Part shown: positions 1 through 64,000 of the stretch, piece by piece | Layout of the letters: every line of letters starts with the position of its first letter | How positions within the stretch are numbered: position 1 is the stretch's first letter | Assembly (NCBI GenBank): GCA_945883235.1 | Contig: CAMCXF010000002.1 | Location: 1 to 64,000 of the forward strand | DNA from: Phenylobacterium deserti | Lineage (GTDB): Bacteria; Pseudomonadota; Alphaproteobacteria; Caulobacterales; Caulobacteraceae | Reading direction: 5' to 3' | Length of the DNA stretch: 64,000 nucleotides | The notes under the pieces: model-generated | Seen by the model: the letters and a program-made list of their open reading frames with translations, nothing else | What the model was told of the DNA's origin: nothing | Database searches by the model: none | Program-made: the position numbers and the translations under genes

Positions 1-1
1 C

Positions 2-265
2 GGTCGAATGCAGCCATCCAAGATCTTCCAGGTCGTCACCGCCGATATACCCCTGAACGACGACGCGATAGTCGCCTATGCGCGGGGTCGAAACGCGCTT
101 TTGGCCGGTGACTGGGACGCGGCGATCGTCGCGTTCGAGACGGCGCTCAATGCGGCACCCGGGGACGTTGCGTCGGGATTGATGCTGGAGCGCGCACGCA
201 TCCTGGCAGAAACCCCGCCGATCGCAGGGTGGGACGGCGTCTGGGACTCTACGCGGGCGGCCTAG
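2..265 (+). CDS. C-terminal end of a class III adenylate/guanylate cyclase (partial)
   Basis: The reading frame is open to the left edge of the window, so this is the 3' end of a longer gene. The visible 88 residues contain a TPR-like stretch (YARGRNALLAGDWDAAIVAF, then residues ending in GWDGVWDSTRAA) of the kind that follows the catalytic domain in CHASE2-type bacterial adenylate/guanylate cyclases, which make cyclic nucleotides at the inner membrane. The call rests on recognising that tail; no catalytic motif is inside the window. It may be relevant that a PycTM-type gene, a family associated with cyclic-nucleotide signalling, lies about 8 kb downstream, but the two are not adjacent. Confidence 0.55.
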   Translation, partial: GRMQPSKIFQVVTADIPLNDDAIVAYARGRNALLAGDWDAAIVAFETALNAAPGDVASGLMLERARILAETPPIAGWDGVWDSTRAA

Positions 266-912
266 TCAATTCGGGCAACGGCAGGGCGGTTCCACGGATC
301 AGGCCAGGCTGTAGAGTGATGGCTTCGCAGGCGGCGACGACCGGGCTGCGTCCGCTTTGGGTTGTTTCTCCCTGTTGGCTCGGCACCCGGAAGCGGACCT
401 TCGGTCAACGACCTCTAAGCGGACGCGACAACTGTCGGTTCAGGGGGGTGAGCCGACCTGGAGGCCAACGCATCTCCAGACATGGAAAGGGTTCCAGTGA
501 CACCTTACCCAACCACCATTGCCCGCGCCGCTGCAATCCTTGCCGGATCCTGTGTCACCAGCGGCAGCCCCATGCGCTGCGCAAGTTCGAGGTAGGCCGC
601 GTCCCCCGCGGTGAGGCGATGCGCTCCGCCGTTTCCGGATCGATGGTGATCGGCAAGTCGGCCAGGATCCCGCCGGAGGGATTGTATATCGCGGTGTACG
701 GCCTGACAGCCGATTCAGGCGGGCTATCAAACGAGACGTGGCCGCACAAACAGGTTCTGGGGTCTTCAGGAAGTCCATGAATAAATAATAAAAACAATAT
801 GATAGGCCAAGTCGAAAACTGATCCAGGCCGACGAGGCCTGCGACTGCGCCACCCCAAACTGTACCCCTGAATGTACAGCTACTTGTGACAAACGCTGAA
901 ACACCTCGCCTA
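266..912. other. Gap holding only a decayed vapC fragment
   Basis: No intact gene is convincing here. ORFs in this stretch are short and in conflicting frames. The only recognisable content is the minus-strand PIN-domain remnant annotated separately at 505-668. The segment around 780-800 is locally AT-rich, but I see no clear promoter or terminator. Confidence 0.6.
505..668 (-). pseudogene. Frameshifted C-terminal fragment of a VapC-type PIN-domain toxin
   Basis: On the minus strand one frame reads ILADLPITIDPETAER, the segment that precedes the last PIN-domain motif in VapC toxins. After a change of frame near 630 it continues HRLTAGDAAYLELAQRMGLP and ends with VTQDPARIAAARAMVVG before a TAA stop at 505-507. 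In intact VapC proteins these two pieces are joined by about ten residues, so a short out-of-frame deletion has occurred. Upstream sequence cannot be aligned to the PIN N-terminus and no VapB antitoxin is visible. VapC proteins are RNases that cleave tRNA or rRNA; this copy cannot be functional. The conserved DAAYLELA block makes the family call good. Confidence 0.7.
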
Positions 913-1623
913 TCAAACTGGCGCCAACACCGTGCTGGCCGCCCAGCTGTCGCGGGTCAGCAGCTGGCGTTTGGCGAAGGCGGCCATGGCGGCGGTCGAG
1001 GGATCGCGCGACGCCTCCCAGACCCCGTGGCTGCCATAGCGGGTGATCAGCAGCAGGCGGGTCACCCCGGCCTGCCGGTCGGCCAGCGAGCGCTCGGCGG
1101 TGAAAAGGCCAAAGATCTTCGTGTCGAACCGCACCTCGAAATCGCGCCACCCCTCGCTCGACAGCGTCAGGAACTCGGGCACGCTCTTGGCCTCCACCAC
1201 GAACCAGCGGTGGACATAGACCCCGCCCGGCTGCGGACGGTCGGTGGGGCCGGGGCGGGTGGTCGGCTCCAGGCCCGCCCGCTGGCCGGTGCGCACGGTC
1301 TTGTCCCGCATCAAGGCGACCAGCTCGCGGTCCCGACCCTTGGCGTCGGGCGTCCAGCGGACCAGCATGGCGACCTGGCGTCCGACCCAGCCCAGCTGCG
1401 GGGTGAAATAGCCGACCACCTCGCCCCCCGCTGCCGCCAGCCCCGCGACCCGGCTGCGCACATGGTCCGCGTAAGTCCGGGCCGGGGTTGTGCCCGGCGC
1501 GGCATCCTCAAGGTCGAGGAACAGATAGTCGTACGAGGTCGTATCTGCGGCGACGGCGAGGCCAGGGGTCATCAGGAGCGCTCCGGCACCCTGGAGCCAG
1601 CGGCGGCGAGGGATCATGGTCAT
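913..1623 (-). CDS. Secreted NIPSNAP-like protein
   Basis: The chosen start at 1623 gives MTMIPRRRWLQGAGALLMTP, a signal peptide with a twin-arginine-like RRRW motif and an AVAA cleavage region. The frame extends further upstream, but that extension overlaps the divergent hydrolase gene and has no family resemblance. The mature part has two related halves, each with aromatic and charged segments (for example YVHRWFVVEAKSVPEFLTL and a C-terminal segment ending DSWAASTVLAP) that resemble NIPSNAP-type alpha/beta barrel folds. The function of such exported members is unknown. It is transcribed divergently from the alpha/beta hydrolase at 1732, with about 110 bases between them for both promoters. 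The family assignment is tentative. Confidence 0.5.
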   Translation of the reverse strand: MTMIPRRRWLQGAGALLMTPGLAVAADTTSYDYLFLDLEDAAPGTTPARTYADHVRSRVAGLAAAGGEVVGYFTPQLGWVGRQVAMLVRWTPDAKGRDRELVALMRDKTVRTGQRAGLEPTTRPGPTDRPQPGGVYVHRWFVVEAKSVPEFLTLSSEGWRDFEVRFDTKIFGLFTAERSLADRQAGVTRLLLITRYGSHGVWEASRDPSTAAMAAFAKRQLLTRDSWAASTVLAPV

Positions 1624-1731
1624 GCGGTGACCATCCGTCCGGCAGTGCAGGCGCGTCAAGCTATAGTGCCAGACCTCGCGGGCATTCCCGCCGCCGTCGA
1701 CCGTGGCGACCGGGTGGGATAGCCTGCAGTC

Positions 1732-2793
1732 ATGAGCCAGATCCGAACCCCGATCCGCCGCGCCCTGGCGATTGTCCTGACCATCGGCATCGCCGCTGCG
1801 ACGCCGGCGATTGCCCAGCCCCCCCCGAGGCAACCAGGCGCTGCGGCATCAACCGTCGAGGTACGCTACGGCGACTGGACCGATGCCGCGAGGGCCGGCC
1901 GGATCGTGCCCTGGAAGCTATACTTGCCCAAGGGGGCCGGGCCGTTCCCGGTGGTCGTCCACTCTCACGGGCTGGGAGGCAGTCGCGAGGCCTCGGTCTA
2001 CATCCTGCAGGCGGTGGCAGAGGCGGGATTTGCGGTTGTCGCCCTGCAGCACGCGGGTTCGGACAGCGGCCTGTTGGCCGGGCGGCCCGCAGAGGGCGGC
2101 GACCGTGTTTCGGCCGGCCGCGCGGGTATGAACATGCAGGTGGCCCAGGCCCGCTATGGCGATGTCCCCTTCGCCCTCAACCAGCTGACCGAGGCGGCCC
2201 GGTCCGGCGGTGCCCTGGCCGGCAGGCTCGACCTCTCCCGGGTCGGCATGTCGGGGCATTCCTACGGCGCGCTGTCCACCCTGGTGGCCGTGGGCCAGCG
2301 CGTGCTGGGCGCGGGTCCCGGCGTCAGTTTCGCTGAGCCAAGGATCAAGGCTGCCATCGCCTACAGTCCCAACAAGCCGCGCGGTGACGATCCGTCCACG
2401 GCATTCACCAGGGTGAAAACGCCGATGCTGCACTTCACCGGGACGGCGGACGCGACCCCGTTCGATCTGGAAAAGTCGCCTTTCGAGCGGACGGTGCCCT
2501 ATCAGGCGATCACCGGCGCGGACCAGTTCCTGATCATCCTCAAAGACGCTGACCACGCCCTTTTCGGTGGTCGGCGAGTGGCGACCGGCCAGCTGAAACC
2601 CATCGACCCGCCACAGATGGAGATCGTCAAGGCCGAGACCATCCGGTTCTGGCGTGCCTATCTGGGTGGTGACAAGGCGGCGGCCCAGGCTGAGTGCGAC
2701 TTGCCCAAGCGGATCGCTGGCGCGGGGGAGGCCTTCGTGAAAGCCGGGCGCTGCGGGCCGCCGACACCGATCACGCCGGTGGCGGATCAATGA
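1732..2793 (+). CDS. Secreted alpha/beta hydrolase, dienelactone-hydrolase-like
   Basis: A 353-residue protein with an N-terminal signal peptide (hydrophobic AIVLTIGIAAATPAIA). The core has the oxyanion-region motif HSHGLGGSRE, the nucleophile elbow GMSGHSYGA with the catalytic Ser, and a late histidine in the segment DADHALFGG, the order expected for predicted dienelactone-hydrolase-type esterases. Substrate is unknown; periplasmic or extracellular ester hydrolysis is likely. The stop overlaps the start of the next gene (ATGA at 2790-2793), so the peptidase-like gene downstream was once translationally coupled to it. Confidence 0.8.
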   Translation: MSQIRTPIRRALAIVLTIGIAAATPAIAQPPPRQPGAAASTVEVRYGDWTDAARAGRIVPWKLYLPKGAGPFPVVVHSHGLGGSREASVYILQAVAEAGFAVVALQHAGSDSGLLAGRPAEGGDRVSAGRAGMNMQVAQARYGDVPFALNQLTEAARSGGALAGRLDLSRVGMSGHSYGALSTLVAVGQRVLGAGPGVSFAEPRIKAAIAYSPNKPRGDDPSTAFTRVKTPMLHFTGTADATPFDLEKSPFERTVPYQAITGADQFLIILKDADHALFGGRRVATGQLKPIDPPQMEIVKAETIRFWRAYLGGDKAAAQAECDLPKRIAGAGEAFVKAGRCGPPTPITPVADQ

Positions 2794-4082
2794 AATCGCC
2801 GACAAAGGTTGCCGCCTCGCGCCGCGCCGTGCTGGGCGCGCCGGCGGTGCTGTTCGCCGCCAGCGCAGCCGGGGCGGCGACCCCCGGCAGTAATGCCGAG
2901 GCGCAGAGCATCCTCGAACGCTACCATGCGTTCGGCGACAAGGCCGCCGGTGGCCCCGGCGACGCCGCCTCCGGCGAATGGCTTGAGGGTGAGCTCACGG
3001 GCCTGGGCTTCACCTGCCAACGCTAGACCTATGACGTTCCCGCCTTCGAGGGCGATACGACCCTGACCAGCAGTGCGGCCAGGGCCGACCTGATCCCCCA
3101 GGCCATCGTCGTGCCGACCTCAGACGCCGGGCTCAGCGGCCCGCTCTACGTCGCCGGCGCGGGCAGGGGCGGGGCGGGGATCGCCCTTCTGATCCTGCCC
3201 TACGCCCGGTGGTCGACAGCTGTGGGCCAGGTCTCCCGGCGCGTGCAGGCGGTGCTTGATGGCGGAGCATCGGCCGTCATCATCGTCACCACAGGCCCAA
3301 CCGGCGAGGCCCTGGCGCTCAACGCGCCGGTGGACAAGCCGCTGTTCGACAAACCGGTCGCGGTGATGGCCCCCAAGGACGCCGAACCTTTCCTGCAGGC
3401 GGCAATTCGCGGCGATGTCGCAACCCTGCGGGTCGGCGGCCGATCCCTCCGTCGGCCCGCGTTCAATGTCACGGCGACCCTCGATGCCGGTGTGGCCAGG
3501 ACGCTGGTGATCTCGACGCCCCGCTCCGGCTGGTTCGCCTGCGCGGGCGAACGTGGTTCGGGCATGGCCGCCTGGCTGATGCTGGTCCGCTGGGCGGCCC
3601 GGGCCAGCTTGCCGGTCAACATCGCCCTGGTGGCCACCAGCGGCCACGAGTACGAGAACGCAGGCGGCGAACGCTTCATCCACGAACTGGCGCCCAAGCC
3701 GGACAAGACCGCGCTGTGGGTGCATCTGGGTGCCAACGTCGCCGCGCGCGACTGGCATGAGCGCGGGGCCGCCCTGTCGCCTTTGCCCGGGGCCGATTCC
3801 CAGCGCTATCTGCTGGCCAGTCCGCCACTTCTGACCACGGCCAAGGCGGCGTTCGCTGGCCAGCCCGGACTGGAACAGGTCTACCCCGCCGACCCGGCCC
3901 TGGCGGCGGGGGAACTCGGCAACGTCCTGCGTGCCGGCTACAGCCCGGCCATCGGCATCTTTGGTAGCCACCGCTTCCACCACGCTCGCGCGGACGACCT
4001 GCGCTGCGTGTCCGCGTCCCTGATCCCGCCGGTGGTGGAAGCCTTCGCGAAGGTCATACGCGGCGCGGTCGCAAAAGGTTAA
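2790..4082 (+). pseudogene. M28-like secreted peptidase gene interrupted by one amber codon
   Basis: The frame starts at the ATGA overlap with the hydrolase gene and encodes a signal peptide (RRAVLGAPAVLFAASAAGA). It reads in one frame to 4082 except for a TAG at 3024-3026, between GFTCQR and TYDVPAFEGD. Sequence on both sides keeps coding character: downstream are a TSGHEYENAGG segment and GIFGSHRFHH, resembling peptidase M28 or PA-domain aminopeptidase relatives. The simplest ancestral codon is CAG (Gln). The 3' part has no obvious start of its own with a ribosome-binding site. Several M28 zinc ligands are not obvious, so even the ancestral protein may have been a divergent member. Confidence 0.7.
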
Positions 4083-4121
4083 GGCTGGGCGCTCAAAGCT
4101 GTTGTCGAGCAGGAAGCCAAT

Positions 4122-4925
4122 ATGACCGACCCCGCGCCGCACGACACACCCCAGTTCACGCCCCCGACCTACCGGCTGGCCTCGATGGATCAGGAGTTCA
4201 TCATGAGCGACGCCATGCGCGGCGTCCGGTTCCTGATGGAATTCGCCAAGGCCGACGAGGGCCTCCGAAACTGGGGCGTCCGCTCAACCCTCGTGGTGTT
4301 CGGCAGCGCCAGGGTGCGCGAGGACGGCCCCCCGCCGCAGGCCCGCTGGTATGCTGCGGCGCGCGAGTTTGGGGCTATCGCCTCGAAGCGGGGCGGGGCC
4401 TATCTGTCGTCCGACAAGGAGCGGCACAATGTGATCTGCACCGGCGGCGGACCCGGCATCATGGAGGCGGCGAACCGTGGTGCCGCCGACGTCGGCGCGC
4501 CGTCCATAGGCCTCAACATCACCCTGCCGCACGAGCAGGAGCCGAACAGCTATTCGACGCCGGAGCTGACCTTCCGGTTTCACTATTTCGCCATGCGCAA
4601 GATGCACCTGGCCATGCGCGCCAATGCGCTGGTGGTGTTTCCCGGCGGCTTCGGGACGCTGGACGAACTGTTCGAGATGCTGACCCTTCGCCAGACCGAC
4701 AAGGCGCCGCCCATTCCGATCGTGCTGTTCGACGAGGGCTATTGGCGCAGCATCATCAATTTCGAGGCCCTCATCGCCGCCGGCATGGTCGCAGCGCAGG
4801 ACATGGCGTTGTTCAAGTTCGCCGAGACTGCCGAAGACGTCTGGACCTGTCTGACAGCTGGCGGCCTGCAGACCCATGAATGGCTGGATGACGCGCCGCC
4901 GGCCGGACCAATGGGTGTGGCCTGA
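4122..4925 (+). CDS. LOG-family nucleotide 5'-monophosphate phosphoribohydrolase
   Basis: A 267-residue Rossmann-fold protein with both signature motifs of the LOG/TIGR00730 lysine-decarboxylase-like family: GGGPGIMEAANRGA and PGGFGTLDELFE. Family members release free bases from nucleoside 5'-monophosphates (cytokinin activation in plants, general nucleotide turnover in bacteria). The N-terminal extension before VVFGSAR matches the longer bacterial subgroup. It precedes rutA by about 80 bases on the same strand, so it could supply pyrimidine base to the uracil pathway; that link is inference from position only. Confidence 0.88.
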   Translation: MTDPAPHDTPQFTPPTYRLASMDQEFIMSDAMRGVRFLMEFAKADEGLRNWGVRSTLVVFGSARVREDGPPPQARWYAAAREFGAIASKRGGAYLSSDKERHNVICTGGGPGIMEAANRGAADVGAPSIGLNITLPHEQEPNSYSTPELTFRFHYFAMRKMHLAMRANALVVFPGGFGTLDELFEMLTLRQTDKAPPIPIVLFDEGYWRSIINFEALIAAGMVAAQDMALFKFAETAEDVWTCLTAGGLQTHEWLDDAPPAGPMGVA

Positions 4926-5005
4926 CGCCAATCGCCACGAGGGTTTGGCTTGCGCTGGGCTCACGACCAGACTCAACTGAGTGACCGCGCCAGGAGGGCG
5001 GGACC

Positions 5006-6076
5006 ATGGACATCGGCGTCTTCATACCGATCGGCAACAACGGCTGGCTGATCTCCGAGACGTCACCGCAGTACATGCCGACGTTCGAGCTGAACAAGCA
5101 GATTGTCCAAACCGCCGAGCACTACGGCTTCGACTTCGCGCTCTCGATGATTAAGCTGCGCGGCTTTGGCGGCAAGACCGAGTTTTGGGAGCATAACCTC
5201 GAGAGCTTCACCCTGATGGCGGGGCTGGCGGCGGTGACCAGAAAGATCAAGATCTTCGCCACAGCAGCGACCCTGACGCTGCCGCCGGCCATCGTCGCGC
5301 GCATGGCGTCCACCATCGATTCCATCGCACCCGGGCGGTTCGGCATCAACCTGGTCACGGGCTGGCAAAAGGCTGAATACGACCAGATGGGACTCTGGCC
5401 CGGCGAGAGCCACTACAGTGATCGTTACAACTACCTGGCGGAGTACACGACCGTCCTCAAGGGCCTGATGGAGACCGGCCACAGCGACTTCAAAGGCCAG
5501 TATTTCCAGATGAACGACTGCCGCGTCAGCCCGCGGCCCCAGGGCGTGAAGATCATCTGCGCCGGGTCCAGCGACGAGGGTCTGGCCTTCACCGCCACCC
5601 ATGCTGACTTCAGCTTCGCCCTGGGCAAGGGGACCAATACGCCGACCGCCTTCGCCGGTGTCAGCTCGCGACTTGCCGCCGCCAGAGCCAAAACCGGCCG
5701 CGATGTCGCCGCCTATATCCTGTTCATGATCATTGCCGACGAGACCGATGAGGCCGCCATGGCCAAGTGGCAGCTCTATCGTTCAGGTGCCGATCAGGAC
5801 GCCCTGGCCTGGCTCACCGATCAGGCCGCGCCCAACGCGGCGGCCGGCGGAACCACCAACACAAACACCACCCAGCTGGCCGCGCCGGAGTCGGCGGTGA
5901 ACCTCAATATGGGAACCTTGGTCGGATCCTACGAAACTGTGGCCCGGATGCTGGACGAGGTGGCCGCCGTGCCGGACACCGCCGGCGTCCTGCTGGTCTT
6001 CGACGACTTCATAGAAGGGGTAGAGAATTTTGGTGCACGCATCCAACCGCTGATGAAGAGCCGCGCGCATGTCTAG
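5006..6076 (+). CDS. rutA: Pyrimidine monooxygenase RutA
   Basis: A flavin-dependent monooxygenase of the luciferase-like family, 356 residues as usual for RutA. It opens ring positions of uracil with FMNH2 and O2 to give ureidoacrylate. The N-terminus ([20 protein letters not shown]), the segment [18 protein letters not shown] and the conserved [15 protein letters not shown] region are characteristic of RutA rather than general LLM enzymes. An AGGAGGG ribosome-binding site lies just before the ATG. The gene overlaps rutB by eight bases. No flavin reductase (rutF) is found nearby, so reduced FMN must come from elsewhere. Confidence 0.95.
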
Positions 6077-6791
6077 GCCAACGGTTCCCCGCCACGGCAT
6101 CGTCACGGTTCCCGCGCGGCCGGAGAACCTGCCGATCAATCCCGCTGAGACCGCCTTAATCGTGGTGGACATGCAGAACGCCTATGCCAGTCCAGGCGGC
6201 TATCTGGATCTGGCGGGGTTTGATATCGCTGGCGCGGCCGGGGTCATCGACCGCATCGCGCTTGCAGTCGAGGCGGCGCGCGCCGCCGGCCTCACAGTCG
6301 TATTCTTCCAGAACGGCTGGGACCCCGACTATGTCGAGGCCGGCGGCCCGGGCTCGCCCAACTGGTGGAAATCCAACGCACTGAAAACCATGCGTGAACG
6401 GCCGAACCTTGAAGGAACACTGCTGGCCAAGGGCACCTGGGACTATGCCCTGGTCGAAAAGCTGCGACCCCAGCCGGGCGACATCGTCATCGGCAAGTCA
6501 CGCTACAGCGCCTTCTACAACACCAATCTGGACTCGACGCTGAGGGCGCGGGGGGTCAAGACCCTCGCCTTCTGCGGTATCGCCACCAATGTCTGCGTGG
6601 AGTCGACCTTGCGCGACGGCTTCTTCCTGGAATATTTCAGTATCTTGCTGGAGGACGCCACCCATCAAGCCGGGCCCGCCTATCTGCAGGAGGCCAGCGT
6701 CTATAACGTAGAGACCTTCTTTGGCTGGGTATCGAACACCGCCGATTTCTGCGGCGCGATCCGACAAGCCCCGCCCCCGACCTATAGGTAA
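6069..6791 (+). CDS. rutB: Ureidoacrylate amidohydrolase RutB
   Basis: A cysteine-hydrolase of the isochorismatase family (240 residues). Conserved landmarks are [11 protein letters not shown] with the catalytic Asp near residue 37, the Lys in [11 protein letters not shown], and the nucleophile Cys in [17 protein letters not shown]. RutB hydrolyses ureidoacrylate, releasing CO2, ammonia and aminoacrylate. It overlaps rutA by eight bases and is followed five bases later by rutC, giving the conserved A-B-C order. Confidence 0.95.
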
Positions 6792-6796
6792 CCGCC

Positions 6797-7186
6797 ATGC
6801 CGAAGACCGTGATCCTGCCGCCAGGAACCCAGACCCCGATCGCCCCCTTCTCCCCCGGAACGCTGGCAGACGGCGTGGTCTATGTTTCCGGCACGCTGGC
6901 TTTCGACAAGGACAACAACGTGGCCCATGTCGGCGACGCCGAGGGTCAGACCCGCGCGGTTCTTGAGACCATCAAGTCCGTCATCGAGACCGCCGGCGGC
7001 ACGATGGACGATGTCACCATGAATCACATATTCCTAAAGGATTGGGCGGACTATGCGGCGCTGAACAAGGTCTATGCGGAGTACTTCCCTGGCGACAAGC
7101 CGGCCCGCTTCTGTATCCAGTGCGGTCTGGTCCGCCCGGACTTCCTGGTGGAGATCGCCTCCATTGCCCACATCGGAAAGCGATAG
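6797..7186 (+). CDS. rutC: 3-aminoacrylate deaminase RutC (Rid family)
   Basis: A 129-residue RidA/YjgF-fold protein with the family hallmarks [20 protein letters not shown] near the N-terminus and [19 protein letters not shown] at the C-terminus, including the conserved Arg and Glu of the active site. RutC removes the amino group of aminoacrylate to give malonic semialdehyde. Its length and position directly after rutB support RutC over a generic RidA. Confidence 0.93.
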
Positions 7187-7190
7187 ACCT

Positions 7191-7790
7191 TTGTCCACCA
7201 CTGCCAACGGCCGCACCGCCGAACACGACGTCGACCCGATGTTCCTGGAGCGCTGGTCGCCGCGCGCCTTTACCGGCGAACCGATGCAGGATGGGGAACT
7301 GATGACCCTGTTTGACGCGGCCCGCTGGGCGCCTTCCGCGTTCAACGGCCAGCCGTGGCGCTTCGTTTACGCTCACCGCGACACGGAAGACTGGATCCGG
7401 CTTTTCGATATCCTGATCCCGTTCAACCAGATGTGGGTGAAAAATGCCTCGGCGCTGGCCTTCGTGATTTCGGACCGTTTCCGCCGCGTGGACGGTCAGC
7501 CGCCATCGCCGGTTCATAGCCATTCGTTCGACGCGGGCGCCGCATGGGCCTGCCTGGCGTTACAGGCGGTCCGCATGGGATGGGCAACCCACGGCATGGT
7601 CGGCCTCCAAATGGCGAAGGCCTATGAAGTGCTCGGGGTCCCGGAAACCGACTACCGCATTGAGGCGGCCATCGCCATCGGCCGCAAGGCCGACGTCAGC
7701 GTCCTGGATGAGCCATTCCGGGCACGTGAAATCCCCAGCCTACGCAATCCCGTGTCGAGCTTTGTGCATAAGGGCCATTTCAAGGCCTAG
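7191..7790 (+). CDS. Nitroreductase-family oxidoreductase, possible RutE stand-in
   Basis: The chosen start is TTG at 7191, five bases after rutC; an ATG at 7239 is the alternative. The protein has the FMN-binding nitroreductase pattern (RWSPRAFTGEP, ARWAPSAFNGQPWRF, and a C-terminal AIAIGRKAD). E. coli RutE, which reduces malonic semialdehyde, is also a nitroreductase-family enzyme, but this sequence belongs to a different branch. Its position as the fourth gene of the rut operon suggests it takes over that detoxification step or supplies reduced flavin; neither is proven. No rutD, rutF or rutG follows. Confidence 0.75.
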   Translation: MSTTANGRTAEHDVDPMFLERWSPRAFTGEPMQDGELMTLFDAARWAPSAFNGQPWRFVYAHRDTEDWIRLFDILIPFNQMWVKNASALAFVISDRFRRVDGQPPSPVHSHSFDAGAAWACLALQAVRMGWATHGMVGLQMAKAYEVLGVPETDYRIEAAIAIGRKADVSVLDEPFRAREIPSLRNPVSSFVHKGHFKA

Positions 7791-7791
7791 C

Positions 7792-7836
7792 GCGCGACAA
7801 CTTGAAGTTGGATACCGGTTCAAGCGCCCGTCGCGC
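7792..7836. repeat. Palindromic unit after the rut operon
   Basis: Arms GCGCGAC (7792-7798) and GTCGCGC (7830-7836) enclose 31 bases. The unit starts two bases after the nitroreductase stop. It looks like a REP-type intergenic palindrome and may stabilise or terminate the rut transcript; no run of T follows. Confidence 0.45.
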
Positions 7837-7866
7837 TCAAAATGTATGAAGAGCGAGCCTTTTTAT

Positions 7867-7894
7867 CCGGATCAGCTGGATTCATCTGATCCGG
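7867..7894. repeat. Perfect 9-bp inverted repeat
   Basis: CCGGATCAG (7867-7875) pairs exactly with CTGATCCGG (7886-7894) around a 10-base spacer. It lies between the rut operon and the PycTM gene. A short T run precedes rather than follows it on the plus strand, so it could act as a terminator only weakly; a protein-binding site is equally possible. Confidence 0.45.
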
Positions 7895-7956
7895 TCACTC
7901 TCTAGTCCCATCGCCCGGACACCGTCACATTGGCGTCAGTAATCGTGGGGGTGGGG

Positions 7957-8490
7957 ATGATCGACGGCGCACCGGAACAAGGACCGACATTCGCACCAGA
8001 GGGCGTGTATCTCATGCGTACGACCCAGTAGATCCAGTATCAGCTAAGCCAGATGGCTGACCAGAAGGCCAGCATGCTGCTGGCCGCGACGTTCGTAATC
8101 TTTACTGTGACGATCAGTCAGTTCCAGAACGTGGAAAACCCTGCGCCGATGGTCATTCTGGGCGGCTCGGCCTTTATCGCCGCTTTCCTCGCGGTGATGG
8201 CAGTTTTGCCTTCAGTGAAATCCCCGCCGCTGCCAGACGGTCCCGCCAACATGCTGTTTTTTGGCTCGTTCACACAAATTCCGGAAGCGGAGTATGTTGA
8301 TCGACTGCTGACGGTGGCCGGGTCGTCGAGGACTGTCTACGAGGCTTTCGCTCACGACATCTACCAGAACGGCAGGGTGCTGGCCTCCAAGAAGTATCGC
8401 TACCTGGGCTTCGTCTATCGCATCCTGTTAGGCGGGCTGATTGTGAGCTTTGTCGCCTTCCTTGCGCCCTATGCGGGCCTGAAGCTGTGA
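7957..8490 (+). pseudogene. PycTM (Pycsar-effector-like, DUF5706) membrane protein gene with an amber codon
   Basis: From ATG 7957 the frame reads FAPEGVYLMRTTQ, then TAG at 8029-8031, then IQYQLSQMADQKASMLLAAT and onward to 8490. The block RTTQ.IQYQLSQMADQKASMLLAA is the typical start of the PycTM/DUF5706 domain, so the amber sits in the middle of the conserved domain entry and most simply replaces CAG. Two predicted membrane helices follow the block (LLAATFVIFTVTIS and VILGGSAFIAAFLAVMAVL) and a third lies at the C-terminus. The downstream ATG at 8053 would still give 145 residues lacking the N-terminal helix start. PycTM proteins are membrane-disrupting effectors gated by cyclic pyrimidines in Pycsar anti-phage defence, but many stand alone as here, and no cyclase gene is adjacent. 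Confidence 0.72.
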
Positions 8491-8602
8491 CGCGTCGATC
8501 ATCGAAACTATTGAAGTCGATGTCGGCCGCTCAGATCAACTTTGCGGGCCCGCTCGCCCTTTCCAGCTCTCACCGTCACGCAGATTTCGAGTGAGGGGTC
8601 GC

Positions 8603-9016
8603 TTAAGGCTCCCAGCCCTCCGCCGCGAGTTCAAACCCTTCAAACCGGAAGCCGGGCACAACCACGCAGGCCACCAGCGCCCAGCCGTCTTCGGCCTCCG
8701 CCGACTGCCACTCGCCGTTGCGGACCAGATGTTGCGGTGTTTCGCCCAGGCCAGCGCCCAGCCGCGTTTCGACCGTCACACCCTCGTCGGAGGTCAGTAG
8801 CCGCAGCGGCGTTCCCGCCTGGAATATCCACAGCTCTTCGGCGTCCACCCGGTGCCAGTGCGATCGCTGGCAGGCTTCGAGCAGGAACAGGATCGAGGTG
8901 CCCGCCGTACGGCCATCCGGCATTGTCGCGTCAGAACGCCAGGTCTGGCGATACCAGCCGCCTTCCGGGTGCGGTTCCAGGCGAAAGCGTTGGATCAGGT
9001 CGGCGGCGGTGGTCAT
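8603..9016 (-). CDS. Cupin-domain protein (DUF985 type)
   Basis: A 137-residue single-domain cupin. The N-terminus (LIQRFRLEPHPEGGWYRQTWRS) and the segment SILFLLEACQRSHWHRVDAEELW are diagnostic of the DUF985 cupin family. The histidines and Glu of HWHRVDAEELW would form the metal or ligand site inside the beta-barrel. Function within the family is unsettled. It stands divergently from the adenosine deaminase gene, about 80 bases apart, and is not in an operon. Confidence 0.85.
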   Translation of the reverse strand: MTTAADLIQRFRLEPHPEGGWYRQTWRSDATMPDGRTAGTSILFLLEACQRSHWHRVDAEELWIFQAGTPLRLLTSDEGVTVETRLGAGLGETPQHLVRNGEWQSAEAEDGWALVACVVVPGFRFEGFELAAEGWEP

Positions 9017-9097
9017 GGCGGCACATCAAACGACAATCCGTCGCCGGTCGCCACCTCTGGCTTGACCCCGACGCCGTAGTCGGGCGGGTTCTGTCAT

Positions 9098-10564
9098 ATG
9101 AAACGAATCCTGGTGGGCGCGCTGGCCGCGCTGATGACAGCGAGCGCGGCCCTGGCGGCGCCAAACCTCTCCGGAATGACGGCCGGCGAGCTAGCGATCT
9201 TCCTGCGCGCCTTCCCCAAGGGCGGGGAATTGCACAACCATCTGGGCGGCGGCACGCCTGCGGAAGCTCTGATTGCCTGGGCCGTCGAGGACGGGCTGTG
9301 CATCGACACCGAGGCGTTGGCGATCCGCCTCAGCTGCTCCGGGGACGCCCTCAGACCCGCGGCAGCCTTCGTCGCGGATGAAGCCCAGAGATCGGCACTC
9401 ATCGACAGTCTGACCGTCCGCCATCCCCGGTTTCGTGGCAGATCGGGGCACGACCAGTTCTTCACCGCCTTCAGCCGACGGGGTCAGTCCGCTCGGCGAA
9501 CGGGCGATGCGTTGGCCGAATCCCTGGATGGGCTGGCGCGACAGAACACCTTCTACGCCGAGCTGATGTTGACGCCTCAGGCGGCGTCCTCGCGAGGGAT
9601 GGGCGCGCGCGTCGGCTGGCGAGGTGATGCGGCAAAGACGAAGGCGGCGTTGAGCGAAGCCGGGCTAGAGGCCCTGGTCCCCGCTGTCCGGGCCGACACC
9701 GACGCCATGGAGGCCCGCGCCCGCGTCGTCATGAAGTGTGGGAGGCCTGAGGCGACACCGGGCTGCCAGGTAACGGTGCGCTATCTGTTCCAGGCGATCC
9801 GCCAGGGGCCGCCCGAACAGACGATGGCTCAGCTCCAGCTGGGGGTCGCCGCCGTGGCCGCTGACAAGCGATGGGTTGGCCTGCAACTGGTGGCCCCCGA
9901 GGATAGCCCCGACGCGGTCAAATACTATGACACCCACATGCGGATTGTGGCCGAGCTCACCGACACGGGACGCACTACGCCCGTGGCGCTGCACGCCGGT
10001 GAATTATCACTCGCGATCGTTGCCCCCGACGATCTGCGCGATCACGTCACCAAGGCGGTGCGCGTGGCCGGCGCGCGACGGATCGGCCATGGCGTCGGCC
10101 TGCCCGCCGAGACGGAAGCTGTGGCTGTCGCAGCGGAAATGGCGGCTAAGGGTATCCTGATCGAGGTCAATCCGATCTCCAACCGGGCGATCCTCGAAGT
10201 GGAGCCTGAAGATCATCCATTCAGCTGGTTTCGCGAGATGCGCGTGCCCGTCAGTCTGTCCACGGACGATAGCGGCATCCTGCGCAGCGACCTGTCCGGA
10301 GACTATGCGTTGGCGTTGAAGATGGGCGCCACCTATGCCGACCTGAAAACCTCGGCTCGCAACGCCATCGCCTTCAGCTTCCTGAGTGGCGAGGGTCTCT
10401 GGCAGGACCCGAATGTCTATCGCAAGCCGGCGTCGGCATGCCGTGGTCAGGTGGGTGCCGCCGATCCCAAGGGGGCCTGCGCCGAGCTGGTGGCAACCAG
10501 CGACAAAGCCCGCGAACAGTGGCGCCACGAGCGGCTGCTGAGGATGTTTGAGGCGGGCCGGTAG
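9098..10564 (+). CDS. Secreted adenosine deaminase
   Basis: A 488-residue amidohydrolase-fold protein with a signal peptide (RILVGALAALMTASAALAAP). Zinc and catalytic motifs are in the expected order: GELHNHLGGG (HxH), VALHAGELS (His and catalytic HAGE), RIGHGVGLP, and SLSTDDSGIL with the final Asp pair. It also has long insertions relative to cytosolic adenosine deaminases, as in secreted growth-factor-like members. It would convert extracellular or periplasmic adenosine to inosine. It is convergent with a purine permease and a nucleoside-handling NUP protein, which suggests a purine-scavenging locus. Confidence 0.85.
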   Translation: MKRILVGALAALMTASAALAAPNLSGMTAGELAIFLRAFPKGGELHNHLGGGTPAEALIAWAVEDGLCIDTEALAIRLSCSGDALRPAAAFVADEAQRSALIDSLTVRHPRFRGRSGHDQFFTAFSRRGQSARRTGDALAESLDGLARQNTFYAELMLTPQAASSRGMGARVGWRGDAAKTKAALSEAGLEALVPAVRADTDAMEARARVVMKCGRPEATPGCQVTVRYLFQAIRQGPPEQTMAQLQLGVAAVAADKRWVGLQLVAPEDSPDAVKYYDTHMRIVAELTDTGRTTPVALHAGELSLAIVAPDDLRDHVTKAVRVAGARRIGHGVGLPAETEAVAVAAEMAAKGILIEVNPISNRAILEVEPEDHPFSWFREMRVPVSLSTDDSGILRSDLSGDYALALKMGATYADLKTSARNAIAFSFLSGEGLWQDPNVYRKPASACRGQVGAADPKGACAELVATSDKAREQWRHERLLRMFEAGR

Positions 10565-10634
10565 ATTGCAAGCGCCCGGATATGACGAGAAGTAAAACAG
10601 GATTTCGACTTGCGTCTGTCGGCGCTGCCGACGC

Positions 10635-11963
10635 TCAGGCTTCAAACGCCATGTAGACAAACCGCGCCACGAACAGGCCTGCCAGCGCAAACAACAGCCA
10701 GTCGGTCCGGCTCACCCGGCGCGACGCGAGCTTGAGCACCGCATAGCCGATCACCCCGAACGCCAGTCCATTGGCAATGGAAAAAGTCAGCGGAATGGTG
10801 ACCAGCGTCAGGAACGCCGGGATCGCGATCACCGGATCGTCCCAGTCGATCTCAGCCAGCGGTGCCATCATCATCGCGCCCACCAGGATCAGCGCCGGGG
10901 CCGTAGCCGCCGCCGGAATCACCTGAGCCCAGGGTGCCACGAACAATGTCGCCAGAAACAACAGGCCCACAACCACAGCCGTCAGCCCCGTGCGCCCGCC
11001 CGCGGACACGCCCGAGGCGCTTTCGATGTAGCTGACCACCGTGCTGGTGCCGGCCAGTGAACCCACCACCGTCGCTCCGGCGTCCGCAAACAGGATGCGG
11101 TTCAGGCGCGGGATGGTGCCGTCGGGGCGAACCAAACCCGCCTTCTTGCTGACCGCAACCAGCGTGCCGACATTGTCGAACAGGTCGACGAACAGAAATA
11201 CGAACAGGATTTCCAGCAGGGCCAGTCCATAGCCCTTGCCGCCGATCCCCAGCGCAGCCGGGATATCCAGCTGAAAAGCCGTGCCGGTCATGGCTTCGAG
11301 GCTGTAGGCCTGCGCCGTCCAACTGGCCAGATGCAGCGCCCACCCCAGCAGCGACGTTGCTACGATCCCGATCATGATCGCGCCACGCACTTTCAACACG
11401 GTCAGCACCGACAGGATCGTCAGCCCCAGCAAGGCCAGTTGTGTCGAGGGCGCATGCACATCGCCCAACCCAACCAGGGTCGCGTCATTGGTCACCACCA
11501 GGCCTGCACTACGCAGGCCGATGAAGGCGATGAACAGCCCTATGCCGGCGGCGATGGCCGCGAACAGAGCGCGAGGAATCGCGCTGACGATCAACTGGCG
11601 GACGCCCGCCACCGTCAACACAAAGAACAGCACGCCAGAGACAAACACCAGTCCCAGGGCGGTCTGCCAGGGGATGCCCATGGCACCGACAACGGTGAAC
11701 GCAAAATAGGCGTTCAGGCCCATCCCCGGTGCCAGCGCGATCGGATAGTTGGCCAGAAACCCCATCAGCAGGCAGCCGATCCCGGCCGCCAGACAAGTCG
11801 CCGCCGCGACGCCCGCCAGCGGCATGCCGGTGGTCGAGAGGATCGCGGGATTGACCAACACGATATAGGCCATGGTCAGGAACGTCGTGAGGCCAGCCAG
11901 GAGTTCGGTGCGAACCGTCGTGCCGTTCTCGCCCAGCTTGAAGGTGCGTTCCAGCAGGCTCAT
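10635..11963 (-). CDS. NCS2-family purine permease (AzgA/GhxP type)
   Basis: A 442-residue polytopic membrane protein with about 12-14 helices. The opening RTELLAGLTTFLTMAYIVLV and the motif LAPGMGLNAYFAFTVV are typical of the AzgA branch of NCS2 transporters, which import adenine, guanine or hypoxanthine with protons. It also has the conserved LFVDLFDNVGTLVAVS helix. It is the second gene of a minus-strand pair, overlapping the NUP gene by four bases (ATGA). The substrate cannot be read from the sequence; hypoxanthine is favoured by the neighbours. Confidence 0.9.
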   Translation of the reverse strand: MSLLERTFKLGENGTTVRTELLAGLTTFLTMAYIVLVNPAILSTTGMPLAGVAAATCLAAGIGCLLMGFLANYPIALAPGMGLNAYFAFTVVGAMGIPWQTALGLVFVSGVLFFVLTVAGVRQLIVSAIPRALFAAIAAGIGLFIAFIGLRSAGLVVTNDATLVGLGDVHAPSTQLALLGLTILSVLTVLKVRGAIMIGIVATSLLGWALHLASWTAQAYSLEAMTGTAFQLDIPAALGIGGKGYGLALLEILFVFLFVDLFDNVGTLVAVSKKAGLVRPDGTIPRLNRILFADAGATVVGSLAGTSTVVSYIESASGVSAGGRTGLTAVVVGLLFLATLFVAPWAQVIPAAATAPALILVGAMMMAPLAEIDWDDPVIAIPAFLTLVTIPLTFSIANGLAFGVIGYAVLKLASRRVSRTDWLLFALAGLFVARFVYMAFEA

Positions 11964-12982
11964 GGCGAGGCCTGCGGGATCTTGTCGGCGTAGTCGCCCC
12001 AGCCGGCGACCAACGCCTTCACGACGGGAGAGCCGACCCGGTAGGCGGCCTCAACTCCAGCGTCCAACCCACCGGGTGCAAAATCAAACACCGGGTCTGC
12101 GCCTGGCGGCGGGGTCGAATAGTTGCTGGCCGTACGCAGCACCAGCACCCGCCTGCGGTCAACCCGTCCAGAGGGGCCCAGCAGGTCCAGCGCGTCCATC
12201 ACCTGGTGGTCCTCGCAGTCCGACATCGCAAACTGCCCGTCGCCGTCGGTCCATAGTTTGACCCAGTCGCGGGCCCAGGCTGTGCGTCGCTCGCCATGCC
12301 AGAAGCGGGCGGTCCCGATAGCATCGCCGACATAGACCCCAGGTGGCTGTCGCGCCGCCGCCTGGGTGTAGTTCGCCCGCGCGGCCTGAAGCTTTGGATT
12401 GTCAGCCAGTGGCGTCGCGCGCGTCAGGCCGTAAGCCCAGTTCACCAGCCCCGGATCCAGTTTCCACGCCATATTGCTGGCACCGGCGGCGTTGCCCTTC
12501 AGGCGGGGTTTTCGTGTGTTCAGAGAATAGATGCCCCAGGGCCAGTCCGGCGGCGTCTCACGGTCGTCCATCTCGTGGGCAGCGTCAGCATCGACGACCC
12601 ACCGCGCCCAGGCGGCACTGCCTATGGATCCGGATGAGGGGTCGACGCCGGCGATCCCGGCGATAAGCCAGTAGGCCTTTGATGTATCAAAACGTGGGTC
12701 CAGAGCCAACGCTGTTACGCTCTGGCGCGAGCGGGCGTTCATGCCGGCCAGCACCAGGACCACGCCATCTTTGGAAACCCGGACGGGATGCTCAATCCCC
12801 GGCACATTCAGCTGTTGTGTGAAGGGGTAGCGCTCGGCCCAGTGCTGGAACTCGCCAGCCACATCGCCGGTTTCAGCTCCGATCTCGAACATGGTCAGCA
12901 CCACGACCTTGACGGGAATGGGTGCCGCAATGGCCACGCCGGGCACCAGAGCGGCGATCATCAGCAGGATTAATCGAAACAC
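11960..12982 (-). CDS. NUP-family purine nucleoside permease/phosphorylase-like protein, exported
   Basis: The protein belongs to the purine nucleoside permease family (NUP): landmarks are PIPVKVVVLTMFEIGAETGD near the N-terminus, WLIAGIAGVDPSSGSIGSAAW, and the late SDCEDHQVMDALD. The family has a fold related to purine nucleoside phosphorylases. The chosen start is GTG 12982, which follows a GGGGGT sequence and begins directly with a signal peptide (FRLILLMIAALVPGVAIAA); ATG 13009 in the same frame is the alternative. It is coupled to the NCS2 permease. Either nucleoside binding for uptake or periplasmic phosphorolysis of inosine is possible. Confidence 0.82.
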   Translation of the reverse strand: MFRLILLMIAALVPGVAIAAPIPVKVVVLTMFEIGAETGDVAGEFQHWAERYPFTQQLNVPGIEHPVRVSKDGVVLVLAGMNARSRQSVTALALDPRFDTSKAYWLIAGIAGVDPSSGSIGSAAWARWVVDADAAHEMDDRETPPDWPWGIYSLNTRKPRLKGNAAGASNMAWKLDPGLVNWAYGLTRATPLADNPKLQAARANYTQAAARQPPGVYVGDAIGTARFWHGERRTAWARDWVKLWTDGDGQFAMSDCEDHQVMDALDLLGPSGRVDRRRVLVLRTASNYSTPPPGADPVFDFAPGGLDAGVEAAYRVGSPVVKALVAGWGDYADKIPQASP

Positions 12983-13063
12983 GCATACCCCCGGCAAACA
13001 CCACGCCATACTCGGCGCCTAAACGTACGGCGCAACGCTTCAGGTGCCACAACAGATCAAATT

Positions 13064-14236
13064 CTACATTACGGCGTCGATCTCGTCCGGCGTCAGGCCC
13101 GCAGCTTCCAGGACTTCGCGGGTATGCTGGCCCAGTTTTGGCGCGGCGCGACCTACAGGTGGCGCGCCCTCGGGGAAACGCGCGGGTGACGCAGGCGCGC
13201 GGAACGTGCCGCCCCAACCGTCCTCGACCGTGATGAAACAGCCCGCGGCCTCGGCCATGTCGGACTTGGCCAGTTCAGCCAGTGTCGACATTGGTGCCCA
13301 GGCCAGGTCCTGTTCGTCCAGCCGTGCGCCAGCTTCCGCAAGGGTCAGTTTGGCAAATCCTTCATCGCATATGCCCCGGATCTCGCGCGTGATCTCCAGG
13401 TCTATGACCGGCGGCTCAAACCTGGGCTCTGCCAGAACCTCGGGCCGGTCGATGGCGATCATCATCTTGGTGAAGCAGTCCAGCGTGCGCGGCACTATGC
13501 AGACCCAGCGGTCATCGGCGGTGCGGAAGAAGCCGGAAATCCCGCTGGGTCGATCATTGCGGACCTGGGTGGTGATGACCTCGCCATAGCGCAGTTGCTG
13601 CGCCAGATCCCAGCTGATGGCATAGGCCCCTGCGCGGATCAGGCTGGTCTCCACCAGACGGCCCCGGCCCGTCGATGTACGCTCGTGCAGCGCGGCCAGC
13701 ACGGCAGAAACAGTCGCCAGCGCGGTGACATGATCGCCGAAGCCGGGGCGAGAGGCGAAGGGCTCCTGATCCGGCGGGATCATGGCCCTGGCCATGCCGC
13801 TGCGCGTCCAGAATGCAGTAATGTCAAAGGCGGCCACGTCAGCCTCCGGACCCACCAGACCGTAGCCCGTGACGGCGGCATAGATCAGCCGGGGCATGTC
13901 GGCCTTGAGGCTGTGGTAGTCGAGCCCTAGCCGCTTCAGGGAACCAGGGCGAGTGTTGGTAATGAAGATGTCCGCCTGACCAATCAGGGTCTTGAGGGCC
14001 TTGCGCCCCTCCGGTCGGGCGATGTCGAGTACGACGCCCTTCTTGCCGCGGTTCTCGTTCGTAAAGATCGGGTTTCCGGGGCTGGCCTCGGTGTCCGGCT
14101 GAAAGGCCCGGGTGGCGTCGCCGATGGGGCTTTCCACCTTGATGACCTCGGCGCCCCAATCGGCCAGCACGGCGGCGCTGCTGGGTCCTGCCACCCAAGT
14201 CGCCATCTCGACAACCTTCAGTCCTTGCAAAAGCAT
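13064..14236 (-). CDS. CaiB/BaiF-family (family III) CoA-transferase
   Basis: A 390-residue enzyme with the family opening LLQGLKVVEMATWVAGP, the CoA-binding region GAEVIKVESPIGDATR, and NRGKKGVVLDIARPEGR. The catalytic Asp is most likely in the segment AAFDITAFWTRSGM. Family III enzymes move CoA between carboxylic acids through an aspartyl-CoA intermediate; the acid used here is unknown. A GGGGAGACC ribosome-binding region precedes the ATG. It stands alone, with an XRE regulator upstream on the same strand about 110 bases away. Confidence 0.88.
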   Translation of the reverse strand: MLLQGLKVVEMATWVAGPSSAAVLADWGAEVIKVESPIGDATRAFQPDTEASPGNPIFTNENRGKKGVVLDIARPEGRKALKTLIGQADIFITNTRPGSLKRLGLDYHSLKADMPRLIYAAVTGYGLVGPEADVAAFDITAFWTRSGMARAMIPPDQEPFASRPGFGDHVTALATVSAVLAALHERTSTGRGRLVETSLIRAGAYAISWDLAQQLRYGEVITTQVRNDRPSGISGFFRTADDRWVCIVPRTLDCFTKMMIAIDRPEVLAEPRFEPPVIDLEITREIRGICDEGFAKLTLAEAGARLDEQDLAWAPMSTLAELAKSDMAEAAGCFITVEDGWGGTFRAPASPARFPEGAPPVGRAAPKLGQHTREVLEAAGLTPDEIDAVM

Positions 14237-14344
14237 CCTGGTCTCCCCGACAGGTTCATGCAGGAAGATATGACACAGGGCCCGGCAGGTCGTCTTCAGA
14301 AGCTGAAAACTTCGGCCCTGTCCCCGACCTGTGCCGTCAAAAAA

Positions 14345-14788
14345 TCAGATTTCGTCGGCGACCACGCGCACCAGCTCGACGATCTTGCGCCGGATGGCCG
14401 GTTCGGTGATGCGCGGGAATGCGGCCAACAGCTCGATGCCCTCACTCGACATCAGAAATTCCTGGGCGGCGTCGCGCTGGCTGGTGACAGTGTCACGGTC
14501 GCCCAGACCATCATAGAAATAGGCCACGGGCGTCTTGAGCGCCGCAGCAATTTCCCAGAGCTTCGAGGCGCTGACGCGGTTGGCACCGCGCTCGTACTTC
14601 TGGACCTGCTGAAAAGTGATGCCCAGCGCCTCGGCCAGCCGCTCCTGGCTGACGCCCATCTCCTTTCGCCGCATCCGGATCCGGATGCCGACATGCAGGT
14701 CAACCGGATGGGGGCCGTCACCCCGGCTGATTTCACTGACGTCTACAGCCGGCGTCACCGCCGCTGGGAGCTCCAACTGATTTGTCAT
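14345..14788 (-). CDS. XRE-family helix-turn-helix regulator
   Basis: A 147-residue protein. The HTH lies at roughly residues 30-85 (GIRIRMRRKEMGVSQERLAE, LGITFQQVQKYERGANRVSA), followed by a helical C-terminal region with the family segment AAALKTPVAYFYDGL. This architecture is very common in alphaproteobacteria and is often autoregulatory; targets are not evident. It is upstream of the CoA-transferase in the same orientation, with its own stop about 110 bases before that gene, so co-transcription is possible. Confidence 0.88.
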   Translation of the reverse strand: MTNQLELPAAVTPAVDVSEISRGDGPHPVDLHVGIRIRMRRKEMGVSQERLAEALGITFQQVQKYERGANRVSASKLWEIAAALKTPVAYFYDGLGDRDTVTSQRDAAQEFLMSSEGIELLAAFPRITEPAIRRKIVELVRVVADEI

Positions 14789-14961
14789 TTCCCCGACCTG
14801 CTACTTCGAGAACATGCCGCCCCACGACGCCATGGTTCCCGGACACGCACCCCCCGCGAGGTACGTCCATAAGTTGAGGCATTATGACGGAAATATGAAA
14901 CACGCACCTACCCAATTTGTGGAGTCCTGATGAGCGTGCAGCACTCATGCGGGTTTCACAG

Positions 14962-15927
14962 CTAAATTTCGTGGCGCTCCCACTCAGAAACCACCCCCAA
15001 TTCGCCCAGGTTGGCAAAAAGTCGCTGCAGATGGATTTGGTTGGTGAGGACGACGCCCAGCAGCCCGTCCCCCAGGATTCTCGATGTGACCCAATAGCCC
15101 TCATCGCAGCGCTCACACTTGCCGTCAGCGACCAGGCGAATCAGACGGCGACGAACGGTTTCGTGGGAGATGCCCAGGCGCCGTGCAATGTCCGCGGCGC
15201 TGACGGGGCGACGATCCGAGTCGGATACAAACCCGTTCTCGGTCCACTCACCGCCTTCATCGCCGCCGTCGGCATCTAAAAGGTGTTCCGTATTCGCGTG
15301 AAAGACGTCCAGCAGGATCAGACCGGAGACCAGGTCGCCGATGTTTCGTTGCAAGGGATCCACGAGCCGCAGCAGATAGTCTGCCGAGAGCCGGATCACG
15401 AGCCGGATGGGTGGACTATCAGGATCGAAGGGCGGTGTGTTCGGGCGGGCGAGATCGCTCAGCATTCCGATCTGGCGCAGTCTGAAATAGAGCGACCGCA
15501 CCAGAGCGTAGTTTGCCTCGGCGACCGCGCGATAATAGGCGGAATTCAGCGGGGCAAGGGGCAGGATGACGCCCCGGCGGGTCGATTGCAGGACGCCGGC
15601 CTCGATCAGCGCGGCAATGCGACGCCGCGTCGTCTCGAACGGGATGCGTAACGAGCCGGCGATCGCGTTGATACTAACCGGACGGCGCAACTCGTCCGGC
15701 GGGGGCTGATCCAGAGAGGCGTAGGTGTGTTGCAGGTCCGGATCACGGGTGATCAGCGCGACATTGGCCTGGCTTATGGCCGCCAGCAGCAGCCCATCGA
15801 TCACGTCACGGCCAAATCCACTCAATTTCACGAGGTCCAGGGCGAAGCCGACCGCCAGCCGCGCCGCCACCCGAAGACTGCTGTTGGATACCTCTTGCGT
15901 CATGCCGTTGTGGTTTTTCCGTGCCAC
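14962..15927 (-). CDS. Double winged-helix DNA-binding protein of unknown role
   Basis: The sequence shows two helix-turn-helix segments. The first is PVSINAIAGSLRIPFETTRRRIAALIEAGVL (residues about 80-112), the second VSAADIARRLGISHETVRRRLIRLVADGKC (about 240-270). Both match DeoR/MarR-like winged helices that read a palindrome as one chain. The middle is alpha-helical with no ligand domain I recognise. The start is GTG 15927; ATG 15903 in the same frame, beginning MTQEVSNSS, is an equally plausible start. I do not recognise a characterised homologue. Confidence 0.7.
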   Translation of the reverse strand: MARKNHNGMTQEVSNSSLRVAARLAVGFALDLVKLSGFGRDVIDGLLLAAISQANVALITRDPDLQHTYASLDQPPPDELRRPVSINAIAGSLRIPFETTRRRIAALIEAGVLQSTRRGVILPLAPLNSAYYRAVAEANYALVRSLYFRLRQIGMLSDLARPNTPPFDPDSPPIRLVIRLSADYLLRLVDPLQRNIGDLVSGLILLDVFHANTEHLLDADGGDEGGEWTENGFVSDSDRRPVSAADIARRLGISHETVRRRLIRLVADGKCERCDEGYWVTSRILGDGLLGVVLTNQIHLQRLFANLGELGVVSEWERHEI

Positions 15928-16086
15928 ATCACCAGCATGGCTTAGCTGAGTTTGAGCCGCCCGGCGTCTCTTGCGTTGTCCGTTATCTGGGAGTCGCGCG
16001 CAATTGAATCACGTTTGTCGAGTGCCCAAACCCGCCATTTCGAGCCACCACCTTGGTCCAGCCACTGCGCCGCGCTATTTGTGCCC

Positions 16087-16590
16087 ATGGCCGAAGCCTT
16101 CAACGAGATCCCACTGCCGGCGGAAAAGGCGCTGCGATACGCCGCAGTGGCCGAAGAGATCGCCGCTGTGCTGGATGGCGAGCCCAATGTCGTGGCGCGC
16201 ATGGCGACTGTGTCATCCATGCTGTCCAACAGTTTTTCGCAGTATTTCTGGACGGGCTTCTATGTCGTCGACGAGACAAAATCCGACGAATTGGTGGTGG
16301 GGCCCTATCAGGGAACGCTGGGCTGCATGCGGATCGCTTTCGGGCGCGGTGTCTGCGGAACAGCGGCGGCGACGCAGGTGACCCAGGTGGTCGAGGACGT
16401 CCACGCCTTTCCTGGCCACATCGCCTGTGATGGCCGCTCCGCCAGCGAGATCGTCGTCCCCGTGTTTGGCCCTGGCGGAAAGCTGATCGCCGTGTTCGAC
16501 GTGGATTCCGATCAGCCTGCGGCCTTTGACAGCATTGACCAGGAATGGCTGGAGCGGATCCTCAGCCAGACGTTTTCTGCCGCAGCGTGA
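16087..16590 (+). CDS. msrC: Free methionine-(R)-sulfoxide reductase (GAF domain)
   Basis: A 167-residue GAF-domain enzyme. The three redox cysteines of the fRMsr family are all present with correct spacing: Cys80 (GTLGCMRIAFGRG), Cys90 (GVCGTAAA) and Cys114 (FPGHIACDGRSASEIVVP). It repairs free methionine-R-sulfoxide in the cytosol. The chosen start is ATG 16087; the frame is open for 135 bases upstream but that sequence lacks family similarity. It lies 80 bases before the thiolase gene. Confidence 0.92.
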   Translation: MAEAFNEIPLPAEKALRYAAVAEEIAAVLDGEPNVVARMATVSSMLSNSFSQYFWTGFYVVDETKSDELVVGPYQGTLGCMRIAFGRGVCGTAAATQVTQVVEDVHAFPGHIACDGRSASEIVVPVFGPGGKLIAVFDVDSDQPAAFDSIDQEWLERILSQTFSAAA

Positions 16591-16672
16591 CCCGCGTTGT
16601 CTTACGTCGCGGCGCCTAGAGTAGTTTGGTCTAACCGCGCCACGACGGCGCTCATGCCAACGGAGCCTGGAT

Positions 16673-17845
16673 ATGGCCGAAGCTTACATTGTTGCCGCGA
16701 CGCGCACCGCCGGTGGACGCAAGGGTGGACGCGTCCGGGGCTGGCATCCGGCAGACCTTGCCGGTGTGGTGCTGAACGAGTTGGTCGATCGCACCGGCAT
16801 CGATCCGGCCACCGTTGAAGATGTGATCATGGGGTGCGTCACGCAGGCAGGCGAGCAATCCACCAACATCGGACGCAACGCCGTGCTGGCCTCCAAGCTG
16901 CCGGAGAGCGTGCCGGCCACCTCGGTGGACCGACAGTGCGGGTCTTCCCAGCAGGCCCTGCAGTTCGCCGCCCAGGCGGTGATGAGTGGCACCATGGACA
17001 TCGTGATCGCCTCGGGCGTCGAGAGCATGACCCGCGCGCCAATGGGTATGTCGGTGATGCTGCCTGCCCAAGCGGGCTTGGGCGTTCCCAAGAGTTCGCG
17101 GATGGAGGAGCGCTATCCCAACATCCAGTTCAGCCAGTTCATGGGTGCCGAGATGGTGGCCAAGAAGTACGGCCTGACCAAGGAGCAACTGGACGAGTTC
17201 GGCTACCTCTCTCACCAGCGCGCCATTGCGGCCACCCAGGGCGGGGCCTTCAAGAACGAAATCCTGGCCATCGACGGCCTCGACAAGGAAGGCAACACCG
17301 TCCGCCACGACAGCGATGAGGGCATTCGCTTTGACGTCAGTCTCGACGGTATGCGCGGCGTAAAGCTGCTGCAGGAAGGTGGCAGCATAACAGCCGCCAC
17401 CTCCAGCCAGATCTGCGATGGTGCCTCCGGCGTGATGGTTGTCTCCGAGCGGGCGCTGAAAGAGCACGGCCTGACGGCGCTGGCACGCATCCACCACCTC
17501 TCGGTGATCGGCCACGACCCGGTGATCATGCTGGAAGCCCCGATCCCGGCGACCGAGCGGGCGCTGAAGCGCGCTGGCATGTCGATCGACGACATCGACC
17601 TGTTCGAAGTGAACGAGGCCTTCGCTTCCGTGCCAGTGGCTTTCCTCCAGAAGCTGGGTGCCGATCCGGAGCGCCTTAACGTCAATGGCGGGGCTATCGC
17701 GCTGGGTCATCCGCTGGGTGCCTCAGGCACCAAGCTGATGACCACCCTGCTGCATGCCCTCAAAGCGCGCGGCAAGCGGTATGGTTTGCAGACCATGTGC
17801 GAGGGCGGCGGACTGGCCAACGTGACCATCGTCGAGCGGCTCTAG
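16673..17845 (+). CDS. Thiolase (acetyl-CoA C-acyltransferase type)
   Basis: A 390-residue thiolase. The acyl-accepting Cys89 lies in SVDRQCGSSQQAL, the His motif in NVNGGAIALGHPLGASGTK, and the second Cys in MCEGGGLANVTIV. The substitution pattern (VESMTRAPMG, YGLTKEQLDEFGYLSHQRA) fits degradative steroid- or acyl-type thiolases better than PHB biosynthetic thiolases. It is followed four bases later by an SDR gene, so the two probably act in the same beta-oxidation-like module. Confidence 0.9.
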   Translation: MAEAYIVAATRTAGGRKGGRVRGWHPADLAGVVLNELVDRTGIDPATVEDVIMGCVTQAGEQSTNIGRNAVLASKLPESVPATSVDRQCGSSQQALQFAAQAVMSGTMDIVIASGVESMTRAPMGMSVMLPAQAGLGVPKSSRMEERYPNIQFSQFMGAEMVAKKYGLTKEQLDEFGYLSHQRAIAATQGGAFKNEILAIDGLDKEGNTVRHDSDEGIRFDVSLDGMRGVKLLQEGGSITAATSSQICDGASGVMVVSERALKEHGLTALARIHHLSVIGHDPVIMLEAPIPATERALKRAGMSIDDIDLFEVNEAFASVPVAFLQKLGADPERLNVNGGAIALGHPLGASGTKLMTTLLHALKARGKRYGLQTMCEGGGLANVTIVERL

Positions 17846-17849
17846 GACC

Positions 17850-18542
17850 TTGGCCGGACGCGTCATTGCCATCACCGGCGCGTTCGGCGTTCTTGGTTGT
17901 GCCGCGGCGAAAGCTGCTGCGGCACAGGGCGCAAGGCTCGCATTGATCGATTTTGCCAAGGTTCCGCCGGCTGAACTGCCAACCGGAAAAGACGTTCTGG
18001 TGTTGGGCGGCGTCGACCTGACCGACTCCGTGGCCGCCGGTGCAGCGATTGATTCGGTTGCCGATCGGTTCGGCGGGTTCGACGCGCTGCTCAATATCGC
18101 CGGGGGCTTTCGGTGGGAGACGCTGGAGACCAGCGGATTCGAAAGCTGGCACAGACTGTTCCTGATGAACGTACAGACGGCGGCCAACGCCAGCCGGGCG
18201 GCCACGCCGCACCTTCGGCGTAGTTCCGCGGGACGCATCGTCAATGTCGGGGCCAATGCCGCGCTGAAGGCGTCGCTCGGCATGGGGCCTTATGCGGCGT
18301 CGAAGGCTGGGGTGCACAGCCTGACGCAAAGCCTGGCCGAGGAGCTGAAATCGGACGGCGTCACCGTCAATGCCGTCCTTCCGTCGATCCTGGACACGCC
18401 GACCAACCGCGCCGACATGCCCAAGGCTGATTTCGGCAGCTGGGTTACCCTCGATGAACTGGCTGCCGTGATGCTGTTTCTGGCGAGTGAGGCGGCCAGC
18501 GGGGTCACCGGCGCGCTAATCCCCGTTACGGGCAGGGTCTAA
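17850..18542 (+). CDS. SDR-family protein lacking the usual catalytic serine
   Basis: A 230-residue short-chain dehydrogenase-like protein starting at TTG 17850, four bases after the thiolase stop. It has an N-terminal nucleotide-binding motif (ITGAFGVLGCAAAK), the NAG equivalent NIAGGF, and the YAASKAG active-site motif. The position thirteen residues before the catalytic Tyr, normally Ser, is Ala (segment NVGANAALKAS). The same change occurs in dihydropteridine-reductase-like SDRs, so activity is not excluded. The substrate is unknown. Confidence 0.82.
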   Translation: MAGRVIAITGAFGVLGCAAAKAAAAQGARLALIDFAKVPPAELPTGKDVLVLGGVDLTDSVAAGAAIDSVADRFGGFDALLNIAGGFRWETLETSGFESWHRLFLMNVQTAANASRAATPHLRRSSAGRIVNVGANAALKASLGMGPYAASKAGVHSLTQSLAEELKSDGVTVNAVLPSILDTPTNRADMPKADFGSWVTLDELAAVMLFLASEAASGVTGALIPVTGRV

Positions 18543-18638
18543 ATCCCGGACCGAACCTTCGAAAAATCGTCGATAGGTTATCAGCGATAGCTAGGCCGTG
18601 CGAACGGCGCCAATGTGACATTAGGGAGGCGTTCCGCA

Positions 18639-20687
18639 ATGACGGGCCTTTGGGTTTTCTTGGCTGCCGTTGCGCCTCAGGTGACGGAACAGGCGGTCAC
18701 CGTGCAGGCTCCCGCGCCGCCGGAGCGTGGTGTCATTGCCTATCCGGCCGCCTTCTTCGCCGAGGTTCGACCGACCAACGCCTACGACATGGTGACCCGG
18801 CTGCCGGGCTTCAGTTTCGACAAGGGCTCGACGGTCCGTGGGCTGGCGGGTTCGGGCGGCAATGTGCTGATCGACGGCCAGCCGCCGCTGGCCAAGAACG
18901 ACCCGCTGGAGGATATCCTGCGGAGAATCCCCGCCACGTCGGTGGAGCGGGTGGAAGTGATCCGTGGCGGCGCGCCCGGTGTTGACATGGAGGGCCGCAC
19001 GGTCCTGGCCAATGTGATCCGGCGTCAGCAGGCCGGGTTCCGCGGCACCATCCAGCCCTACTTTGATGCAATCTACGATGGCCGTGTTCTGCCCGGAATT
19101 CGCTTTGAGGGGCAATGGACACTCCCGGGAGGGCGAACCGCCGATTTCAGCCAGACCTTCAGCACCGGCCACTTCCCTAACGACGAGTTCGGCGACGGGC
19201 GGCGCATCCGCTACGATCTCAGCGGTCGTAGGCTGATCGACTCTGATGTCGACGCGGACTCTCACGGCTCGCGGATTCAATCCACGGGCGCGTTTCAGAC
19301 CCCGTTGCTGGGTGGCCGAGCCAGTCTGACCGGTGCCATCCAGATCAATCGCGGGACACTGGAGCTCTACGACAACGACAGGCTCTCCCGCAGCGTTGAG
19401 TACGAAAAGAACCCGAACAATCGCGTTCAGCTTGAGGCCGGCCTGCGGTTCAACCGCAAGCTCACTGGACAGGTTAGCCTGGAGACCCTGTTCTTCCAGC
19501 AATACTTCACCCAGGACCAGCGGGCGCACTTCGAAGGTCCCGGCCTGACCCGTGACTTCGCGCTGGATCGCAAGACATCGGAGAGTGTCGCGCGCGTTCA
19601 GTTCAGCATAACCCCGGACCCCTCGCTAAAGGTCGAGACCGGCGTCGAGGGCGCGTTCAATCGTCTGAACAGCGAGACCGATCTTTCGGTCAACGGCCGC
19701 GTGATCGCCCTGCCAGCCGGGAACGTGCAGGTGGAGGAACTGCGCGGTGAGGCCTTCCTGCGCGGCACGTGGCGCGCGACGCCGAAGCTCTCGCTGGAAG
19801 CCGGGGTGCGCCAGGAGGCGTCACAGGTCACCTCGACGGGCGACCTCATCCTTGAGAAATCTCTATCGTTCCTGAAGCCCCGGGCGGCGCTGACCTGGTC
19901 GCCTGGTTCGGCGACACAGATCCGGCTGCGGGTCGAGCGAGAAGTGGGACAGCTCAATTTCGATGACTTTGTCGCCTCGCCGCAGGTGGCCGCCACCGGC
20001 GTGGTGGTGGCCGGCAATCCCGACCTGAGTCCGCAACAGGCCTGGGTCTATGAGGCGGCGTGGGAGCAGCGCTTCTGGACCGCGGGCGCCCTGGTGCTGA
20101 CCTATCGGCGTTTCGAACTCAATGACGTGGTGGACCGCATCCCGATCTTTGGGCCCACAGGGGTTATCCTGGCGGACGCGCCAGGCAATATCGGCGGCGG
20201 GACCAAGACCGAGATCCAAGCGGGTCTAACCCTGCCGCTGGATCAGGTGGGGTTGGCGAGTGGACAGCTGAAGGCCCAGGCGACCTGGCGAGACACTCGC
20301 GTCGTCGATCCGCTGAGCGCCGGAACGCGCGAGATCTCGACCCTGCACCCGATCGACTGGGAAGTGCATTTTAGTCACGCCGTTCCAGTTTGGCGCATGA
20401 CTTGGGGTATCGACATCCTCGGTGGATTTCGCGAGCGGATTTTCCGGCTGACAGAGATCGAGACCAAGAAATTGTCGCCATATGTGAGCCTGTTCACCGA
20501 GCATCGATTGGCCCCGGACCTGTCCCTCAGGGTTGAATTCAGCGGAATCACTCTGCGCAACGCCAAGCGCATCCGGGAGGTCTATGTCGGACCCCGAAAC
20601 CTGGGGCGGCTCAACTATACCGACGTCCGAGACCTGGAGTGGGGTGGCGACATTATGATCCGACTGCGCAAGACGATCGGCGGTTAG
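18639..20687 (+). CDS. TonB-dependent receptor
   Basis: A 682-residue outer-membrane receptor. The start at ATG 18639 is preceded by AGGGAGG; an earlier in-frame GTG at 18615 is less likely. After a short signal region, the plug domain shows VRGLAGSGGNVLIDGQPP and RRIPATSVERVEVIRGGAPG, both standard plug motifs. The rest alternates amphipathic strands typical of the 22-strand barrel. The ending IRLRKTIGG lacks the usual terminal Phe. No sigma/anti-sigma genes or identifiable ligand genes are adjacent; it is convergent with the acylase gene. Confidence 0.85.
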   Translation: MTGLWVFLAAVAPQVTEQAVTVQAPAPPERGVIAYPAAFFAEVRPTNAYDMVTRLPGFSFDKGSTVRGLAGSGGNVLIDGQPPLAKNDPLEDILRRIPATSVERVEVIRGGAPGVDMEGRTVLANVIRRQQAGFRGTIQPYFDAIYDGRVLPGIRFEGQWTLPGGRTADFSQTFSTGHFPNDEFGDGRRIRYDLSGRRLIDSDVDADSHGSRIQSTGAFQTPLLGGRASLTGAIQINRGTLELYDNDRLSRSVEYEKNPNNRVQLEAGLRFNRKLTGQVSLETLFFQQYFTQDQRAHFEGPGLTRDFALDRKTSESVARVQFSITPDPSLKVETGVEGAFNRLNSETDLSVNGRVIALPAGNVQVEELRGEAFLRGTWRATPKLSLEAGVRQEASQVTSTGDLILEKSLSFLKPRAALTWSPGSATQIRLRVEREVGQLNFDDFVASPQVAATGVVVAGNPDLSPQQAWVYEAAWEQRFWTAGALVLTYRRFELNDVVDRIPIFGPTGVILADAPGNIGGGTKTEIQAGLTLPLDQVGLASGQLKAQATWRDTRVVDPLSAGTREISTLHPIDWEVHFSHAVPVWRMTWGIDILGGFRERIFRLTEIETKKLSPYVSLFTEHRLAPDLSLRVEFSGITLRNAKRIREVYVGPRNLGRLNYTDVRDLEWGGDIMIRLRKTIGG

Positions 20688-20704
20688 AGCGAGTCCCGCC
20701 CCCG

Positions 20705-23089
20705 CTAAGGCAGGGAAGGCGTGAACCGCACTACCGTCTCGGCATCCCGCTCAACCGCCTCTCGACTGTAGCGCAGCGGCACATAGGATCCCGCCGCCCA
20801 CAGTGGGAACAGATCGCGGTAGTGCGGACTCATCGGGTCTCCGGACTGGCCGGGCGTGTTGATGGCCATGGAGTTGTCCCAGGCCCCCACGTCCATCACG
20901 AACCGCACGGAGGCACCTGCCGTCTGGCTGAAGTCGGTCATCGAATAGCTGGCGGCGCGCGGAGACGACGCTGATCCGGGGATCTGCAGCGGACCTAGAG
21001 TCATCTGGGCGGCGAGTTCAGGACTGGCCAGTGACGCAATCGCGGGCACGAACCTGGCGTGGTGCAGGCGGCCCCAGGTCCAGGTCGACATGTCCGGTCC
21101 CAGCCGGTCTTTGATTTCACCGAGTGCCGACGCCAAGCTGGACAACAGGATCGGGTCGCGGACTGTGGCCGGAGCCGCCTCCAGATGCGTCAGGATCGGA
21201 TCCGGTGAGCCCGCGCCGATCAATGTTTGCACAGCGGGTGAGGCCACCGCAGCCAGGGTCGTGCGGCCCAGATGCTTGTTCACCCAGACCTCATAAATCG
21301 CCGCTGCGGCGCTATCGACGCTTTCGTTGCTGTTCCAGCCCTTGATCAAGGCCAAGGCCCGGGCGACATCGGGCGACGTCGAAGCCAGGTTCCGCAACAG
21401 CGCCACGCCGCGCCGCGACTGGGCGCTGGTGGCGTCGGTCTGCAGAGCCATGGAATCGGCCAGGGTGGCTCTGGGCGTAGCGGCCAGCACCTCCTTGATC
21501 CGCACCGAGCGCGTGGCGTCGGCCCACTCGTAGCCTAGCTTGCGCTCAGCCATCGGATAGTCGGCAGGCACATTCATCTCGTTGGCGGTGGCGAAGTAGC
21601 CGGCAGCGGGGTTGCGGCTGACCGGCAGGCCGCCGTCTGCGATGAATCCCGTCCACTCATAGCGCCCGTCGCCGGGCACCGGGAACAGCCCGTCCCAGTT
21701 GGATCGTACGGGCGTGCGCCCGGCGGCCGACCAGCCGACCTCGCCCTTGGTGTCGGCGTAGACTAGGTTCAGCGGAGGGGCGCCCCATTTGTTGCGCGCG
21801 GTCTGGAAGTCGTCCCAGCCCTTGGCACGCCACATCCGCGACGAGCCAAAATAGCCCGCGAGGCCCGGCTCGTTCCATATGGTGCGAATGGCGAACGCGC
21901 GGCCCTTGGCGGCGTCCTCGGAGACCACAGGCCCATGACGGGTGAAGTAAAGGTCGACGGTCTGGTTCGTACCACCCTTGACCTCAATTGTCTCACGCAC
22001 GGCGGTCATGGGGAGCCAGCCGCCCTTGTAGCGATAGGTAGAACCCTTGGTCTCGTAGACGTAGAGGTCCTCCTGATCGATGGCGAAGATCGTGATCCCG
22101 AAGGCCGCCGTGCCGTTGTGGCCGAAGGATATCCCCGGGAGTGCCGGCTCGCCTGCGCCAATGATCGACAGGCCTGGCGCTTCCAGATGGGCGATGTAAC
22201 GCAGGGCTGGCACACCCACCGGCCGGTGCGGATCGTTGGCCAGAATCGGACGGCCTGTGGCGGTACGCGAGGCCGAAATCGTCCAGTTGTTGGATCCCTC
22301 CGCGGCACGCTCGCTGATAACCTGGGCCAACTCGAGGTCCGGCGTGATCTCAGCAACCCTGGCACCGGTGAGGGCCTTGAAATTGACGGGTTCGGTGGCC
22401 AGGACATAGTCCTTCAGCACGTCGGCGGGCACGTCACAGGGATCAAGCCCCTTGGGCACAACCAGTTTGTGGGCTGGCTCCAGCTTGCGGCGGAGAGCAT
22501 CGGCCTCAACACCGCCGGCGCAGACCACCCGGGCGCGGGCGACTTCTGACGTGACGTTCGAAACCAGGGCATGGCTGCGAATGCGCAGAACGTCCTCGGG
22601 CTTCCAGTCTTCAGGTTGGCTTTTGGTCAGGTTGAACTCGACGGGCAGCGGCCGCGTCCCGCTGCGTACCTCGCTCACATAGGCATTGACGCCCGCCGCA
22701 AAGGCCTCGACGGACTCCCGCGCGCCGTCGCCATAGGCGGCCCACTCGGCCTGCATATCGCCCCGGTAAAGGAACAGCCGCGCCGCCCGGTCCTGGGCGA
22801 CATAGGCTGGACCCAGGCTGGCGGAGAGCCGACCCAGACCGCGCTTGCGCCACAGGTCGATCTGCCAGAGGCGGTCGCGGGCGGCGTTGTAGCCCTGCAG
22901 AAAGAACGCATCGCGCGCGCTGGCGGCATAGATGTGGGGAATGCCCCAGCGGTCGATAATCATCTCGGCGGGCTGGGCCAGACCGCGCAGGCTCCGGTCT
23001 TCCTGGCGCACTGCAGACGATACCTCGGCCTGCGCCGCGCTCGCCAACAGCGCCCCTACCACCGCCAACTTCAGGCATCGAACCATCAT
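20705..23089 (-). CDS. Periplasmic penicillin-acylase-family Ntn hydrolase
   Basis: A 794-residue N-terminal-nucleophile hydrolase. The start at 23089 follows GGGGAG and gives a signal peptide (CLKLAVVGALLASAAQA). Motifs include IIDRWGIPHIYAAS and GYNAARDRLWQIDLWRKRG at the N-terminus. The autoproteolytic site is before Ser266 in EGSNNW, followed by NDPHRPVGVPA and FGHNGTAAFG. The enzyme matures into alpha and beta chains and hydrolyses amides such as acyl-homoserine lactones or beta-lactams; the actual substrate is unknown. It is divergent from the VOC gene at 23202. Confidence 0.92.
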   Translation of the reverse strand: MMVRCLKLAVVGALLASAAQAEVSSAVRQEDRSLRGLAQPAEMIIDRWGIPHIYAASARDAFFLQGYNAARDRLWQIDLWRKRGLGRLSASLGPAYVAQDRAARLFLYRGDMQAEWAAYGDGARESVEAFAAGVNAYVSEVRSGTRPLPVEFNLTKSQPEDWKPEDVLRIRSHALVSNVTSEVARARVVCAGGVEADALRRKLEPAHKLVVPKGLDPCDVPADVLKDYVLATEPVNFKALTGARVAEITPDLELAQVISERAAEGSNNWTISASRTATGRPILANDPHRPVGVPALRYIAHLEAPGLSIIGAGEPALPGISFGHNGTAAFGITIFAIDQEDLYVYETKGSTYRYKGGWLPMTAVRETIEVKGGTNQTVDLYFTRHGPVVSEDAAKGRAFAIRTIWNEPGLAGYFGSSRMWRAKGWDDFQTARNKWGAPPLNLVYADTKGEVGWSAAGRTPVRSNWDGLFPVPGDGRYEWTGFIADGGLPVSRNPAAGYFATANEMNVPADYPMAERKLGYEWADATRSVRIKEVLAATPRATLADSMALQTDATSAQSRRGVALLRNLASTSPDVARALALIKGWNSNESVDSAAAAIYEVWVNKHLGRTTLAAVASPAVQTLIGAGSPDPILTHLEAAPATVRDPILLSSLASALGEIKDRLGPDMSTWTWGRLHHARFVPAIASLASPELAAQMTLGPLQIPGSASSPRAASYSMTDFSQTAGASVRFVMDVGAWDNSMAINTPGQSGDPMSPHYRDLFPLWAAGSYVPLRYSREAVERDAETVVRFTPSLP

Positions 23090-23201
23090 CGTGCTCCCCG
23101 ATTTCCGAGAGTGTGGAACGAAGAGGGCGGTGGTGTCACGCGGCGCTTGCGTTGACGTGCAGGTCATCCGCTACAACAAGCGCTCAATCGGAGGACTTCA
23201 C

Positions 23202-23573
23202 ATGATCAGCTACGCCACCATCGGCACCAACGACCTCGAGCGCGCGACGAAGTTCTATGACGCCCTGCTGGCACCACTGGGCGGTCGGCGGACCTTCGCC
23301 AACGGTGATCGCATGCAGTTCTACGGCAGCAAGGAAACACCCGGCATGCTGGCGGTGAGCAAGCCCTATGACGAGCAGCCCGCCACCGTCGGCAACGGCA
23401 CGATGTTCGGTCTTCCCGCCGCCACAAAACCCATGGTCGATGCCGCGCATGCTGCGGCGGTGGCAGCGGGCGGCACCTGCGACGGACCTCCCGGCCAGCG
23501 TATGCCCACCTTCTACGGCGCCTACGTCCGCGACCCGGATGGCAACAAGGTCTGCATTTTCAACATGGGGTAA
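23202..23573 (+). CDS. VOC-superfamily (glyoxalase/dioxygenase fold) protein
   Basis: A 123-residue protein beginning MISYATIGTNDLERATKFYD, the classic start of small glyoxalase-fold proteins, with a second half ending YVRDPDGNKVCIFNMG. GGAGG at 23190-23194 is a good ribosome-binding site for ATG 23202. Its enzymatic activity is not known. It is the first gene of a short run with two GNAT genes; its TAA stop is two bases before the next ATG. Confidence 0.88.
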   Translation: MISYATIGTNDLERATKFYDALLAPLGGRRTFANGDRMQFYGSKETPGMLAVSKPYDEQPATVGNGTMFGLPAATKPMVDAAHAAAVAAGGTCDGPPGQRMPTFYGAYVRDPDGNKVCIFNMG

Positions 23574-23575
23574 GG

Positions 23576-24109
23576 ATGATCGAATCTGCGCGCGTCCGCC
23601 TCCGTCCCTGGCGTGAGCCGGACCGCGTGCCGCTGGCCGCCCTGCACTCGGACGCAGAGGTTATGGCGGACTACGGCGGCCCGTTGAACCGGGCCGAGAG
23701 CGACGCCAAACTCGACCGCTATGCGGCGTCGTTTGAGGCGCACGGCTACTCACGGTTGGTGCTCGAACGCCTTGATGGCGCGTTTCTGGGCTATGTCGGC
23801 GTGATGCCGATCTGGCCTACCCATCCTGTTGCCCCCGGGGTCGAGATCGGTTGGCGTCTGGTGCGATCCGCCTGGGGTTTCGGCTACGCGACAGAAGGTG
23901 CCCGTGCCGCGCTCTGTGACGGCTTTGTGCGGCATGGCTGAAATGAGGTACTTAGTTACACCGCGCCCGACAATGCTCGCTCGCAGGCTGTGATGGCGCG
24001 TCTCGGCCTGGCCCGCGAACAGCACCGTGACTTTGTCGCCAACTACGACACCGTCGATGCGTGGACCGGTCTGGTCTGGGTCGCGCGGCCGGATATGGAT
24101 TGGTCATGA
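23576..24109 (+). pseudogene. GNAT acetyltransferase gene broken by an in-frame TGA
   Basis: The frame starts MIESARVRLRPWREPDRVPL and reads as a RimJ/RimL-type GNAT to VRHG, where TGA occurs at 23939-23941. It continues in the same frame as NEVLSYTAPDNARSQAVMARLG, then LAREQHRDFVAN and VARPDMDWS before a second TGA at 24107-24109. The segment after the stop is the conserved acetyl-CoA-binding end of the family. The distal stop overlaps the next gene's ATG (ATGA at 24106-24109), which shows the full-length frame was the ancestral one. A single C-to-T or similar change explains the stop. Confidence 0.78.
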
Positions 24110-24669
24110 CCGCCCTTCAACTGGTCGAGCCGTCGCTGGCCACCCTGTCGGGCTTTGTCGATGCTCTGGAACGCGGCTGGTCGCGGGACAACATCGGTCT
24201 TGAAAAGACGATCCGTTCCGATCTGGCCTGGATCGCACGTGACCCTTCGGGATTTGTGGCATCGCTGGACGACGTCGAGGCCAAGGGCGCGCCGATCACG
24301 CTGCCGGACGGCAGTCAGGCGCGGCGGCTGCCGGGCTACAACCGCTGGCTCTGGGATGACGAGTTCTGCGGCTAGATAGGGTTTCGCTGGCAGCCGGGAA
24401 CCAGCGAGCTGCCGGGGCACGTGTTCGGGCACATGGGCTATGCGGTCGTGCCCTGGAAACGGGGAAAGGGTTATGCCAGCGAGGCGTTGCGGCTGTTGTT
24501 GCCAGAGGCGCGAGACAGAGGGCTGCTCCATGTTGAACTCACCACTGACCCGGACAATATCGCCTCCCAGCGGGTGATCGCGAACAACGGCGGCCACCTA
24601 GTCGAAGAATTCGAGATGCCGAGTGCCTATGGCGAAGGCGTCAACTTGCGGTTCCGCATCCCACTCTAG
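24106..24669 (+). pseudogene. Second GNAT acetyltransferase gene, broken by an in-frame TAG
   Basis: The frame starts at the ATGA overlap with the previous gene, MTALQLVEPSLATLSGFVDA, and reads WLWDDEFCG, then TAG at 24373-24375, then IGFRWQPGTSELPGHVFGHM in the same frame. It continues through VVPWKRGKGYASEALRLLLP (acetyl-CoA-binding loop) to the stop at 24669. Homologous GNAT proteins commonly have a small residue such as Ser at the stop position, so TCG to TAG is the simplest change. Both halves keep coding character. The end overlaps the convergent amidase gene by four bases. Confidence 0.78.
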
Positions 24670-26147
24670 GCGCGCACGCCCGGGACCCTGTCCGCCCAGG
24701 GCCGCGCCGCTTCCAGCTGATAGGCGAGCTGGAATAGCAACGCCTCGTTGCCCACCTTCGTAGCGAACTGGGTTCCAACGGGAAGGCCTGACGCCGTCCA
24801 GTTCAACGGCACGCTCATGGCCGGCGCACCGGCGACGTTGTGATAGGTGGTGTAGCCGACATACTCGATCAGTCGCGCGATCAGGGTGTCGAAAGCCACG
24901 TCCGGACCGACGTAGCCTAGCACAGGCGCCGAGGTCGACAGCACCGGCGACATGATCACATCGAACTGGTTGTCCGCAAACCACGGGTCGTAGGCGTTGG
25001 CGGCGGCCTGCAGGTTCTGGATGGCTTTCGGCAGGGCGTCTTTAGGGGCCGTGATCGCCTTTTCTGCCATGCCGAGGCTGAAAGCTTCGAGCATATCTGC
25101 GCCGGGCGGATGACCCATGACCTTGGTCAGGGTGTCGGCATAGCTAGCGGCACCCGAGGCCCAGAGTAGCAGGAAGTCATCGATGAAGGTTTCCGGGGCT
25201 GCCCACCTGGTTGGGACCACCCGATGACCGAGGCTCTCCATCAGTGTGACCGCGCTCTCGGTGGCGGCCCGAACCTCAGGCGAGGGCGGTTTGCCTGCGC
25301 CGCCATTGATCAGCAGACCGACCCGTAGACGCCGCTTAAGCGGGGTGGTGATCAGGCCGACCGGAGCAAGCTGGCTGCTGGGCCCGGCGTCCTCGGACAA
25401 GGCGAACATCGCCGCCGAGTCACGGATGCTGCGGGTCAGCACGTGCTGGACGCCAATGTCTGTGATCCGGGTCTCCTGACGCGTGCCCGCCATTCGGCCC
25501 CGCGAGGGCTTCAGACCGAACAGACCGCAGCAGGAAGCTGGAATCCGGATCGAGCCACCACCGTCGCTGGCATGGGCAAAGGGGACGACCCCGGCCGCCA
25601 CGGCCGCTGCCGCCCCGCCTGATGAGCCGCCCGACGAACGCGAAGGATCCCAGGGGTTCCGCGTTGCCCCGAACGCGGCCGGTTCGGTTGTCGGCAGGAA
25701 GCCGAACTCCGGCGTTGCAGACTTGCCGATCACATTGACACCGGCCTTGTCGTAGGTGTCGATCAGGGGGGGCTGACGGGTGGCCGGCGGCATCCGCAGC
25801 ATGGATCGCGAGCCAGATCGGGTGGGCAGGCCCTTGTAGTCATCCAGGTCTTTGATCAGGAACGGCACGCCGGCAAACGGCCCGGTCATCCCGGCGATCT
25901 CGCCGCGCTCCAGCGCCCGGTCGAAGTCGGAAGTCACCAGGAAGTTCAGGCGGGGCTGCAACGACTGGGCGCGATCCACAGCGGTGCGGGCGGCCTCAAG
26001 CGCCGACATCTTGCCGTCCCGGATCATGGCGGCCGTCTCGGTGGCGTCGGGCCAAGCCGATTTGACCGATGGTGCCTTGGCATAGACCTGGGCAGCGACG
26101 CCTGCGAAGCCGAGCGCGCCAAAGGCACGGCGTGTGATCCTGGTCAT
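24666..26147 (-). CDS. Exported amidase (amidase-signature family)
   Basis: A 493-residue amidase. The start at 26147 follows GGGGGGT and gives a twin-arginine-type signal ([19 protein letters not shown]). The Ser-cisSer-Lys triad motifs are all visible: the Lys in FLIKDLDD, the cis-Ser in [19 protein letters not shown], and the nucleophile Ser in [22 protein letters not shown]. The C-terminal part ends with a typical [16 protein letters not shown] segment. The natural amide is unknown. It stands divergently from the copper-monooxygenase-like gene. Confidence 0.92.
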
Positions 26148-26274
26148 TTCACCCCCCAAAGTCCCGGCTGTTGATCGCCCGGCGTCGATAGCTTGACCCA
26201 ATGCGCGTCCGATCTGCAACACTGAAGGAGAGTAAAGCTGATAACCTCCTCGGTGTTCATTGGGGAGAGTGAGC

Positions 26275-28236
26275 ATGAAGTCGATATTCGCTTTGGCGGC
26301 GGTGGCGCTGGCCAGCGTGCTCGCGTTGGGCCTTGGCGCTAGCGGAACCCTGCGCGCCGCCGACGTGGCTGTACAGCGGGTCGACGATTTCCAGCTGACG
26401 GACCATACCCGGCTGGCCCACCAGCTCTATTACTACGGCTATGCTCCGGCGATCGTAATGATGACCCGCGAGAACGGTTCGACCGTGTCGCGTGCGCGGT
26501 CGGCTGAGCTTCAGAAGATCGCGGCGGACTATCATGGTCGGGGCGTGCTTTTCTTCCTGCTGGATTCCAATCTCGCCGACACCCGCGAGACCGCTGCTGC
26601 TGCTGCGACCAAGGAAGGCCTGACCCTGCCGATCCTGATGGACGAGCAACAGTTGGTCGGTGAGCAGTTGGGCGTGAAGCGGGAAGGGGAGGTCTTCGTG
26701 ATCGACCCCAGGACCTGGAATGTCGCCTATCGTGGCCCAGTGCCAAAGACGGCGGTGGCCCTGGACGCTCTGCTGGCGGGCAAGCCGGTGGATCAGGCCC
26801 GGGTCGAGCTGACTGAAGGCCGCGCCGTAAGTTTCCCGGAACAGGCGCGGTCGGCCGCGTTCGCGAAGATCTCGTATGCCAAAGACATCGCCCCGATCCT
26901 GCAGGCCAAGTGCGTCAGCTGCCATCTGTCCGGGGGTATCGGGCCCTTTGCGATGGACAGCTACGAGATCGTCAAGGGCTTCTCGCCGATGATCCGCGAG
27001 ACTATCCGCACCCGCCGGATGCCTCCCTATTTCGCCGACCCGCATATCGGCGCGTTCAAGAATGACCAGGGCCTGACGCCATCAGAGACCAAGACCATTG
27101 TCCATTGGGTTGAGGCTGGTGCGCCACGCGGCGACGGGACTGATCCGCTGCGCGTGAACGCTACCCGCGTCGCCGCCGAGTGGCCCGAGAACCTGGGCAA
27201 GCCGGACGTGGTCGTCGACCTTCCGGCCTTCAAGGTTCCGGCCAGTGGTCTGGTGCAGTACCAGTTCATGCGGGTGGACAATCCGTTCCCCGACAATACC
27301 TGGCTAAAGGCCATAGCCATGAAGCCAGGCGACCGGCGCGTGCTGCACCACGTGATTTCCAACCATGTGCCGGACCCTTCAAAGCCGCGCCCCAACATCC
27401 CTGGTGGATCGGTGGGTTCCTATACGCCCGGTGCCCAGCCCCAGATGATGGGTGACAATTCTGGCGCGCCAGTGCCCGGCGGCGGCAGGCTGAACTTCCA
27501 GATGCACTATACGACCATGGGCGCGGAGACGACGGACAAGACCCAGGTGGGATTCTATGTGCTGAAGACGCCACCCAAATATATCAAGCGCTCGGTGGTG
27601 ATCGGCGATTTCGCCCTGTTCATCCCGGCCGGCGAAGCGCGCCACAAGGAGGTCGCCTACATGACCTTTCCGGCCGACGCCTATCTCTACACGCTCTATC
27701 CGCATGCCCACTACCGCGGCTTCCACGTGGAACTGAAGGCGCGCATGCCCGATGGCCGCGAGAAGATGCTGCTGTCGCTGCCCAAGTACGACTTCAACTG
27801 GCAACGCGATTACGACCCGGTCGAGCCGATCCTCGTGAAGGCCGGGACTAAGCTGATCGCCACCTGGGTCTATGACAATTCGGTCCACAATCCAGCAAAT
27901 CCCGACCCCAGGCGCAACGTCACCTGGGGCGAACAGACGCCCGATGAGATGATGTACTTCCGTCTCAACTACCGCTGGGCTGACGAGACGGTGAGCCAGG
28001 TCCGCAATGATCTGCAGGAAAAGCTCTACAGCTCCTCGATGCTGGGCTCGCTGGACGACAACTTCGACGGTTTGGTGCAGGCTTCGGAACTCAATGGACC
28101 CATCGGCAAGATGTATCAGGCTCGCTTCGCTGACCTGGACAAGGACCGGAACGGCGGATTGGACAGCCAGGAGCTGATGGCCGGCGGCGGTCGCCGTGCC
28201 ATGCGCAATGCGGCACGCGACACGCCGGACCTCTAG
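26275..28236 (+). CDS. Exported thioredoxin-like/cytochrome c/copper monooxygenase-like/EF-hand fusion
   Basis: A 653-residue secreted protein with four modules. Residues about 30-185 resemble a thioredoxin/AhpC-type fold without an obvious CxxC. Residues 213-217 are a c-type heme site, CVSCH, in a short cytochrome-like domain. From about 300 to 580 is a copper type II, ascorbate-dependent monooxygenase-like region, with His358 and His359 in RVLHHVISNH and an HAH motif at 477-479. Two EF-hand-like loops start near Asp594 (DDNFDGLVQASE) and Asp622 (DKDRNGGLDSQE). The start is ATG 26275, after GGGGAGAG; an upstream TTG in frame is less likely. It would act in the periplasm; substrate unknown. 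Confidence 0.85.
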   Translation: MKSIFALAAVALASVLALGLGASGTLRAADVAVQRVDDFQLTDHTRLAHQLYYYGYAPAIVMMTRENGSTVSRARSAELQKIAADYHGRGVLFFLLDSNLADTRETAAAAATKEGLTLPILMDEQQLVGEQLGVKREGEVFVIDPRTWNVAYRGPVPKTAVALDALLAGKPVDQARVELTEGRAVSFPEQARSAAFAKISYAKDIAPILQAKCVSCHLSGGIGPFAMDSYEIVKGFSPMIRETIRTRRMPPYFADPHIGAFKNDQGLTPSETKTIVHWVEAGAPRGDGTDPLRVNATRVAAEWPENLGKPDVVVDLPAFKVPASGLVQYQFMRVDNPFPDNTWLKAIAMKPGDRRVLHHVISNHVPDPSKPRPNIPGGSVGSYTPGAQPQMMGDNSGAPVPGGGRLNFQMHYTTMGAETTDKTQVGFYVLKTPPKYIKRSVVIGDFALFIPAGEARHKEVAYMTFPADAYLYTLYPHAHYRGFHVELKARMPDGREKMLLSLPKYDFNWQRDYDPVEPILVKAGTKLIATWVYDNSVHNPANPDPRRNVTWGEQTPDEMMYFRLNYRWADETVSQVRNDLQEKLYSSSMLGSLDDNFDGLVQASELNGPIGKMYQARFADLDKDRNGGLDSQELMAGGGRRAMRNAARDTPDL

Positions 28237-28313
28237 GCCCCTCGCCGGGACGAATTCCATCGGGCGGGGAAACGTCCTACGGTCATATCGCGGTTAGATG
28301 CGACAGAAGGCGG

Positions 28314-29324
28314 GTGAGTATGGCCTCGACGATCAAGGACGTGTCGGCCATTGCCGGCGTCTCCATGAAGACCGTCTCGCGCGTGCTCAACAAGGAACGC
28401 TACGTGTCTGAAAAGACGCGCTTGCGGGTCGAACGTGCGGTCGCGGAACTGAACTTCCGGCCCAGCGTCGCGGCCCGCATCCTGGCGGGCAAGCGCAGCT
28501 ATCAGATCGCCTTGATCTACGACAACCACAGCCCCCACTACATCCACCAGATCCAGACTGGTGTCTGGGCCCGTTGCATTGAGGAAGGGGTGCGGCTGCT
28601 GGCCCAGCCGTCGGACGCGGCCTCGCCAATTCTCGCGCGCGAAATCGGTGGTCTGATCGATCAGACACAGGTCGACGGTGTGATCCTCTCGTCACCGGTG
28701 ACCGACGCGCCGGGGGCCCTGGAGGAGCTGGAAAAACGCGGCATCCCCTATGTGCGGATCTCGCCGGGCACCGACTATGATCGCAGCTCATCGGTCTCGA
28801 TGGATGATGTCCAGGCCGCCGACGATATGACCAGTCACCTGATCGCACTGGGCCACCGGCGGATCGGCTTTGTCGTAGGACACGCCAACCACACGGCCAG
28901 CGACCAGCGCCTGTTCGGCTACCGTCGCGCGCTGGACAAGGCGGGGCTGGCATTCGAGCCCAAATATGTGCGGCCAGGCGCCTTCGACTTCAGTTCGGGC
29001 GAGGCGGCGGGCGATGTCCTGCTCGATCTGGCCCAGCCGCCAACCGCGATCTTCGCCAGTAACGACGATATGGCTGCGGGCGTTCTGACCGTTGCCCATC
29101 GGCGCGGGATGTCGGTGCCGCGTGATCTCTCTGTGGTCGGGTTTGATGACACAGCGCTGGCCAGCCAGCTGTGGCCTCCGTTGACAACTGTGCGCCAGCC
29201 AACGCGCGACCTCGCCTATGCGGCGGCGGGACTGCTGTTTGACGCCGCCGATGAAGTGGTTCACCGCCGTTTGCCGCACGAATTGGTACTGCGGGCCTCA
29301 ACAGCGGGGCCCCGTAAGTCCTGA
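28314..29324 (+). CDS. LacI-family transcriptional repressor
   Basis: A 336-residue regulator with an N-terminal LacI HTH (STIKDVSAIAGVSMKTVSRVLN) and the hinge-helix region PSVAARILAGKRS, followed by a periplasmic-binding-protein-like sugar domain containing VDGVILSSPVT, GHRRIGFVVGH and VPRDLSVVGFDDT. The start is GTG 28314 after GAAGG; ATG 28320 is possible. It lies directly upstream of the AKR/LLM operon, and a LacI-type palindrome sits between them at 29392, so it very likely represses that operon. A near-identical palindrome at 41359 suggests a second target. Confidence 0.92.
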   Translation: MSMASTIKDVSAIAGVSMKTVSRVLNKERYVSEKTRLRVERAVAELNFRPSVAARILAGKRSYQIALIYDNHSPHYIHQIQTGVWARCIEEGVRLLAQPSDAASPILAREIGGLIDQTQVDGVILSSPVTDAPGALEELEKRGIPYVRISPGTDYDRSSSVSMDDVQAADDMTSHLIALGHRRIGFVVGHANHTASDQRLFGYRRALDKAGLAFEPKYVRPGAFDFSSGEAAGDVLLDLAQPPTAIFASNDDMAAGVLTVAHRRGMSVPRDLSVVGFDDTALASQLWPPLTTVRQPTRDLAYAAAGLLFDAADEVVHRRLPHELVLRASTAGPRKS

Positions 29325-29391
29325 CTTTCTCCGTCGCCGGACGGGTTTCTCGACAGGCCGTCTTGCCAATGTCACGGCCACAAGCCTATCA

Positions 29392-29411
29392 ATATGACAG
29401 CGCTATCATAT
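29392..29411. promoter_or_regulatory. LacI-type operator upstream of the AKR/LLM operon
   Basis: ATATGACAGCGCTATCATAT is a 20-bp palindrome with a central CG step and only one mismatched pair. Such even, CG-centred palindromes are typical LacI-family operators. It overlaps the upstream ATG at 29410, which argues that translation begins further down, at 29476. The same site is found at 41359-41376. Confidence 0.75.
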
Positions 29412-29475
29412 GGCGTTCAGGCGGTCGGTAAACCAGCCGGCAATGTCTGATGACCCATCGAGGACTACACCGGGC

Positions 29476-30390
29476 ATGACGACCAGCACCCTGCCGAAAC
29501 CTGCCGCCACCCGGCCTCTGTACGCGGGAGGCCCGAGTGTCTCGTCGGTCGCCTGGGGCATGTGGCGTTTCGCCGGTGATGACCTGGCGGCCGCGACGGC
29601 TCGCGTGTCTGCCGCTCTCGACGCGGGCGTCACCTTGTTCGACACCGCTGACATCTATGGCCCAGACAACAATGAGCCTTTCGGGGCCTCAGAGGTGCTG
29701 CTGGGTCGCGTGCTCGCCGCCCATCCGACGCTAGCCGCCCGCATGGTGATCGCCACCAAGGGCGGTATCAGCATGGGCGTGCCCTACGATTCCAGCGCGG
29801 CCTATCTGGCCTCTGCCATCGATGCGTCCCTGACGCGCATGGGCTTGGATCACGTGGCGCTGTGGCAGATCCACCGCCCCGACATGCTGACCCACCCGTC
29901 CGAAGTGGGCCGCGCTCTGGAAACTGCGCACAAGGCCGGCAAGATCGGCGCGATCGGGGTTTCCAACTTCACACCGTCGCAGGTGGAGGCGCTGGCCGCC
30001 CACAGCGCCTTGCCCATCGTCTCATGCCAGCCGGAGTTCTCGCCCCTGGCCATCAGCCCGCTGACCAACGGGGTGTTGGATCAGGCGATGGCGCGCAACA
30101 TGACCGTGCTGGCCTGGTCGCCGCTGGGCCAGGGACGCCTGGGCGACCCGAAGGACGAGCGCGCACGCGCTGTCGCCGCCGCCCTCGACGTCAAGGCCGC
30201 CGAGGCCGGCGTCAGCCGGGCCGCCGCTGCCTACAGCTGGATCATGGCGCATCCGTCTCAGCCTATCCCCATTGTCGGCACACAGACCCCGGCCCGCATC
30301 GCCGAGATCCCCGACGCCTTCAAACCGCGCTGGACCCGGGCGGAATGGTACGCCGTCCTCGTCGCCTCCATGGGAGAAAATCTGCCATGA
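29476..30390 (+). CDS. Aldo/keto reductase, candidate 6-oxo-glucose reductase (SmoB-like)
   Basis: A 304-residue AKR (or 326 from ATG 29410, which the operator overlaps). The catalytic tetrad is visible: Asp and Tyr in FDTADIYG, Lys in VIATKGGIS, His in LWQIHRPD. GVSNFTPSQVEAL and VLAWSPLGQG are further AKR landmarks. It shares an ATGA overlap with an SsuD-like monooxygenase. In the sulfoquinovose monooxygenase pathway an AKR (SmoB) reduces 6-oxo-glucose to glucose after a monooxygenase (SmoC) removes sulfite. The pairing here fits that pathway, but no residue seen here proves the substrate. Confidence 0.88.
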   Translation: MTTSTLPKPAATRPLYAGGPSVSSVAWGMWRFAGDDLAAATARVSAALDAGVTLFDTADIYGPDNNEPFGASEVLLGRVLAAHPTLAARMVIATKGGISMGVPYDSSAAYLASAIDASLTRMGLDHVALWQIHRPDMLTHPSEVGRALETAHKAGKIGAIGVSNFTPSQVEALAAHSALPIVSCQPEFSPLAISPLTNGVLDQAMARNMTVLAWSPLGQGRLGDPKDERARAVAAALDVKAAEAGVSRAAAAYSWIMAHPSQPIPIVGTQTPARIAEIPDAFKPRWTRAEWYAVLVASMGENLP

Positions 30391-31460
30391 CCAACCCCGC
30401 CATGCCTCCCTGCGAGATCAGCTGGTTCTCGGCGCTCTGCGACGACGACTATGAGTTCCTGGGCGTGCCCGACCCGATGCTGAAATCCAGCTGGGAGCAT
30501 TGCCGCGATATCGTGATGCAGGCCGAGGCGGGCGGGTTCGACAACATCCTGCTGCCGTCCGGCTATGAGCTCGGCATCGACACCACCGCCTTCGCCGCAG
30601 CCATTGCGCCGATGCTGAAGCGCATGCGCTTGTTGATGGCCGTCCGCATCGGCGAGATGTGGCCCCCGCAACTCGCTCGCCAGATCGCCACCATCGACCG
30701 ATTGCTGGGCGGGCGGCTTACCGTCAACATCATCTCATCCGACATGCCGGGCGAGAAGCAGGCGTCGGCCCCGCGCTACGCCCGCACCGTCGAGGCGATG
30801 AGCATCCTGAAGACCATGCTGAACGGCCAGCCGCTGGATCACCAAGGCGAATTCTGGAAGCTGAAGCTGGATCCTCCCCGCGTCACCACGCTGTCGGGCA
30901 AGGCGCCGCTGCTCTATTTCGGCGGCCTGTCGGAAGACGCTCGCGAGGCCGCCGCCAAGGGCTGCGACGTCTTCCTGATGTGGCCGGACAAGAAGGAGAC
31001 CATCACCGACATCATCGCCGACATGACATCCCGCGCGGCGAAGCATGGTCGCACGCTGAAGTTCGGCTACCGCGCCCACATGATCGTCCGTGACACCGAG
31101 GCCGAGGCCCGCGCCGCCGCCGATCGCCTACTCTGCAAGCTGGACGCCGCTACCGGCGACGCGATCCGCGCCAAATCTCTCGACTCCACCTCTGCCGGAG
31201 TACAGGCCCAGACCGCACTGCGCGAAGCGGCCGCCGATGACGGCTATGCCGAAGCCAACCTGTGGACCGGCGTCGGCCGGGCCCGTTCCGGCTGCGGCGC
31301 GGCCATCGTCGGCAACCCCGACCAGGTACTGGCCAAACTCAACGACTACCGCGCCATGGGCATTGAAGCGTTTATCCTGTCTGGCTATCCACACGCGGCG
31401 GAAGCGGACCTGTTCGCGCGCCACGTATTGCCGAGTATCGAGCACGGGCCGCTAGTCTGA
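30387..31460 (+). CDS. LLM flavin-dependent monooxygenase, candidate sulfoquinovose monooxygenase (SmoC-like)
   Basis: A 357-residue luciferase-like monooxygenase related to alkanesulfonate monooxygenase SsuD: EISWFSALCDDDYEFLGVPD at the start, MQAEAGGFDNILLPSGY, GGRLTVNIISSDMPGEK (SsuD-type loop), and a C-terminal GIEAFILSGYPHAAEA like that of SsuD. Such enzymes use FMNH2 and O2 to cleave C-S bonds of sulfonates. It is translationally coupled to an AKR and under a LacI-type operator, which suggests a sugar sulfonate substrate, that is sulfoquinovose. No flavin reductase (SmoA) is adjacent, so FMNH2 must be supplied from elsewhere. Confidence 0.9.
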   Translation: MTNPAMPPCEISWFSALCDDDYEFLGVPDPMLKSSWEHCRDIVMQAEAGGFDNILLPSGYELGIDTTAFAAAIAPMLKRMRLLMAVRIGEMWPPQLARQIATIDRLLGGRLTVNIISSDMPGEKQASAPRYARTVEAMSILKTMLNGQPLDHQGEFWKLKLDPPRVTTLSGKAPLLYFGGLSEDAREAAAKGCDVFLMWPDKKETITDIIADMTSRAAKHGRTLKFGYRAHMIVRDTEAEARAAADRLLCKLDAATGDAIRAKSLDSTSAGVQAQTALREAAADDGYAEANLWTGVGRARSGCGAAIVGNPDQVLAKLNDYRAMGIEAFILSGYPHAAEADLFARHVLPSIEHGPLV

Positions 31461-31552
31461 CGAGCTCTGGCGCTTCCGCGGAAAACCCGACAGTTAGTCG
31501 CAAAGCCGGATATTCGTCGGGCCTTCATGTATAGGTCCTAATCGTACCACAG

Positions 31553-32444
31553 CTGTCAGAACCCTTTGCGGCCAAGCTCAGCTTTATCCTGAAGGCGTTC
31601 TCGATGAGCCGCGGGCGGCTCGCGGCTGACATGGGTGTCGATAAATCCGTGGTCGGGCGTTAGGTTACGGGCGCTGTGGTTCCGTCTGAGCACAATCTAA
31701 TGCTGATGACGGCGCAGTTCGCACGCCGGGCACCTGGCTTCACCAGTCTCAGTTGGGAGCGAAGCCTGGCGGAACTGGCCGAATTGATCGGGGTCGACCA
31801 CGGCGCGGCCCCGACAGTGCTCCCGATCCCGGTAAACCGGGGATTGCCGCTGGCAATCCTGGACCAGACTCGTGCAACCACCGCGCTCCGGGGTGCCGCC
31901 TATCAAGGGTTTTTCAGGTCAACGCGACCCTTTGTGCTGCAGCCGGGCCGTTTCCTGCATGATCCGCCTGGACGAGACAGGCCTCCTCAGCCTTCGGATG
32001 GGGACTGGCGGCCACATGGCCGAAGGGTGGATGCTGCCGGTTCACAACCAAGTCTTCTGTATCGCGGCTGATGTGACCAGCGGCGCTTTGCTGTTTGGCA
32101 TCTTCAACGGCGTCGCCACGGCGCGTGCCGACGTGACCGATGGATTGACCCTGGGTTCGGCGCTGGACGGCGGGCGTACACCGACGGCCAGCGCTATGAT
32201 CTTTGAACGCGTCGGCGACCTCAGCGGCGACAGCGTCGCAGATGACGCGCGGTTCGAGGCGCTGGCGGCCGGCAATCCGCTGGCCCCGCAGGGAGAGATT
32301 TCCGACCACATGCGCGAACACCTGACCGGGGACTTCGGCCCGATCCAAATGGCGTTGGGTGGCGCTCTGCTCTTGCAGATGGCGCTGTCACGGTCACTCT
32401 CGCGGGGCGCTGCGTTCGATGGAGACCTCAACAGTCAGCGCTGA
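31553..32444 (+). pseudogene. Decayed XRE-type regulator with C-terminal sensory region
   Basis: Reading from CTG 31553 gives SEPFAAKLSFILKAFSMSRG, then RLAADMGVDKSVVGR, TAG at 31661-31663, then VTGAVVPSEHNLMLMTAQFA. HTH homologues of this kind have Trp after VVGR, so TGG to TAG is the likely event. The frame continues to FRSTRPFVLQPGRFLHD at about 31960, where it shifts; the next frame carries MIRLDETGLLSLRMGTGG and VFCIAADVTSGALLFGIFNG to 32444. The expected initiation codon reads CTG, which may be a third lesion. So the gene has at least one nonsense and one frameshift change. The function of the intact family is unknown. Confidence 0.75.
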
Positions 32445-32514
32445 ACCGGCGGCGGGGAGCTGTCCACGGCCTCAGATCCCCTCCTCGCCGAGGAGGTCCT
32501 GCCGCTCGTCAATC

Positions 32515-32865
32515 CTATCGCTGCTCGCCCACCGTCGCGCAGATTGGCTTGCCCTTCACAGTGTCCCCGACCAGCGTGCCGTCGCGCGCGCCGGTGCGGC
32601 GGGCGACGTTGAGGGCCTTGCTTTCGCCGGGCGGGATCTGGCCCCCGGCACAGACGGCGACCTCGACGCGCACACCGCCCAACGGGCAGGTGCACATGCG
32701 TTCGCGACCCGGCAGTCGGCCGTCGGCAACATCACAGGACTTTGGAATCAGCTGGCCGCCTGACGAGATGCACTGGATGGTCCGGTCGCTCGGGGCTGTG
32801 GGCTGAGCCCATGCCGGGGCAGCTGTCAGCGTGGCCAGGACCAGCGCCAAGGTTGAATGTCGCAT
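32515..32865 (-). CDS. Small secreted cysteine-containing protein, function unknown
   Basis: A 116-residue protein whose start at 32865 gives a clear signal peptide (RHSTLALVLATLTAAPAWAQ). A longer in-frame extension upstream to 33135 has no protein-like character. The mature part has six cysteines (segments IQCISSGGQ, KSCDVADG, RMCTCPLGG, EVAVCAGGQ, KPICATVG), so two or three disulfides are possible in the periplasm. I do not recognise a family. It is convergent with the decayed regulator. Confidence 0.65.
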   Translation of the reverse strand: MRHSTLALVLATLTAAPAWAQPTAPSDRTIQCISSGGQLIPKSCDVADGRLPGRERMCTCPLGGVRVEVAVCAGGQIPPGESKALNVARRTGARDGTLVGDTVKGKPICATVGEQR

Positions 32866-32991
32866 CACCGCAGGGTTCCTCTTCTCCGCTGAGACATATG
32901 GCAAAACGCTCCTGCTGGCTTCTGTCAGTAACGGCACCTTCACCATATCTTTGAAGGAGGGCTTAACGGCCTCTGGCGCACGCTGACTTCC

Positions 32992-33213
32992 ATGGACCCG
33001 ATCGCCACCGCCCGCTACGGCCTGATGGCCGCCTCGAACCGCTTTGAGACCGCTGCGTCCCGCATCGCCGGTGCGCCGGGCGACGGCGGCGTCGATCTGG
33101 CCACCGAGTTCGTCGAGGTCATCCAGGCCAAACAATCCTTCTCGGCCAATCTGTCGGTAATCCGATATGCTCAGGACATGTGGGACTCGCTGTTGGCTAT
33201 CCAGTCACGCTGA
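32992..33213 (+). CDS. Small flagellar-rod C-terminal-like protein
   Basis: A 73-residue protein, MDPIATARYGLMAASNRFET followed by VDLATEFVEVIQAKQSFSAN and ending with RYAQDMWDSLLAIQSR. The pattern (N-terminal helix with ASNRFE, then VDLATEFV..I.AK..FSANL) is the paired helical ends of flagellar rod/hook proteins such as FlgC brought together with no middle domain. Stand-alone versions occur in alphaproteobacteria outside flagellar loci. Whether it functions in flagella is not known; no flagellar genes are near. Confidence 0.68.
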   Translation: MDPIATARYGLMAASNRFETAASRIAGAPGDGGVDLATEFVEVIQAKQSFSANLSVIRYAQDMWDSLLAIQSR

Positions 33214-33235
33214 GACCGCGACATACCCGGGCACG

Positions 33236-33260
33236 AAAAAGGGGAGCCTCGCGGCTCCCC
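33236..33260 (-). terminator. Rho-independent terminator of the DUF6152 gene
   Basis: GGGGAGCC and GGCTCCCC (33241-33260) form an 8-bp stem around TCGC, and on the minus strand it is followed by TTTTT. It lies 28 bases past the stop of the gene at 33288. With the pairing perfect and a T tract, this is the clearest terminator in the window. Confidence 0.88.
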
Positions 33261-33287
33261 CTTCAATATCGGTCACTCTCTTGAGGA

Positions 33288-33740
33288 CTATTTCTTTTCG
33301 GAAGCGTCCGAACCATCGACCGGCGCGCCAGTGCCGGACGATCCCATGAACAGCTTCTTGCCATCCGGGAAGGTCACGTCGCGACCGTTGGCCTTGCAGG
33401 CCGGGCGGCAGAGTTTGTCCTTGGACTGATAGCCCCGGACAATGATCTCGGTGCCGGGCTTCAGCGAGTTGCGGTCGATGCCCGAACGCAGCAGGGTGTT
33501 GGGCGTGCCGCCCTCAACCATCCAGGCAGTGGTTGTGCCATTGGTGCCGACGGCGGCGATATGGACCCAGGCGTGGGGGTTGATCCACTCAACGCGGGTT
33601 ACCTTGCCGCGCAGCAGCACCGGGGACTTGCCGTCAAACTCGGCAGCAAAGGCGTGGTGCGCCCAAGCGGCGCCGCCAGCGGCGGCCACGGCGAGGGCCG
33701 CGCCTGCGATCCCCGCGACAATCAGGTTCTTCTTGTTCAT
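33288..33740 (-). CDS. Exported DUF6152-family protein
   Basis: A 150-residue protein. The start at 33740 follows GGAGG and gives a signal peptide (LIVAGIAGAALAVAAAGGAAWA) ending just before HHAFAAEFD. The motif HHAFAAEFDGKSPVLLRGKV followed by RVEWINPHAWVHI is the signature of DUF6152, an OB-fold-like periplasmic family often paired with the type of protein encoded next door. It also has a CxxxC near the end (KLCRPACKANG). Its function is unknown. It is downstream of the 33810 gene on the same strand, 69 bases away, so the two are probably co-transcribed. Confidence 0.82.
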   Translation of the reverse strand: MNKKNLIVAGIAGAALAVAAAGGAAWAHHAFAAEFDGKSPVLLRGKVTRVEWINPHAWVHIAAVGTNGTTTAWMVEGGTPNTLLRSGIDRNSLKPGTEIIVRGYQSKDKLCRPACKANGRDVTFPDGKKLFMGSSGTGAPVDGSDASEKK

Positions 33741-33809
33741 ATTTGCGCCTCCAAGGCCGGTGCTTTGTCGTCTAGTCTTCATGAGCTGGCGATGAACGCC
33801 AGCCAAAAC

Positions 33810-34670
33810 CTACTTCAGTGGTTCCTTGCGGAGGTCACCGTACATCAGTTCCTCGACGAACTCGACGCACTTGAACTGGTTGAGCCGCGCATCATCGCCG
33901 ACCCGCTTGTAGAGGTTGACGCTGAGCTTCCAAGGCCGGGTAAAGGTGTTGGCGTCGGTGATGGTCGCGTCATATCGAACGACGCCCGGGCCGGTCGGCG
34001 TCCAGCGCTCAACCACCGTCATCTGGTCCGAGTGGTGATTGCCGGCCCGGTCGAACCAGGTGCGGTCGTTCATGCCACTGACCGTGACCACCAGCGTGTC
34101 ACCCTCCCACTTGGCGACCGACTGGCCCATCCAGCTGTCGACAGGGGCTGGGCCTGGATCGGTGAACAGCACGTTGCGCACGGCACCAGCGTACTCATAG
34201 GCAATGATCATCGACTTCTCAGACTGGAAGATCTGGAAGGGCAGGTGCATGTAGTTGGCGCGCGGAACGCCCGGCAGGTAGCACTTCACCTCGGGATCGA
34301 GGTTCAGATAGTCGGCGCGGTTTGCGTCGCGCATCTTCTTTGCGTCCGCCGTGTAGGGGATCTCGCCGCCTTCGACGATGCCCAGGCCTGCGGGCACGGC
34401 ACCGACCGCGCCAAGCGCCACCACGGCCTTGGCCGGAACCGGCACAAAGGGACCCGGGCGCAGCTGCAGCGCCGCGCGGGCGGCATGGGGCTCAATGTCC
34501 CAGCCGGCGGAGTTCATCGCCTGCCAGACACCGTTGAGTTCGGGATGCTTGCCGTCAGGGCCACGCGGAGCCTTGTAGGCCGCTGCAGCCGACTTGGCCT
34601 TGGTTTGCGCCTGTACCGGCCCGGCCACCACAAGGCCGACTACTGCCAACGCCGCCACGATCCTGATCAT
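33810..34670 (-). CDS. Exported protein of unknown function, partner of DUF6152
   Basis: A 286-residue protein with a signal peptide (RIVAALAVVGLVVAGPVQAQ). Landmarks are GPDGKHPELNGVWQAMNSAG, VKCYLPGVPRANYMHLPFQI, the stretch GDTLVVTVSGMNDRTWFDRAGN and ERWTPTGPGVVRYDATITD. These recur in a large family of secreted proteins of Acidobacteria and alphaproteobacteria that often sit next to DUF6152 genes. They look beta-rich and are not enzymes I can name. It is followed by the DUF6152 gene and the terminator at 33236, so the pair forms a two-gene unit. Confidence 0.75.
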   Translation of the reverse strand: MIRIVAALAVVGLVVAGPVQAQTKAKSAAAAYKAPRGPDGKHPELNGVWQAMNSAGWDIEPHAARAALQLRPGPFVPVPAKAVVALGAVGAVPAGLGIVEGGEIPYTADAKKMRDANRADYLNLDPEVKCYLPGVPRANYMHLPFQIFQSEKSMIIAYEYAGAVRNVLFTDPGPAPVDSWMGQSVAKWEGDTLVVTVSGMNDRTWFDRAGNHHSDQMTVVERWTPTGPGVVRYDATITDANTFTRPWKLSVNLYKRVGDDARLNQFKCVEFVEELMYGDLRKEPLK

Positions 34671-34801
34671 GATTCCAGTTCCCCCAAAGCGTCAGCCTGA
34701 ACGTGACCGCGCCGATTTGGCCATACCCTAAACAACGTTCCTGCGTCGCGCCAGTTGGCTCTTCATTTGAATTCCCGGCAGGCTGCGCTAAGCCGCCTGT
34801 C

Positions 34802-35422
34802 ATGACACTGCGCCAGCTGTTCGCCACGCCGATCTACAATTCAAGCTTTATTACAAACCGGGGCTTCGAAAATTTCAACGGCGAGATTTTGCACGCTTGT
34901 CAATCGCTGGCCGAAGAGGACCTAGCCGGACGTGGCTGGTGCCGGGAACACGGCTATGGCGGCTACACGTCCTATGCCTCTCTGAACGATTTGCCGCAAC
35001 GGATGAGCGTGTTCGACGAACTCAAACGCAAACTGGATCGCCACGCCCGTCTCTTCGCCGACTCGCTGGCCTTTGACCTAGGCGGCGGGAAACTGCGGAT
35101 GGACAGTCTGTGGGTGAATATCCTCAAGCCGGGCGCGGCGCATTCCGGCCACGTGCACCCGCACAGTGTGCTGTCGGGGACCTATTATGTGGCCACGCCG
35201 CCGGGCGCGAGCGCGCTCAAGCTGGAAGACCCACGCCTGCCGATGATGATGGCTGCGCCGCCGCGACGGGCGGACGCCCCCGAGGATGTCCGGAGTTTCG
35301 TCTATCTGCAGCCGGAGGCGGGGACGCTCTATCTGTGGGAAAGCTGGCTCCGCCACGAGGTGCCGGCGAACAAGGCCAGGACTTCCAGGGTCAGCGTCAG
35401 CTTCAACTACGGCTGGCGCTGA
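34802..35422 (+). CDS. Putative 2OG-Fe(II) oxygenase (TIGR02466 type)
   Basis: A 206-residue protein beginning MTLRQLFATPIYNSSF. It shows LWVNILKPGAAHSGHVHPHS, where the histidines would bind iron, then SGTYYVATPPGASALKLEDPR and the later LWESWLRHEVPANKARTSRVS with the distal His and the 2OG-binding Arg. This is the pattern of the small uncharacterised 2OG oxygenase family with a conserved HxHxxS. The hydroxylated substrate is unknown. It stands alone, three bases before the convergent peptidase stop. Confidence 0.85.
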   Translation: MTLRQLFATPIYNSSFITNRGFENFNGEILHACQSLAEEDLAGRGWCREHGYGGYTSYASLNDLPQRMSVFDELKRKLDRHARLFADSLAFDLGGGKLRMDSLWVNILKPGAAHSGHVHPHSVLSGTYYVATPPGASALKLEDPRLPMMMAAPPRRADAPEDVRSFVYLQPEAGTLYLWESWLRHEVPANKARTSRVSVSFNYGWR

Positions 35423-35425
35423 GCG

Positions 35426-37075
35426 TTACTCAGTCGCGATCAGCGCCGGTCGGGCGAACTTGCCGCCGAAGAAGTCGCCTTTCTTCCAGACGGGACGGGC
35501 GTCGCCGTCGGCGATCTCGCGGGCGATACCGTAGTTGATCACTGCGAACCTGGCCCCGGCCTCATAGTTGATCGGAAGCGCCAGATCATCGCATGGCTTG
35601 TGGTAGCAAGATGCCAGGAAGCCCCGGAATCCTGCCTCTCCCCCGTTCTGGAAGCCCGTCATCAGGAAGATCGACGGGATACCCGCCTCCACGAACCGGA
35701 AGTGGTCCGAGCGCGTAAAAAGCCCTTCCTCGGGCATGGGATCGGGCGAAAGGGCGACACCGGTTTTTGCTGCGGCCCGGGCCACCGCGGGGCCTAGTGT
35801 CGAGCGATCTGCGCCGAACGCCACAACGTCGGTGAAAGCATAGGTCAGGACCGGCATGTCCAGATTGACGTTGGCGGCCAGCGATGTGGCGGGAACGGTA
35901 GGATTGCGGGCGAAGTATTCGGAGCCCAGCAGGCCTTTCTCCTCGCCCGTGACTGCGAGGAACAGCACCGAACGGCGCGGCACCTTGCCGCTTTCCTTGA
36001 AGGCTCGAGCCACCTCCAGCATGGTGGCAATCCCGGCTGCGTTGTCCAGCGCGCCATTATTGATGCTGTCGCCGTTGAGGGGCGGGCTGATGCCGATGTG
36101 ATCGAGGTGGGCCGAGAGCACCACGACCTCGCTTTTGAGCGTGGGGTCGGATCCCTCGAGCATCGCGGCCACATTGGCGCTTTCGCTCATCCTGGTCTCG
36201 GTGTGCAGCGTCACATCCAGCGACGTCGCCAGCGCAAAGCGAGGCGTTTCGCCCTGCGGTTTCTCGGCCGCTTCGGCTATTTTGGCATAGGGCACCCTGG
36301 CACCGGCGAACAGCTTCTCGGCACCCTGCAGGCTGAGTGACCCCAGCGAGGGCGTCTCCGGTGCCGTGTCGTTGGGCGCACCGTCGGGCTTGCGCCAGTT
36401 CATGGCCCAATGCTGCCAGTCGCGCTTGCTTTCGGCGAAGGGGCGCCGCTTTTCGTCGGCGGGCAGGTAGAGCGAGATCATGCCCACGGCACCGCGCTTT
36501 GCCGCCTGTTCGCGCTTGGTGCGACCGTTGGCGTAGTAGGCGCGTTCCTCGGTCTGCCAGGCTGAGGGGGCACCGCTCAGCACGACCACGATCTTGCCTT
36601 TGAGATCCAGGCCCTTGTAGTCGTCGCGTTTCTTCTCAGGGGCCACGACCCCGAACCCCACGAACACCATCGGCGCTGACAGCTTGCGCGTCTCGGGTCC
36701 GAAGGGCCGAGCGACCATGTAGTCATCGCCGAAGGTCAGCGTGACTTCGGTGCCGTCCTTCGCTTTCAGGACATAGCGGCCCTCGTCGCGAGGCCTGACG
36801 GCGACCAGTGGCACCGGCTGGAAGAAGGTGCCGTTTGCACCTGCCGGCTTCAGGCCCAGCTGGGCGAACTGGGCGGCCACATAGTTGGCGGCGATGTCAT
36901 AGCCTGGTGAACCAGTGTCACGGCCCTGCAGCAGATCGCTGGCGAGGAACGTGATGTGCGCCCTGATGTTGGCCGCGGAAGCGGTGTCATCGGGTGTGAC
37001 CTGAGCGATGGCGAGGGACGACGCCGCCAACGCAGCCAGCGACACCGAAACCGACAACAGCTTGCGAAGGGACAT
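35426..37075 (-). CDS. Secreted M28-family zinc metallopeptidase
   Basis: A 549-residue peptidase with a signal peptide (LRKLLSVSVSLAALAASSLA) and a PA domain in the first half. Zinc and catalytic motifs are in order: SAHLDHIGI (His, Asp), NNGALDNAAGIATMLEVA (bridging Asp), VTGEEKGLLGSEYFA (Glu pair), NLDMPV, and a late histidine in RSDHFRFVEAGIPS. The start at 37075 has GGAG six bases before it. It probably cleaves N-terminal residues from peptides in the periplasm. It overlaps nothing and is followed upstream by rpoD on the same strand. Confidence 0.93.
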   Translation of the reverse strand: MSLRKLLSVSVSLAALAASSLAIAQVTPDDTASAANIRAHITFLASDLLQGRDTGSPGYDIAANYVAAQFAQLGLKPAGANGTFFQPVPLVAVRPRDEGRYVLKAKDGTEVTLTFGDDYMVARPFGPETRKLSAPMVFVGFGVVAPEKKRDDYKGLDLKGKIVVVLSGAPSAWQTEERAYYANGRTKREQAAKRGAVGMISLYLPADEKRRPFAESKRDWQHWAMNWRKPDGAPNDTAPETPSLGSLSLQGAEKLFAGARVPYAKIAEAAEKPQGETPRFALATSLDVTLHTETRMSESANVAAMLEGSDPTLKSEVVVLSAHLDHIGISPPLNGDSINNGALDNAAGIATMLEVARAFKESGKVPRRSVLFLAVTGEEKGLLGSEYFARNPTVPATSLAANVNLDMPVLTYAFTDVVAFGADRSTLGPAVARAAAKTGVALSPDPMPEEGLFTRSDHFRFVEAGIPSIFLMTGFQNGGEAGFRGFLASCYHKPCDDLALPINYEAGARFAVINYGIAREIADGDARPVWKKGDFFGGKFARPALIATE

Positions 37076-37120
37076 GGAAACTCCGTGACACACGTCAAGC
37101 GTTTCTAGAGGTCGCGCGCC

Positions 37121-39103
<1,983 letters not shown>

Positions 39104-39936
39104 CCAATTCTTCGAAGTCGGCTGCCACCTCGCCAGGAGAGAGCCGGATATCGGGTCGACGGGTCCGGAACAGAAGGGCTGTGGCCCTTCAATATTCTGT
39201 TCTCGCCCATGAAACGCTTTGTGATCATGCAAATCAGGGACCACGCTGACCTGGTCGGAACAAGCGCACCGCGTTTCCAATCCTGCAGAGCCAATGCTCT
39301 ACAAAATTACGCAGCGTCTCCTCCCGGCATCTGGAAAACCAGACTGAACGGCGTGACACCTGGGGCTTCCGAGCATTGAGGGAGACATCATCATCCACGC
39401 AGGGGGCGCGCCCGGAAACCGCAGCGGCCCATCGATGTCTATCAAACGCGCGCTAAACCCGCACGAGGGCCAGATGGCGTGCTGCGGGGTCTATGTCAAG
39501 ATGATGACGTGTTCGCGGAGCGGCCGTGATGTCGCAGGTGGGCGGACCTGTGGTGCCTGTAGAGGTACGGAGAGGCTGAACGGCGCGCGGCCTTGGCTGG
39601 CGGGGTGTTATGCTTGGCTGACTCGGCAGCCGTCGGTCAGCACCCTGCTGGTGCTGGTTTGTCAGGGGATGGATTTTCGGCGTTTGTTACAAGTAGCTCT
39701 ATAACCAGATGTATTGTTTGCCGCGCTGGCATCGCAGATAGGGATGGACTGATAAGGCCATGGATATCTATTAAGTTATTGGTTTTATTGTTATAAAATG
39801 AATATCAAGGAGACGGGAAGCCTTCCCGGGGGGGGGGTGGGCCAGGTTCGACAGCCAGCCTGGATCGGCTGTCGGGTTGCAAAACCTCATGTACATTCTC
39901 GGGCATCGAGATCGCAGCCGCAATCCCGACCAACCC
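39104..39936. other. Long gap upstream of rpoD with an AT-rich tract
   Basis: No convincing gene is present in these 830 bases. An 89-codon frame at 39435-39704 has no ribosome-binding site and no recognisable sequence. The segment at about 39690-39815 is clearly more AT-rich than its surroundings and ends at CGGGAAGCCTTCCCG (39815-39829) and a run of ten G (39828-39837). The part next to rpoD is its leader and promoter region; I cannot identify a -35/-10 pair with confidence. Confidence 0.55.
39173..39190 (-). promoter_or_regulatory. Hairpin in the rpoD leader
   Basis: GAAGGGC (39173-39179) and GCCCTTC (39184-39190) form a 7-bp perfect stem with a 4-base loop, about 70 bases upstream of the rpoD start. 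It could be a leader structure or a terminator-like element; no T tract follows on the minus strand beyond TGTT. Confidence 0.45.
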
Positions 39937-41214
39937 TCAGTGCAACGACACCGGCAGCACATCCCCCGCGTCCGCGCCGTCGCCCACAACCTGGATGTTC
40001 GGCAGCAGCAGGTGGATCCAGGCCAGGGCCAGCAGGTAGGACATGCCCGCGAAGACGAACAGCGGGTAGTAGCCGAGGCCAGCGGTCAGGACGAGGCCGG
40101 CGACCTTGACGATGGTCATGCCGCCGATGTTGCCGCAGAAGGCGGCGAAGCTTGTCACGCGACCGACCTTGGTCTTTTCGGTGACGTCGGCGATCAGGGC
40201 GAAGAGGTTGGTCGAGAAGCCCTGGTGGGCGGCCAGAACCAGCGCCAGGATAGCGGCGGCGCCCCAGGCGGTGGGTGCCTGGGTGGCGAAAGGCAGCACC
40301 AGCACCAACAGGCCACTGACCAGCATGGCCAGTTTGCGCACGCGATTGACGGCCACGCCCCGGTTCAGGAAATAGGTGGCTGCGGCCCCGCTGACCAATG
40401 CGCCCAGCGCGCCACCTGCGTAGGCGAGCGCCAGGGGCGGGCCGATGGCGATGCCGGTCAGGCCGTACTGGCGATTGAGAAAGTCGGGCATCCAGAACAG
40501 CAGCAGCCACCAGGTCGAATCGCTGAGCAGTTTGGCCCCGGAGATGGCCCAGGTGGCCTTGTCCTTCAGGATGGAAGGCCTGGGCGCGGTGGGGGCGAGC
40601 TCGACCGGCGCCGCCGGCTTCGCGACGACATCGCCGAAATTGGTTTTCCGCGTCGAGATCATCCAGACCACGGACCAGACGATGCCGGCGATCCCGGCCA
40701 TCACGAAGGCACCGCGCCAGCCGAACGGAATGGCCATGAACGGGATCAGGATCGGCGCGCTGATGGCTCCCACGCTGGAGATCGCGTTGATCAGGCCAAA
40801 GCCCACGGAGCGCTGATTGGGCGGCAGGATGGTGGCCACGGTCTTGACCGCAGACGGCGTGGCCATGGCTTCGGTGATGCCCAGACCAATCCGGCAGAGC
40901 ACGAACTGGTTGAAGGTGTGCGCAAGGCCGTGGAACATGGCGGCGATGCTCCAGGTGAACACCCCCAGGACATTGGCCCATTTGACGCCGATCTTGTCGA
41001 CAAGGGGTCCGGAGATCAGCAGCGCCACCGCCATTGACCCCTGGAACCAGGCACCAAGGGTGCCGTAGTCGTCGTCAGTCCAGCCCAGTTCGGCGGCCAT
41101 CTCAGGCTTCAGCACCGAGATCACCTGGCGATCCACCAAGGCCAGAATGCCGGCGACGGCCAGCAGGATGAACAGGAACCACTTGTTGAAACTGACGGGG
41201 CGCGGGTCGGTCAT
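39937..41214 (-). CDS. MFS transporter, anion:cation symporter type
   Basis: A 425-residue transporter with 12 predicted helices. The opening FNKWFLFILLAVAGILALVDRQVISVLKPE and the motif GLGITEAMATPSAVKTVATILPPNQRSVGFGL match the anion:cation symporter branch, whose members carry hexuronates, galactonate and other organic acids. GGAGG six bases before ATG 41214 supports the start. It is divergent from the Gfo/Idh/MocA gene, and the operator at 41359 lies between them, so both may answer to the same LacI repressor. Sulfoquinovose or another sugar acid is a plausible cargo. Confidence 0.88.
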   Translation of the reverse strand: MTDPRPVSFNKWFLFILLAVAGILALVDRQVISVLKPEMAAELGWTDDDYGTLGAWFQGSMAVALLISGPLVDKIGVKWANVLGVFTWSIAAMFHGLAHTFNQFVLCRIGLGITEAMATPSAVKTVATILPPNQRSVGFGLINAISSVGAISAPILIPFMAIPFGWRGAFVMAGIAGIVWSVVWMISTRKTNFGDVVAKPAAPVELAPTAPRPSILKDKATWAISGAKLLSDSTWWLLLFWMPDFLNRQYGLTGIAIGPPLALAYAGGALGALVSGAAATYFLNRGVAVNRVRKLAMLVSGLLVLVLPFATQAPTAWGAAAILALVLAAHQGFSTNLFALIADVTEKTKVGRVTSFAAFCGNIGGMTIVKVAGLVLTAGLGYYPLFVFAGMSYLLALAWIHLLLPNIQVVGDGADAGDVLPVSLH

Positions 41215-41358
41215 GCGCGGCCTCCGGCGGGGGGTGTTCCACGTCCGCGCAGTTTGATGTTCATGGCCACGTCCTCCCCGGATCGGCTCAATTGTGACGA
41301 GCGCCGGTCTTACGACTTTTGGCTTGCCCGAACCACCGGTCTGGGAGAATGTTCACAA

Positions 41359-41376
41359 TAAGTCAGCGCTGTCATA
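41359..41376. promoter_or_regulatory. Second LacI-type operator, in the divergent MFS/oxidoreductase promoter
   Basis: TAAGTCAGCGCTGTCATA is a CG-centred palindrome with seven of nine pairs matching, and it shares the core CAGCGCT and the TCATA half with the site at 29392-29411. It lies about 20 bases before the oxidoreductase start and 145 bases from the transporter start. Confidence 0.68.
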
Positions 41377-41397
41377 TTGGATTTTGTGGAGGTGCCG

Positions 41398-42486
41398 GTG
41401 CCAAAGGTGGTTCGTTACGGTCTGGTCGGCACAGGGCTGATGGCGGGCGAGCATATCCGCAACCTCGCCGTCACCCCCGGCGCGGTCGTCACCGCCATTG
41501 CAGATCCGGTTGAGCAGTCCCTGGAATGGGCGCGTAAGACGCTGGGCGGCAAAGCCGACGGTGTCACCGCCTTCACCGACAGCGCGGCCCTGGCCCGCAG
41601 TGGCCTGGTGGATGCGGTGATCGTTTCCAGCCCCAACTACACACATCGCTCTGTGCTGGAGCCGCTGTTCGACGCGGGCCTCGCAATCCTTTGCGAGAAA
41701 CCGTTGGCGACCACGCTGGACGATGCCCGTTGGGTGGCCGAGCAGGCTGACCGCGCCACCGCGCCGTTCTGGACCGCGATGGAATACCGCTACATGCCGC
41801 CGGCGGTCGAGTTCATTGCCCAGGTCCATGCTGGCCGGGTCGGTGACCTGCGGATGCTTTCAATCCGGGAGCATCGCTTTCCTTTTCTGAAGAAGGTGGG
41901 CGACTGGAACCGGTTTGCGCACAATACCGGCGGCACCATGGTCGAAAAGTGCTGTCATTTCTTTGACTTGATGCGTTTCATCACTGGCTCGGAAGCCGTG
42001 CGCGTCTACTGCTCCGGGGCCATGGACGTGAACCACCTGGACGAACGCTACGACGGACGTCGACCCGACATCATCGACAACAGCTACACCACCGTCGAGT
42101 TTGCAAACGGCGTCCGCGCCATGCTGGACCTGTGCATGTTCGCTGACGGCGCCGAGAACCAGGAGGAGATCACCGCCGTGGGGGATCAGGCCCGTCTGGA
42201 CGTGCTGATCCCCGAGGGCGCGATCGTCTTCTCGCCGCGCGTAGGCCGTGGGGCAACGAAGCAGGTGGAGCGTCGCGTGGTTGCCGTGGATCCGACCGCC
42301 CTGAAGGTGGGCACCCACCACGGATCAACCTTCTATGAGCACCAGCGCTTCATCGCCGCCGTGCGCGGGGAAGGGTCGGTGGAGGTCACCGCCCACGACG
42401 GGCTGATGGCGGTCGCCATCGGAACCGCCGCTGAAATCAGCGCGCGTGAGAAACGTGTGGTCGAACTGGCCGAATTGGGATTCTGA
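41398..42486 (+). CDS. Gfo/Idh/MocA-family protein, candidate NAD-dependent sulfoquinovosidase
   Basis: A 362-residue two-domain oxidoreductase. The start is GTG 41398, five bases after TGGAGG. The Rossmann motif is YGLVGTGLMAGEH; the conserved CEKPLATTLDDAR carries the Lys; the C-terminal domain has MEYRYMPPAVEFIAQVHAGR, then GGTMVEKCCHFFDLMRFITG with the usual active-site His. Some members of this superfamily are NAD-dependent glycosidases, including the GH188 sulfoquinovosidases. Its operator, shared with the SmoB/SmoC-like operon, makes that role attractive, but a simple sugar dehydrogenase is the alternative. Confidence 0.88.
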   Translation: MPKVVRYGLVGTGLMAGEHIRNLAVTPGAVVTAIADPVEQSLEWARKTLGGKADGVTAFTDSAALARSGLVDAVIVSSPNYTHRSVLEPLFDAGLAILCEKPLATTLDDARWVAEQADRATAPFWTAMEYRYMPPAVEFIAQVHAGRVGDLRMLSIREHRFPFLKKVGDWNRFAHNTGGTMVEKCCHFFDLMRFITGSEAVRVYCSGAMDVNHLDERYDGRRPDIIDNSYTTVEFANGVRAMLDLCMFADGAENQEEITAVGDQARLDVLIPEGAIVFSPRVGRGATKQVERRVVAVDPTALKVGTHHGSTFYEHQRFIAAVRGEGSVEVTAHDGLMAVAIGTAAEISAREKRVVELAELGF

Positions 42487-42512
42487 CGCGTTGAGCAGAA
42501 CCCGAAACTGAT

Positions 42513-42531
42513 ATATGACAGCGTCGGACAT
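42513..42531. promoter_or_regulatory. Degenerate operator-like site before the TonB receptor
   Basis: TATGACAGCGTCGGACATA begins with the exact left half of the 29392 operator (TATGACAGCG), and its ends TATG/CATA are mirrored, but the right half is altered and the spacing is odd. It lies 37 bases before the receptor start and could be a weaker third site of the same repressor. Confidence 0.4.
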
Positions 42532-42567
42532 ACGGCGAACTTACAAAAAGACGGATTAGGGGGCGAT

Positions 42568-44826
42568 ATGAACAAGTCCAAATTGGTGGCAGGTGCCGGC
42601 ATAGCAGCCGTCTTGCTAGGGATCCCAGCGGCCGCGCAGTCGCAGGAAGCGACGTCGTCGGACTCGGGTGTCAATCAGATCGAGGACGTCGTGGTCACCG
42701 CCCGCCGACGCTCAGAATCGCTCCAGGAGGTTCCGATTGCGGTGAGTTCGCTCAGCGGCAATGTCGTGCGCGAGCAGAACCGAAACAGCGTCCCGGACCT
42801 GATCACGCTCATCCCCACGATCACGCTCCGGCCTCAGAACTCGGCCAAGGACACCGTCCTGCTGATCCGTGGCTTGGGGACAATTACGACATCGCCGGGT
42901 GCGGAGCCCAGCGTGTCGATGGTTCTTGATGGCGTCGTGCTCGCGAGGCCGGGCCAGATGGTTTCGGAATTGGTCGACCTGGAGCGCATTGAAGTTCTGC
43001 GCGGTCCCCAGGGAACCCTGTTCGGCAAGAACGCGTCAGCCGGCGTGATCAACATTATCACGGCGAACCCGACGGCCGATACCAGCGCATTTATCGAGGC
43101 CAGCTATTATGGCGGTGACGAGCATCGGCTTACGATGGGCGTCAACGGTGAGATCATCCCGGGCCTGCTGAGCGGCAGGCTGTCCGGCGTGACCTCCGGA
43201 TTTAAGGGGGATGTCCGGAACATCTTCCTGAACGAGACCCTCAGTGATCGCCAGTCCGACGGATTTCGCGGCAAGTTGCTGTTCACGCCCAACGAGGATC
43301 TGAGCATCCTCTTGGGTGCGGACTATCTCTACGTGGAGAACCGCGGCAACAGCGGGATGTATATCGCCACATCGACCGTGGCCTATCCGAGCGGCGTGCG
43401 AACGCAGAGCGCAACACTTCCGACCATCCTTCAAAGTGTGGGGATCACGCCGGGCTTTAGAAACCGGCAGGTCGCCCAGAACACGCTTCCCCAGTTCAAG
43501 GACGCGTTCGGGGGCGCGGTGGCCCAGGTCGACTACAAGATGGGCGAATTCGATCTGACCGCGATCAGCGGATATCGGTTCTGGAGAAGCACGCAGGGCG
43601 GGGATCTGGACGGATTCGCGACGCTCACGACGGCCACGCCGACGCAGCAGATCGACCTCGGCCACGTCAACTCGAAACAATACACCCAGGAGATCAGGCT
43701 CGCCTCGCCCAAGGGTGGCATGATCGACTACCAGATCGGGGTCTACTATTTCCGAGCCGTCAATCGCGAAGACTACAGCCGCGAGACGACTCAGCTCATT
43801 GCGGGCAACAGGGTCAGGAACTTCGGCCTCAACAATTTTGGGACCATCCAGAACAACTATTCTGTGTTCGGTGAGGCAAACGTCAATTTCTCGGAGGCGT
43901 TCCGCGCCATCGCTGGACTTCGTCTGGTGAAGGACAAGTTGAGCTACTACAGCAACCGGGTTTCCACCTCGGCGGTCGCCGTTCCGGGCATTCTACCCGC
44001 GTTCGCGGGCCAGGACTCCACCAGCGTCACTGACTACGCGAGCCGCGTCGGCTTCCAGTATGATGTGAGCGACGACATCCACGCCTACGCCACGTACTCC
44101 CGTGGCTACAAAGGCCCAGCATTCAACGTGTTCTTCAACTTCTCCGCCCGCGAGACGAACACACTCAAGCCCGAAACATCGGATGCGTTCGAGCTAGGTC
44201 TGAAGTCCAGCCTGCTGGACCGACGACTTCAGGTGAATGTCGCGCTCTTCAACGATCAAGTGGCGAACTTCCAAGCCAACCAGCCGGATCTGGTAGCCGG
44301 AACCGTGGTCACGCGCCTGATCAATGCCGGCGATGTCTCGACCAAGGGTATCGAAGTCGAAGCCATTGCAAATGTCACCAACAAGCTGACGATCAGCGCC
44401 GACTACGCCTACGTGAAGGCCAAGGTCGACGACTTCCTTTGCCCGGTTGGGGCGGCCGTGAGCTGCGACATCGATGGAAAGCCTCTGCCCTATGCGCCCA
44501 AGCACAAGATTTCGGTGCAGGCGAGGTACGAGGCATATGACTCGGAGCGATATAGAGTCAATCTGACCGGAAACTATACTTATCAATCAAGCCAGCAGAA
44601 CAGCATCGCCCAGACGCCAGACACCATCGCACCGGGATATGGTATCGTGAACGGCATTCTCTCAGTCATGGACAAGCAAAGTGGCTGGGAAGGCCGGATT
44701 CTTGTCAGGAATTTGTTCGATAAGTTCTATCGCGCGACCTACGCGCAGGGTAACGGCGGCTTGCTCGGCGGACTTCCTCGCGACTACAAGCGTTACTTCG
44801 GCGTGTCGGTTCGCAAGGACTTCTGA
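42568..44826 (+). CDS. TonB-dependent receptor
   Basis: A 752-residue outer-membrane receptor with all parts intact. It has a signal peptide (LVAGAGIAAVLLGIPAAAQS), the TonB-box region VEDVVVTARRRSESLQEVPI, plug motifs ALVD-type LERIEVLRGPQGTLFGKNAS and VINIITANP, many barrel strands, and a C-terminal FGVSVRKDF ending in Phe for barrel assembly. The LRGPQGTLFGKNAS form is common to sphingomonad and caulobacterial carbohydrate or aromatic receptors. It follows the Gfo/Idh/MocA gene by 80 bases and precedes the VOC-PhyH-epimerase-symporter genes, so it is presumably the outer-membrane entry for their substrate. Confidence 0.93.
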   Translation: MNKSKLVAGAGIAAVLLGIPAAAQSQEATSSDSGVNQIEDVVVTARRRSESLQEVPIAVSSLSGNVVREQNRNSVPDLITLIPTITLRPQNSAKDTVLLIRGLGTITTSPGAEPSVSMVLDGVVLARPGQMVSELVDLERIEVLRGPQGTLFGKNASAGVINIITANPTADTSAFIEASYYGGDEHRLTMGVNGEIIPGLLSGRLSGVTSGFKGDVRNIFLNETLSDRQSDGFRGKLLFTPNEDLSILLGADYLYVENRGNSGMYIATSTVAYPSGVRTQSATLPTILQSVGITPGFRNRQVAQNTLPQFKDAFGGAVAQVDYKMGEFDLTAISGYRFWRSTQGGDLDGFATLTTATPTQQIDLGHVNSKQYTQEIRLASPKGGMIDYQIGVYYFRAVNREDYSRETTQLIAGNRVRNFGLNNFGTIQNNYSVFGEANVNFSEAFRAIAGLRLVKDKLSYYSNRVSTSAVAVPGILPAFAGQDSTSVTDYASRVGFQYDVSDDIHAYATYSRGYKGPAFNVFFNFSARETNTLKPETSDAFELGLKSSLLDRRLQVNVALFNDQVANFQANQPDLVAGTVVTRLINAGDVSTKGIEVEAIANVTNKLTISADYAYVKAKVDDFLCPVGAAVSCDIDGKPLPYAPKHKISVQARYEAYDSERYRVNLTGNYTYQSSQQNSIAQTPDTIAPGYGIVNGILSVMDKQSGWEGRILVRNLFDKFYRATYAQGNGGLLGGLPRDYKRYFGVSVRKDF

Positions 44827-44868
44827 CAGGGCGCATCGCGGGGTCCAGGCCCAAGACGGATAAGTTCG

Positions 44869-45291
44869 ATGGCGCTGAAAGAGCTGGATCATGTGGTGCT
44901 GCTGGTCTGCGACATCGAAAAGGGAGTCGAGACCTGGACCCGACTTGGGTTGTCTCTGAGTCATCGCGTGAACAATCCGGACAATGGGGTCGCGATCGCG
45001 TTCTTCATTCAGCCGGATGGGACATTTCTGGAGCTTGTCGCTCCGACCAAGGCCGACTCTCCCTACGCCCAGATGCTACGGGAGAACGGAGAGGGCCTCC
45101 GTCTTCTCTCCTTCAAGGTCGATGACCTGGATGAGGCCGTCGCCGAGTTGACGGCCAGAGGCGTCAATCTCCGCGGCGTCGGGACGGATCGGGTCTTTAT
45201 CGAACCGGACTCGGCGAGTGGCATACTGGTTCAGTTGTGGCCGAGGGATCGGCCTCACAGGTGGAAAGCTTTGGTCTCGCCAACAGCCTAG
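44869..45291 (+). CDS. VOC-superfamily protein (methylmalonyl-CoA epimerase-like fold)
   Basis: A 140-residue protein, MALKELDHVVLLVCDIEKGV, with the glyoxalase metal-ligand pattern: His8 in LDHVVLL, Glu in GTFLELVAP and Glu in RVFIEPDSASGILVQLW. This arrangement resembles lactoylglutathione lyase and methylmalonyl-CoA epimerase relatives. A divalent metal site is likely; the reaction is not known. It lies between the TonB receptor and a PhyH dioxygenase, so a role in epimerising or cleaving a pathway intermediate is plausible. Confidence 0.82.
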   Translation: MALKELDHVVLLVCDIEKGVETWTRLGLSLSHRVNNPDNGVAIAFFIQPDGTFLELVAPTKADSPYAQMLRENGEGLRLLSFKVDDLDEAVAELTARGVNLRGVGTDRVFIEPDSASGILVQLWPRDRPHRWKALVSPTA

Positions 45292-45314
45292 AATACAACA
45301 AGGGAGTACATCAG

Positions 45315-46337
45315 GTGGGATACCAGATTACCGCTGCCGAGAGGACGGACGGGATAATCGCCCCTGAGAAACTGGCCGCGATTGTACGGGACATCGAAAC
45401 CATCGGCTTCGCTGTCGTCGAAGACATCGTGACGGTCGAGAGCTGTGACATGCTCGTGGATTCGGTGCTTGAGGACGTCGAGAAGGTCCGGGCGCTGGGG
45501 AAGCCCACCCGACACGAAGAGAACACGGGTCCTGGACACCTGCAGCTAGGCCTACGGCGATATGCCCCCTACGTCCGCCCCGATCTCGTGACGAACCCGC
45601 TAATCGAATGTGTCGTGGCGGGCGTGCTGGGCGATGGGGCCTGGCTCGGCTTCTACAACGGTAACGTGAACTGCGTGGACAGCGGGTATCAGCCGCTGCA
45701 CTTTGATCGGCCCTACTCATGGAAGTCGCCGGAAGATGCGGCGTGCGACGGTCAGCCTTGGCCCCCGCCGTCGACGACGCTCAGTTGTTCAATCGCGTTC
45801 GATGAAATCACCATCGCCAATGGCGCAACAGAGATTTATCCCAAGTCGCAGTTCGAAACCGAGGTTGTCACCTGGGCGACCACCAGGATCAAGGATCGGC
45901 CGGACCTCCTTGAGAAGTGGGGCCCGCCATCGCGTATGACGATCCCGGCGCGCAGCGTCTGTTTTCGAGACCCGAGGATGTGGCACCGTGGCGTGCCCAA
46001 CACAGGGACCAGGGCGCGCGCCATGATCGCGGCGACCTATCACGCGGCGAGGTGCAAGAACTGGCGTGGCCGGTACATTCAGGACCTGGATCCGGCTTTG
46101 TCGGCCCGCCTTGAGGCCGACCCGGCGCTACGCGTGATGGACGATGGACAGCTTGGCGATGGTCGGATGGTGTTCCAGTCGGACGTGCGAGAGGTGTTCG
46201 ATGCGCCGAGCCTGCACGGGGTCAATCGGAATGTGCGGTTCGTGGAGGAGCCTGAGCGGGTCAATCACTTCCTGGATTCGCACCAGCTGGGCGGCGCGCG
46301 GATTGTGAGAGGCGCGATATCGCCCGTTGACGCGTGA
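45315..46337 (+). CDS. Phytanoyl-CoA dioxygenase (PhyH)-family Fe(II)/2OG oxygenase
   Basis: A 340-residue oxygenase. The start is GTG 45315, nine bases after AGGGAG; the frame is open further upstream but overlaps the VOC gene. The iron ligands are HxD in QPLHFDRPYSW and the distal His in RMWHRGVPNTG, with the nearby Arg for 2-oxoglutarate. The long insertions between them are typical of bacterial PhyH proteins. It would hydroxylate or oxidatively cleave a small molecule. Its stop overlaps the epimerase start (GTGA), so both are translated together. Substrate unknown. Confidence 0.87.
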   Translation: MGYQITAAERTDGIIAPEKLAAIVRDIETIGFAVVEDIVTVESCDMLVDSVLEDVEKVRALGKPTRHEENTGPGHLQLGLRRYAPYVRPDLVTNPLIECVVAGVLGDGAWLGFYNGNVNCVDSGYQPLHFDRPYSWKSPEDAACDGQPWPPPSTTLSCSIAFDEITIANGATEIYPKSQFETEVVTWATTRIKDRPDLLEKWGPPSRMTIPARSVCFRDPRMWHRGVPNTGTRARAMIAATYHAARCKNWRGRYIQDLDPALSARLEADPALRVMDDGQLGDGRMVFQSDVREVFDAPSLHGVNRNVRFVEEPERVNHFLDSHQLGGARIVRGAISPVDA

Positions 46338-47326
46338 CCTTGCGGGTTCTGTACGTTGGTGGAACCGGCGAGATATCCTTCGCCTGTGTGGAGGAAGCGG
46401 TTCGCGCCGGGCACGACGTCACGGTCTACAATCGAGGCGCCAGACCCGGATTTGAGACGCCTCTTGTCAAGCACGTGGTCGGAGACATCGCCGATGACGC
46501 GCTCTATGCCGACGTCGCGAAGCAGGATTTCGACGTCGTCTGCCAGTTTCTCGCATTTGAGCCGAAGGACATTGATCGGGATATCCGGACGTTCGGCGGC
46601 CGCTGCGGCCAGTATGTCTTCATATCTACGGCGTCGGCCTATGCGAAACCAATCCGTGTTCCGCTGATCCGGGAAGACACGCCGCTGGGCAACCCCTTCT
46701 GGGAGTACAGCCGCAAGAAGGCCGAATGCGAGGCGCGGCTGCAGGCGGCGGAGGACGCAGGCGATATCAAGGTGACGATCGTTCGTCCCAGCCACACCTA
46801 TCGCACAAATCTGCCGAGCACGGTCGTCAGAGGCGATCACCTGGCCTGGCGCCTAGTGAACGGAAAGTCCGTCATCGTGCATGGAGACGGCGAGTCCATA
46901 TGGACGCTGACGCACGCCGAGGACTTCGCGCGTGCGTTCGTGCGGATCTGTGGTCATCAGGATGCGCTTGGCGGTGTATTCAACATAACCGACAGCGCAG
47001 GGCATACCTGGAATAGAATCCTGCGCACCGTTGGGGCTGCGATTGGGGTCGAACCGAACATCGTCAACGTGTTGTCGAATACGCTGGTGAAGTACGAGCC
47101 TTCCTGGACGGGTACGTTGCTTGGCGACAAGTCCAATTCCATGATCTTCGATGTCAGCAGGGTCTCGCGCGCTGCAGGCGGCTGGCGTTGCGAGATACCC
47201 CTGGAAGAGGGTGTCGAGCGTGCCTGGAGATTTACGGAGGAGCGGCTGAAGAGCGGCTATCGGCCCGATCCGGAACTCGATGCGCGTATCGACCAAATCA
47301 TAGCAGAAAACAGGTACGACGTCTGA
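46334..47326 (+). CDS. NAD-dependent epimerase/dehydratase (extended SDR)
   Basis: A 330-residue extended SDR. The coenzyme motif is VLYVGGTGEISFACVEEA, the catalytic Tyr-Lys is in NPFWEYSRKKAECEARL, and the Ser/Thr in FISTASAYAK. The late segment GHTWNRILRTVGAAIGVEP is typical of the NAD-dependent epimerase/dehydratase relatives that act on free or nucleotide-linked sugars. The start is GTG 46334, overlapping the PhyH stop by four bases. The product of the dioxygenase may be its substrate; no sugar-nucleotide genes are nearby. Confidence 0.85.
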   Translation: MTLRVLYVGGTGEISFACVEEAVRAGHDVTVYNRGARPGFETPLVKHVVGDIADDALYADVAKQDFDVVCQFLAFEPKDIDRDIRTFGGRCGQYVFISTASAYAKPIRVPLIREDTPLGNPFWEYSRKKAECEARLQAAEDAGDIKVTIVRPSHTYRTNLPSTVVRGDHLAWRLVNGKSVIVHGDGESIWTLTHAEDFARAFVRICGHQDALGGVFNITDSAGHTWNRILRTVGAAIGVEPNIVNVLSNTLVKYEPSWTGTLLGDKSNSMIFDVSRVSRAAGGWRCEIPLEEGVERAWRFTEERLKSGYRPDPELDARIDQIIAENRYDV

Positions 47327-47345
47327 ACGTCGTCTGGGAGAGTGC

Positions 47346-48791
47346 GTGACCACAGCCGTAACCGACGTTGAGCGCGCCCCGCCCCTCGGCCTGGGCACGA
47401 AGCTGCTCTACGCCGTGGGCGGCACAGCCACCAATCTCAAACACAGGGCGATCTCGTCGTTCCTGGTGATCTTCTACAATCAAGTGGTCGGCCTGCCGCC
47501 GCAGGTGGTCGGCGGCATCCTGATGATCGCTCTGGTATTCGATGCGGTGCTCGACCCGCTCATCGGCCAGGTCTCTGATAATCTTCGCTCCCGCTGGGGC
47601 AGGCGCCATCCGTTCATGCTCGTCTCTGCGGTGCCCTACGCTGTGGCCTTCTTCTTTCTGTGGAACCCACCGGAAGGGTGGAGCCATGGGGCTCTGGCGG
47701 TCTATCTGGCGATCTGTCTGTTCTCGGTGCGGTTCTTCGACACCTTCTTCGAAGTCCCCCACCAGGCGCTCGTACCTGAGCTGGTCAAGGGCTACGACGA
47801 GCGCACCAATCTGATCGCGCTGCGCCAGATCTTCGTGTTGTTCGGTGGCGCGGGCATGATGATCGCGGCGCTGCAGTTCTTTCTCAAGGAGAACGCCGAC
47901 GGATCCGGCGGGGTGCTGGCCCGTGATGGCTACTTCCTCTACTCGATGACCGGCGCACTGATCATCTTCGCCGCCATCATTTTATCAACGGTGGGGACGG
48001 CGCGCCGGATTCCCTACCTGTCGACGGCGCCGAACCGGCCGATCACTTTCCGGGGCATGTTGTCGGAGGTCGTCGCAACCCTCAACAACCGGGCTTTCAT
48101 CGTCGTGTCGCTTTCGGGTTTGTTCATAGCTGTGGCGGCGGGCGCTCAGAGCGGGCTCGACATGTATTTCGGCATCTACTTCTGGGGGCTTAGTCAGGGT
48201 CAACTCGCTGTGCTGGCGACGATGAGCCTGACCGGGGGGTTGGCCGGCGTGGCGCTGGCGACCGTGCTCGGCCGGATGCTCGGCAAGAAGTTCGGGGTGC
48301 TCCTGGCCTCAATGACGGGTCTCCTTGTCCACATCACGCCCATGTCTCTGCGGCTACTGGGACTCGCTCCGGAGAACGGGACCTCGGCTCTGTTCCTGGT
48401 GCTGTGCAGCCAGGAGTTCGCCCACGCGACTTTGGCGGCCGCGTCCGGGATCCTGACGGCCTCACTCATCGCTGACGTGGTCGAGGATGCTCAGGTGCGC
48501 ACCGGTCGTCGCTCTGAGGGCCTCCTGCTGTCCGCGAATGGTCTGGTCCGGAAGATGGTCTCCGGCGCCGGCGTGTTCACAGCCACGACCATTCTGGCGT
48601 TCAGCCAGTTTCCTGACGACGCCAAGCGCGGTCAGGTCCCGGAGTCGGTGTTGACCAACCTGGGCCTGACCTACATCCCCACCGTCGTGGCGCTCCAGGG
48701 GATCGCGATACTGCTTCTGTTTGCCTTCAACATTAATCGGCGGAAGCACGAGGCCAACCTGGAAACGCTTCGGTCGCGGGGCTTGAACTAG
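47346..48791 (+). CDS. GPH-family sugar:cation symporter (MFS)
   Basis: A 481-residue transporter with 12 predicted helices. The pattern LLYAVGGTATNLKHRAISSF, the acidic motif FDAVLDPLIGQVSDNLRSRWGRRHP and VPHQALVPELVKGYDERTNLI are diagnostic of the glycoside-pentoside-hexuronide (MelB-like) family. It starts at GTG 47346 after GGGAGAG and closes the TonB receptor-to-symporter cluster. It would carry a glycoside or sugar derivative across the inner membrane for the PhyH/epimerase enzymes. Confidence 0.92.
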   Translation: MTTAVTDVERAPPLGLGTKLLYAVGGTATNLKHRAISSFLVIFYNQVVGLPPQVVGGILMIALVFDAVLDPLIGQVSDNLRSRWGRRHPFMLVSAVPYAVAFFFLWNPPEGWSHGALAVYLAICLFSVRFFDTFFEVPHQALVPELVKGYDERTNLIALRQIFVLFGGAGMMIAALQFFLKENADGSGGVLARDGYFLYSMTGALIIFAAIILSTVGTARRIPYLSTAPNRPITFRGMLSEVVATLNNRAFIVVSLSGLFIAVAAGAQSGLDMYFGIYFWGLSQGQLAVLATMSLTGGLAGVALATVLGRMLGKKFGVLLASMTGLLVHITPMSLRLLGLAPENGTSALFLVLCSQEFAHATLAAASGILTASLIADVVEDAQVRTGRRSEGLLLSANGLVRKMVSGAGVFTATTILAFSQFPDDAKRGQVPESVLTNLGLTYIPTVVALQGIAILLLFAFNINRRKHEANLETLRSRGLN

Positions 48792-48842
48792 ACTCTGTTT
48801 CGAGGGCGCCCCGGCTCCAGAATGCCCGGTTTACGCCAGGCC

Positions 48843-50018
48843 TCACAGCTTCAGCACATGCTTGGCGATGATGTTGCGTTGCACCCCATCGGAGCCGCCG
48901 GCGATGCTGGCGGCGCGGGCTTCCAGGTATCGGGTCATCTCGGGCTGGGCCCAGTCCGGGCCGATGGTCTGGGCCTGGCCGACCGTCTCGGGGAACCAGG
49001 GCGCGGCGTAGGGGCCGGCGCATTCCACGAAGAACTCGGTCACCCGCTGCACGATGTCGGTGCCTTTCAGCTTCAGCATCGACGACTGGGCACCCGGTGC
49101 ACCGCCGGCTTCGACCTCCGACAGGGTGCGCAGTTCGGTCATGGCCAGGGCCTGAAGCTCGACCTGCGCCCATCCCAGCCGGCTGACGAACCCGGCGTCC
49201 TGCAGCAGGGTGCCGCCGTCCGAACCCGGTAGTTCCGATGCCGCGAGCCGAATGCGTGCGAGCATGTCCAGGGACAGCGAGACAAACGCCTGACCCGTTC
49301 GCTCGTGCGTCAGCAGACCCTTGGCCACCGTCCAGCCCTCGCCCTCGCGGCCAATGCGGTTTTCGACCGGCACGCGCACGCCGTCGAAAGTCACGCCGTT
49401 GAACTGATGCCGCCCATCGATGGAGATGATCGGCCGCACCGTCACGCCGGGACTGCGCATATCCAGCAGCAGGAAGGTGATTCCGGCCTGGCGCTTGGGC
49501 TCGTCGGAGGTGCGGGTCAGGCAGAACATCCAGTCGGCCTTGTGCGCGCCGCTGGTCCACACCTTTTCACCGTCCACCACATAGTCGTCGCCGTCGCGCA
49601 CCGCCCGGGTGCGCAGCGAGGCCAGGTCCGAGCCGGCACCGGGCTCGGAATAGCCCTGACACCAGCGGACGCGGTCATGAAGGATATCCGGCAGGAACCG
49701 CGCCTGCTGTTCCGGCGATCCATAGGCGAACAGGACGGGGGCCAGCATGCCGGGTCCCATGCCACCCACCTGGGCGGGAAGGCCGGCATTCATGGTCTCG
49801 CGTTCCCAGATGAAGCTCTGGGTCGGCGTCCAGCCAGGTCCACCGAACTGGGCGGGCCATTTGTTGACGGCCCAGCCGCGCGCCATCAGCGCCAGATGCC
49901 AGCGCTGTTCGTGGTCGCGGCTTTGATCGTAGGGGTCGCCATCGGGAAAGGTCTCTGCGGCCAATGCGCGAACCTCATCGCGGAAGGCGATTTCGGTTTT
50001 CGAGAGGCTCAGGTCCAT
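48843..50018 (-). CDS. Acyl-CoA dehydrogenase
   Basis: A 391-residue FAD enzyme. Typical segments are WCQGYSEPGAGSDLASLRTR and GEKVWTSGAHKADWMFCLTR, VENRIGREGEGWTVAKGLLT, and the C-terminal SIAGGSDGVQRNIIAKHVLKL, where ordinary family members have a GGT.E.QRN ending. It introduces a 2,3-double bond into an acyl-CoA. The chain length is not evident; members of this group often act on steroid-derived or branched acyl-CoAs. It is divergent from the hot-dog protein gene at 50092 with about 70 bases between, so the two are probably co-regulated. Confidence 0.92.
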   Translation of the reverse strand: MDLSLSKTEIAFRDEVRALAAETFPDGDPYDQSRDHEQRWHLALMARGWAVNKWPAQFGGPGWTPTQSFIWERETMNAGLPAQVGGMGPGMLAPVLFAYGSPEQQARFLPDILHDRVRWCQGYSEPGAGSDLASLRTRAVRDGDDYVVDGEKVWTSGAHKADWMFCLTRTSDEPKRQAGITFLLLDMRSPGVTVRPIISIDGRHQFNGVTFDGVRVPVENRIGREGEGWTVAKGLLTHERTGQAFVSLSLDMLARIRLAASELPGSDGGTLLQDAGFVSRLGWAQVELQALAMTELRTLSEVEAGGAPGAQSSMLKLKGTDIVQRVTEFFVECAGPYAAPWFPETVGQAQTIGPDWAQPEMTRYLEARAASIAGGSDGVQRNIIAKHVLKL

Positions 50019-50091
50019 GGACGGGGTCCGCCTTCTATTATATTCCTGGTCAATAAGAACAATGCCTGAAGCCGGTCAAGGGAGACAGCGG

Positions 50092-50973
50092 GTGACGAAA
50101 GACGCGTTTATGGTCGAGGACCGCGGCGGGATCCTGGCGGGACCCGTCCGCCGTCCGGTGAACTTCTCTCGCAACGCCAAGGGCTCCATCCACGACGACG
50201 CCACGGCCCAGACGCTGGGCTTTCGCGGCGGCACGGTGGCAGGGAATATCCATTTCGAGCAGTATACGCCGCTATTGCTGGAGCGCTTCGGATCGAGTTG
50301 GCGCAAGCGTGGCGGTCTCTCGCTGCACTTCGTCAACGCCACCACCGATGGCGAACCGGTTCAGGTCTTCGCGGGGCCCGTCGAAGAGGTAGGCCCCGAT
50401 CTGCGTCGCGCCATGGTCTGGATGGAAACGCCGGAGGGCGTGCGGGTCAACGAGGGGACGGCGTGGGTCGGTGGTGACGATCCGAACTCCACCTTGCGGA
50501 TGCGCATTGCCGCACAACGTCCGGCCAGCGACCTGCGGATCCTGAAGTCCTCAAAGGTGGGTGACAGCGTCAGCGACGTTCCCAGTCGCCTGGATGGCGC
50601 GAGGTCGCTGCTTCGGGTGGCGGACATCACCGAGCCCATGGCGGAATACACCGACGCAGCCCTGTTCGGCGAGCGGGTGGCTGCGCCTGCGGTGGCGATC
50701 GACGCGCTGCGCGCCGTAGAGGGCTCGCTCTATGCGGCGGTGACGGACTTCGTCGGCATGTTCGGGGCCATCGAGCTTCAGTACCTGGATGGTCCGATCT
50801 TCCTCGATCACGACTATCTGGCCGACGCTACGGTGATCGCGGTCGGCGAGTCGCCCAAAACCGAAGTCACCTGGTACGAAAGCACCCTGCGGGACGCCAC
50901 CGACAAGCGGGTGGTCGCGCGCATGCTGATGATGAGCCGGCTGCTGAAGGCCTCGTCGCCACTGTGGACGTGA
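50092..50973 (+). CDS. MaoC-like hot-dog-fold protein
   Basis: A 293-residue protein. The start is GTG 50092, eight bases after GGGAGA; ATG 50062 in frame is possible. The segment IHDDATAQTLGFRGGTVAGN, followed by HFEQYTPLL, is like the active-site helix of MaoC hydratases (Asp and His around a Gly-rich turn), and a second hot-dog-like half follows. It likely hydrates or hydrolyses an acyl-CoA made by the divergent acyl-CoA dehydrogenase. The exact reaction is inferred only. Confidence 0.65.
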   Translation: MTKDAFMVEDRGGILAGPVRRPVNFSRNAKGSIHDDATAQTLGFRGGTVAGNIHFEQYTPLLLERFGSSWRKRGGLSLHFVNATTDGEPVQVFAGPVEEVGPDLRRAMVWMETPEGVRVNEGTAWVGGDDPNSTLRMRIAAQRPASDLRILKSSKVGDSVSDVPSRLDGARSLLRVADITEPMAEYTDAALFGERVAAPAVAIDALRAVEGSLYAAVTDFVGMFGAIELQYLDGPIFLDHDYLADATVIAVGESPKTEVTWYESTLRDATDKRVVARMLMMSRLLKASSPLWT

Positions 50974-51037
50974 CGGAAGGCTGTCGGTCACCGCCGGGCG
51001 CGCTTAGGGTGCGGCAAAACAGGTTCCGAGACGAAAC

Positions 51038-52495
51038 ATGACATCGGATACGATCCAGTGGGCGGTCTTCGCCGGACTGACCCTGGTGATGGCGCTGGCC
51101 ACCTGGTGGCAGGTGGGCCGGATGGGCGGGCGATCCACCGACAGCAACAGCGAGTTCTTTCTGGCGGGCCGCAATCTGACCTGGCCGTTCGTGGCCGGGT
51201 CGATCACCCTGACCAATCTGTCGACCGATCAGCTGGTTGGCATGAACGGCAACCAGATGCTCCTGCTGGCCTGGTGGGAGCTGTCCGCCGTGGCCGGACT
51301 CGTCATGTTGGCCTTCGTTTTCCTGCCCATCTACTACCGCTACAACTGCACCACGACGACGGAACTGCTGGAGCGGAAGTATGGCTCCAAGCACCTGCGT
51401 GCGACGGTCTCGGTGCTGTTTTTGCTGGGCAATGTGTTCATCTACCTGCCGATCATGGCCTACACGGGCGCGCTGTTCCTGAAGACCATGTTTGTGTCCA
51501 GTCCGCCGCTGCTGGTGATGGCCGGAGGTATAGCCGCGGTGGGGGCGGCCTATACCATCCTGGGCGGGCTCAGGGCTGTGGCGGTCTATGACACCCTGTC
51601 GGGCGTCGGTGTGCTGGGCATGGCAGCGGCGGTGACCATCCTGGCGATGGCAGCCATCGGCTTTGACTTTTCCGGCATCCCGGCCGAGCGGTTGTCGATG
51701 GTGGGCGGACCCGACAGTCCGATCCCCTGGCCGACGCTGCTCACGGGCATGATCTTTATCCAGATGTTCTACTGGTCCACCAACCAGACCATCACCCAGC
51801 GGGCCATGGCCTCACCGACCCTGCGCGAAGGCCAGAAGGGGGTGATGGCTGCGGTGGTGATCCGCATCGTGTTTGTGCCGGCCATCGTGGTGATTCCGGG
51901 GGTCTGCGCCTACAAGCTTTTCGGCGACCTGGGCGACGCCACCTATGGCCGGATTGTCGCCGAAGTGATGCCCAGCTGGCTGTCCGGTGCCTTCGCCGCC
52001 TTCATGGCTGCGGCGGTTCTGACCAGCTACACCTCGGTGCTGAATTCGTCGGTGACGCTCTATGTGTGCGATCTGCACGAGAGTTTCATCGCGCCGAAGC
52101 CCAACGTGAAGCAGCTCAATACCGTCATCTCGCTGACCTTCATGGCGCTGTCGATCATGCTGGTGCCGGTCTATTCAGGCGCGGCCTCGATCATCAATCT
52201 GGTGCAGCAGCTGAACGGCCTGCTGTCGATGCCGATCCTGTCGGCCTTCATCCTGGGCCTGGCGTTCCGCAATGTGGATGCGCGGGCGGCAATGACCGCG
52301 GTCGTGTTCGGCGTGTGCCTCTATGCGGTCTTCACGTTCGTCTGGACCCCGATCCACTATATCCACCTGATGCTGGTGACCCTGATCGCCTGTCTGGGCG
52401 TCGGACTGGCGATCAATCGCTGGCTGTTCGGGCGTCATGCATCGCTGGCCATCCCGTTCGGCAGCGACATCCCGAAGCCCGGGGTGGCATCCTAG
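51038..52495 (+). CDS. Sodium:solute symporter (SSS family, vSGLT-like)
   Basis: A 485-residue transporter of the sodium:solute symporter family with about 13-14 helices. It has AGRNLTWPFVAGSITLTNLS, the LSTDQLVGMNGNQ segment, NCTTTTELLERKYG, and the SSS signature-like region in LGGLRAVAVYDTLSG. Members of the SGLT branch carry sodium with galactose or glucose. It is the first gene of a plus-strand operon and its stop is immediately followed by the alpha-galactosidase ATG, so it probably imports galactosides or galactose. Confidence 0.9.
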   Translation: MTSDTIQWAVFAGLTLVMALATWWQVGRMGGRSTDSNSEFFLAGRNLTWPFVAGSITLTNLSTDQLVGMNGNQMLLLAWWELSAVAGLVMLAFVFLPIYYRYNCTTTTELLERKYGSKHLRATVSVLFLLGNVFIYLPIMAYTGALFLKTMFVSSPPLLVMAGGIAAVGAAYTILGGLRAVAVYDTLSGVGVLGMAAAVTILAMAAIGFDFSGIPAERLSMVGGPDSPIPWPTLLTGMIFIQMFYWSTNQTITQRAMASPTLREGQKGVMAAVVIRIVFVPAIVVIPGVCAYKLFGDLGDATYGRIVAEVMPSWLSGAFAAFMAAAVLTSYTSVLNSSVTLYVCDLHESFIAPKPNVKQLNTVISLTFMALSIMLVPVYSGAASIINLVQQLNGLLSMPILSAFILGLAFRNVDARAAMTAVVFGVCLYAVFTFVWTPIHYIHLMLVTLIACLGVGLAINRWLFGRHASLAIPFGSDIPKPGVAS

Positions 52496-54616
52496 ATGTC
52501 CGAGTTCCACCGGCTGGATGGCGGCGGCGACACCTTGCTGGTCAGCCTGCAGGAGGGCCGGCCGCATATCGCCTATTGGGGGCCTGAGCTGGCGCAGGGG
52601 GCGGAAGCCAGCCTCGACGCCCGGCTGCTGGATCGCGCGGTTCCGCATGGGATGCTGGATGGCGGCGTGGCGTTTGGCCTGTTCCCCCAGAACGGCTGGG
52701 GTTTTACCGGTGCGGGCGCCTTGCAGGCCCATCGCCCGGATGGCCGGTTCATCACCCAACTTGCCTTTGAAGGTTGCCGCAGGTCAGCGGACGGGATCGA
52801 TCTGGTGTTGGCTGACACCCTCGCCCGGATCGAGGTGACCATCAGCCTCGGGCTGGATGCCGCGAGCGGGGTCGCGGCGTTTCAGACGCGGGTGCGCAAC
52901 GTGGGGCCAGAACCGCTCAATCTTGACTGGGTCAGTCCGGTCGCGCTGGAGGTGCCGGGCGGCGAGGTGCTGGCGTTCAGCGGGCGCTGGGCGCGGGAGT
53001 TTGATACCGAGCGGTTCCGTCCCGGCGCTGGGATCTGGGCCTCGGAATCCCGGACCGGGCGCACCTCGCATCACGCGCCGCCGTTCCTGGTGGTCGGCGA
53101 GGCGGGGTTTGGCGAGCATCATGGCCAGGTGCTGGGCCTGCATCTGGCGTGGAGCGGCGATCATCGGCTGTTCGTCGAGCGGTTGCGTGATGGCCGGTTG
53201 CAGGTGCAGGCGGGCGAGCTGTTCTGGCCGGGTGAGATCATGGTGGAGGCGGGTGAAACCTATCAGACGCCGATGCTTTACGCGGCCCGGTCGGACACTG
53301 GCCTTAACGGGTTGAGCGACCGACTGCACGGATTTGTCCGGGACCGGATTATGGGCGGACGCCTGCGCGCCAAGCCGCGCCCTGTACATTTCAACACCTG
53401 GGAAGCGGTCTACTTCCGGCATGATCTGGAAGAGCTGAAGGCTTTGGCCAATGCTGCGGCCGGCGTCGGTGCCGAACGCTTTGTGCTGGATGACGGATGG
53501 TTCCGGGGACGGAACGATGACAGCGCAGCGTTGGGGGACTGGAGTCCTGATCCGGTGAAGTATCCCGACGGTCTGGGACCGCTGGTGGATCATGTCAGGG
53601 GGCTCGGGCTAGCGTTCGGGCTGTGGGTCGAGCCGGAAATGGCCAATGCCAATTCCGACCTGTTGCGGGCGCATCCTGACTGGATTCTGGGCGAGGCGGG
53701 ACGGGTGCAGCCGTTGGGGCGCGGGCAGTATGTCCTGGACCTGACTCGCCCGGAGGTGTCCGACGCCCTCTTTGCGCAGATCGACACGCTGCTGGCGGGC
53801 AACGCCATCGACTACCTGAAGTGGGACATGAACCGCGACCTGACCCACCCGGCCAGTGGCGGGCGACCTGCCAGCCATGCCCAGACGCTGGCGGTCTATG
53901 CCCTGATCGACCGGGTCCGGGCCGCGCATCCTGACGTCGAGATCGAAAGCTGCGCCTCCGGCGGTGGTCGTGCGGACTATGAAATCCTGAAGCGCACTGA
54001 CCGGATCTGGACCTCGGATTGCAACGACCCCATCGAGCGCCAGTCGATCCAGCGGGCATTCTCAATTTTCTTTCCGCCGGAGGTCATGGGCGCGCATGTG
54101 GGGCCGGCGGACAGCCACACGACGGCGCGGACCACCAGTCTGGAACTCCGGGCCATGACGGCGATGTTCGGGCATATGGGTATCGAGGCCGATGTGCGTG
54201 ACTTCGGCGCTCGCGATCTGGAGGCGCTGACGGCGGCCATCGGGCTTCACAAGCAGATGCGCGGCCTGCTGCACGGTGGCCGACTGGTGCGTCAGGAAGT
54301 GACCGATCCGGGGACAAGTGCCTTTGCAGTCATCGCGGGCTCCGAGGCTCTCGTCAGCGTGGCGCAGGTCGAGACGTCGAAGTCGGGGGCAGCGGCGCAC
54401 CTGCGCGTAACCGGTCTGGATCCCCTGACGCTGTACGATGCGCGCTTGCTCAACCCGCCGAAACGTCCGCGCGCGGCCATGAAGCAGGTCCCCGCGCTGG
54501 CAAGCGGTGAGACTCTGCGAGCGACGGGCCAGTGGATCGCGCAATCGGGCCTGCCCATGCCGATCCTGCGCGCCGGCGAGATTGCGGTCCTTCACCTGAC
54601 CCGGAGCGCGGGATGA
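52496..54616 (+). CDS. Alpha-galactosidase (GH36)
   Basis: A 706-residue GH36 enzyme, full length for the family, without a signal peptide, so it acts on imported galactosides such as melibiose or raffinose. The catalytic nucleophile is Asp444 in IDYLKWDMNRDL and the acid/base Asp508 in IWTSDCNDPIERQ. Other landmarks are RFVLDDGWFRGRNDDSAALG, GLWVEPEMANANSDL and ESCASGGGRADYEI. It releases terminal alpha-linked galactose, which would feed the DgoK/DgoA genes of the same locus. The ATG is adjacent to the symporter stop, and its TGA overlaps the next ATG. Confidence 0.96.
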   Translation: MSEFHRLDGGGDTLLVSLQEGRPHIAYWGPELAQGAEASLDARLLDRAVPHGMLDGGVAFGLFPQNGWGFTGAGALQAHRPDGRFITQLAFEGCRRSADGIDLVLADTLARIEVTISLGLDAASGVAAFQTRVRNVGPEPLNLDWVSPVALEVPGGEVLAFSGRWAREFDTERFRPGAGIWASESRTGRTSHHAPPFLVVGEAGFGEHHGQVLGLHLAWSGDHRLFVERLRDGRLQVQAGELFWPGEIMVEAGETYQTPMLYAARSDTGLNGLSDRLHGFVRDRIMGGRLRAKPRPVHFNTWEAVYFRHDLEELKALANAAAGVGAERFVLDDGWFRGRNDDSAALGDWSPDPVKYPDGLGPLVDHVRGLGLAFGLWVEPEMANANSDLLRAHPDWILGEAGRVQPLGRGQYVLDLTRPEVSDALFAQIDTLLAGNAIDYLKWDMNRDLTHPASGGRPASHAQTLAVYALIDRVRAAHPDVEIESCASGGGRADYEILKRTDRIWTSDCNDPIERQSIQRAFSIFFPPEVMGAHVGPADSHTTARTTSLELRAMTAMFGHMGIEADVRDFGARDLEALTAAIGLHKQMRGLLHGGRLVRQEVTDPGTSAFAVIAGSEALVSVAQVETSKSGAAAHLRVTGLDPLTLYDARLLNPPKRPRAAMKQVPALASGETLRATGQWIAQSGLPMPILRAGEIAVLHLTRSAG

Positions 54617-56562
54617 AACTCGGCGTTTGCTACTATCCCGAACAGTGGCCCGAGGAAATGTGGGTCGACGATGCGCGTCGCATGGCGGAGCTGGGCATTA
54701 CCTGGGTGCGGATCGGCGAGTTCGCCTGGAGCCGGATCGAGCCAGAACCCCGGCGCTTTGACTGGTCGTGGCTGGATCGGGCCGTTGAGACGCTGGCGGC
54801 GGCAGGTCTGCGGATCATCCTGTGCACGCCGACGGCCACGCCGCCGAAGTGGCTGGTCGACAAACATCCGGACATGCTGGCCGGGGATGCAGAGGGGCGA
54901 ACCCGGGGATTCGGCTCACGACGCCACTACTGCTTTTCCAGCCAGGCCTACCGCGGCGAGTGTGCGCGGATAACCGAGGCTGTGGCTGGTCGGTATGGCG
55001 GCCACCCGGCGGTTGGCGCATGGCAGACCGACAATGAGTTTGGCTGCCACGATACAACGATCAGCTACTCTCAGAACGCCGCGCAGCAGTTCCGGATCTG
55101 GCTGGCACAGCGGTATCAGTCGGTGGACGCGCTCAACCGGGCGTGGGGGGCGGTGTTCTGGTCGCAGGAATATCGGGATTTCGACGAGGTTCTGCCGCCG
55201 AACCTGACCGTCACCGAGGCCAACCCCAGCCACCGGCTGGACTACAACCGCTTCGCCTCCGACGAGGTCGCCAGCTTCAACCGGCTGCAGGTGGAAATCA
55301 TCCGTCGGCATGCGCCTGGGCGCGATGTCACGCATAATTTCATGGGCTTCTACACCGAGTTCGACCACTTCGCCGTCGGACGCGATCTGGATCTGGCGAC
55401 TTGGGATTCCTATCCGCTGGGGTTCCTCGAACAGTTCTGGTTCCCCGAGGCCGACAAGCTTCGGTATCTGAGACAGGGCCATCCAGACATCTCGGCGTTC
55501 CATCACGACCTCTATCGCGGGGTCGGGCGCGGGCGCTGGGGGGTGATGGAGCAGCAGCCGGGACCGGTGAACTGGGCGCGGTACAATCCGGCGCCCTTGC
55601 CCGGCATGGTGCGGTCCTGGACCTGGGAGGCGTTTGCCCATGGTGCCGAGCTGGTCTCCTACTTCCGCTGGCGACAGGCACCATTTGCCCAGGAGCAGAT
55701 GCATGCTGGCCTCAACCGTCCGGACAATGTGCTGGATCACGGTGGCCATGAGGCGGCGCAGGTGGCGCGGGAAGTCGGCGCGCTGGGCCAGCTCGCAGGC
55801 TGCACGTCGGCGCGGGTGGCGCTGATCTTCAGCTATGAGGCCGACTGGCAGTTCGGCATCCAGCCGCACGCCAGGGGGTTCCGCTGGCTACAGCTGGCGT
55901 TCGAGATGTATTCGGGGCTTCGGCGTATGGGTCTGGATGTCGATATCGTCCCGCCTGACGCAGATTTCTCGGGTTATGCGCTGGTCGTGGCACCATCGTT
56001 GCCGATCATTGAGGCGGGTACGCTGGCGGCGTTGACGGCGTCCGGCGCTGTTGTGTTGTTTGGTCCCCGGACTGGATCGCGGACGCGGGACGGACACATC
56101 CCGGCGAACCTGCCACCCGGTCCACTTCAGGATCGCCTGGCGGTCCGGGTCGCGCGGGTTGAAAGCCTGCGTCCCGGAGCCGGGCCTGACGTCGATGTAG
56201 GCCCCGACAGGATGTCAGGTCGGCTGTGGCGTGAGATGCTGGAAACCGGCCTGACCCCGCTGGCGACATTCACCGATGGTGCCGCGGCGTGGGTCGTGCA
56301 GGCGCGGTGGCACTATCTGGCGACATGGCCGGATGCGGCTCTGCTGGACGCCGTTATGGCCCGCGTCGTTGCAGACGCGGGACTGTCCAAAGTGCAGTTG
56401 GACGAAGGCGTGCGGCTTCGCCGACGCGACGACGTGCAGTTTGCGTTCAATTTCGCGCCCGAGACCCGGAGAACGCCAGCACCGGAGGGCACGGTATTCT
56501 TGCTGGGCGGCCCGGAACTGCCTGCAGCCGGCCTCGCAGCATGGAGGATCCAGCCTCAATGA
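54613..56562 (+). CDS. Beta-galactosidase (GH42)
   Basis: A 649-residue GH42 enzyme starting at the ATGA overlap (54613) with the alpha-galactosidase. The opening KLGVCYYPEQWPEEMWVDDA is diagnostic. The acid/base Glu142 lies in AWQTDNEFGCHDT. The nucleophile is most likely Glu361 in RWRQAPFAQEQMHAGL, where GH42 members have the catalytic Glu. The middle trimerisation domain and the C-terminal beta domain complete the standard architecture. No signal peptide is present, so it acts in the cytosol on beta-galactosides (for example from galactans). Confidence 0.95.
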   Translation: MKLGVCYYPEQWPEEMWVDDARRMAELGITWVRIGEFAWSRIEPEPRRFDWSWLDRAVETLAAAGLRIILCTPTATPPKWLVDKHPDMLAGDAEGRTRGFGSRRHYCFSSQAYRGECARITEAVAGRYGGHPAVGAWQTDNEFGCHDTTISYSQNAAQQFRIWLAQRYQSVDALNRAWGAVFWSQEYRDFDEVLPPNLTVTEANPSHRLDYNRFASDEVASFNRLQVEIIRRHAPGRDVTHNFMGFYTEFDHFAVGRDLDLATWDSYPLGFLEQFWFPEADKLRYLRQGHPDISAFHHDLYRGVGRGRWGVMEQQPGPVNWARYNPAPLPGMVRSWTWEAFAHGAELVSYFRWRQAPFAQEQMHAGLNRPDNVLDHGGHEAAQVAREVGALGQLAGCTSARVALIFSYEADWQFGIQPHARGFRWLQLAFEMYSGLRRMGLDVDIVPPDADFSGYALVVAPSLPIIEAGTLAALTASGAVVLFGPRTGSRTRDGHIPANLPPGPLQDRLAVRVARVESLRPGAGPDVDVGPDRMSGRLWREMLETGLTPLATFTDGAAAWVVQARWHYLATWPDAALLDAVMARVVADAGLSKVQLDEGVRLRRRDDVQFAFNFAPETRRTPAPEGTVFLLGGPELPAAGLAAWRIQPQ

Positions 56563-57176
56563 CCGCGTCATCGCCCCGCAAACGCACCCGGCTGACCCCG
56601 GAAGCCCGTCGCGAACAGATTCTGGATGAGGCCGCGAGACTGATCCTCGAAGAGGGGCTGCACGCGGTCAGCATGGAGCGACTGGCGCGCGACGTCGGGA
56701 TCAGCAAGGGGCTGGTCTACAACTACTTTCCGACCCGTGATGCGCTGCTGACCGAACTGCTTCGCCGCGAACAGGCCGAGTTGCGCGACCGGGGCATGGC
56801 CAAGGCCCTGAAAGCCAGCAGTTTCGCTGACATGATCCGCCAGACTACGCGGCTCTATCTGGAGCAGACTCGCGACCGCGGCGCTCTGATCGCCGCCCTG
56901 CTCTCCGACCCCTCGGTGGCCCGGTTGATGGAGGAAGACAACCGCCTCGATCGCGACCGCAACATCCGGTACTGCGTGCGGGCCGCCCGGCGGGAGTATG
57001 ACTTGCCCTTGCCACTGGCGATTTCGGTGGTCGATATGCTGATGGCCATCACCGGGCGCGCGGGCCGCCAGGTGGCGCAGGGCCTGATGGATGTCGGCCC
57101 TGCAACGGAAATCTGCGTGGAACTGATTACCGGCGCCTTGGCAAACCTTGATCGAGATCGGGACGTGAGGGGTTGA
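56559..57176 (+). CDS. TetR-family regulator of the galactoside operon
   Basis: A 205-residue regulator. The HTH is LTPEARREQILDEAARLILE, then LARDVGISKGLVYNYFPTRD, typical of TetR. The C-terminal ligand domain is helical. The start at 56559 overlaps the GH42 stop (ATGA), so it is translated with the galactosidases and probably controls them, with a sugar or sugar-acid inducer; no clear palindrome was found in front of the symporter. The 530-base gap that follows ends its transcription unit. Confidence 0.88.
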   Translation: MTASSPRKRTRLTPEARREQILDEAARLILEEGLHAVSMERLARDVGISKGLVYNYFPTRDALLTELLRREQAELRDRGMAKALKASSFADMIRQTTRLYLEQTRDRGALIAALLSDPSVARLMEEDNRLDRDRNIRYCVRAARREYDLPLPLAISVVDMLMAITGRAGRQVAQGLMDVGPATEICVELITGALANLDRDRDVRG

Positions 57177-57230
57177 GTTGTGCTTGCAGCAGGGCAACGA
57201 ACTTGGGCTAACAACAGAACAAATCTCGCT

Positions 57231-57594
57231 GTCATCCCGGCCTTAGGCCTGCGCCAGCGGGCCGAAGAGCCGGGAGCCAGTGCGGTGCGCTGGGCTCTTG
57301 GGCACGGATCTCCGCTACGCTCTACGGCATTCACACATCGTCGTTTTAGGCCGTGTTTTCCTTCGCCCCTTGTGGGAGAAGGTGGCCTGCGCAGCAGGTC
57401 GGATGAGGGGTCGCGCGGCGATTCTTCCAGTAAAACAGAGTGTTGTTCTGCGAGGGAAATCGACCCCTCATCCGTCAGGCTACGCCTGCCACCTTCTCCC
57501 ACAAGGGGCGAAGGGCGCGCACCTACTGCGTTGATATGTTTGTAGTCTCGACGATTTGTGCATGCCGTAGCCGCTACGCTTCGTCCGGGATGAC
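57231..57594. repeat. Nested inverted-repeat element (MITE- or REP-mosaic-like)
   Basis: Outer ends GTCATCCCGG (57231-57240) and CCGGGATGAC (57585-57594) are exact inverses. Inside, a 26-bp arm at 57361-57386 (cttcgccccttgtgggagaa and following) returns inverted at 57488-57513, and a 14-15-bp arm around 57399-57413 returns at 57461-57474 (cgacccctcatccg). The inner arms thus form one long hairpin of about 150 bases. No ORF is convincing. This type of mosaic is common in intergenic DNA of high-GC alphaproteobacteria. Apart from this element I see nothing in the 57177-57706 gap. Confidence 0.78.
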
Positions 57595-57706
57595 GGATTT
57601 TTGGGGACAGCTTGACCCGCGTTCGTTGCCCTGGTCCTTGCAGGAGGATCATTGACGAATAGTATAATAGAAGCGTCGGTGAAATTGCGCTCTTGAGGGC
57701 CACAAC

Positions 57707-58669
57707 ATGGATCAGGCGATTGCAGCGGACGGCTTGAGCGCCGGTTGGCTGGATGCTCCCGAAACCCTCGCCATGCGCGCACATCTTGAGGCCAACAACG
57801 GCATCAAGGGGCTGGACATCCTTCAGCCCGGCGACACTAAACATGCCGTGGATCTGTTTCGCCGGGACGGGTTTGTCGTCATCGCCAATGTACTGAACAG
57901 CGAACAGACGGAAATCCTCCGGAACGGCTGCCACGAGGTGGTGTCGGATATCCTGGCGCTGGATGAAGGTCGGGCGGGAAATCGCGGATCGCATCGATAC
58001 TCGTTCGGCGGGTCCAGTCTGACGCGCAGCCAGCTGCATCGTCCGGAGTGGCAGATGCTGCTGGATATCCAGGCGGTCACCGACGCCGTGACAGCGATTT
58101 TCCAGTCATCGGACTATGTGCTCAGAGCGGCCAGCGGTGACTTTTGCCTGCCCGGCGCGGTCGGGTATCAGCCGCTGCATTCCGACGTCCGCGACTGGCA
58201 CGATCCCAAAACCACCCCCTACAGCGCGTTTCACGATCCGCGTCGGCAACTGACGGTCCGCGATCTGCCGTGTCCGTATGTCTGTGTGAACTTCCTGCCG
58301 CAGGACGTCACGCCCCTGAACGGTCCCACGCGCCAGATTCCCGGCACCCAGCACGCGCGTGTGCCGATCCCGACGCTGGCAGAAGAGCCGGAGTGGATGC
58401 GGTTGAGTACGGTCTGCCCGGCACCCGCCGGGGCGATCATGATCCGCGATGTTCGCGCCTGGCACGGGGGGACGCCGAACATTGCCAACGCCGTGCGCTC
58501 TATCCCGAACCTGGAGTTTTACGCGCCGTGGTTCCGCGAGCCGATTGTTCCGGGCATTACTTATCACGACTACAAGAAGCTGTCCGACCACGCCCAGCGG
58601 CTGGTCCGGCATTGCGTCGCCGATTCCAGCGAAACCTTGCTGACAGGGCCGACCCTGAGAGCCCCATGA
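57707..58669 (+). CDS. PhyH-family Fe(II)/2OG dioxygenase in the galactoside locus
   Basis: A 320-residue oxygenase. HxD is visible in VGYQPLHSDVRDW and the distal His with a conserved downstream Arg in VRAWHGGTPNIANAVRSIPN. AFHDPRRQLTVRDL and CPYVCVNFLPQDVTPLNGPT give the core strands. This is an unusual member of a sugar operon: it precedes the AKR and dehydratase genes, 22 bases before the next start. It might oxidise a modified galactose, such as an O-methyl sugar, or a released aglycone; this is speculation. A second PhyH gene lies in the cluster at 45315. Confidence 0.88.
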   Translation: MDQAIAADGLSAGWLDAPETLAMRAHLEANNGIKGLDILQPGDTKHAVDLFRRDGFVVIANVLNSEQTEILRNGCHEVVSDILALDEGRAGNRGSHRYSFGGSSLTRSQLHRPEWQMLLDIQAVTDAVTAIFQSSDYVLRAASGDFCLPGAVGYQPLHSDVRDWHDPKTTPYSAFHDPRRQLTVRDLPCPYVCVNFLPQDVTPLNGPTRQIPGTQHARVPIPTLAEEPEWMRLSTVCPAPAGAIMIRDVRAWHGGTPNIANAVRSIPNLEFYAPWFREPIVPGITYHDYKKLSDHAQRLVRHCVADSSETLLTGPTLRAP

Positions 58670-58691
58670 CCCAAGCAATCGGACTCGCCGC

Positions 58692-59657
58692 ATGAAGTAT
58701 CGCCAGCTGGGACGCTCAGCCCTGAAGGTGAGCGAGCTTTGCCTCGGCACCATGAACTTCGGACCGCGCACCGCACAGGCGGAAAGCTTTGCGATCCTGG
58801 ATGCAGCGGTCGAGGCAGGTATCAACTTCGTCGATACCGCCAACCAGTATGGCGGACATCTGGGCGTCGGGACGACCGAACTCATCCTTGGCGGATGGTT
58901 CGCGCAGGACCCGGGCCGCCGCGACCGGATTGTGCTGGCCACCAAGGTCCACGAGCCGATGTCGGATGACATCAACGACCGGGGTCTTTCAGCGCGTCAT
59001 ATCCAGATGGCCTGTGACGCCAGCCTGAAGCGCCTGGGTGTGGATCACATCGATCTCTACCAGATGCACCACATCGACCGGACCGCGCCGCTGGACGAGA
59101 TATGGCAGGCGATGGACCGGCTGATTGCGCAGGGCAAGATCACCTATGTGGGCTCCAGCAATTTCCCCGGCTGGGCGATAGCCGGGACCAACGCACGGGC
59201 CACCGCAAGGGGTCGGCTGGGGCTCGTCTCGGAACAGCATCTCTACAATCTGGTCGAGCGCAGGGCCGAACTTGAGGTGCTGCCGGCCTGCCGGGCGTAT
59301 GGCGTCGGCGTTATCGTCTGGAGCCCGCTGGCTGGCGGGCTGCTGGCCGGCCCGCCGCAAGGGGATTCCAGTCGCAGGGGGACGGACGCCAGCCGTGCCG
59401 CCCGGGCCGGACGCGCAGCGCAGCTGGATCCGTTCCACGCTCTTTGCGCCGAACTTGGCGAGCCGCCGGGGGCCCTCGCATTGGCCTGGCTGTTACATCA
59501 GCCGGGCGTGACCTCGACGATCATCGGCCCGGGGAACCTGGACCAGCTTAGCGGTGTTCTGGACGTTCCCGACATCCAGCTGGACGGGTCGGTCCTGGCC
59601 AGGCTTGACGCGATATTCCCGCCCATCGGCGAGGCGCCTGAGGCCTACGCGTGGTGA
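58692..59657 (+). CDS. Aldo/keto reductase, probable aldose dehydrogenase
   Basis: A 321-residue AKR of the AKR12-like group: MKYRQLGRSALKVSELCLGT, Asp/Tyr in FVDTANQYGG, Lys in IVLATKVHEP, His in LYQMHHIDRTAP, then YVGSSNFPGWA and VIVWSPLAGGLLAG. Such enzymes reduce or oxidise aldoses; in this operon it could oxidise D-galactose to the lactone or reduce a PhyH product. The start is the ATG 58692, 22 bases after the PhyH stop. Confidence 0.88.
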   Translation: MKYRQLGRSALKVSELCLGTMNFGPRTAQAESFAILDAAVEAGINFVDTANQYGGHLGVGTTELILGGWFAQDPGRRDRIVLATKVHEPMSDDINDRGLSARHIQMACDASLKRLGVDHIDLYQMHHIDRTAPLDEIWQAMDRLIAQGKITYVGSSNFPGWAIAGTNARATARGRLGLVSEQHLYNLVERRAELEVLPACRAYGVGVIVWSPLAGGLLAGPPQGDSSRRGTDASRAARAGRAAQLDPFHALCAELGEPPGALALAWLLHQPGVTSTIIGPGNLDQLSGVLDVPDIQLDGSVLARLDAIFPPIGEAPEAYAW

Positions 59658-59749
59658 GCAAACTCTGACACCTGTCGAACGTCCGGAAGCCGAGTTCATC
59701 GGGACCGTTGCCGATGTATGGTGGCGCATAGCGATTCAGGAATGCCCAG

Positions 59750-61474
59750 ATGACCGACAAGCCTTCACGCAGTCAGAAGAACTTCGGCAAGCTGGACCGG
59801 GATGGGTTCATCCATCGCAGCTGGATCAAGGGTACGGGCCTGCCGGAGCATGTGTTCGACGGTCGACCGATCATCGGCATCTGTAACACCTGGTCGGAGC
59901 TGGTGACCTGCCAGTTTCACCTGCGCGACCTGGCCGAATATGTGAAGCGTGGCGTCTGGGAGGCGGGCGGCGTGCCCATCGAGTTTCCGGCCATGTCGCT
60001 GCCCGAAACCCAGATGCGACCGACCGCCATGCTGTTCCGCAACCTGCTGGCCATGGAGGTAGAGGAGAGCATCCGGGCCAATCCCATCGATGGCGTGGTG
60101 CTATTGGGCGGCTGCGACAAGACCACGCCGGGCCAGCTGATGGGCGCGGCCAGCGTCGATCTGCCGACCATGGTGCTGTCGTCGGGGCCCATGCTGAACG
60201 GCAAGTTCCAAGGGCGTGACATCGGCTCGGGCACCGACGTCTGGCGGTTCTCCGAAGAGGTCCGCGCCGGAACCATGAGCCTGGCGGACTTCATGGGCGC
60301 CGAGGCCGGCATGAGCCGTAGCCACGGCACCTGCAACACCATGGGCACGGCCTCGACCATGGCCAGCCTGATCGAGGCGATGGGCATGAGCCTGCCGACC
60401 AATGCTGCGCTTCCGGGCGTGGATGCGCGGCGCAAGACCCTGGCCCACCTGACCGGCATGCGGGCGGTCGAGCTGGTGAAACAGGACGTCCGGCTGTCGC
60501 AGATCCTGACCCGCGAGGCGTTCGAGAACGCCATCCTGATGCATGCCGCCATCGGCGGGTCGACCAATGCGGTGGTGCACCTGCTGGCGCTGGCGGGACG
60601 GGTGGGCGTGCCGCTGAACCTCGAGGATTTCGACCAGATCGCCCGCGACGTGCCGCTGCTGGTCAACCTGATGCCGTCGGGAAAGTATCTGATGGAGGAC
60701 TTCTGTTACGCGGGCGGCTGTCCGGCCGTGATGAACGAGCTGGGCCACCTGTTCAGGCGCGACGCGATCACCGTGTCGGGACATTCGCAGGGGGCTATCG
60801 CCGACGCCGCCCAGGTCTGGAACCGCGACGTCATCAGCACGCGTGAGGCGCCGTTCGGGCCCTCATCGGGCGTCTGGGTACTGCGCGGCAACCTCTGTCC
60901 CGATGGTGCTATCCTGAAACCCAGCGCCGCCACGCCAGAGCTCCTGACCCATCGGGGGCGCGCCGTGGTGTTCGAGACCATCGAGGACTACCACGCCCGT
61001 ATCGACGACCCGGATCTTGAGGTCGATGCCTCCTCGATCCTGGTGCTCAAGGGCTGCGGGCCCAAGGGATATCCCGGGATGCCCGAGGTGGGTAACATGG
61101 CGCTGCCGGCCAAGCTGTTGCAGCAGGGGGTGCGCGACATGGTGCGCATTTCCGACGCCCGGATGAGCGGCACGGCCTATGGGACGGTGATCTTGCATGT
61201 GGCCCCCGAGACGGCTGCCGGGGGACCGCTGGCGCTGGTGCGCAACGGCGACGAGATCGCTTTCGACGGACCGAACCGGACGCTCGATCTGCTGGTCGAC
61301 GAGGCCGACATGGCGCGTCGTCGCGCTGAGTGGGAGGCGTCTCGCCAGCCGCCGGCTCATACGCGGGGCTGGTCGAAGCTATACGTCGATACGGTCCTGC
61401 AGGCGGATCGCGGGGTCGATCTCGACTTCCTGGTCGGCAAGACCACCGCCGAAGTGACGCGCGAGTCCCACTGA
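59750..61474 (+). CDS. IlvD/Edd-family sugar-acid dehydratase (probable galactonate/arabinonate dehydratase)
   Basis: A 574-residue [Fe-S] dehydratase of the IlvD/Edd family. The cluster ligands are Cys45 (IIGICNTWSEL), Cys122 (LLGGCDKTTPGQ) and Cys195 (SHGTCNTMGTAST), and the length and RSHGTCNT motif fit the arabinonate/xylonate dehydratase subgroup rather than true IlvD. Related L-arabinonate dehydratases also accept D-galactonate, which is the expected acid in this locus. It would give 2-keto-3-deoxy-galactonate for DgoK. The canonical enolase-type DgoD is absent. Confidence 0.9.
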   Translation: MTDKPSRSQKNFGKLDRDGFIHRSWIKGTGLPEHVFDGRPIIGICNTWSELVTCQFHLRDLAEYVKRGVWEAGGVPIEFPAMSLPETQMRPTAMLFRNLLAMEVEESIRANPIDGVVLLGGCDKTTPGQLMGAASVDLPTMVLSSGPMLNGKFQGRDIGSGTDVWRFSEEVRAGTMSLADFMGAEAGMSRSHGTCNTMGTASTMASLIEAMGMSLPTNAALPGVDARRKTLAHLTGMRAVELVKQDVRLSQILTREAFENAILMHAAIGGSTNAVVHLLALAGRVGVPLNLEDFDQIARDVPLLVNLMPSGKYLMEDFCYAGGCPAVMNELGHLFRRDAITVSGHSQGAIADAAQVWNRDVISTREAPFGPSSGVWVLRGNLCPDGAILKPSAATPELLTHRGRAVVFETIEDYHARIDDPDLEVDASSILVLKGCGPKGYPGMPEVGNMALPAKLLQQGVRDMVRISDARMSGTAYGTVILHVAPETAAGGPLALVRNGDEIAFDGPNRTLDLLVDEADMARRRAEWEASRQPPAHTRGWSKLYVDTVLQADRGVDLDFLVGKTTAEVTRESH

Positions 61475-62220
61475 TGAGCTTCGCCAGCTATCCCAGTCTG
61501 AAGGACAAGGTGGTCTTCATCACCGGCGGTGCCACCGGCATCGGTGCCAGCCTCGTGACGCAGTTCCATGCCCAGGGCGCGAAGGTCGCCTTCGTGGACC
61601 AACAGACCGACGCGGGCCAATCCCTGGCCGCGAACCTGGCAGGCAGCTGGTTTCGCACCTGTGACGTGACGGACAGCGACGCACTAGAGGCCGCCATCCT
61701 GGCCGCCGCCGCCCTGGGGCCGGTGACGGTTCTGATCAACAATGTCGCCAATGACACCCGGCACCGTGCGGCGGAGACCACGCCAGAGGCCTGGCGCGCC
61801 GGGCTGGCGGTGAACCTGGACCCGGTATTCATTGCCTCGCGCGCCGTCTATCCGATGATGCGCGAGGCTGGCGGTGGCTCGATCATCAACATCAGTTCGA
61901 TTACCGCGCTGTTGGGACAGGCCCCCATGGCCACCTATGTCGCCGCCAAGGGTGCCATCATCGCGCTGTCCAAGAGCCTGGCGCGGGAATGGGGGGGCGA
62001 TCGGATTCGGGTCAACGCCCTTTGTCCGGGCTGGGTGATCACCGAGCGCCAACTGGAGCTGTGGCTGACACCCGAGGCGGAGGCGGAACACTTGAAACTG
62101 GTCGCGCTCAAGGACCGGATCATGCCGGACGATCTGGCCCGCGCGGCCCTGTTCCTGGCGTCGGACGACAGCCGCATGATGACCGGCCAGAACATGGTTG
62201 TCGACGCAGGGCGCACCTGA
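61474..62220 (+). CDS. SDR dehydrogenase, probable galactose 1-dehydrogenase
   Basis: A 248-residue SDR. TGGATGIGASLV is the coenzyme motif, NNVAND the substrate loop, and SSITALLGQAPMATYVAAKGA carries the catalytic Ser, Tyr and Lys. The ATG overlaps the dehydratase stop by one base (TGATG) and its own stop overlaps dgoK. In the De Ley-Doudoroff pathway an SDR oxidises D-galactose to galactonolactone; the position fits that role, but the substrate could also be another aldose. No gluconolactonase-type gene is nearby, so the lactone must open spontaneously or elsewhere. Confidence 0.85.
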   Translation: MSFASYPSLKDKVVFITGGATGIGASLVTQFHAQGAKVAFVDQQTDAGQSLAANLAGSWFRTCDVTDSDALEAAILAAAALGPVTVLINNVANDTRHRAAETTPEAWRAGLAVNLDPVFIASRAVYPMMREAGGGSIINISSITALLGQAPMATYVAAKGAIIALSKSLAREWGGDRIRVNALCPGWVITERQLELWLTPEAEAEHLKLVALKDRIMPDDLARAALFLASDDSRMMTGQNMVVDAGRT

Positions 62221-63134
62221 TGGCGACCGCTGCCTTGCTGGCCTGCGACTGGGGTACCACCAATCTGCGGGCGTGGACGCTTGATGCGGCGGGCGGTGTG
62301 GTGGCCGAGCGGGAGTTTCCGTTTGGCGTGTCGAGACTGGGCCCCGGCGAGGCCGCTGTCCGCTTTGCGCAAGACGTGCGCCCGAGGCTGGGCGCGGAGA
62401 GATTGCCGGCGATCCTTTGCGGCATGGTGGGGTCGAATCTTGGCTGGACGCCGGCCCCTTATGCCGATTGTCCGGTCAATTTGAGTGACCTCGCGTCGCA
62501 TCTGGTTCAGCCGCCCGGCGCGGCGGACGTCCGGATTATTCCCGGCGTCCGCACCCGGGGATTCAACGGCCAGGGCGATGTGATGCGCGGCGAGGAGACG
62601 CAAGCGTTCGGCTGGCTGGCGGCCCAACCGGAACGTGCGCAGGGTCGCCATCTGATCTGCCACCCCGGCACCCACACCAAGTGGATGGTCGTCGAGGACG
62701 GGCGCTTGACCAGCTTCGTCACCGCGATGACCGGTGAGCTGTTCGCGGTGCTGGGCACCCACAGCGTTCTGCGCAGCGACGTTCCGCCAGATGACCTCGC
62801 CGCCTTTGATCTGGGCGTCGCGGCGGCGGGGGATGGCGGCGGGCTGGCCGCGCGCCTGTTCACCACCCGCGCCCGCATGGTGGGGCAGGGCGCGCTGCCT
62901 GAAAGCACCTCAAGCTACCTGTCGGGCCTGCTGATTGGCGCTGACGTGGCCGCGACGCCGGGCCTGCTGGGGATGGGCGAATTCGACACGCTGTCGCTGC
63001 TGGGCGATGCCCATTTGTGTGGCCTCTATGATCGGGCGCTCAAGGCCCGTGGCCAGTCGGCCGAAATCTTCGATGGAGAAGCTGCTGCCGTGGCTGGCCT
63101 CTTCGCCCTGTATCAGATGGGACAGCGCACATGA
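62220..63134 (+). CDS. dgoK: 2-dehydro-3-deoxygalactonokinase (DgoK)
   Basis: A 304-residue sugar kinase of the DgoK family: LLACDWGTTNLRAWTLDAAG (ASKHA phosphate motif), GMVGSNLGWTPAPYADCPVN and RTRGFNGQGDVMRGEETQAFG are family blocks. It phosphorylates 2-keto-3-deoxygalactonate at C6 with ATP. The ATG at 62220 overlaps the SDR stop, and the end overlaps dgoA (ATGA). With dgoA this gives a confident galactonate branch. Confidence 0.93.
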   Translation: MATAALLACDWGTTNLRAWTLDAAGGVVAEREFPFGVSRLGPGEAAVRFAQDVRPRLGAERLPAILCGMVGSNLGWTPAPYADCPVNLSDLASHLVQPPGAADVRIIPGVRTRGFNGQGDVMRGEETQAFGWLAAQPERAQGRHLICHPGTHTKWMVVEDGRLTSFVTAMTGELFAVLGTHSVLRSDVPPDDLAAFDLGVAAAGDGGGLAARLFTTRARMVGQGALPESTSSYLSGLLIGADVAATPGLLGMGEFDTLSLLGDAHLCGLYDRALKARGQSAEIFDGEAAAVAGLFALYQMGQRT

Positions 63135-63748
63135 CCCTCGACGAGGCCCTGGCCGAATGCTGCGTGGTGGCCATCCTGCGCGGAATCAAGCCGGACGAGG
63201 CGCTGGACCACGTCCAGGCCCTCTTCGACGCCGGGATCCGGGTCGTCGAGGTGCCGCTCAATTCCCCCGACCCGCTGGAGTCGATCTCCCGCGTCGCCAA
63301 GGCGTTCGGCGATCGCATGGTGGTGGGTGCGGGTACGGTGTTGACCGAGGCGCAGGTGGATGCGGTCCATGCAACGGGCGGAAAGCTGATCGTCTCGCCG
63401 AATGTGGACGTGGGCGTGATCCGGCGGACCGTTGCGCTGGGGCTCTGGTCCGCGCCGGGCTTTGCCACCGCCAGCGAGGCGTTCGCCGCCATCCACGCCG
63501 GCGCGCGACACCTGAAACTGTTCCCGGCGACGACCTTTGGCCCAGGACACCTGAAGCAGCTCGGGGCTGTCCTGCCGGCGGATGTCACGGTCGTCGCTGT
63601 GGGCGGCGTCGGTGCCGACAACATGGCCGACTGGCGGGCGGCGGGCGCCGGGGCGTTCGGGATCGGCGGCGAGCTCTATCGGCCTGGCCAGGGTGTGGCG
63701 GAGACGGCGAAACGGGCAGGCGGGGTTGTTGCGGCGGCCGGTTCATGA
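63131..63748 (+). CDS. dgoA: 2-dehydro-3-deoxy-6-phosphogalactonate aldolase (DgoA)
   Basis: A 205-residue class I aldolase of the KDPG/KDPGal type. It has the general acid Glu in GIRVVEVPLNSPDP, VVGAGTVLTEAQV, and the Schiff-base Lys in ARHLKLFPATTFGPGHLK. PLNSPDPLESI rather than the KDPG-aldolase TLRT sequence points to the galactonate form. The products are pyruvate and glyceraldehyde-3-phosphate. It overlaps dgoK by four bases and is the last gene before the dusA junction. Confidence 0.92.
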   Translation: MTLDEALAECCVVAILRGIKPDEALDHVQALFDAGIRVVEVPLNSPDPLESISRVAKAFGDRMVVGAGTVLTEAQVDAVHATGGKLIVSPNVDVGVIRRTVALGLWSAPGFATASEAFAAIHAGARHLKLFPATTFGPGHLKQLGAVLPADVTVVAVGGVGADNMADWRAAGAGAFGIGGELYRPGQGVAETAKRAGGVVAAAGS

Positions 63749-63768
63749 GGATGTGGTAGAAAGACGTG

Positions 63769-63819
63769 GTGACCACACTCCAACCCCATCGCCTCTCCGT
63801 CGCCCCGATGATGGACTGG
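63769..63819 (+). pseudogene. dusA: 5' end of dusA, cut at the MMDW codons
   Basis: From GTG 63769 the frame reads VTTLQPHRLSVAPMMDW, the unmistakable start of tRNA-dihydrouridine synthase A (family: HR.SVAPMMDWTDRHCR). After the TGG codon at 63817-63819 the sequence becomes IELLIKSINYC and is AT-rich, so the rest of dusA is missing here. The chimeric frame runs to a TAG at 63943-63945 with no dusA sequence. DusA makes dihydrouridine in tRNA; a complete copy may exist at the far end of the inserted element. Confidence 0.75.
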
Positions 63820-63820
63820 A
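63805..63820. mobile_element. Putative attachment site (att) inside dusA
   Basis: CCGATGATGGACTGGA is the conserved codon stretch (PMMDW) that dusA-targeting integrases are known to use as their insertion point. The native gene continues up to this point and foreign-looking DNA begins right after it, as expected for attL or attR. The exact core length cannot be set with one junction. Confidence 0.62.
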
Positions 63821-64000
63821 TAGAATTATTAATTAAATCAATAAATTATTGTTGGTTCGGTGCAAAAATTGTGCACCGGCGTTCGCCTTCGTTCGTCCGA
63901 TCAGGCCCTGGTATGCCCGATAGGAATCCCCTCCTGACCCTATAGCCGGCGGTCGCACGGCGACCTTTTCGATCCTGCGCCACACTGCGCTGTCGCGCGC
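63820..64000. mobile_element. Left end of a putative dusA-integrated element, running off the window
   Basis: From 63820 the base composition drops sharply (about 40 bases of mostly A and T) and then recovers. An inverted repeat follows at 63858-63878. No complete gene lies in these 180 bases. The integrase usually found near such ends would lie further right, outside the window. The frame beyond 63949 on the minus strand is open to the edge but carries nothing recognisable. Confidence 0.55.
63858..63878. repeat. Inverted repeat near the element end
   Basis: CGGTGCA (63858-63864) and TGCACCG (63872-63878) form perfect 7-bp arms around a 7-base AT-rich loop. It is about 40 bases from the att junction, where integrase arm sites or accessory-factor sites are common; it may instead be a terminator of a gene coming from the right. 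Confidence 0.5.

Follow-up and report, generated by a model that had tools for sequence, protein, structure and literature searches.

A putative LacI-controlled sulfo-SMO regulon for sulfoquinovose glycoside use in a Caulobacter-like bacterium

In this study, we examined 64,000 nucleotides of Phenylobacterium deserti DNA (the window), which in our estimate has roughly a 90% probability of encoding a LacI-controlled sulfo-SMO (sulfo-ASMO) regulon for the use of sulfoquinovose glycosides. Through these predicted genes, this Caulobacter-like bacterium very probably desulfurises sulfoquinovose, a sulfur sugar abundant in plant membranes, and uses the leftover glucose. Two independent lines point to this sugar: a GH188-type gene with the same kind of operator, and the co-occurrence of the LLM monooxygenase with sulfoquinovosidases across 149 genomes. 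A sequence-only reading had already proposed an SMO-type route for sulfoquinovose, and this is supported by the likeness of the LLM protein to SmoC in identity and shared positions, by the linked GH188 gene and by that co-occurrence. Its gene list was right as to LacI, AKR and LLM and incomplete otherwise, overlooking a glycosidase, uptake genes and further control sites some 8.5-10 kb away.

Results

The LLM gene (30387..31460, + strand; Pfam PF00296 at 1.8e-46) encodes a predicted SmoC/SquD-type FMNH2-dependent sulfoquinovose monooxygenase. The protein is 54% identical to 7olf and 52% to 7oh2, chains that we take to be SmoC (their PDB titles read otherwise), compared with 33-38% to five SsuD/MsuD proteins, and because of this 52-54% identity to solved chains its fold is in little doubt. 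The sequence-only reading had staked itself on the protein not branching with SsuD. In an unrooted, midpoint-drawn tree of 27 rows (leaving out RutA, Emticicia and L087 of an earlier 30), a 100/100 branch separates 22 SmoC-type rows, the window included, from the five SsuD/MsuD rows. The 30-row tree, which included RutA and Emticicia, had poor resolution (SsuD fork 90/98). Adding five distant outgroup proteins to a set that again contained L087 did not settle the root: the SmoC clade was neither rejected nor proven (p-AU 0.27), and the 7olf group came out next to SsuD (83/96, flagged for long branches). As to shared residues, 37 gap-free positions are common to the window clade and the 7olf group alone, where the two alternative groupings have 3 and 2 such positions, and 41 are invariant in the 22 SmoC-type rows with their residue missing from all five SsuD/MsuD rows. 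By identity and shared positions, the protein is nearer to SmoC than to SsuD/MsuD. W199, R229, H231, R300, Y334 and H336, presumably LLM active-site residues with a catalytic role known from SsuD, are invariant in all 27 rows, SsuD/MsuD included, and do not tell SmoC from SsuD. Counting against the pathway reading, the stretches of 9 kb taken on either side of a close SmoC relative in Rhizobium (74%) contain neither an AKR nor a sulfoquinovosidase.

Directly upstream, an aldo-keto reductase gene (29476..30390, +; Pfam PF00248 at 4.6e-51) encodes a SmoB/SquF-like protein, proposed from its PDB matches and its operon with SmoC to be the 6-dehydroglucose reductase. Its segments DTADIYG (56-62), ATKGG (93-97) and QIHRPD (131-136) presumably hold the AKR catalytic tetrad. 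The best PDB matches are 7bbz/7bby (about 1e-42), which we take to be SmoB under PDB titles that again read otherwise, with YdhF-type 4r9o at 5e-36. Identity is 35% to 7bbz, 35-38% when the SmoC-adjacent AKRs of loci L105 and L106 are counted with it, and 32% to 4r9o; the former values are little above the last, which counts against the pathway reading. In line with the translational coupling proposed earlier, the AKR stop and LLM start overlap as ATGA at 30387-30390. AKRs of the same cluster are present in 70 of the 81 loci surveyed below, and 48 of these 70 loci with both genes (window included) share the ATGA overlap in the LLM reading frame; the remaining 22 AKR genes end in GTGA, counted here in any frame, and the AKR detected in L095 does not adjoin the LLM gene. 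A published criterion for sulfo-SMO calls for SmoB and SmoC within a 10-ORF window (PMC13372026), and the AKR and LLM genes are adjacent, subject to the doubt over SmoB identity.

Ahead of the pair lies the gene of a LacI-family regulator (28314..29324, +; ORF from GTG 28314, likely start ATG 28320), the proposed repressor of the sulfoquinovose regulon (Pfam LacI 6e-19, Peripla_BP_3 8.3e-41), whose homologue cluster occurs near SmoC in 49 of the 81 loci, the window included. Both this gene and a palindromic operator had been described before, and both were seen, the candidate operator TATGACAGCGCTATCATA occupying 29393..29410 upstream of smoB. A second operator-like site, TAAGTCAGCGCTGTCATA (41359..41376), lies in the gap from which the MFS and GH188 genes diverge, has two mismatches on each strand to TATGACARCGNNNTCATA, and has near-identical counterparts ahead of GH188 in L023 and L038. 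The third, TATGACAGCGTCGGACATA (42514..42532), is found upstream of the TonB receptor gene with its right half one base further out; similar sites precede the receptor in L023, L024 and L029. The operator core TGACAGCGCTATCA has no second exact copy in the 3.82-Mb genome; with up to two mismatches the whole genome holds 22 matches versus 19 for a reversed control, and with up to three the window holds 19 versus 4.6 (sd 2.4) expected. Position and conservation carry the operator case; motif counts alone would not convince. At up to three mismatches, the core lies upstream of smoB in 29/66 loci, MFS in 26/60, YeiH in 19/44, the receptor in 16/60 and GH188 in 16/47, against a mean over 20 permuted motifs of 0.9-1.3 per gene set (about 1.0 for smoB), so that for most genes only a minority of loci carry it. 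One palindrome precedes several pathway genes and recurs in part of the Caulobacterales/Sphingomonadales relatives, and these are putative LacI sites. Since genome-wide matches are many (besides the 22 versus 19, a longer pattern gives 90 versus 38 in its control), we claim no regulon members outside the window. A palindromic candidate at C2:146515 was rejected: its 3-kb locus has no match to any of 12 pathway proteins, and the palindrome itself lies inside long ORFs, the longest of which by eye resembles a sensor kinase.

Some 8.5-10 kb downstream of the LacI-AKR-LLM genes, beyond rpoD, follows a block of MFS, GH188 and receptor genes. The GH188 gene (41377..42486, +; translation may begin some codons downstream of this start) encodes a predicted NAD+-dependent, SqgA-like sulfoquinovosidase of the Gfo/Idh/MocA fold, matching 8qc2 (6.3e-110) and 8qc3 (3.2e-107). 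For SqgA, R166, L170 and K172 have been published as the sulfonate site, along with K107, Y136, E189, H193 and H321 (Kaur et al. 2023, PMC10755693); in the window protein K108, Y137, R167, L171, K173, E190, H194 and H314 match these residues, with numbering matched by hand. SqgA Glu163 has no exact match, a conserved Glu standing one residue off (164 by our own count, E165 in the window protein). Its relation to SqgA and the kept ligand residues suggest that the window protein is a sulfoquinovosidase. The flavin reductase and GH31 had earlier been called absent, and profile searches of the whole genome indeed found neither PF01613 nor PF01055; a sulfoquinovosidase is nevertheless present, as GH188. 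From Pfam matches and linkage, the MFS permease (39937..41214, -; MFS_1 3.7e-49; TIGR00893 5e-40, under the TIGR00893 cut-off) would carry sulfoquinovose or its glycerol glycoside across the inner membrane, and the TonB-dependent receptor (42568..44826, +; barrel 1.4e-43, plug 2.3e-14) is proposed to take up sulfoquinovose glycosides through the outer membrane.

No flavin reductase (SmoA/SsuE) was seen within the gene cluster. A PF03358 protein at C4:140090, 50-55% identical to the reductase that comes after SmoC in relatives, is a candidate remote SsuE-type source of FMNH2. We did not treat a clustered flavin reductase as defining, because some sulfo-ASMO clusters are without one, according to review (PMC9594981/PMC12890257). 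Linked sulfite oxidation was considered and rejected, the genome's single PF00174 protein being only 27-33% identical to the SorA-type proteins of relatives. The surroundings of two YeiH-family genes elsewhere in the genome, L113 and L114, hold respectively no core operator (up to three mismatches) and one, past the gene end.

Among 149 genomes of the same family (E≤1e-80), SmoC occurs in 32 and GH188 in 24, all 24 with SmoC (Fisher 3e-21), and either sulfoquinovosidase (GH188 or GH31) in 31 of the 32 genomes with SmoC versus 3 of the 117 without (Fisher 2e-27), in tests that ignore shared descent. The exceptions are those three, whose sulfoquinovosidase is GH31, and a single genome with SmoC but with neither GH188 nor GH31. 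In the neighbourhoods of 80 relatives and the window, MFS homologues were found in 61, receptors in 55, GH188 in 47, YeiH in 43 and GH31 in 19 of 81 loci, where each count is of a graph cluster of ORFs named from one member and an absent label may be a clustering miss. Clusters resembling reverse-strand artefacts were ignored, and PhyH and MFS2 clusters, named by eye, were unused. GH188 and GH31 never stand together in one locus, and no sulfoquinovosidase was seen in 5 of the 51 long loci. The one GH31 representative searched matches YihQ-type chains (5ohy, 4.8e-283). In L111 (Sphingomonas paeninsulae), the annotation lists MFS, TonB receptor, Gfo/Idh/MocA, LacI, AKR and LLM.

Discussion

We propose that the TonB-dependent receptor and MFS permease would import sulfoquinovosyl glycerol or sulfoquinovose. 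By homology and its kept ligand residues, GH188 would then free sulfoquinovose by an NAD+-dependent oxidoreductive route. The SmoC-type monooxygenase, judging from its sequence relation and its partners, may use FMNH2 from an unlinked reductase to cleave the C-S bond, giving sulfite and 6-dehydroglucose, which the AKR, as its operon position and distant SmoB homology suggest, would reduce to glucose. Through related sites recognised by comparison, LacI would keep smoBC, GH188 and the receptor gene repressed until a presumed sulfosugar ligand relieves the repression.

It is very improbable, in our view, that the LLM protein is an ordinary SsuD-type scavenger of alkanesulfonate sulfur that lies beside AKR and LacI by chance. 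Its best NCBIfam model is indeed alkanesulfonate monooxygenase, though far under the cut-off (241.5 vs 518.2 bits), and the outgroup-rooted tree is compatible with a place near SsuD; yet the lower identity to SsuD/MsuD, the 41 discriminating positions and the linkage to and co-occurrence with sulfoquinovosidases all argue otherwise. That the same machinery serves a related sulfosugar or sulfosugar glycoside, such as sulfofucose, would fit the distance of the LLM protein (52-54% identity) from the SmoC-type crystal chains and the much greater distance of the AKR. We give this just as little credence, as the linked GH188 retains eight of the ligand residues published for SqgA, relatives have GH31 of apparently YihQ type in its place, and the Novosphingobium sulfo-ASMO pathway has been characterised on sulfoquinovose, according to reviews (PMC9594981, PMC12890257).

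Hardly credible at all is the notion that the two gene groups, LacI-AKR-LLM and MFS/GH188/receptor, represent independent systems that are neighbours by chance. The gap between them is about 8.5 kb and includes an M28 peptidase gene and rpoD, but they adjoin each other in L023, L024, L029 and L034, bear similar operators, and GH188 accompanies SmoC in 24 of 24 genomes. A single sulfoquinovose regulon in two blocks is the reading that we prefer.

Sulfoquinovose is counted among the most abundant organosulfur compounds in a review (PMC12890257). The sulfolytic route with a sulfoquinovosidase is now assigned to part of the bacterial family of the window, with SmoC in 32 of the 149 sampled genomes. 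While the sulfo-SMO route itself is already known, the TonB receptor and LacI regulon are the less familiar part. At slightly less than even odds, we suggest that Caulobacterales and Sphingomonadales have a distinct sulfosugar system, in which a dedicated TonB-dependent receptor moves sulfoquinovose glycosides across the outer membrane and the MFS permease, GH188 (or GH31) and SmoBC all stand under one LacI repressor. If true, both would be firsts as far as our literature searches reach: no sulfosugar had an outer-membrane TonB receptor assigned to it before, and no sulfo-SMO pathway a LacI regulon. The operator motif can also guide the search for parts still missing (outer-membrane receptor, MFS permease, YeiH exporter), and the passage of sulfosugars through the outer membrane becomes directly testable.

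The Agrobacterium tumefaciens sulfo-SMO cluster, reportedly described by Sharma and colleagues in 2022, is said to contain SmoC- and SmoB-type enzymes. The window has both types too, at 52-54% (7oh2, 7olf) and 35% (7bbz) identity; its genome is without PF01613 or GH31, and it has an MFS permease and TonB receptor where an ABC transporter serves in A. tumefaciens, per review. In sulfo-SMO clusters of the Roseobacter clade with GH188 (Kaur et al. 2023, PMC10755693) and in L105 and L106, a GH188-like gene likewise adjoins the SmoC and AKR genes; L105 and L106 differ in having a GntR regulator, an annotated flavin reductase family protein and a TRAP transporter, whereas the window has LacI, MFS and TonB receptor. 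The Novosphingobium aromaticivorans sulfo-ASMO pathway (SquD/SquF; Liu et al. 2021), biochemically characterised per reviews (PMC9594981, PMC12890257), shares with the window an LLM monooxygenase and a PF00248 AKR with no clustered SsuE. A Novosphingobium plasmid, L104, has by similarity the arrangement receptor-GH31-LacI-AKR-LLM. Compared with the N. aromaticivorans cluster, the window has GH188 in place of GH31 and a regulon split in two blocks, and its SmoC is 72% identical to the L104 protein.

Results

Open reading frames and Pfam domain matches confirmed the gene positions that the sequence-only reading had put forward, with a LacI regulator (28314-29324), an SmoB-like AKR (29476-30390) and an SmoC/SsuD-like LLM monooxygenase (30387-31460), all on the plus strand. 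The proposed coupling of the latter two is equally evident, as the AKR end and the LLM start have an ATGA in common. This overlap, in frame with the LLM gene, recurs in 48 of the 70 loci having both genes (window included; loci being the best of at least 555 matches), and in 22 of the 70 the AKR ends in GTGA, whose frame relative to LLM falls outside this count. The palindromic operator is also present, reading TATGACAGCGCTATCATA at 29393-29410 and leaving a gap of 65 bases to the AKR start.

In a PDB search, the closest solved structures to the LLM protein were 7olf and 7oh2 (E about 1e-115), which we take to be SmoC structures, followed by SsuD (1m41, 5.6e-54). Identity is 54% to 7olf, 52% to 7oh2 and 72% to the Novosphingobium PP1Y protein, and 33-38% to five SsuD/MsuD proteins. 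The PDB titles name a methanesulfonate sulfonatase and an alkanesulfonate monooxygenase, and a full-text literature search for the two codes found no paper. Support that does not depend on these names comes from two relatives' clusters, L105 and L106, whose LLM proteins group with 7olf/7oh2 (97/96; 27-row unrooted tree). Both carry Gfo/Idh/MocA, GntR, LLM, AKR, flavin reductase and TRAP genes, the first with 43-47% identity to the window's GH188, and Kaur et al. report GH188 from sulfo-SMO clusters of Roseobacter clade bacteria (PMC10755693).

Separation from SsuD was examined in two trees. The 27-row tree, unrooted and drawn with a midpoint root, splits SmoC-type from SsuD/MsuD proteins at 100/100, but a second tree, in which five remote LLM proteins from the window's own genome (about 20-30% identity) serve as outgroup, fixes no root. 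As drawn, this second tree places SsuD next to the 7olf group (83/96, flagged for long branches), and with these distant outgroups a single clade of all SmoC-type rows is not rejected (p-AU 0.27). Membership is therefore argued from identity, partner genes and the 37 positions exclusive to the window clade plus the 7olf group, the other two groupings having 3 and 2; on this basis, the window LLM classifies by sequence as an SmoC-type member.

A GH31 sulfoquinovosidase had been reported absent, but a GH188-type protein of the Gfo/Idh/MocA family at 41377-42486 had been missed. Its PDB matches are 8qc2 (about 1e-110), 8qc3 (about 1e-107) and 8zn9 (3.5e-99), with the next at only 2e-20; PMC11465081 identifies 8QC2 as a GH188 sulfoquinovosidase from Kaur et al. 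2023. The published SqgA contacts K107, Y136, R166, L170, K172, E189, H193 and H321 (PMC10755693) correspond to K108, Y137, R167, L171, K173, E190, H194 and H314, with numbering paired by hand on a printed alignment; by hand count, the published Glu163 is offset one residue from the conserved Glu. On either side of GH188 are the minus-strand gene for an MFS permease (39937-41214) and that for a TonB-dependent receptor (42568-44826); both products would serve in transport.

The reported absence of a flavin reductase was upheld as regards PF01613, since none was found in the genome, whose completeness is rated at 99.88%. The pyrimidine-pathway genes for RutA and RutB are present at 5006-6791, though no protein of PF01613, presumably the family of RutF, was found in the genome. 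On contig 4, a PF03358 protein (C4:140090), adjoining a ribBA-like gene assigned by eye, has 50-55% identity to the most similar of the FMN reductases found after SmoC in relatives, and is a candidate reductase for SmoC. An FMN reductase lies 3′ of SmoC in 19 of 81 loci (best 80 of at least 555 matches, plus the window). N. aromaticivorans likewise lacks a clustered SsuE, and other flavin reductases are presumed in use (PMC9594981).

A second palindrome, TAAGTCAGCGCTGTCATA, lies upstream of GH188 (41359-41376) and a spaced variant, TATGACAGCGTCGGACATA, upstream of the receptor (42514-42532). Counterparts of the receptor site are TATGACAGCGCCAGACATT in relatives L023 and L024 and TATGACAGCGTCAGACAAA in L029; the remaining printed receptor upstream regions have differing versions, or none obvious by eye. 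At up to three mismatches, the core motif was found upstream of smoB in 29/66 cases (permuted mean 1.0), MFS in 26/60 (1.3), the proposed exporter YeiH in 19/44 (0.9), the receptor in 16/60 (1.3), GH188 in 16/47 (1.2) and SorA in 3/19 (vs 0.1), with little enrichment for LacI (2/48), FMN reductase (0/19) and GH31 (1/14); in each gene class, most loci lack it at this threshold. The background is the mean of 20 permuted motifs, and a gene was counted only where its upstream region and start together gave at least 300 bases. These counts are not independent trials, since the motif derives from the window, divergent genes have upstream regions in common and the genomes are related. Judging from the similar sites, smoBC, GH188 and the receptor would form one regulon, with the binding of LacI and its ligand likewise predicted. 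An RpoD-type sigma-70 gene (37121-39280) separates its two halves. As these adjoin in L023, L024, L029 and L034, a rearrangement may have split the window locus.

Record titles among the best 80 of at least 555 confirmed matches are mostly Caulobacterales or Sphingomonadales, with a minority of Alphaproteobacteria, Proteobacteria, uncultured bacterium or, as MAGs, Rhodospirillales/Rhodospirillaceae. Among these 80 loci and the window, SmoB is present in 70, MFS in 61, the TonB receptor in 55, LacI in 49, GH188 in 47, YeiH in 43, and GH31, FMN reductase and SorA in 19 each. GH188 and GH31 never share one of these 81 loci. Contig ends cut many loci; of those of at least 20 kb (n=51 with the window), 46 have one or the other. 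Across 149 sampled genomes of the window's family (E<=1e-80), SmoC was found in 32, GH188 in 24 and GH31 sulfoquinovosidase in 11, SmoC accompanying GH188 in 24/24 and GH31 in 8/11. Only G046 has all three, and G104 has SmoC without either sulfoquinovosidase. Three genomes (G021, G032, G034) have the GH31 enzyme without an SmoC match at this threshold and may use a different sulfoquinovose pathway.

Among further loci, a Rhizobium sp. WSM4643 plasmid (L103, 7781-10047) encodes an SmoC-like protein with 74% identity to the window's, preceded by a distinct LacI (24% identity). AKR, GH188 and GH31 were not found within the 19-kb stretch around it, where neighbouring genes for an ABC transporter, SMP-30, a dehydratase and an aldolase resemble a sulfo-ED set. 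An Emticicia plasmid (L107, 5947-7122) carries a Bacteroidota LLM (46% identity to the window's), possibly a related sulfosugar enzyme. Its neighbours include a GH95 gene and one for a sodium/solute symporter, and the annotation of the stretch lists no AKR. The window also holds a galactoside-type locus (47346-56562) with an MFS_2 transporter, sodium:solute symporter, GH36 melibiase and GH42 beta-galactosidase.

Discussion

The sulfo-ASMO/SMO pathway is known from Agrobacterium and Novosphingobium (PMC12890257, PMC9594981), and a stable-isotope study connects sulfoquinovose use with Novosphingobium, for which it also predicts sulfo-SMO (PMC13372026, whose main text contains neither 'TonB' nor 'Caulobacter'). 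Among the papers listed in literature searches on sulfoquinovose, no title or abstract joins this pathway to Caulobacter, a LacI regulon or a TonB receptor, although figures of the primary papers (Sharma 2022, Liu 2021) may show such genes. The window's system would have sulfoquinovose as its substrate, and its AKR would carry out the SmoB reaction.
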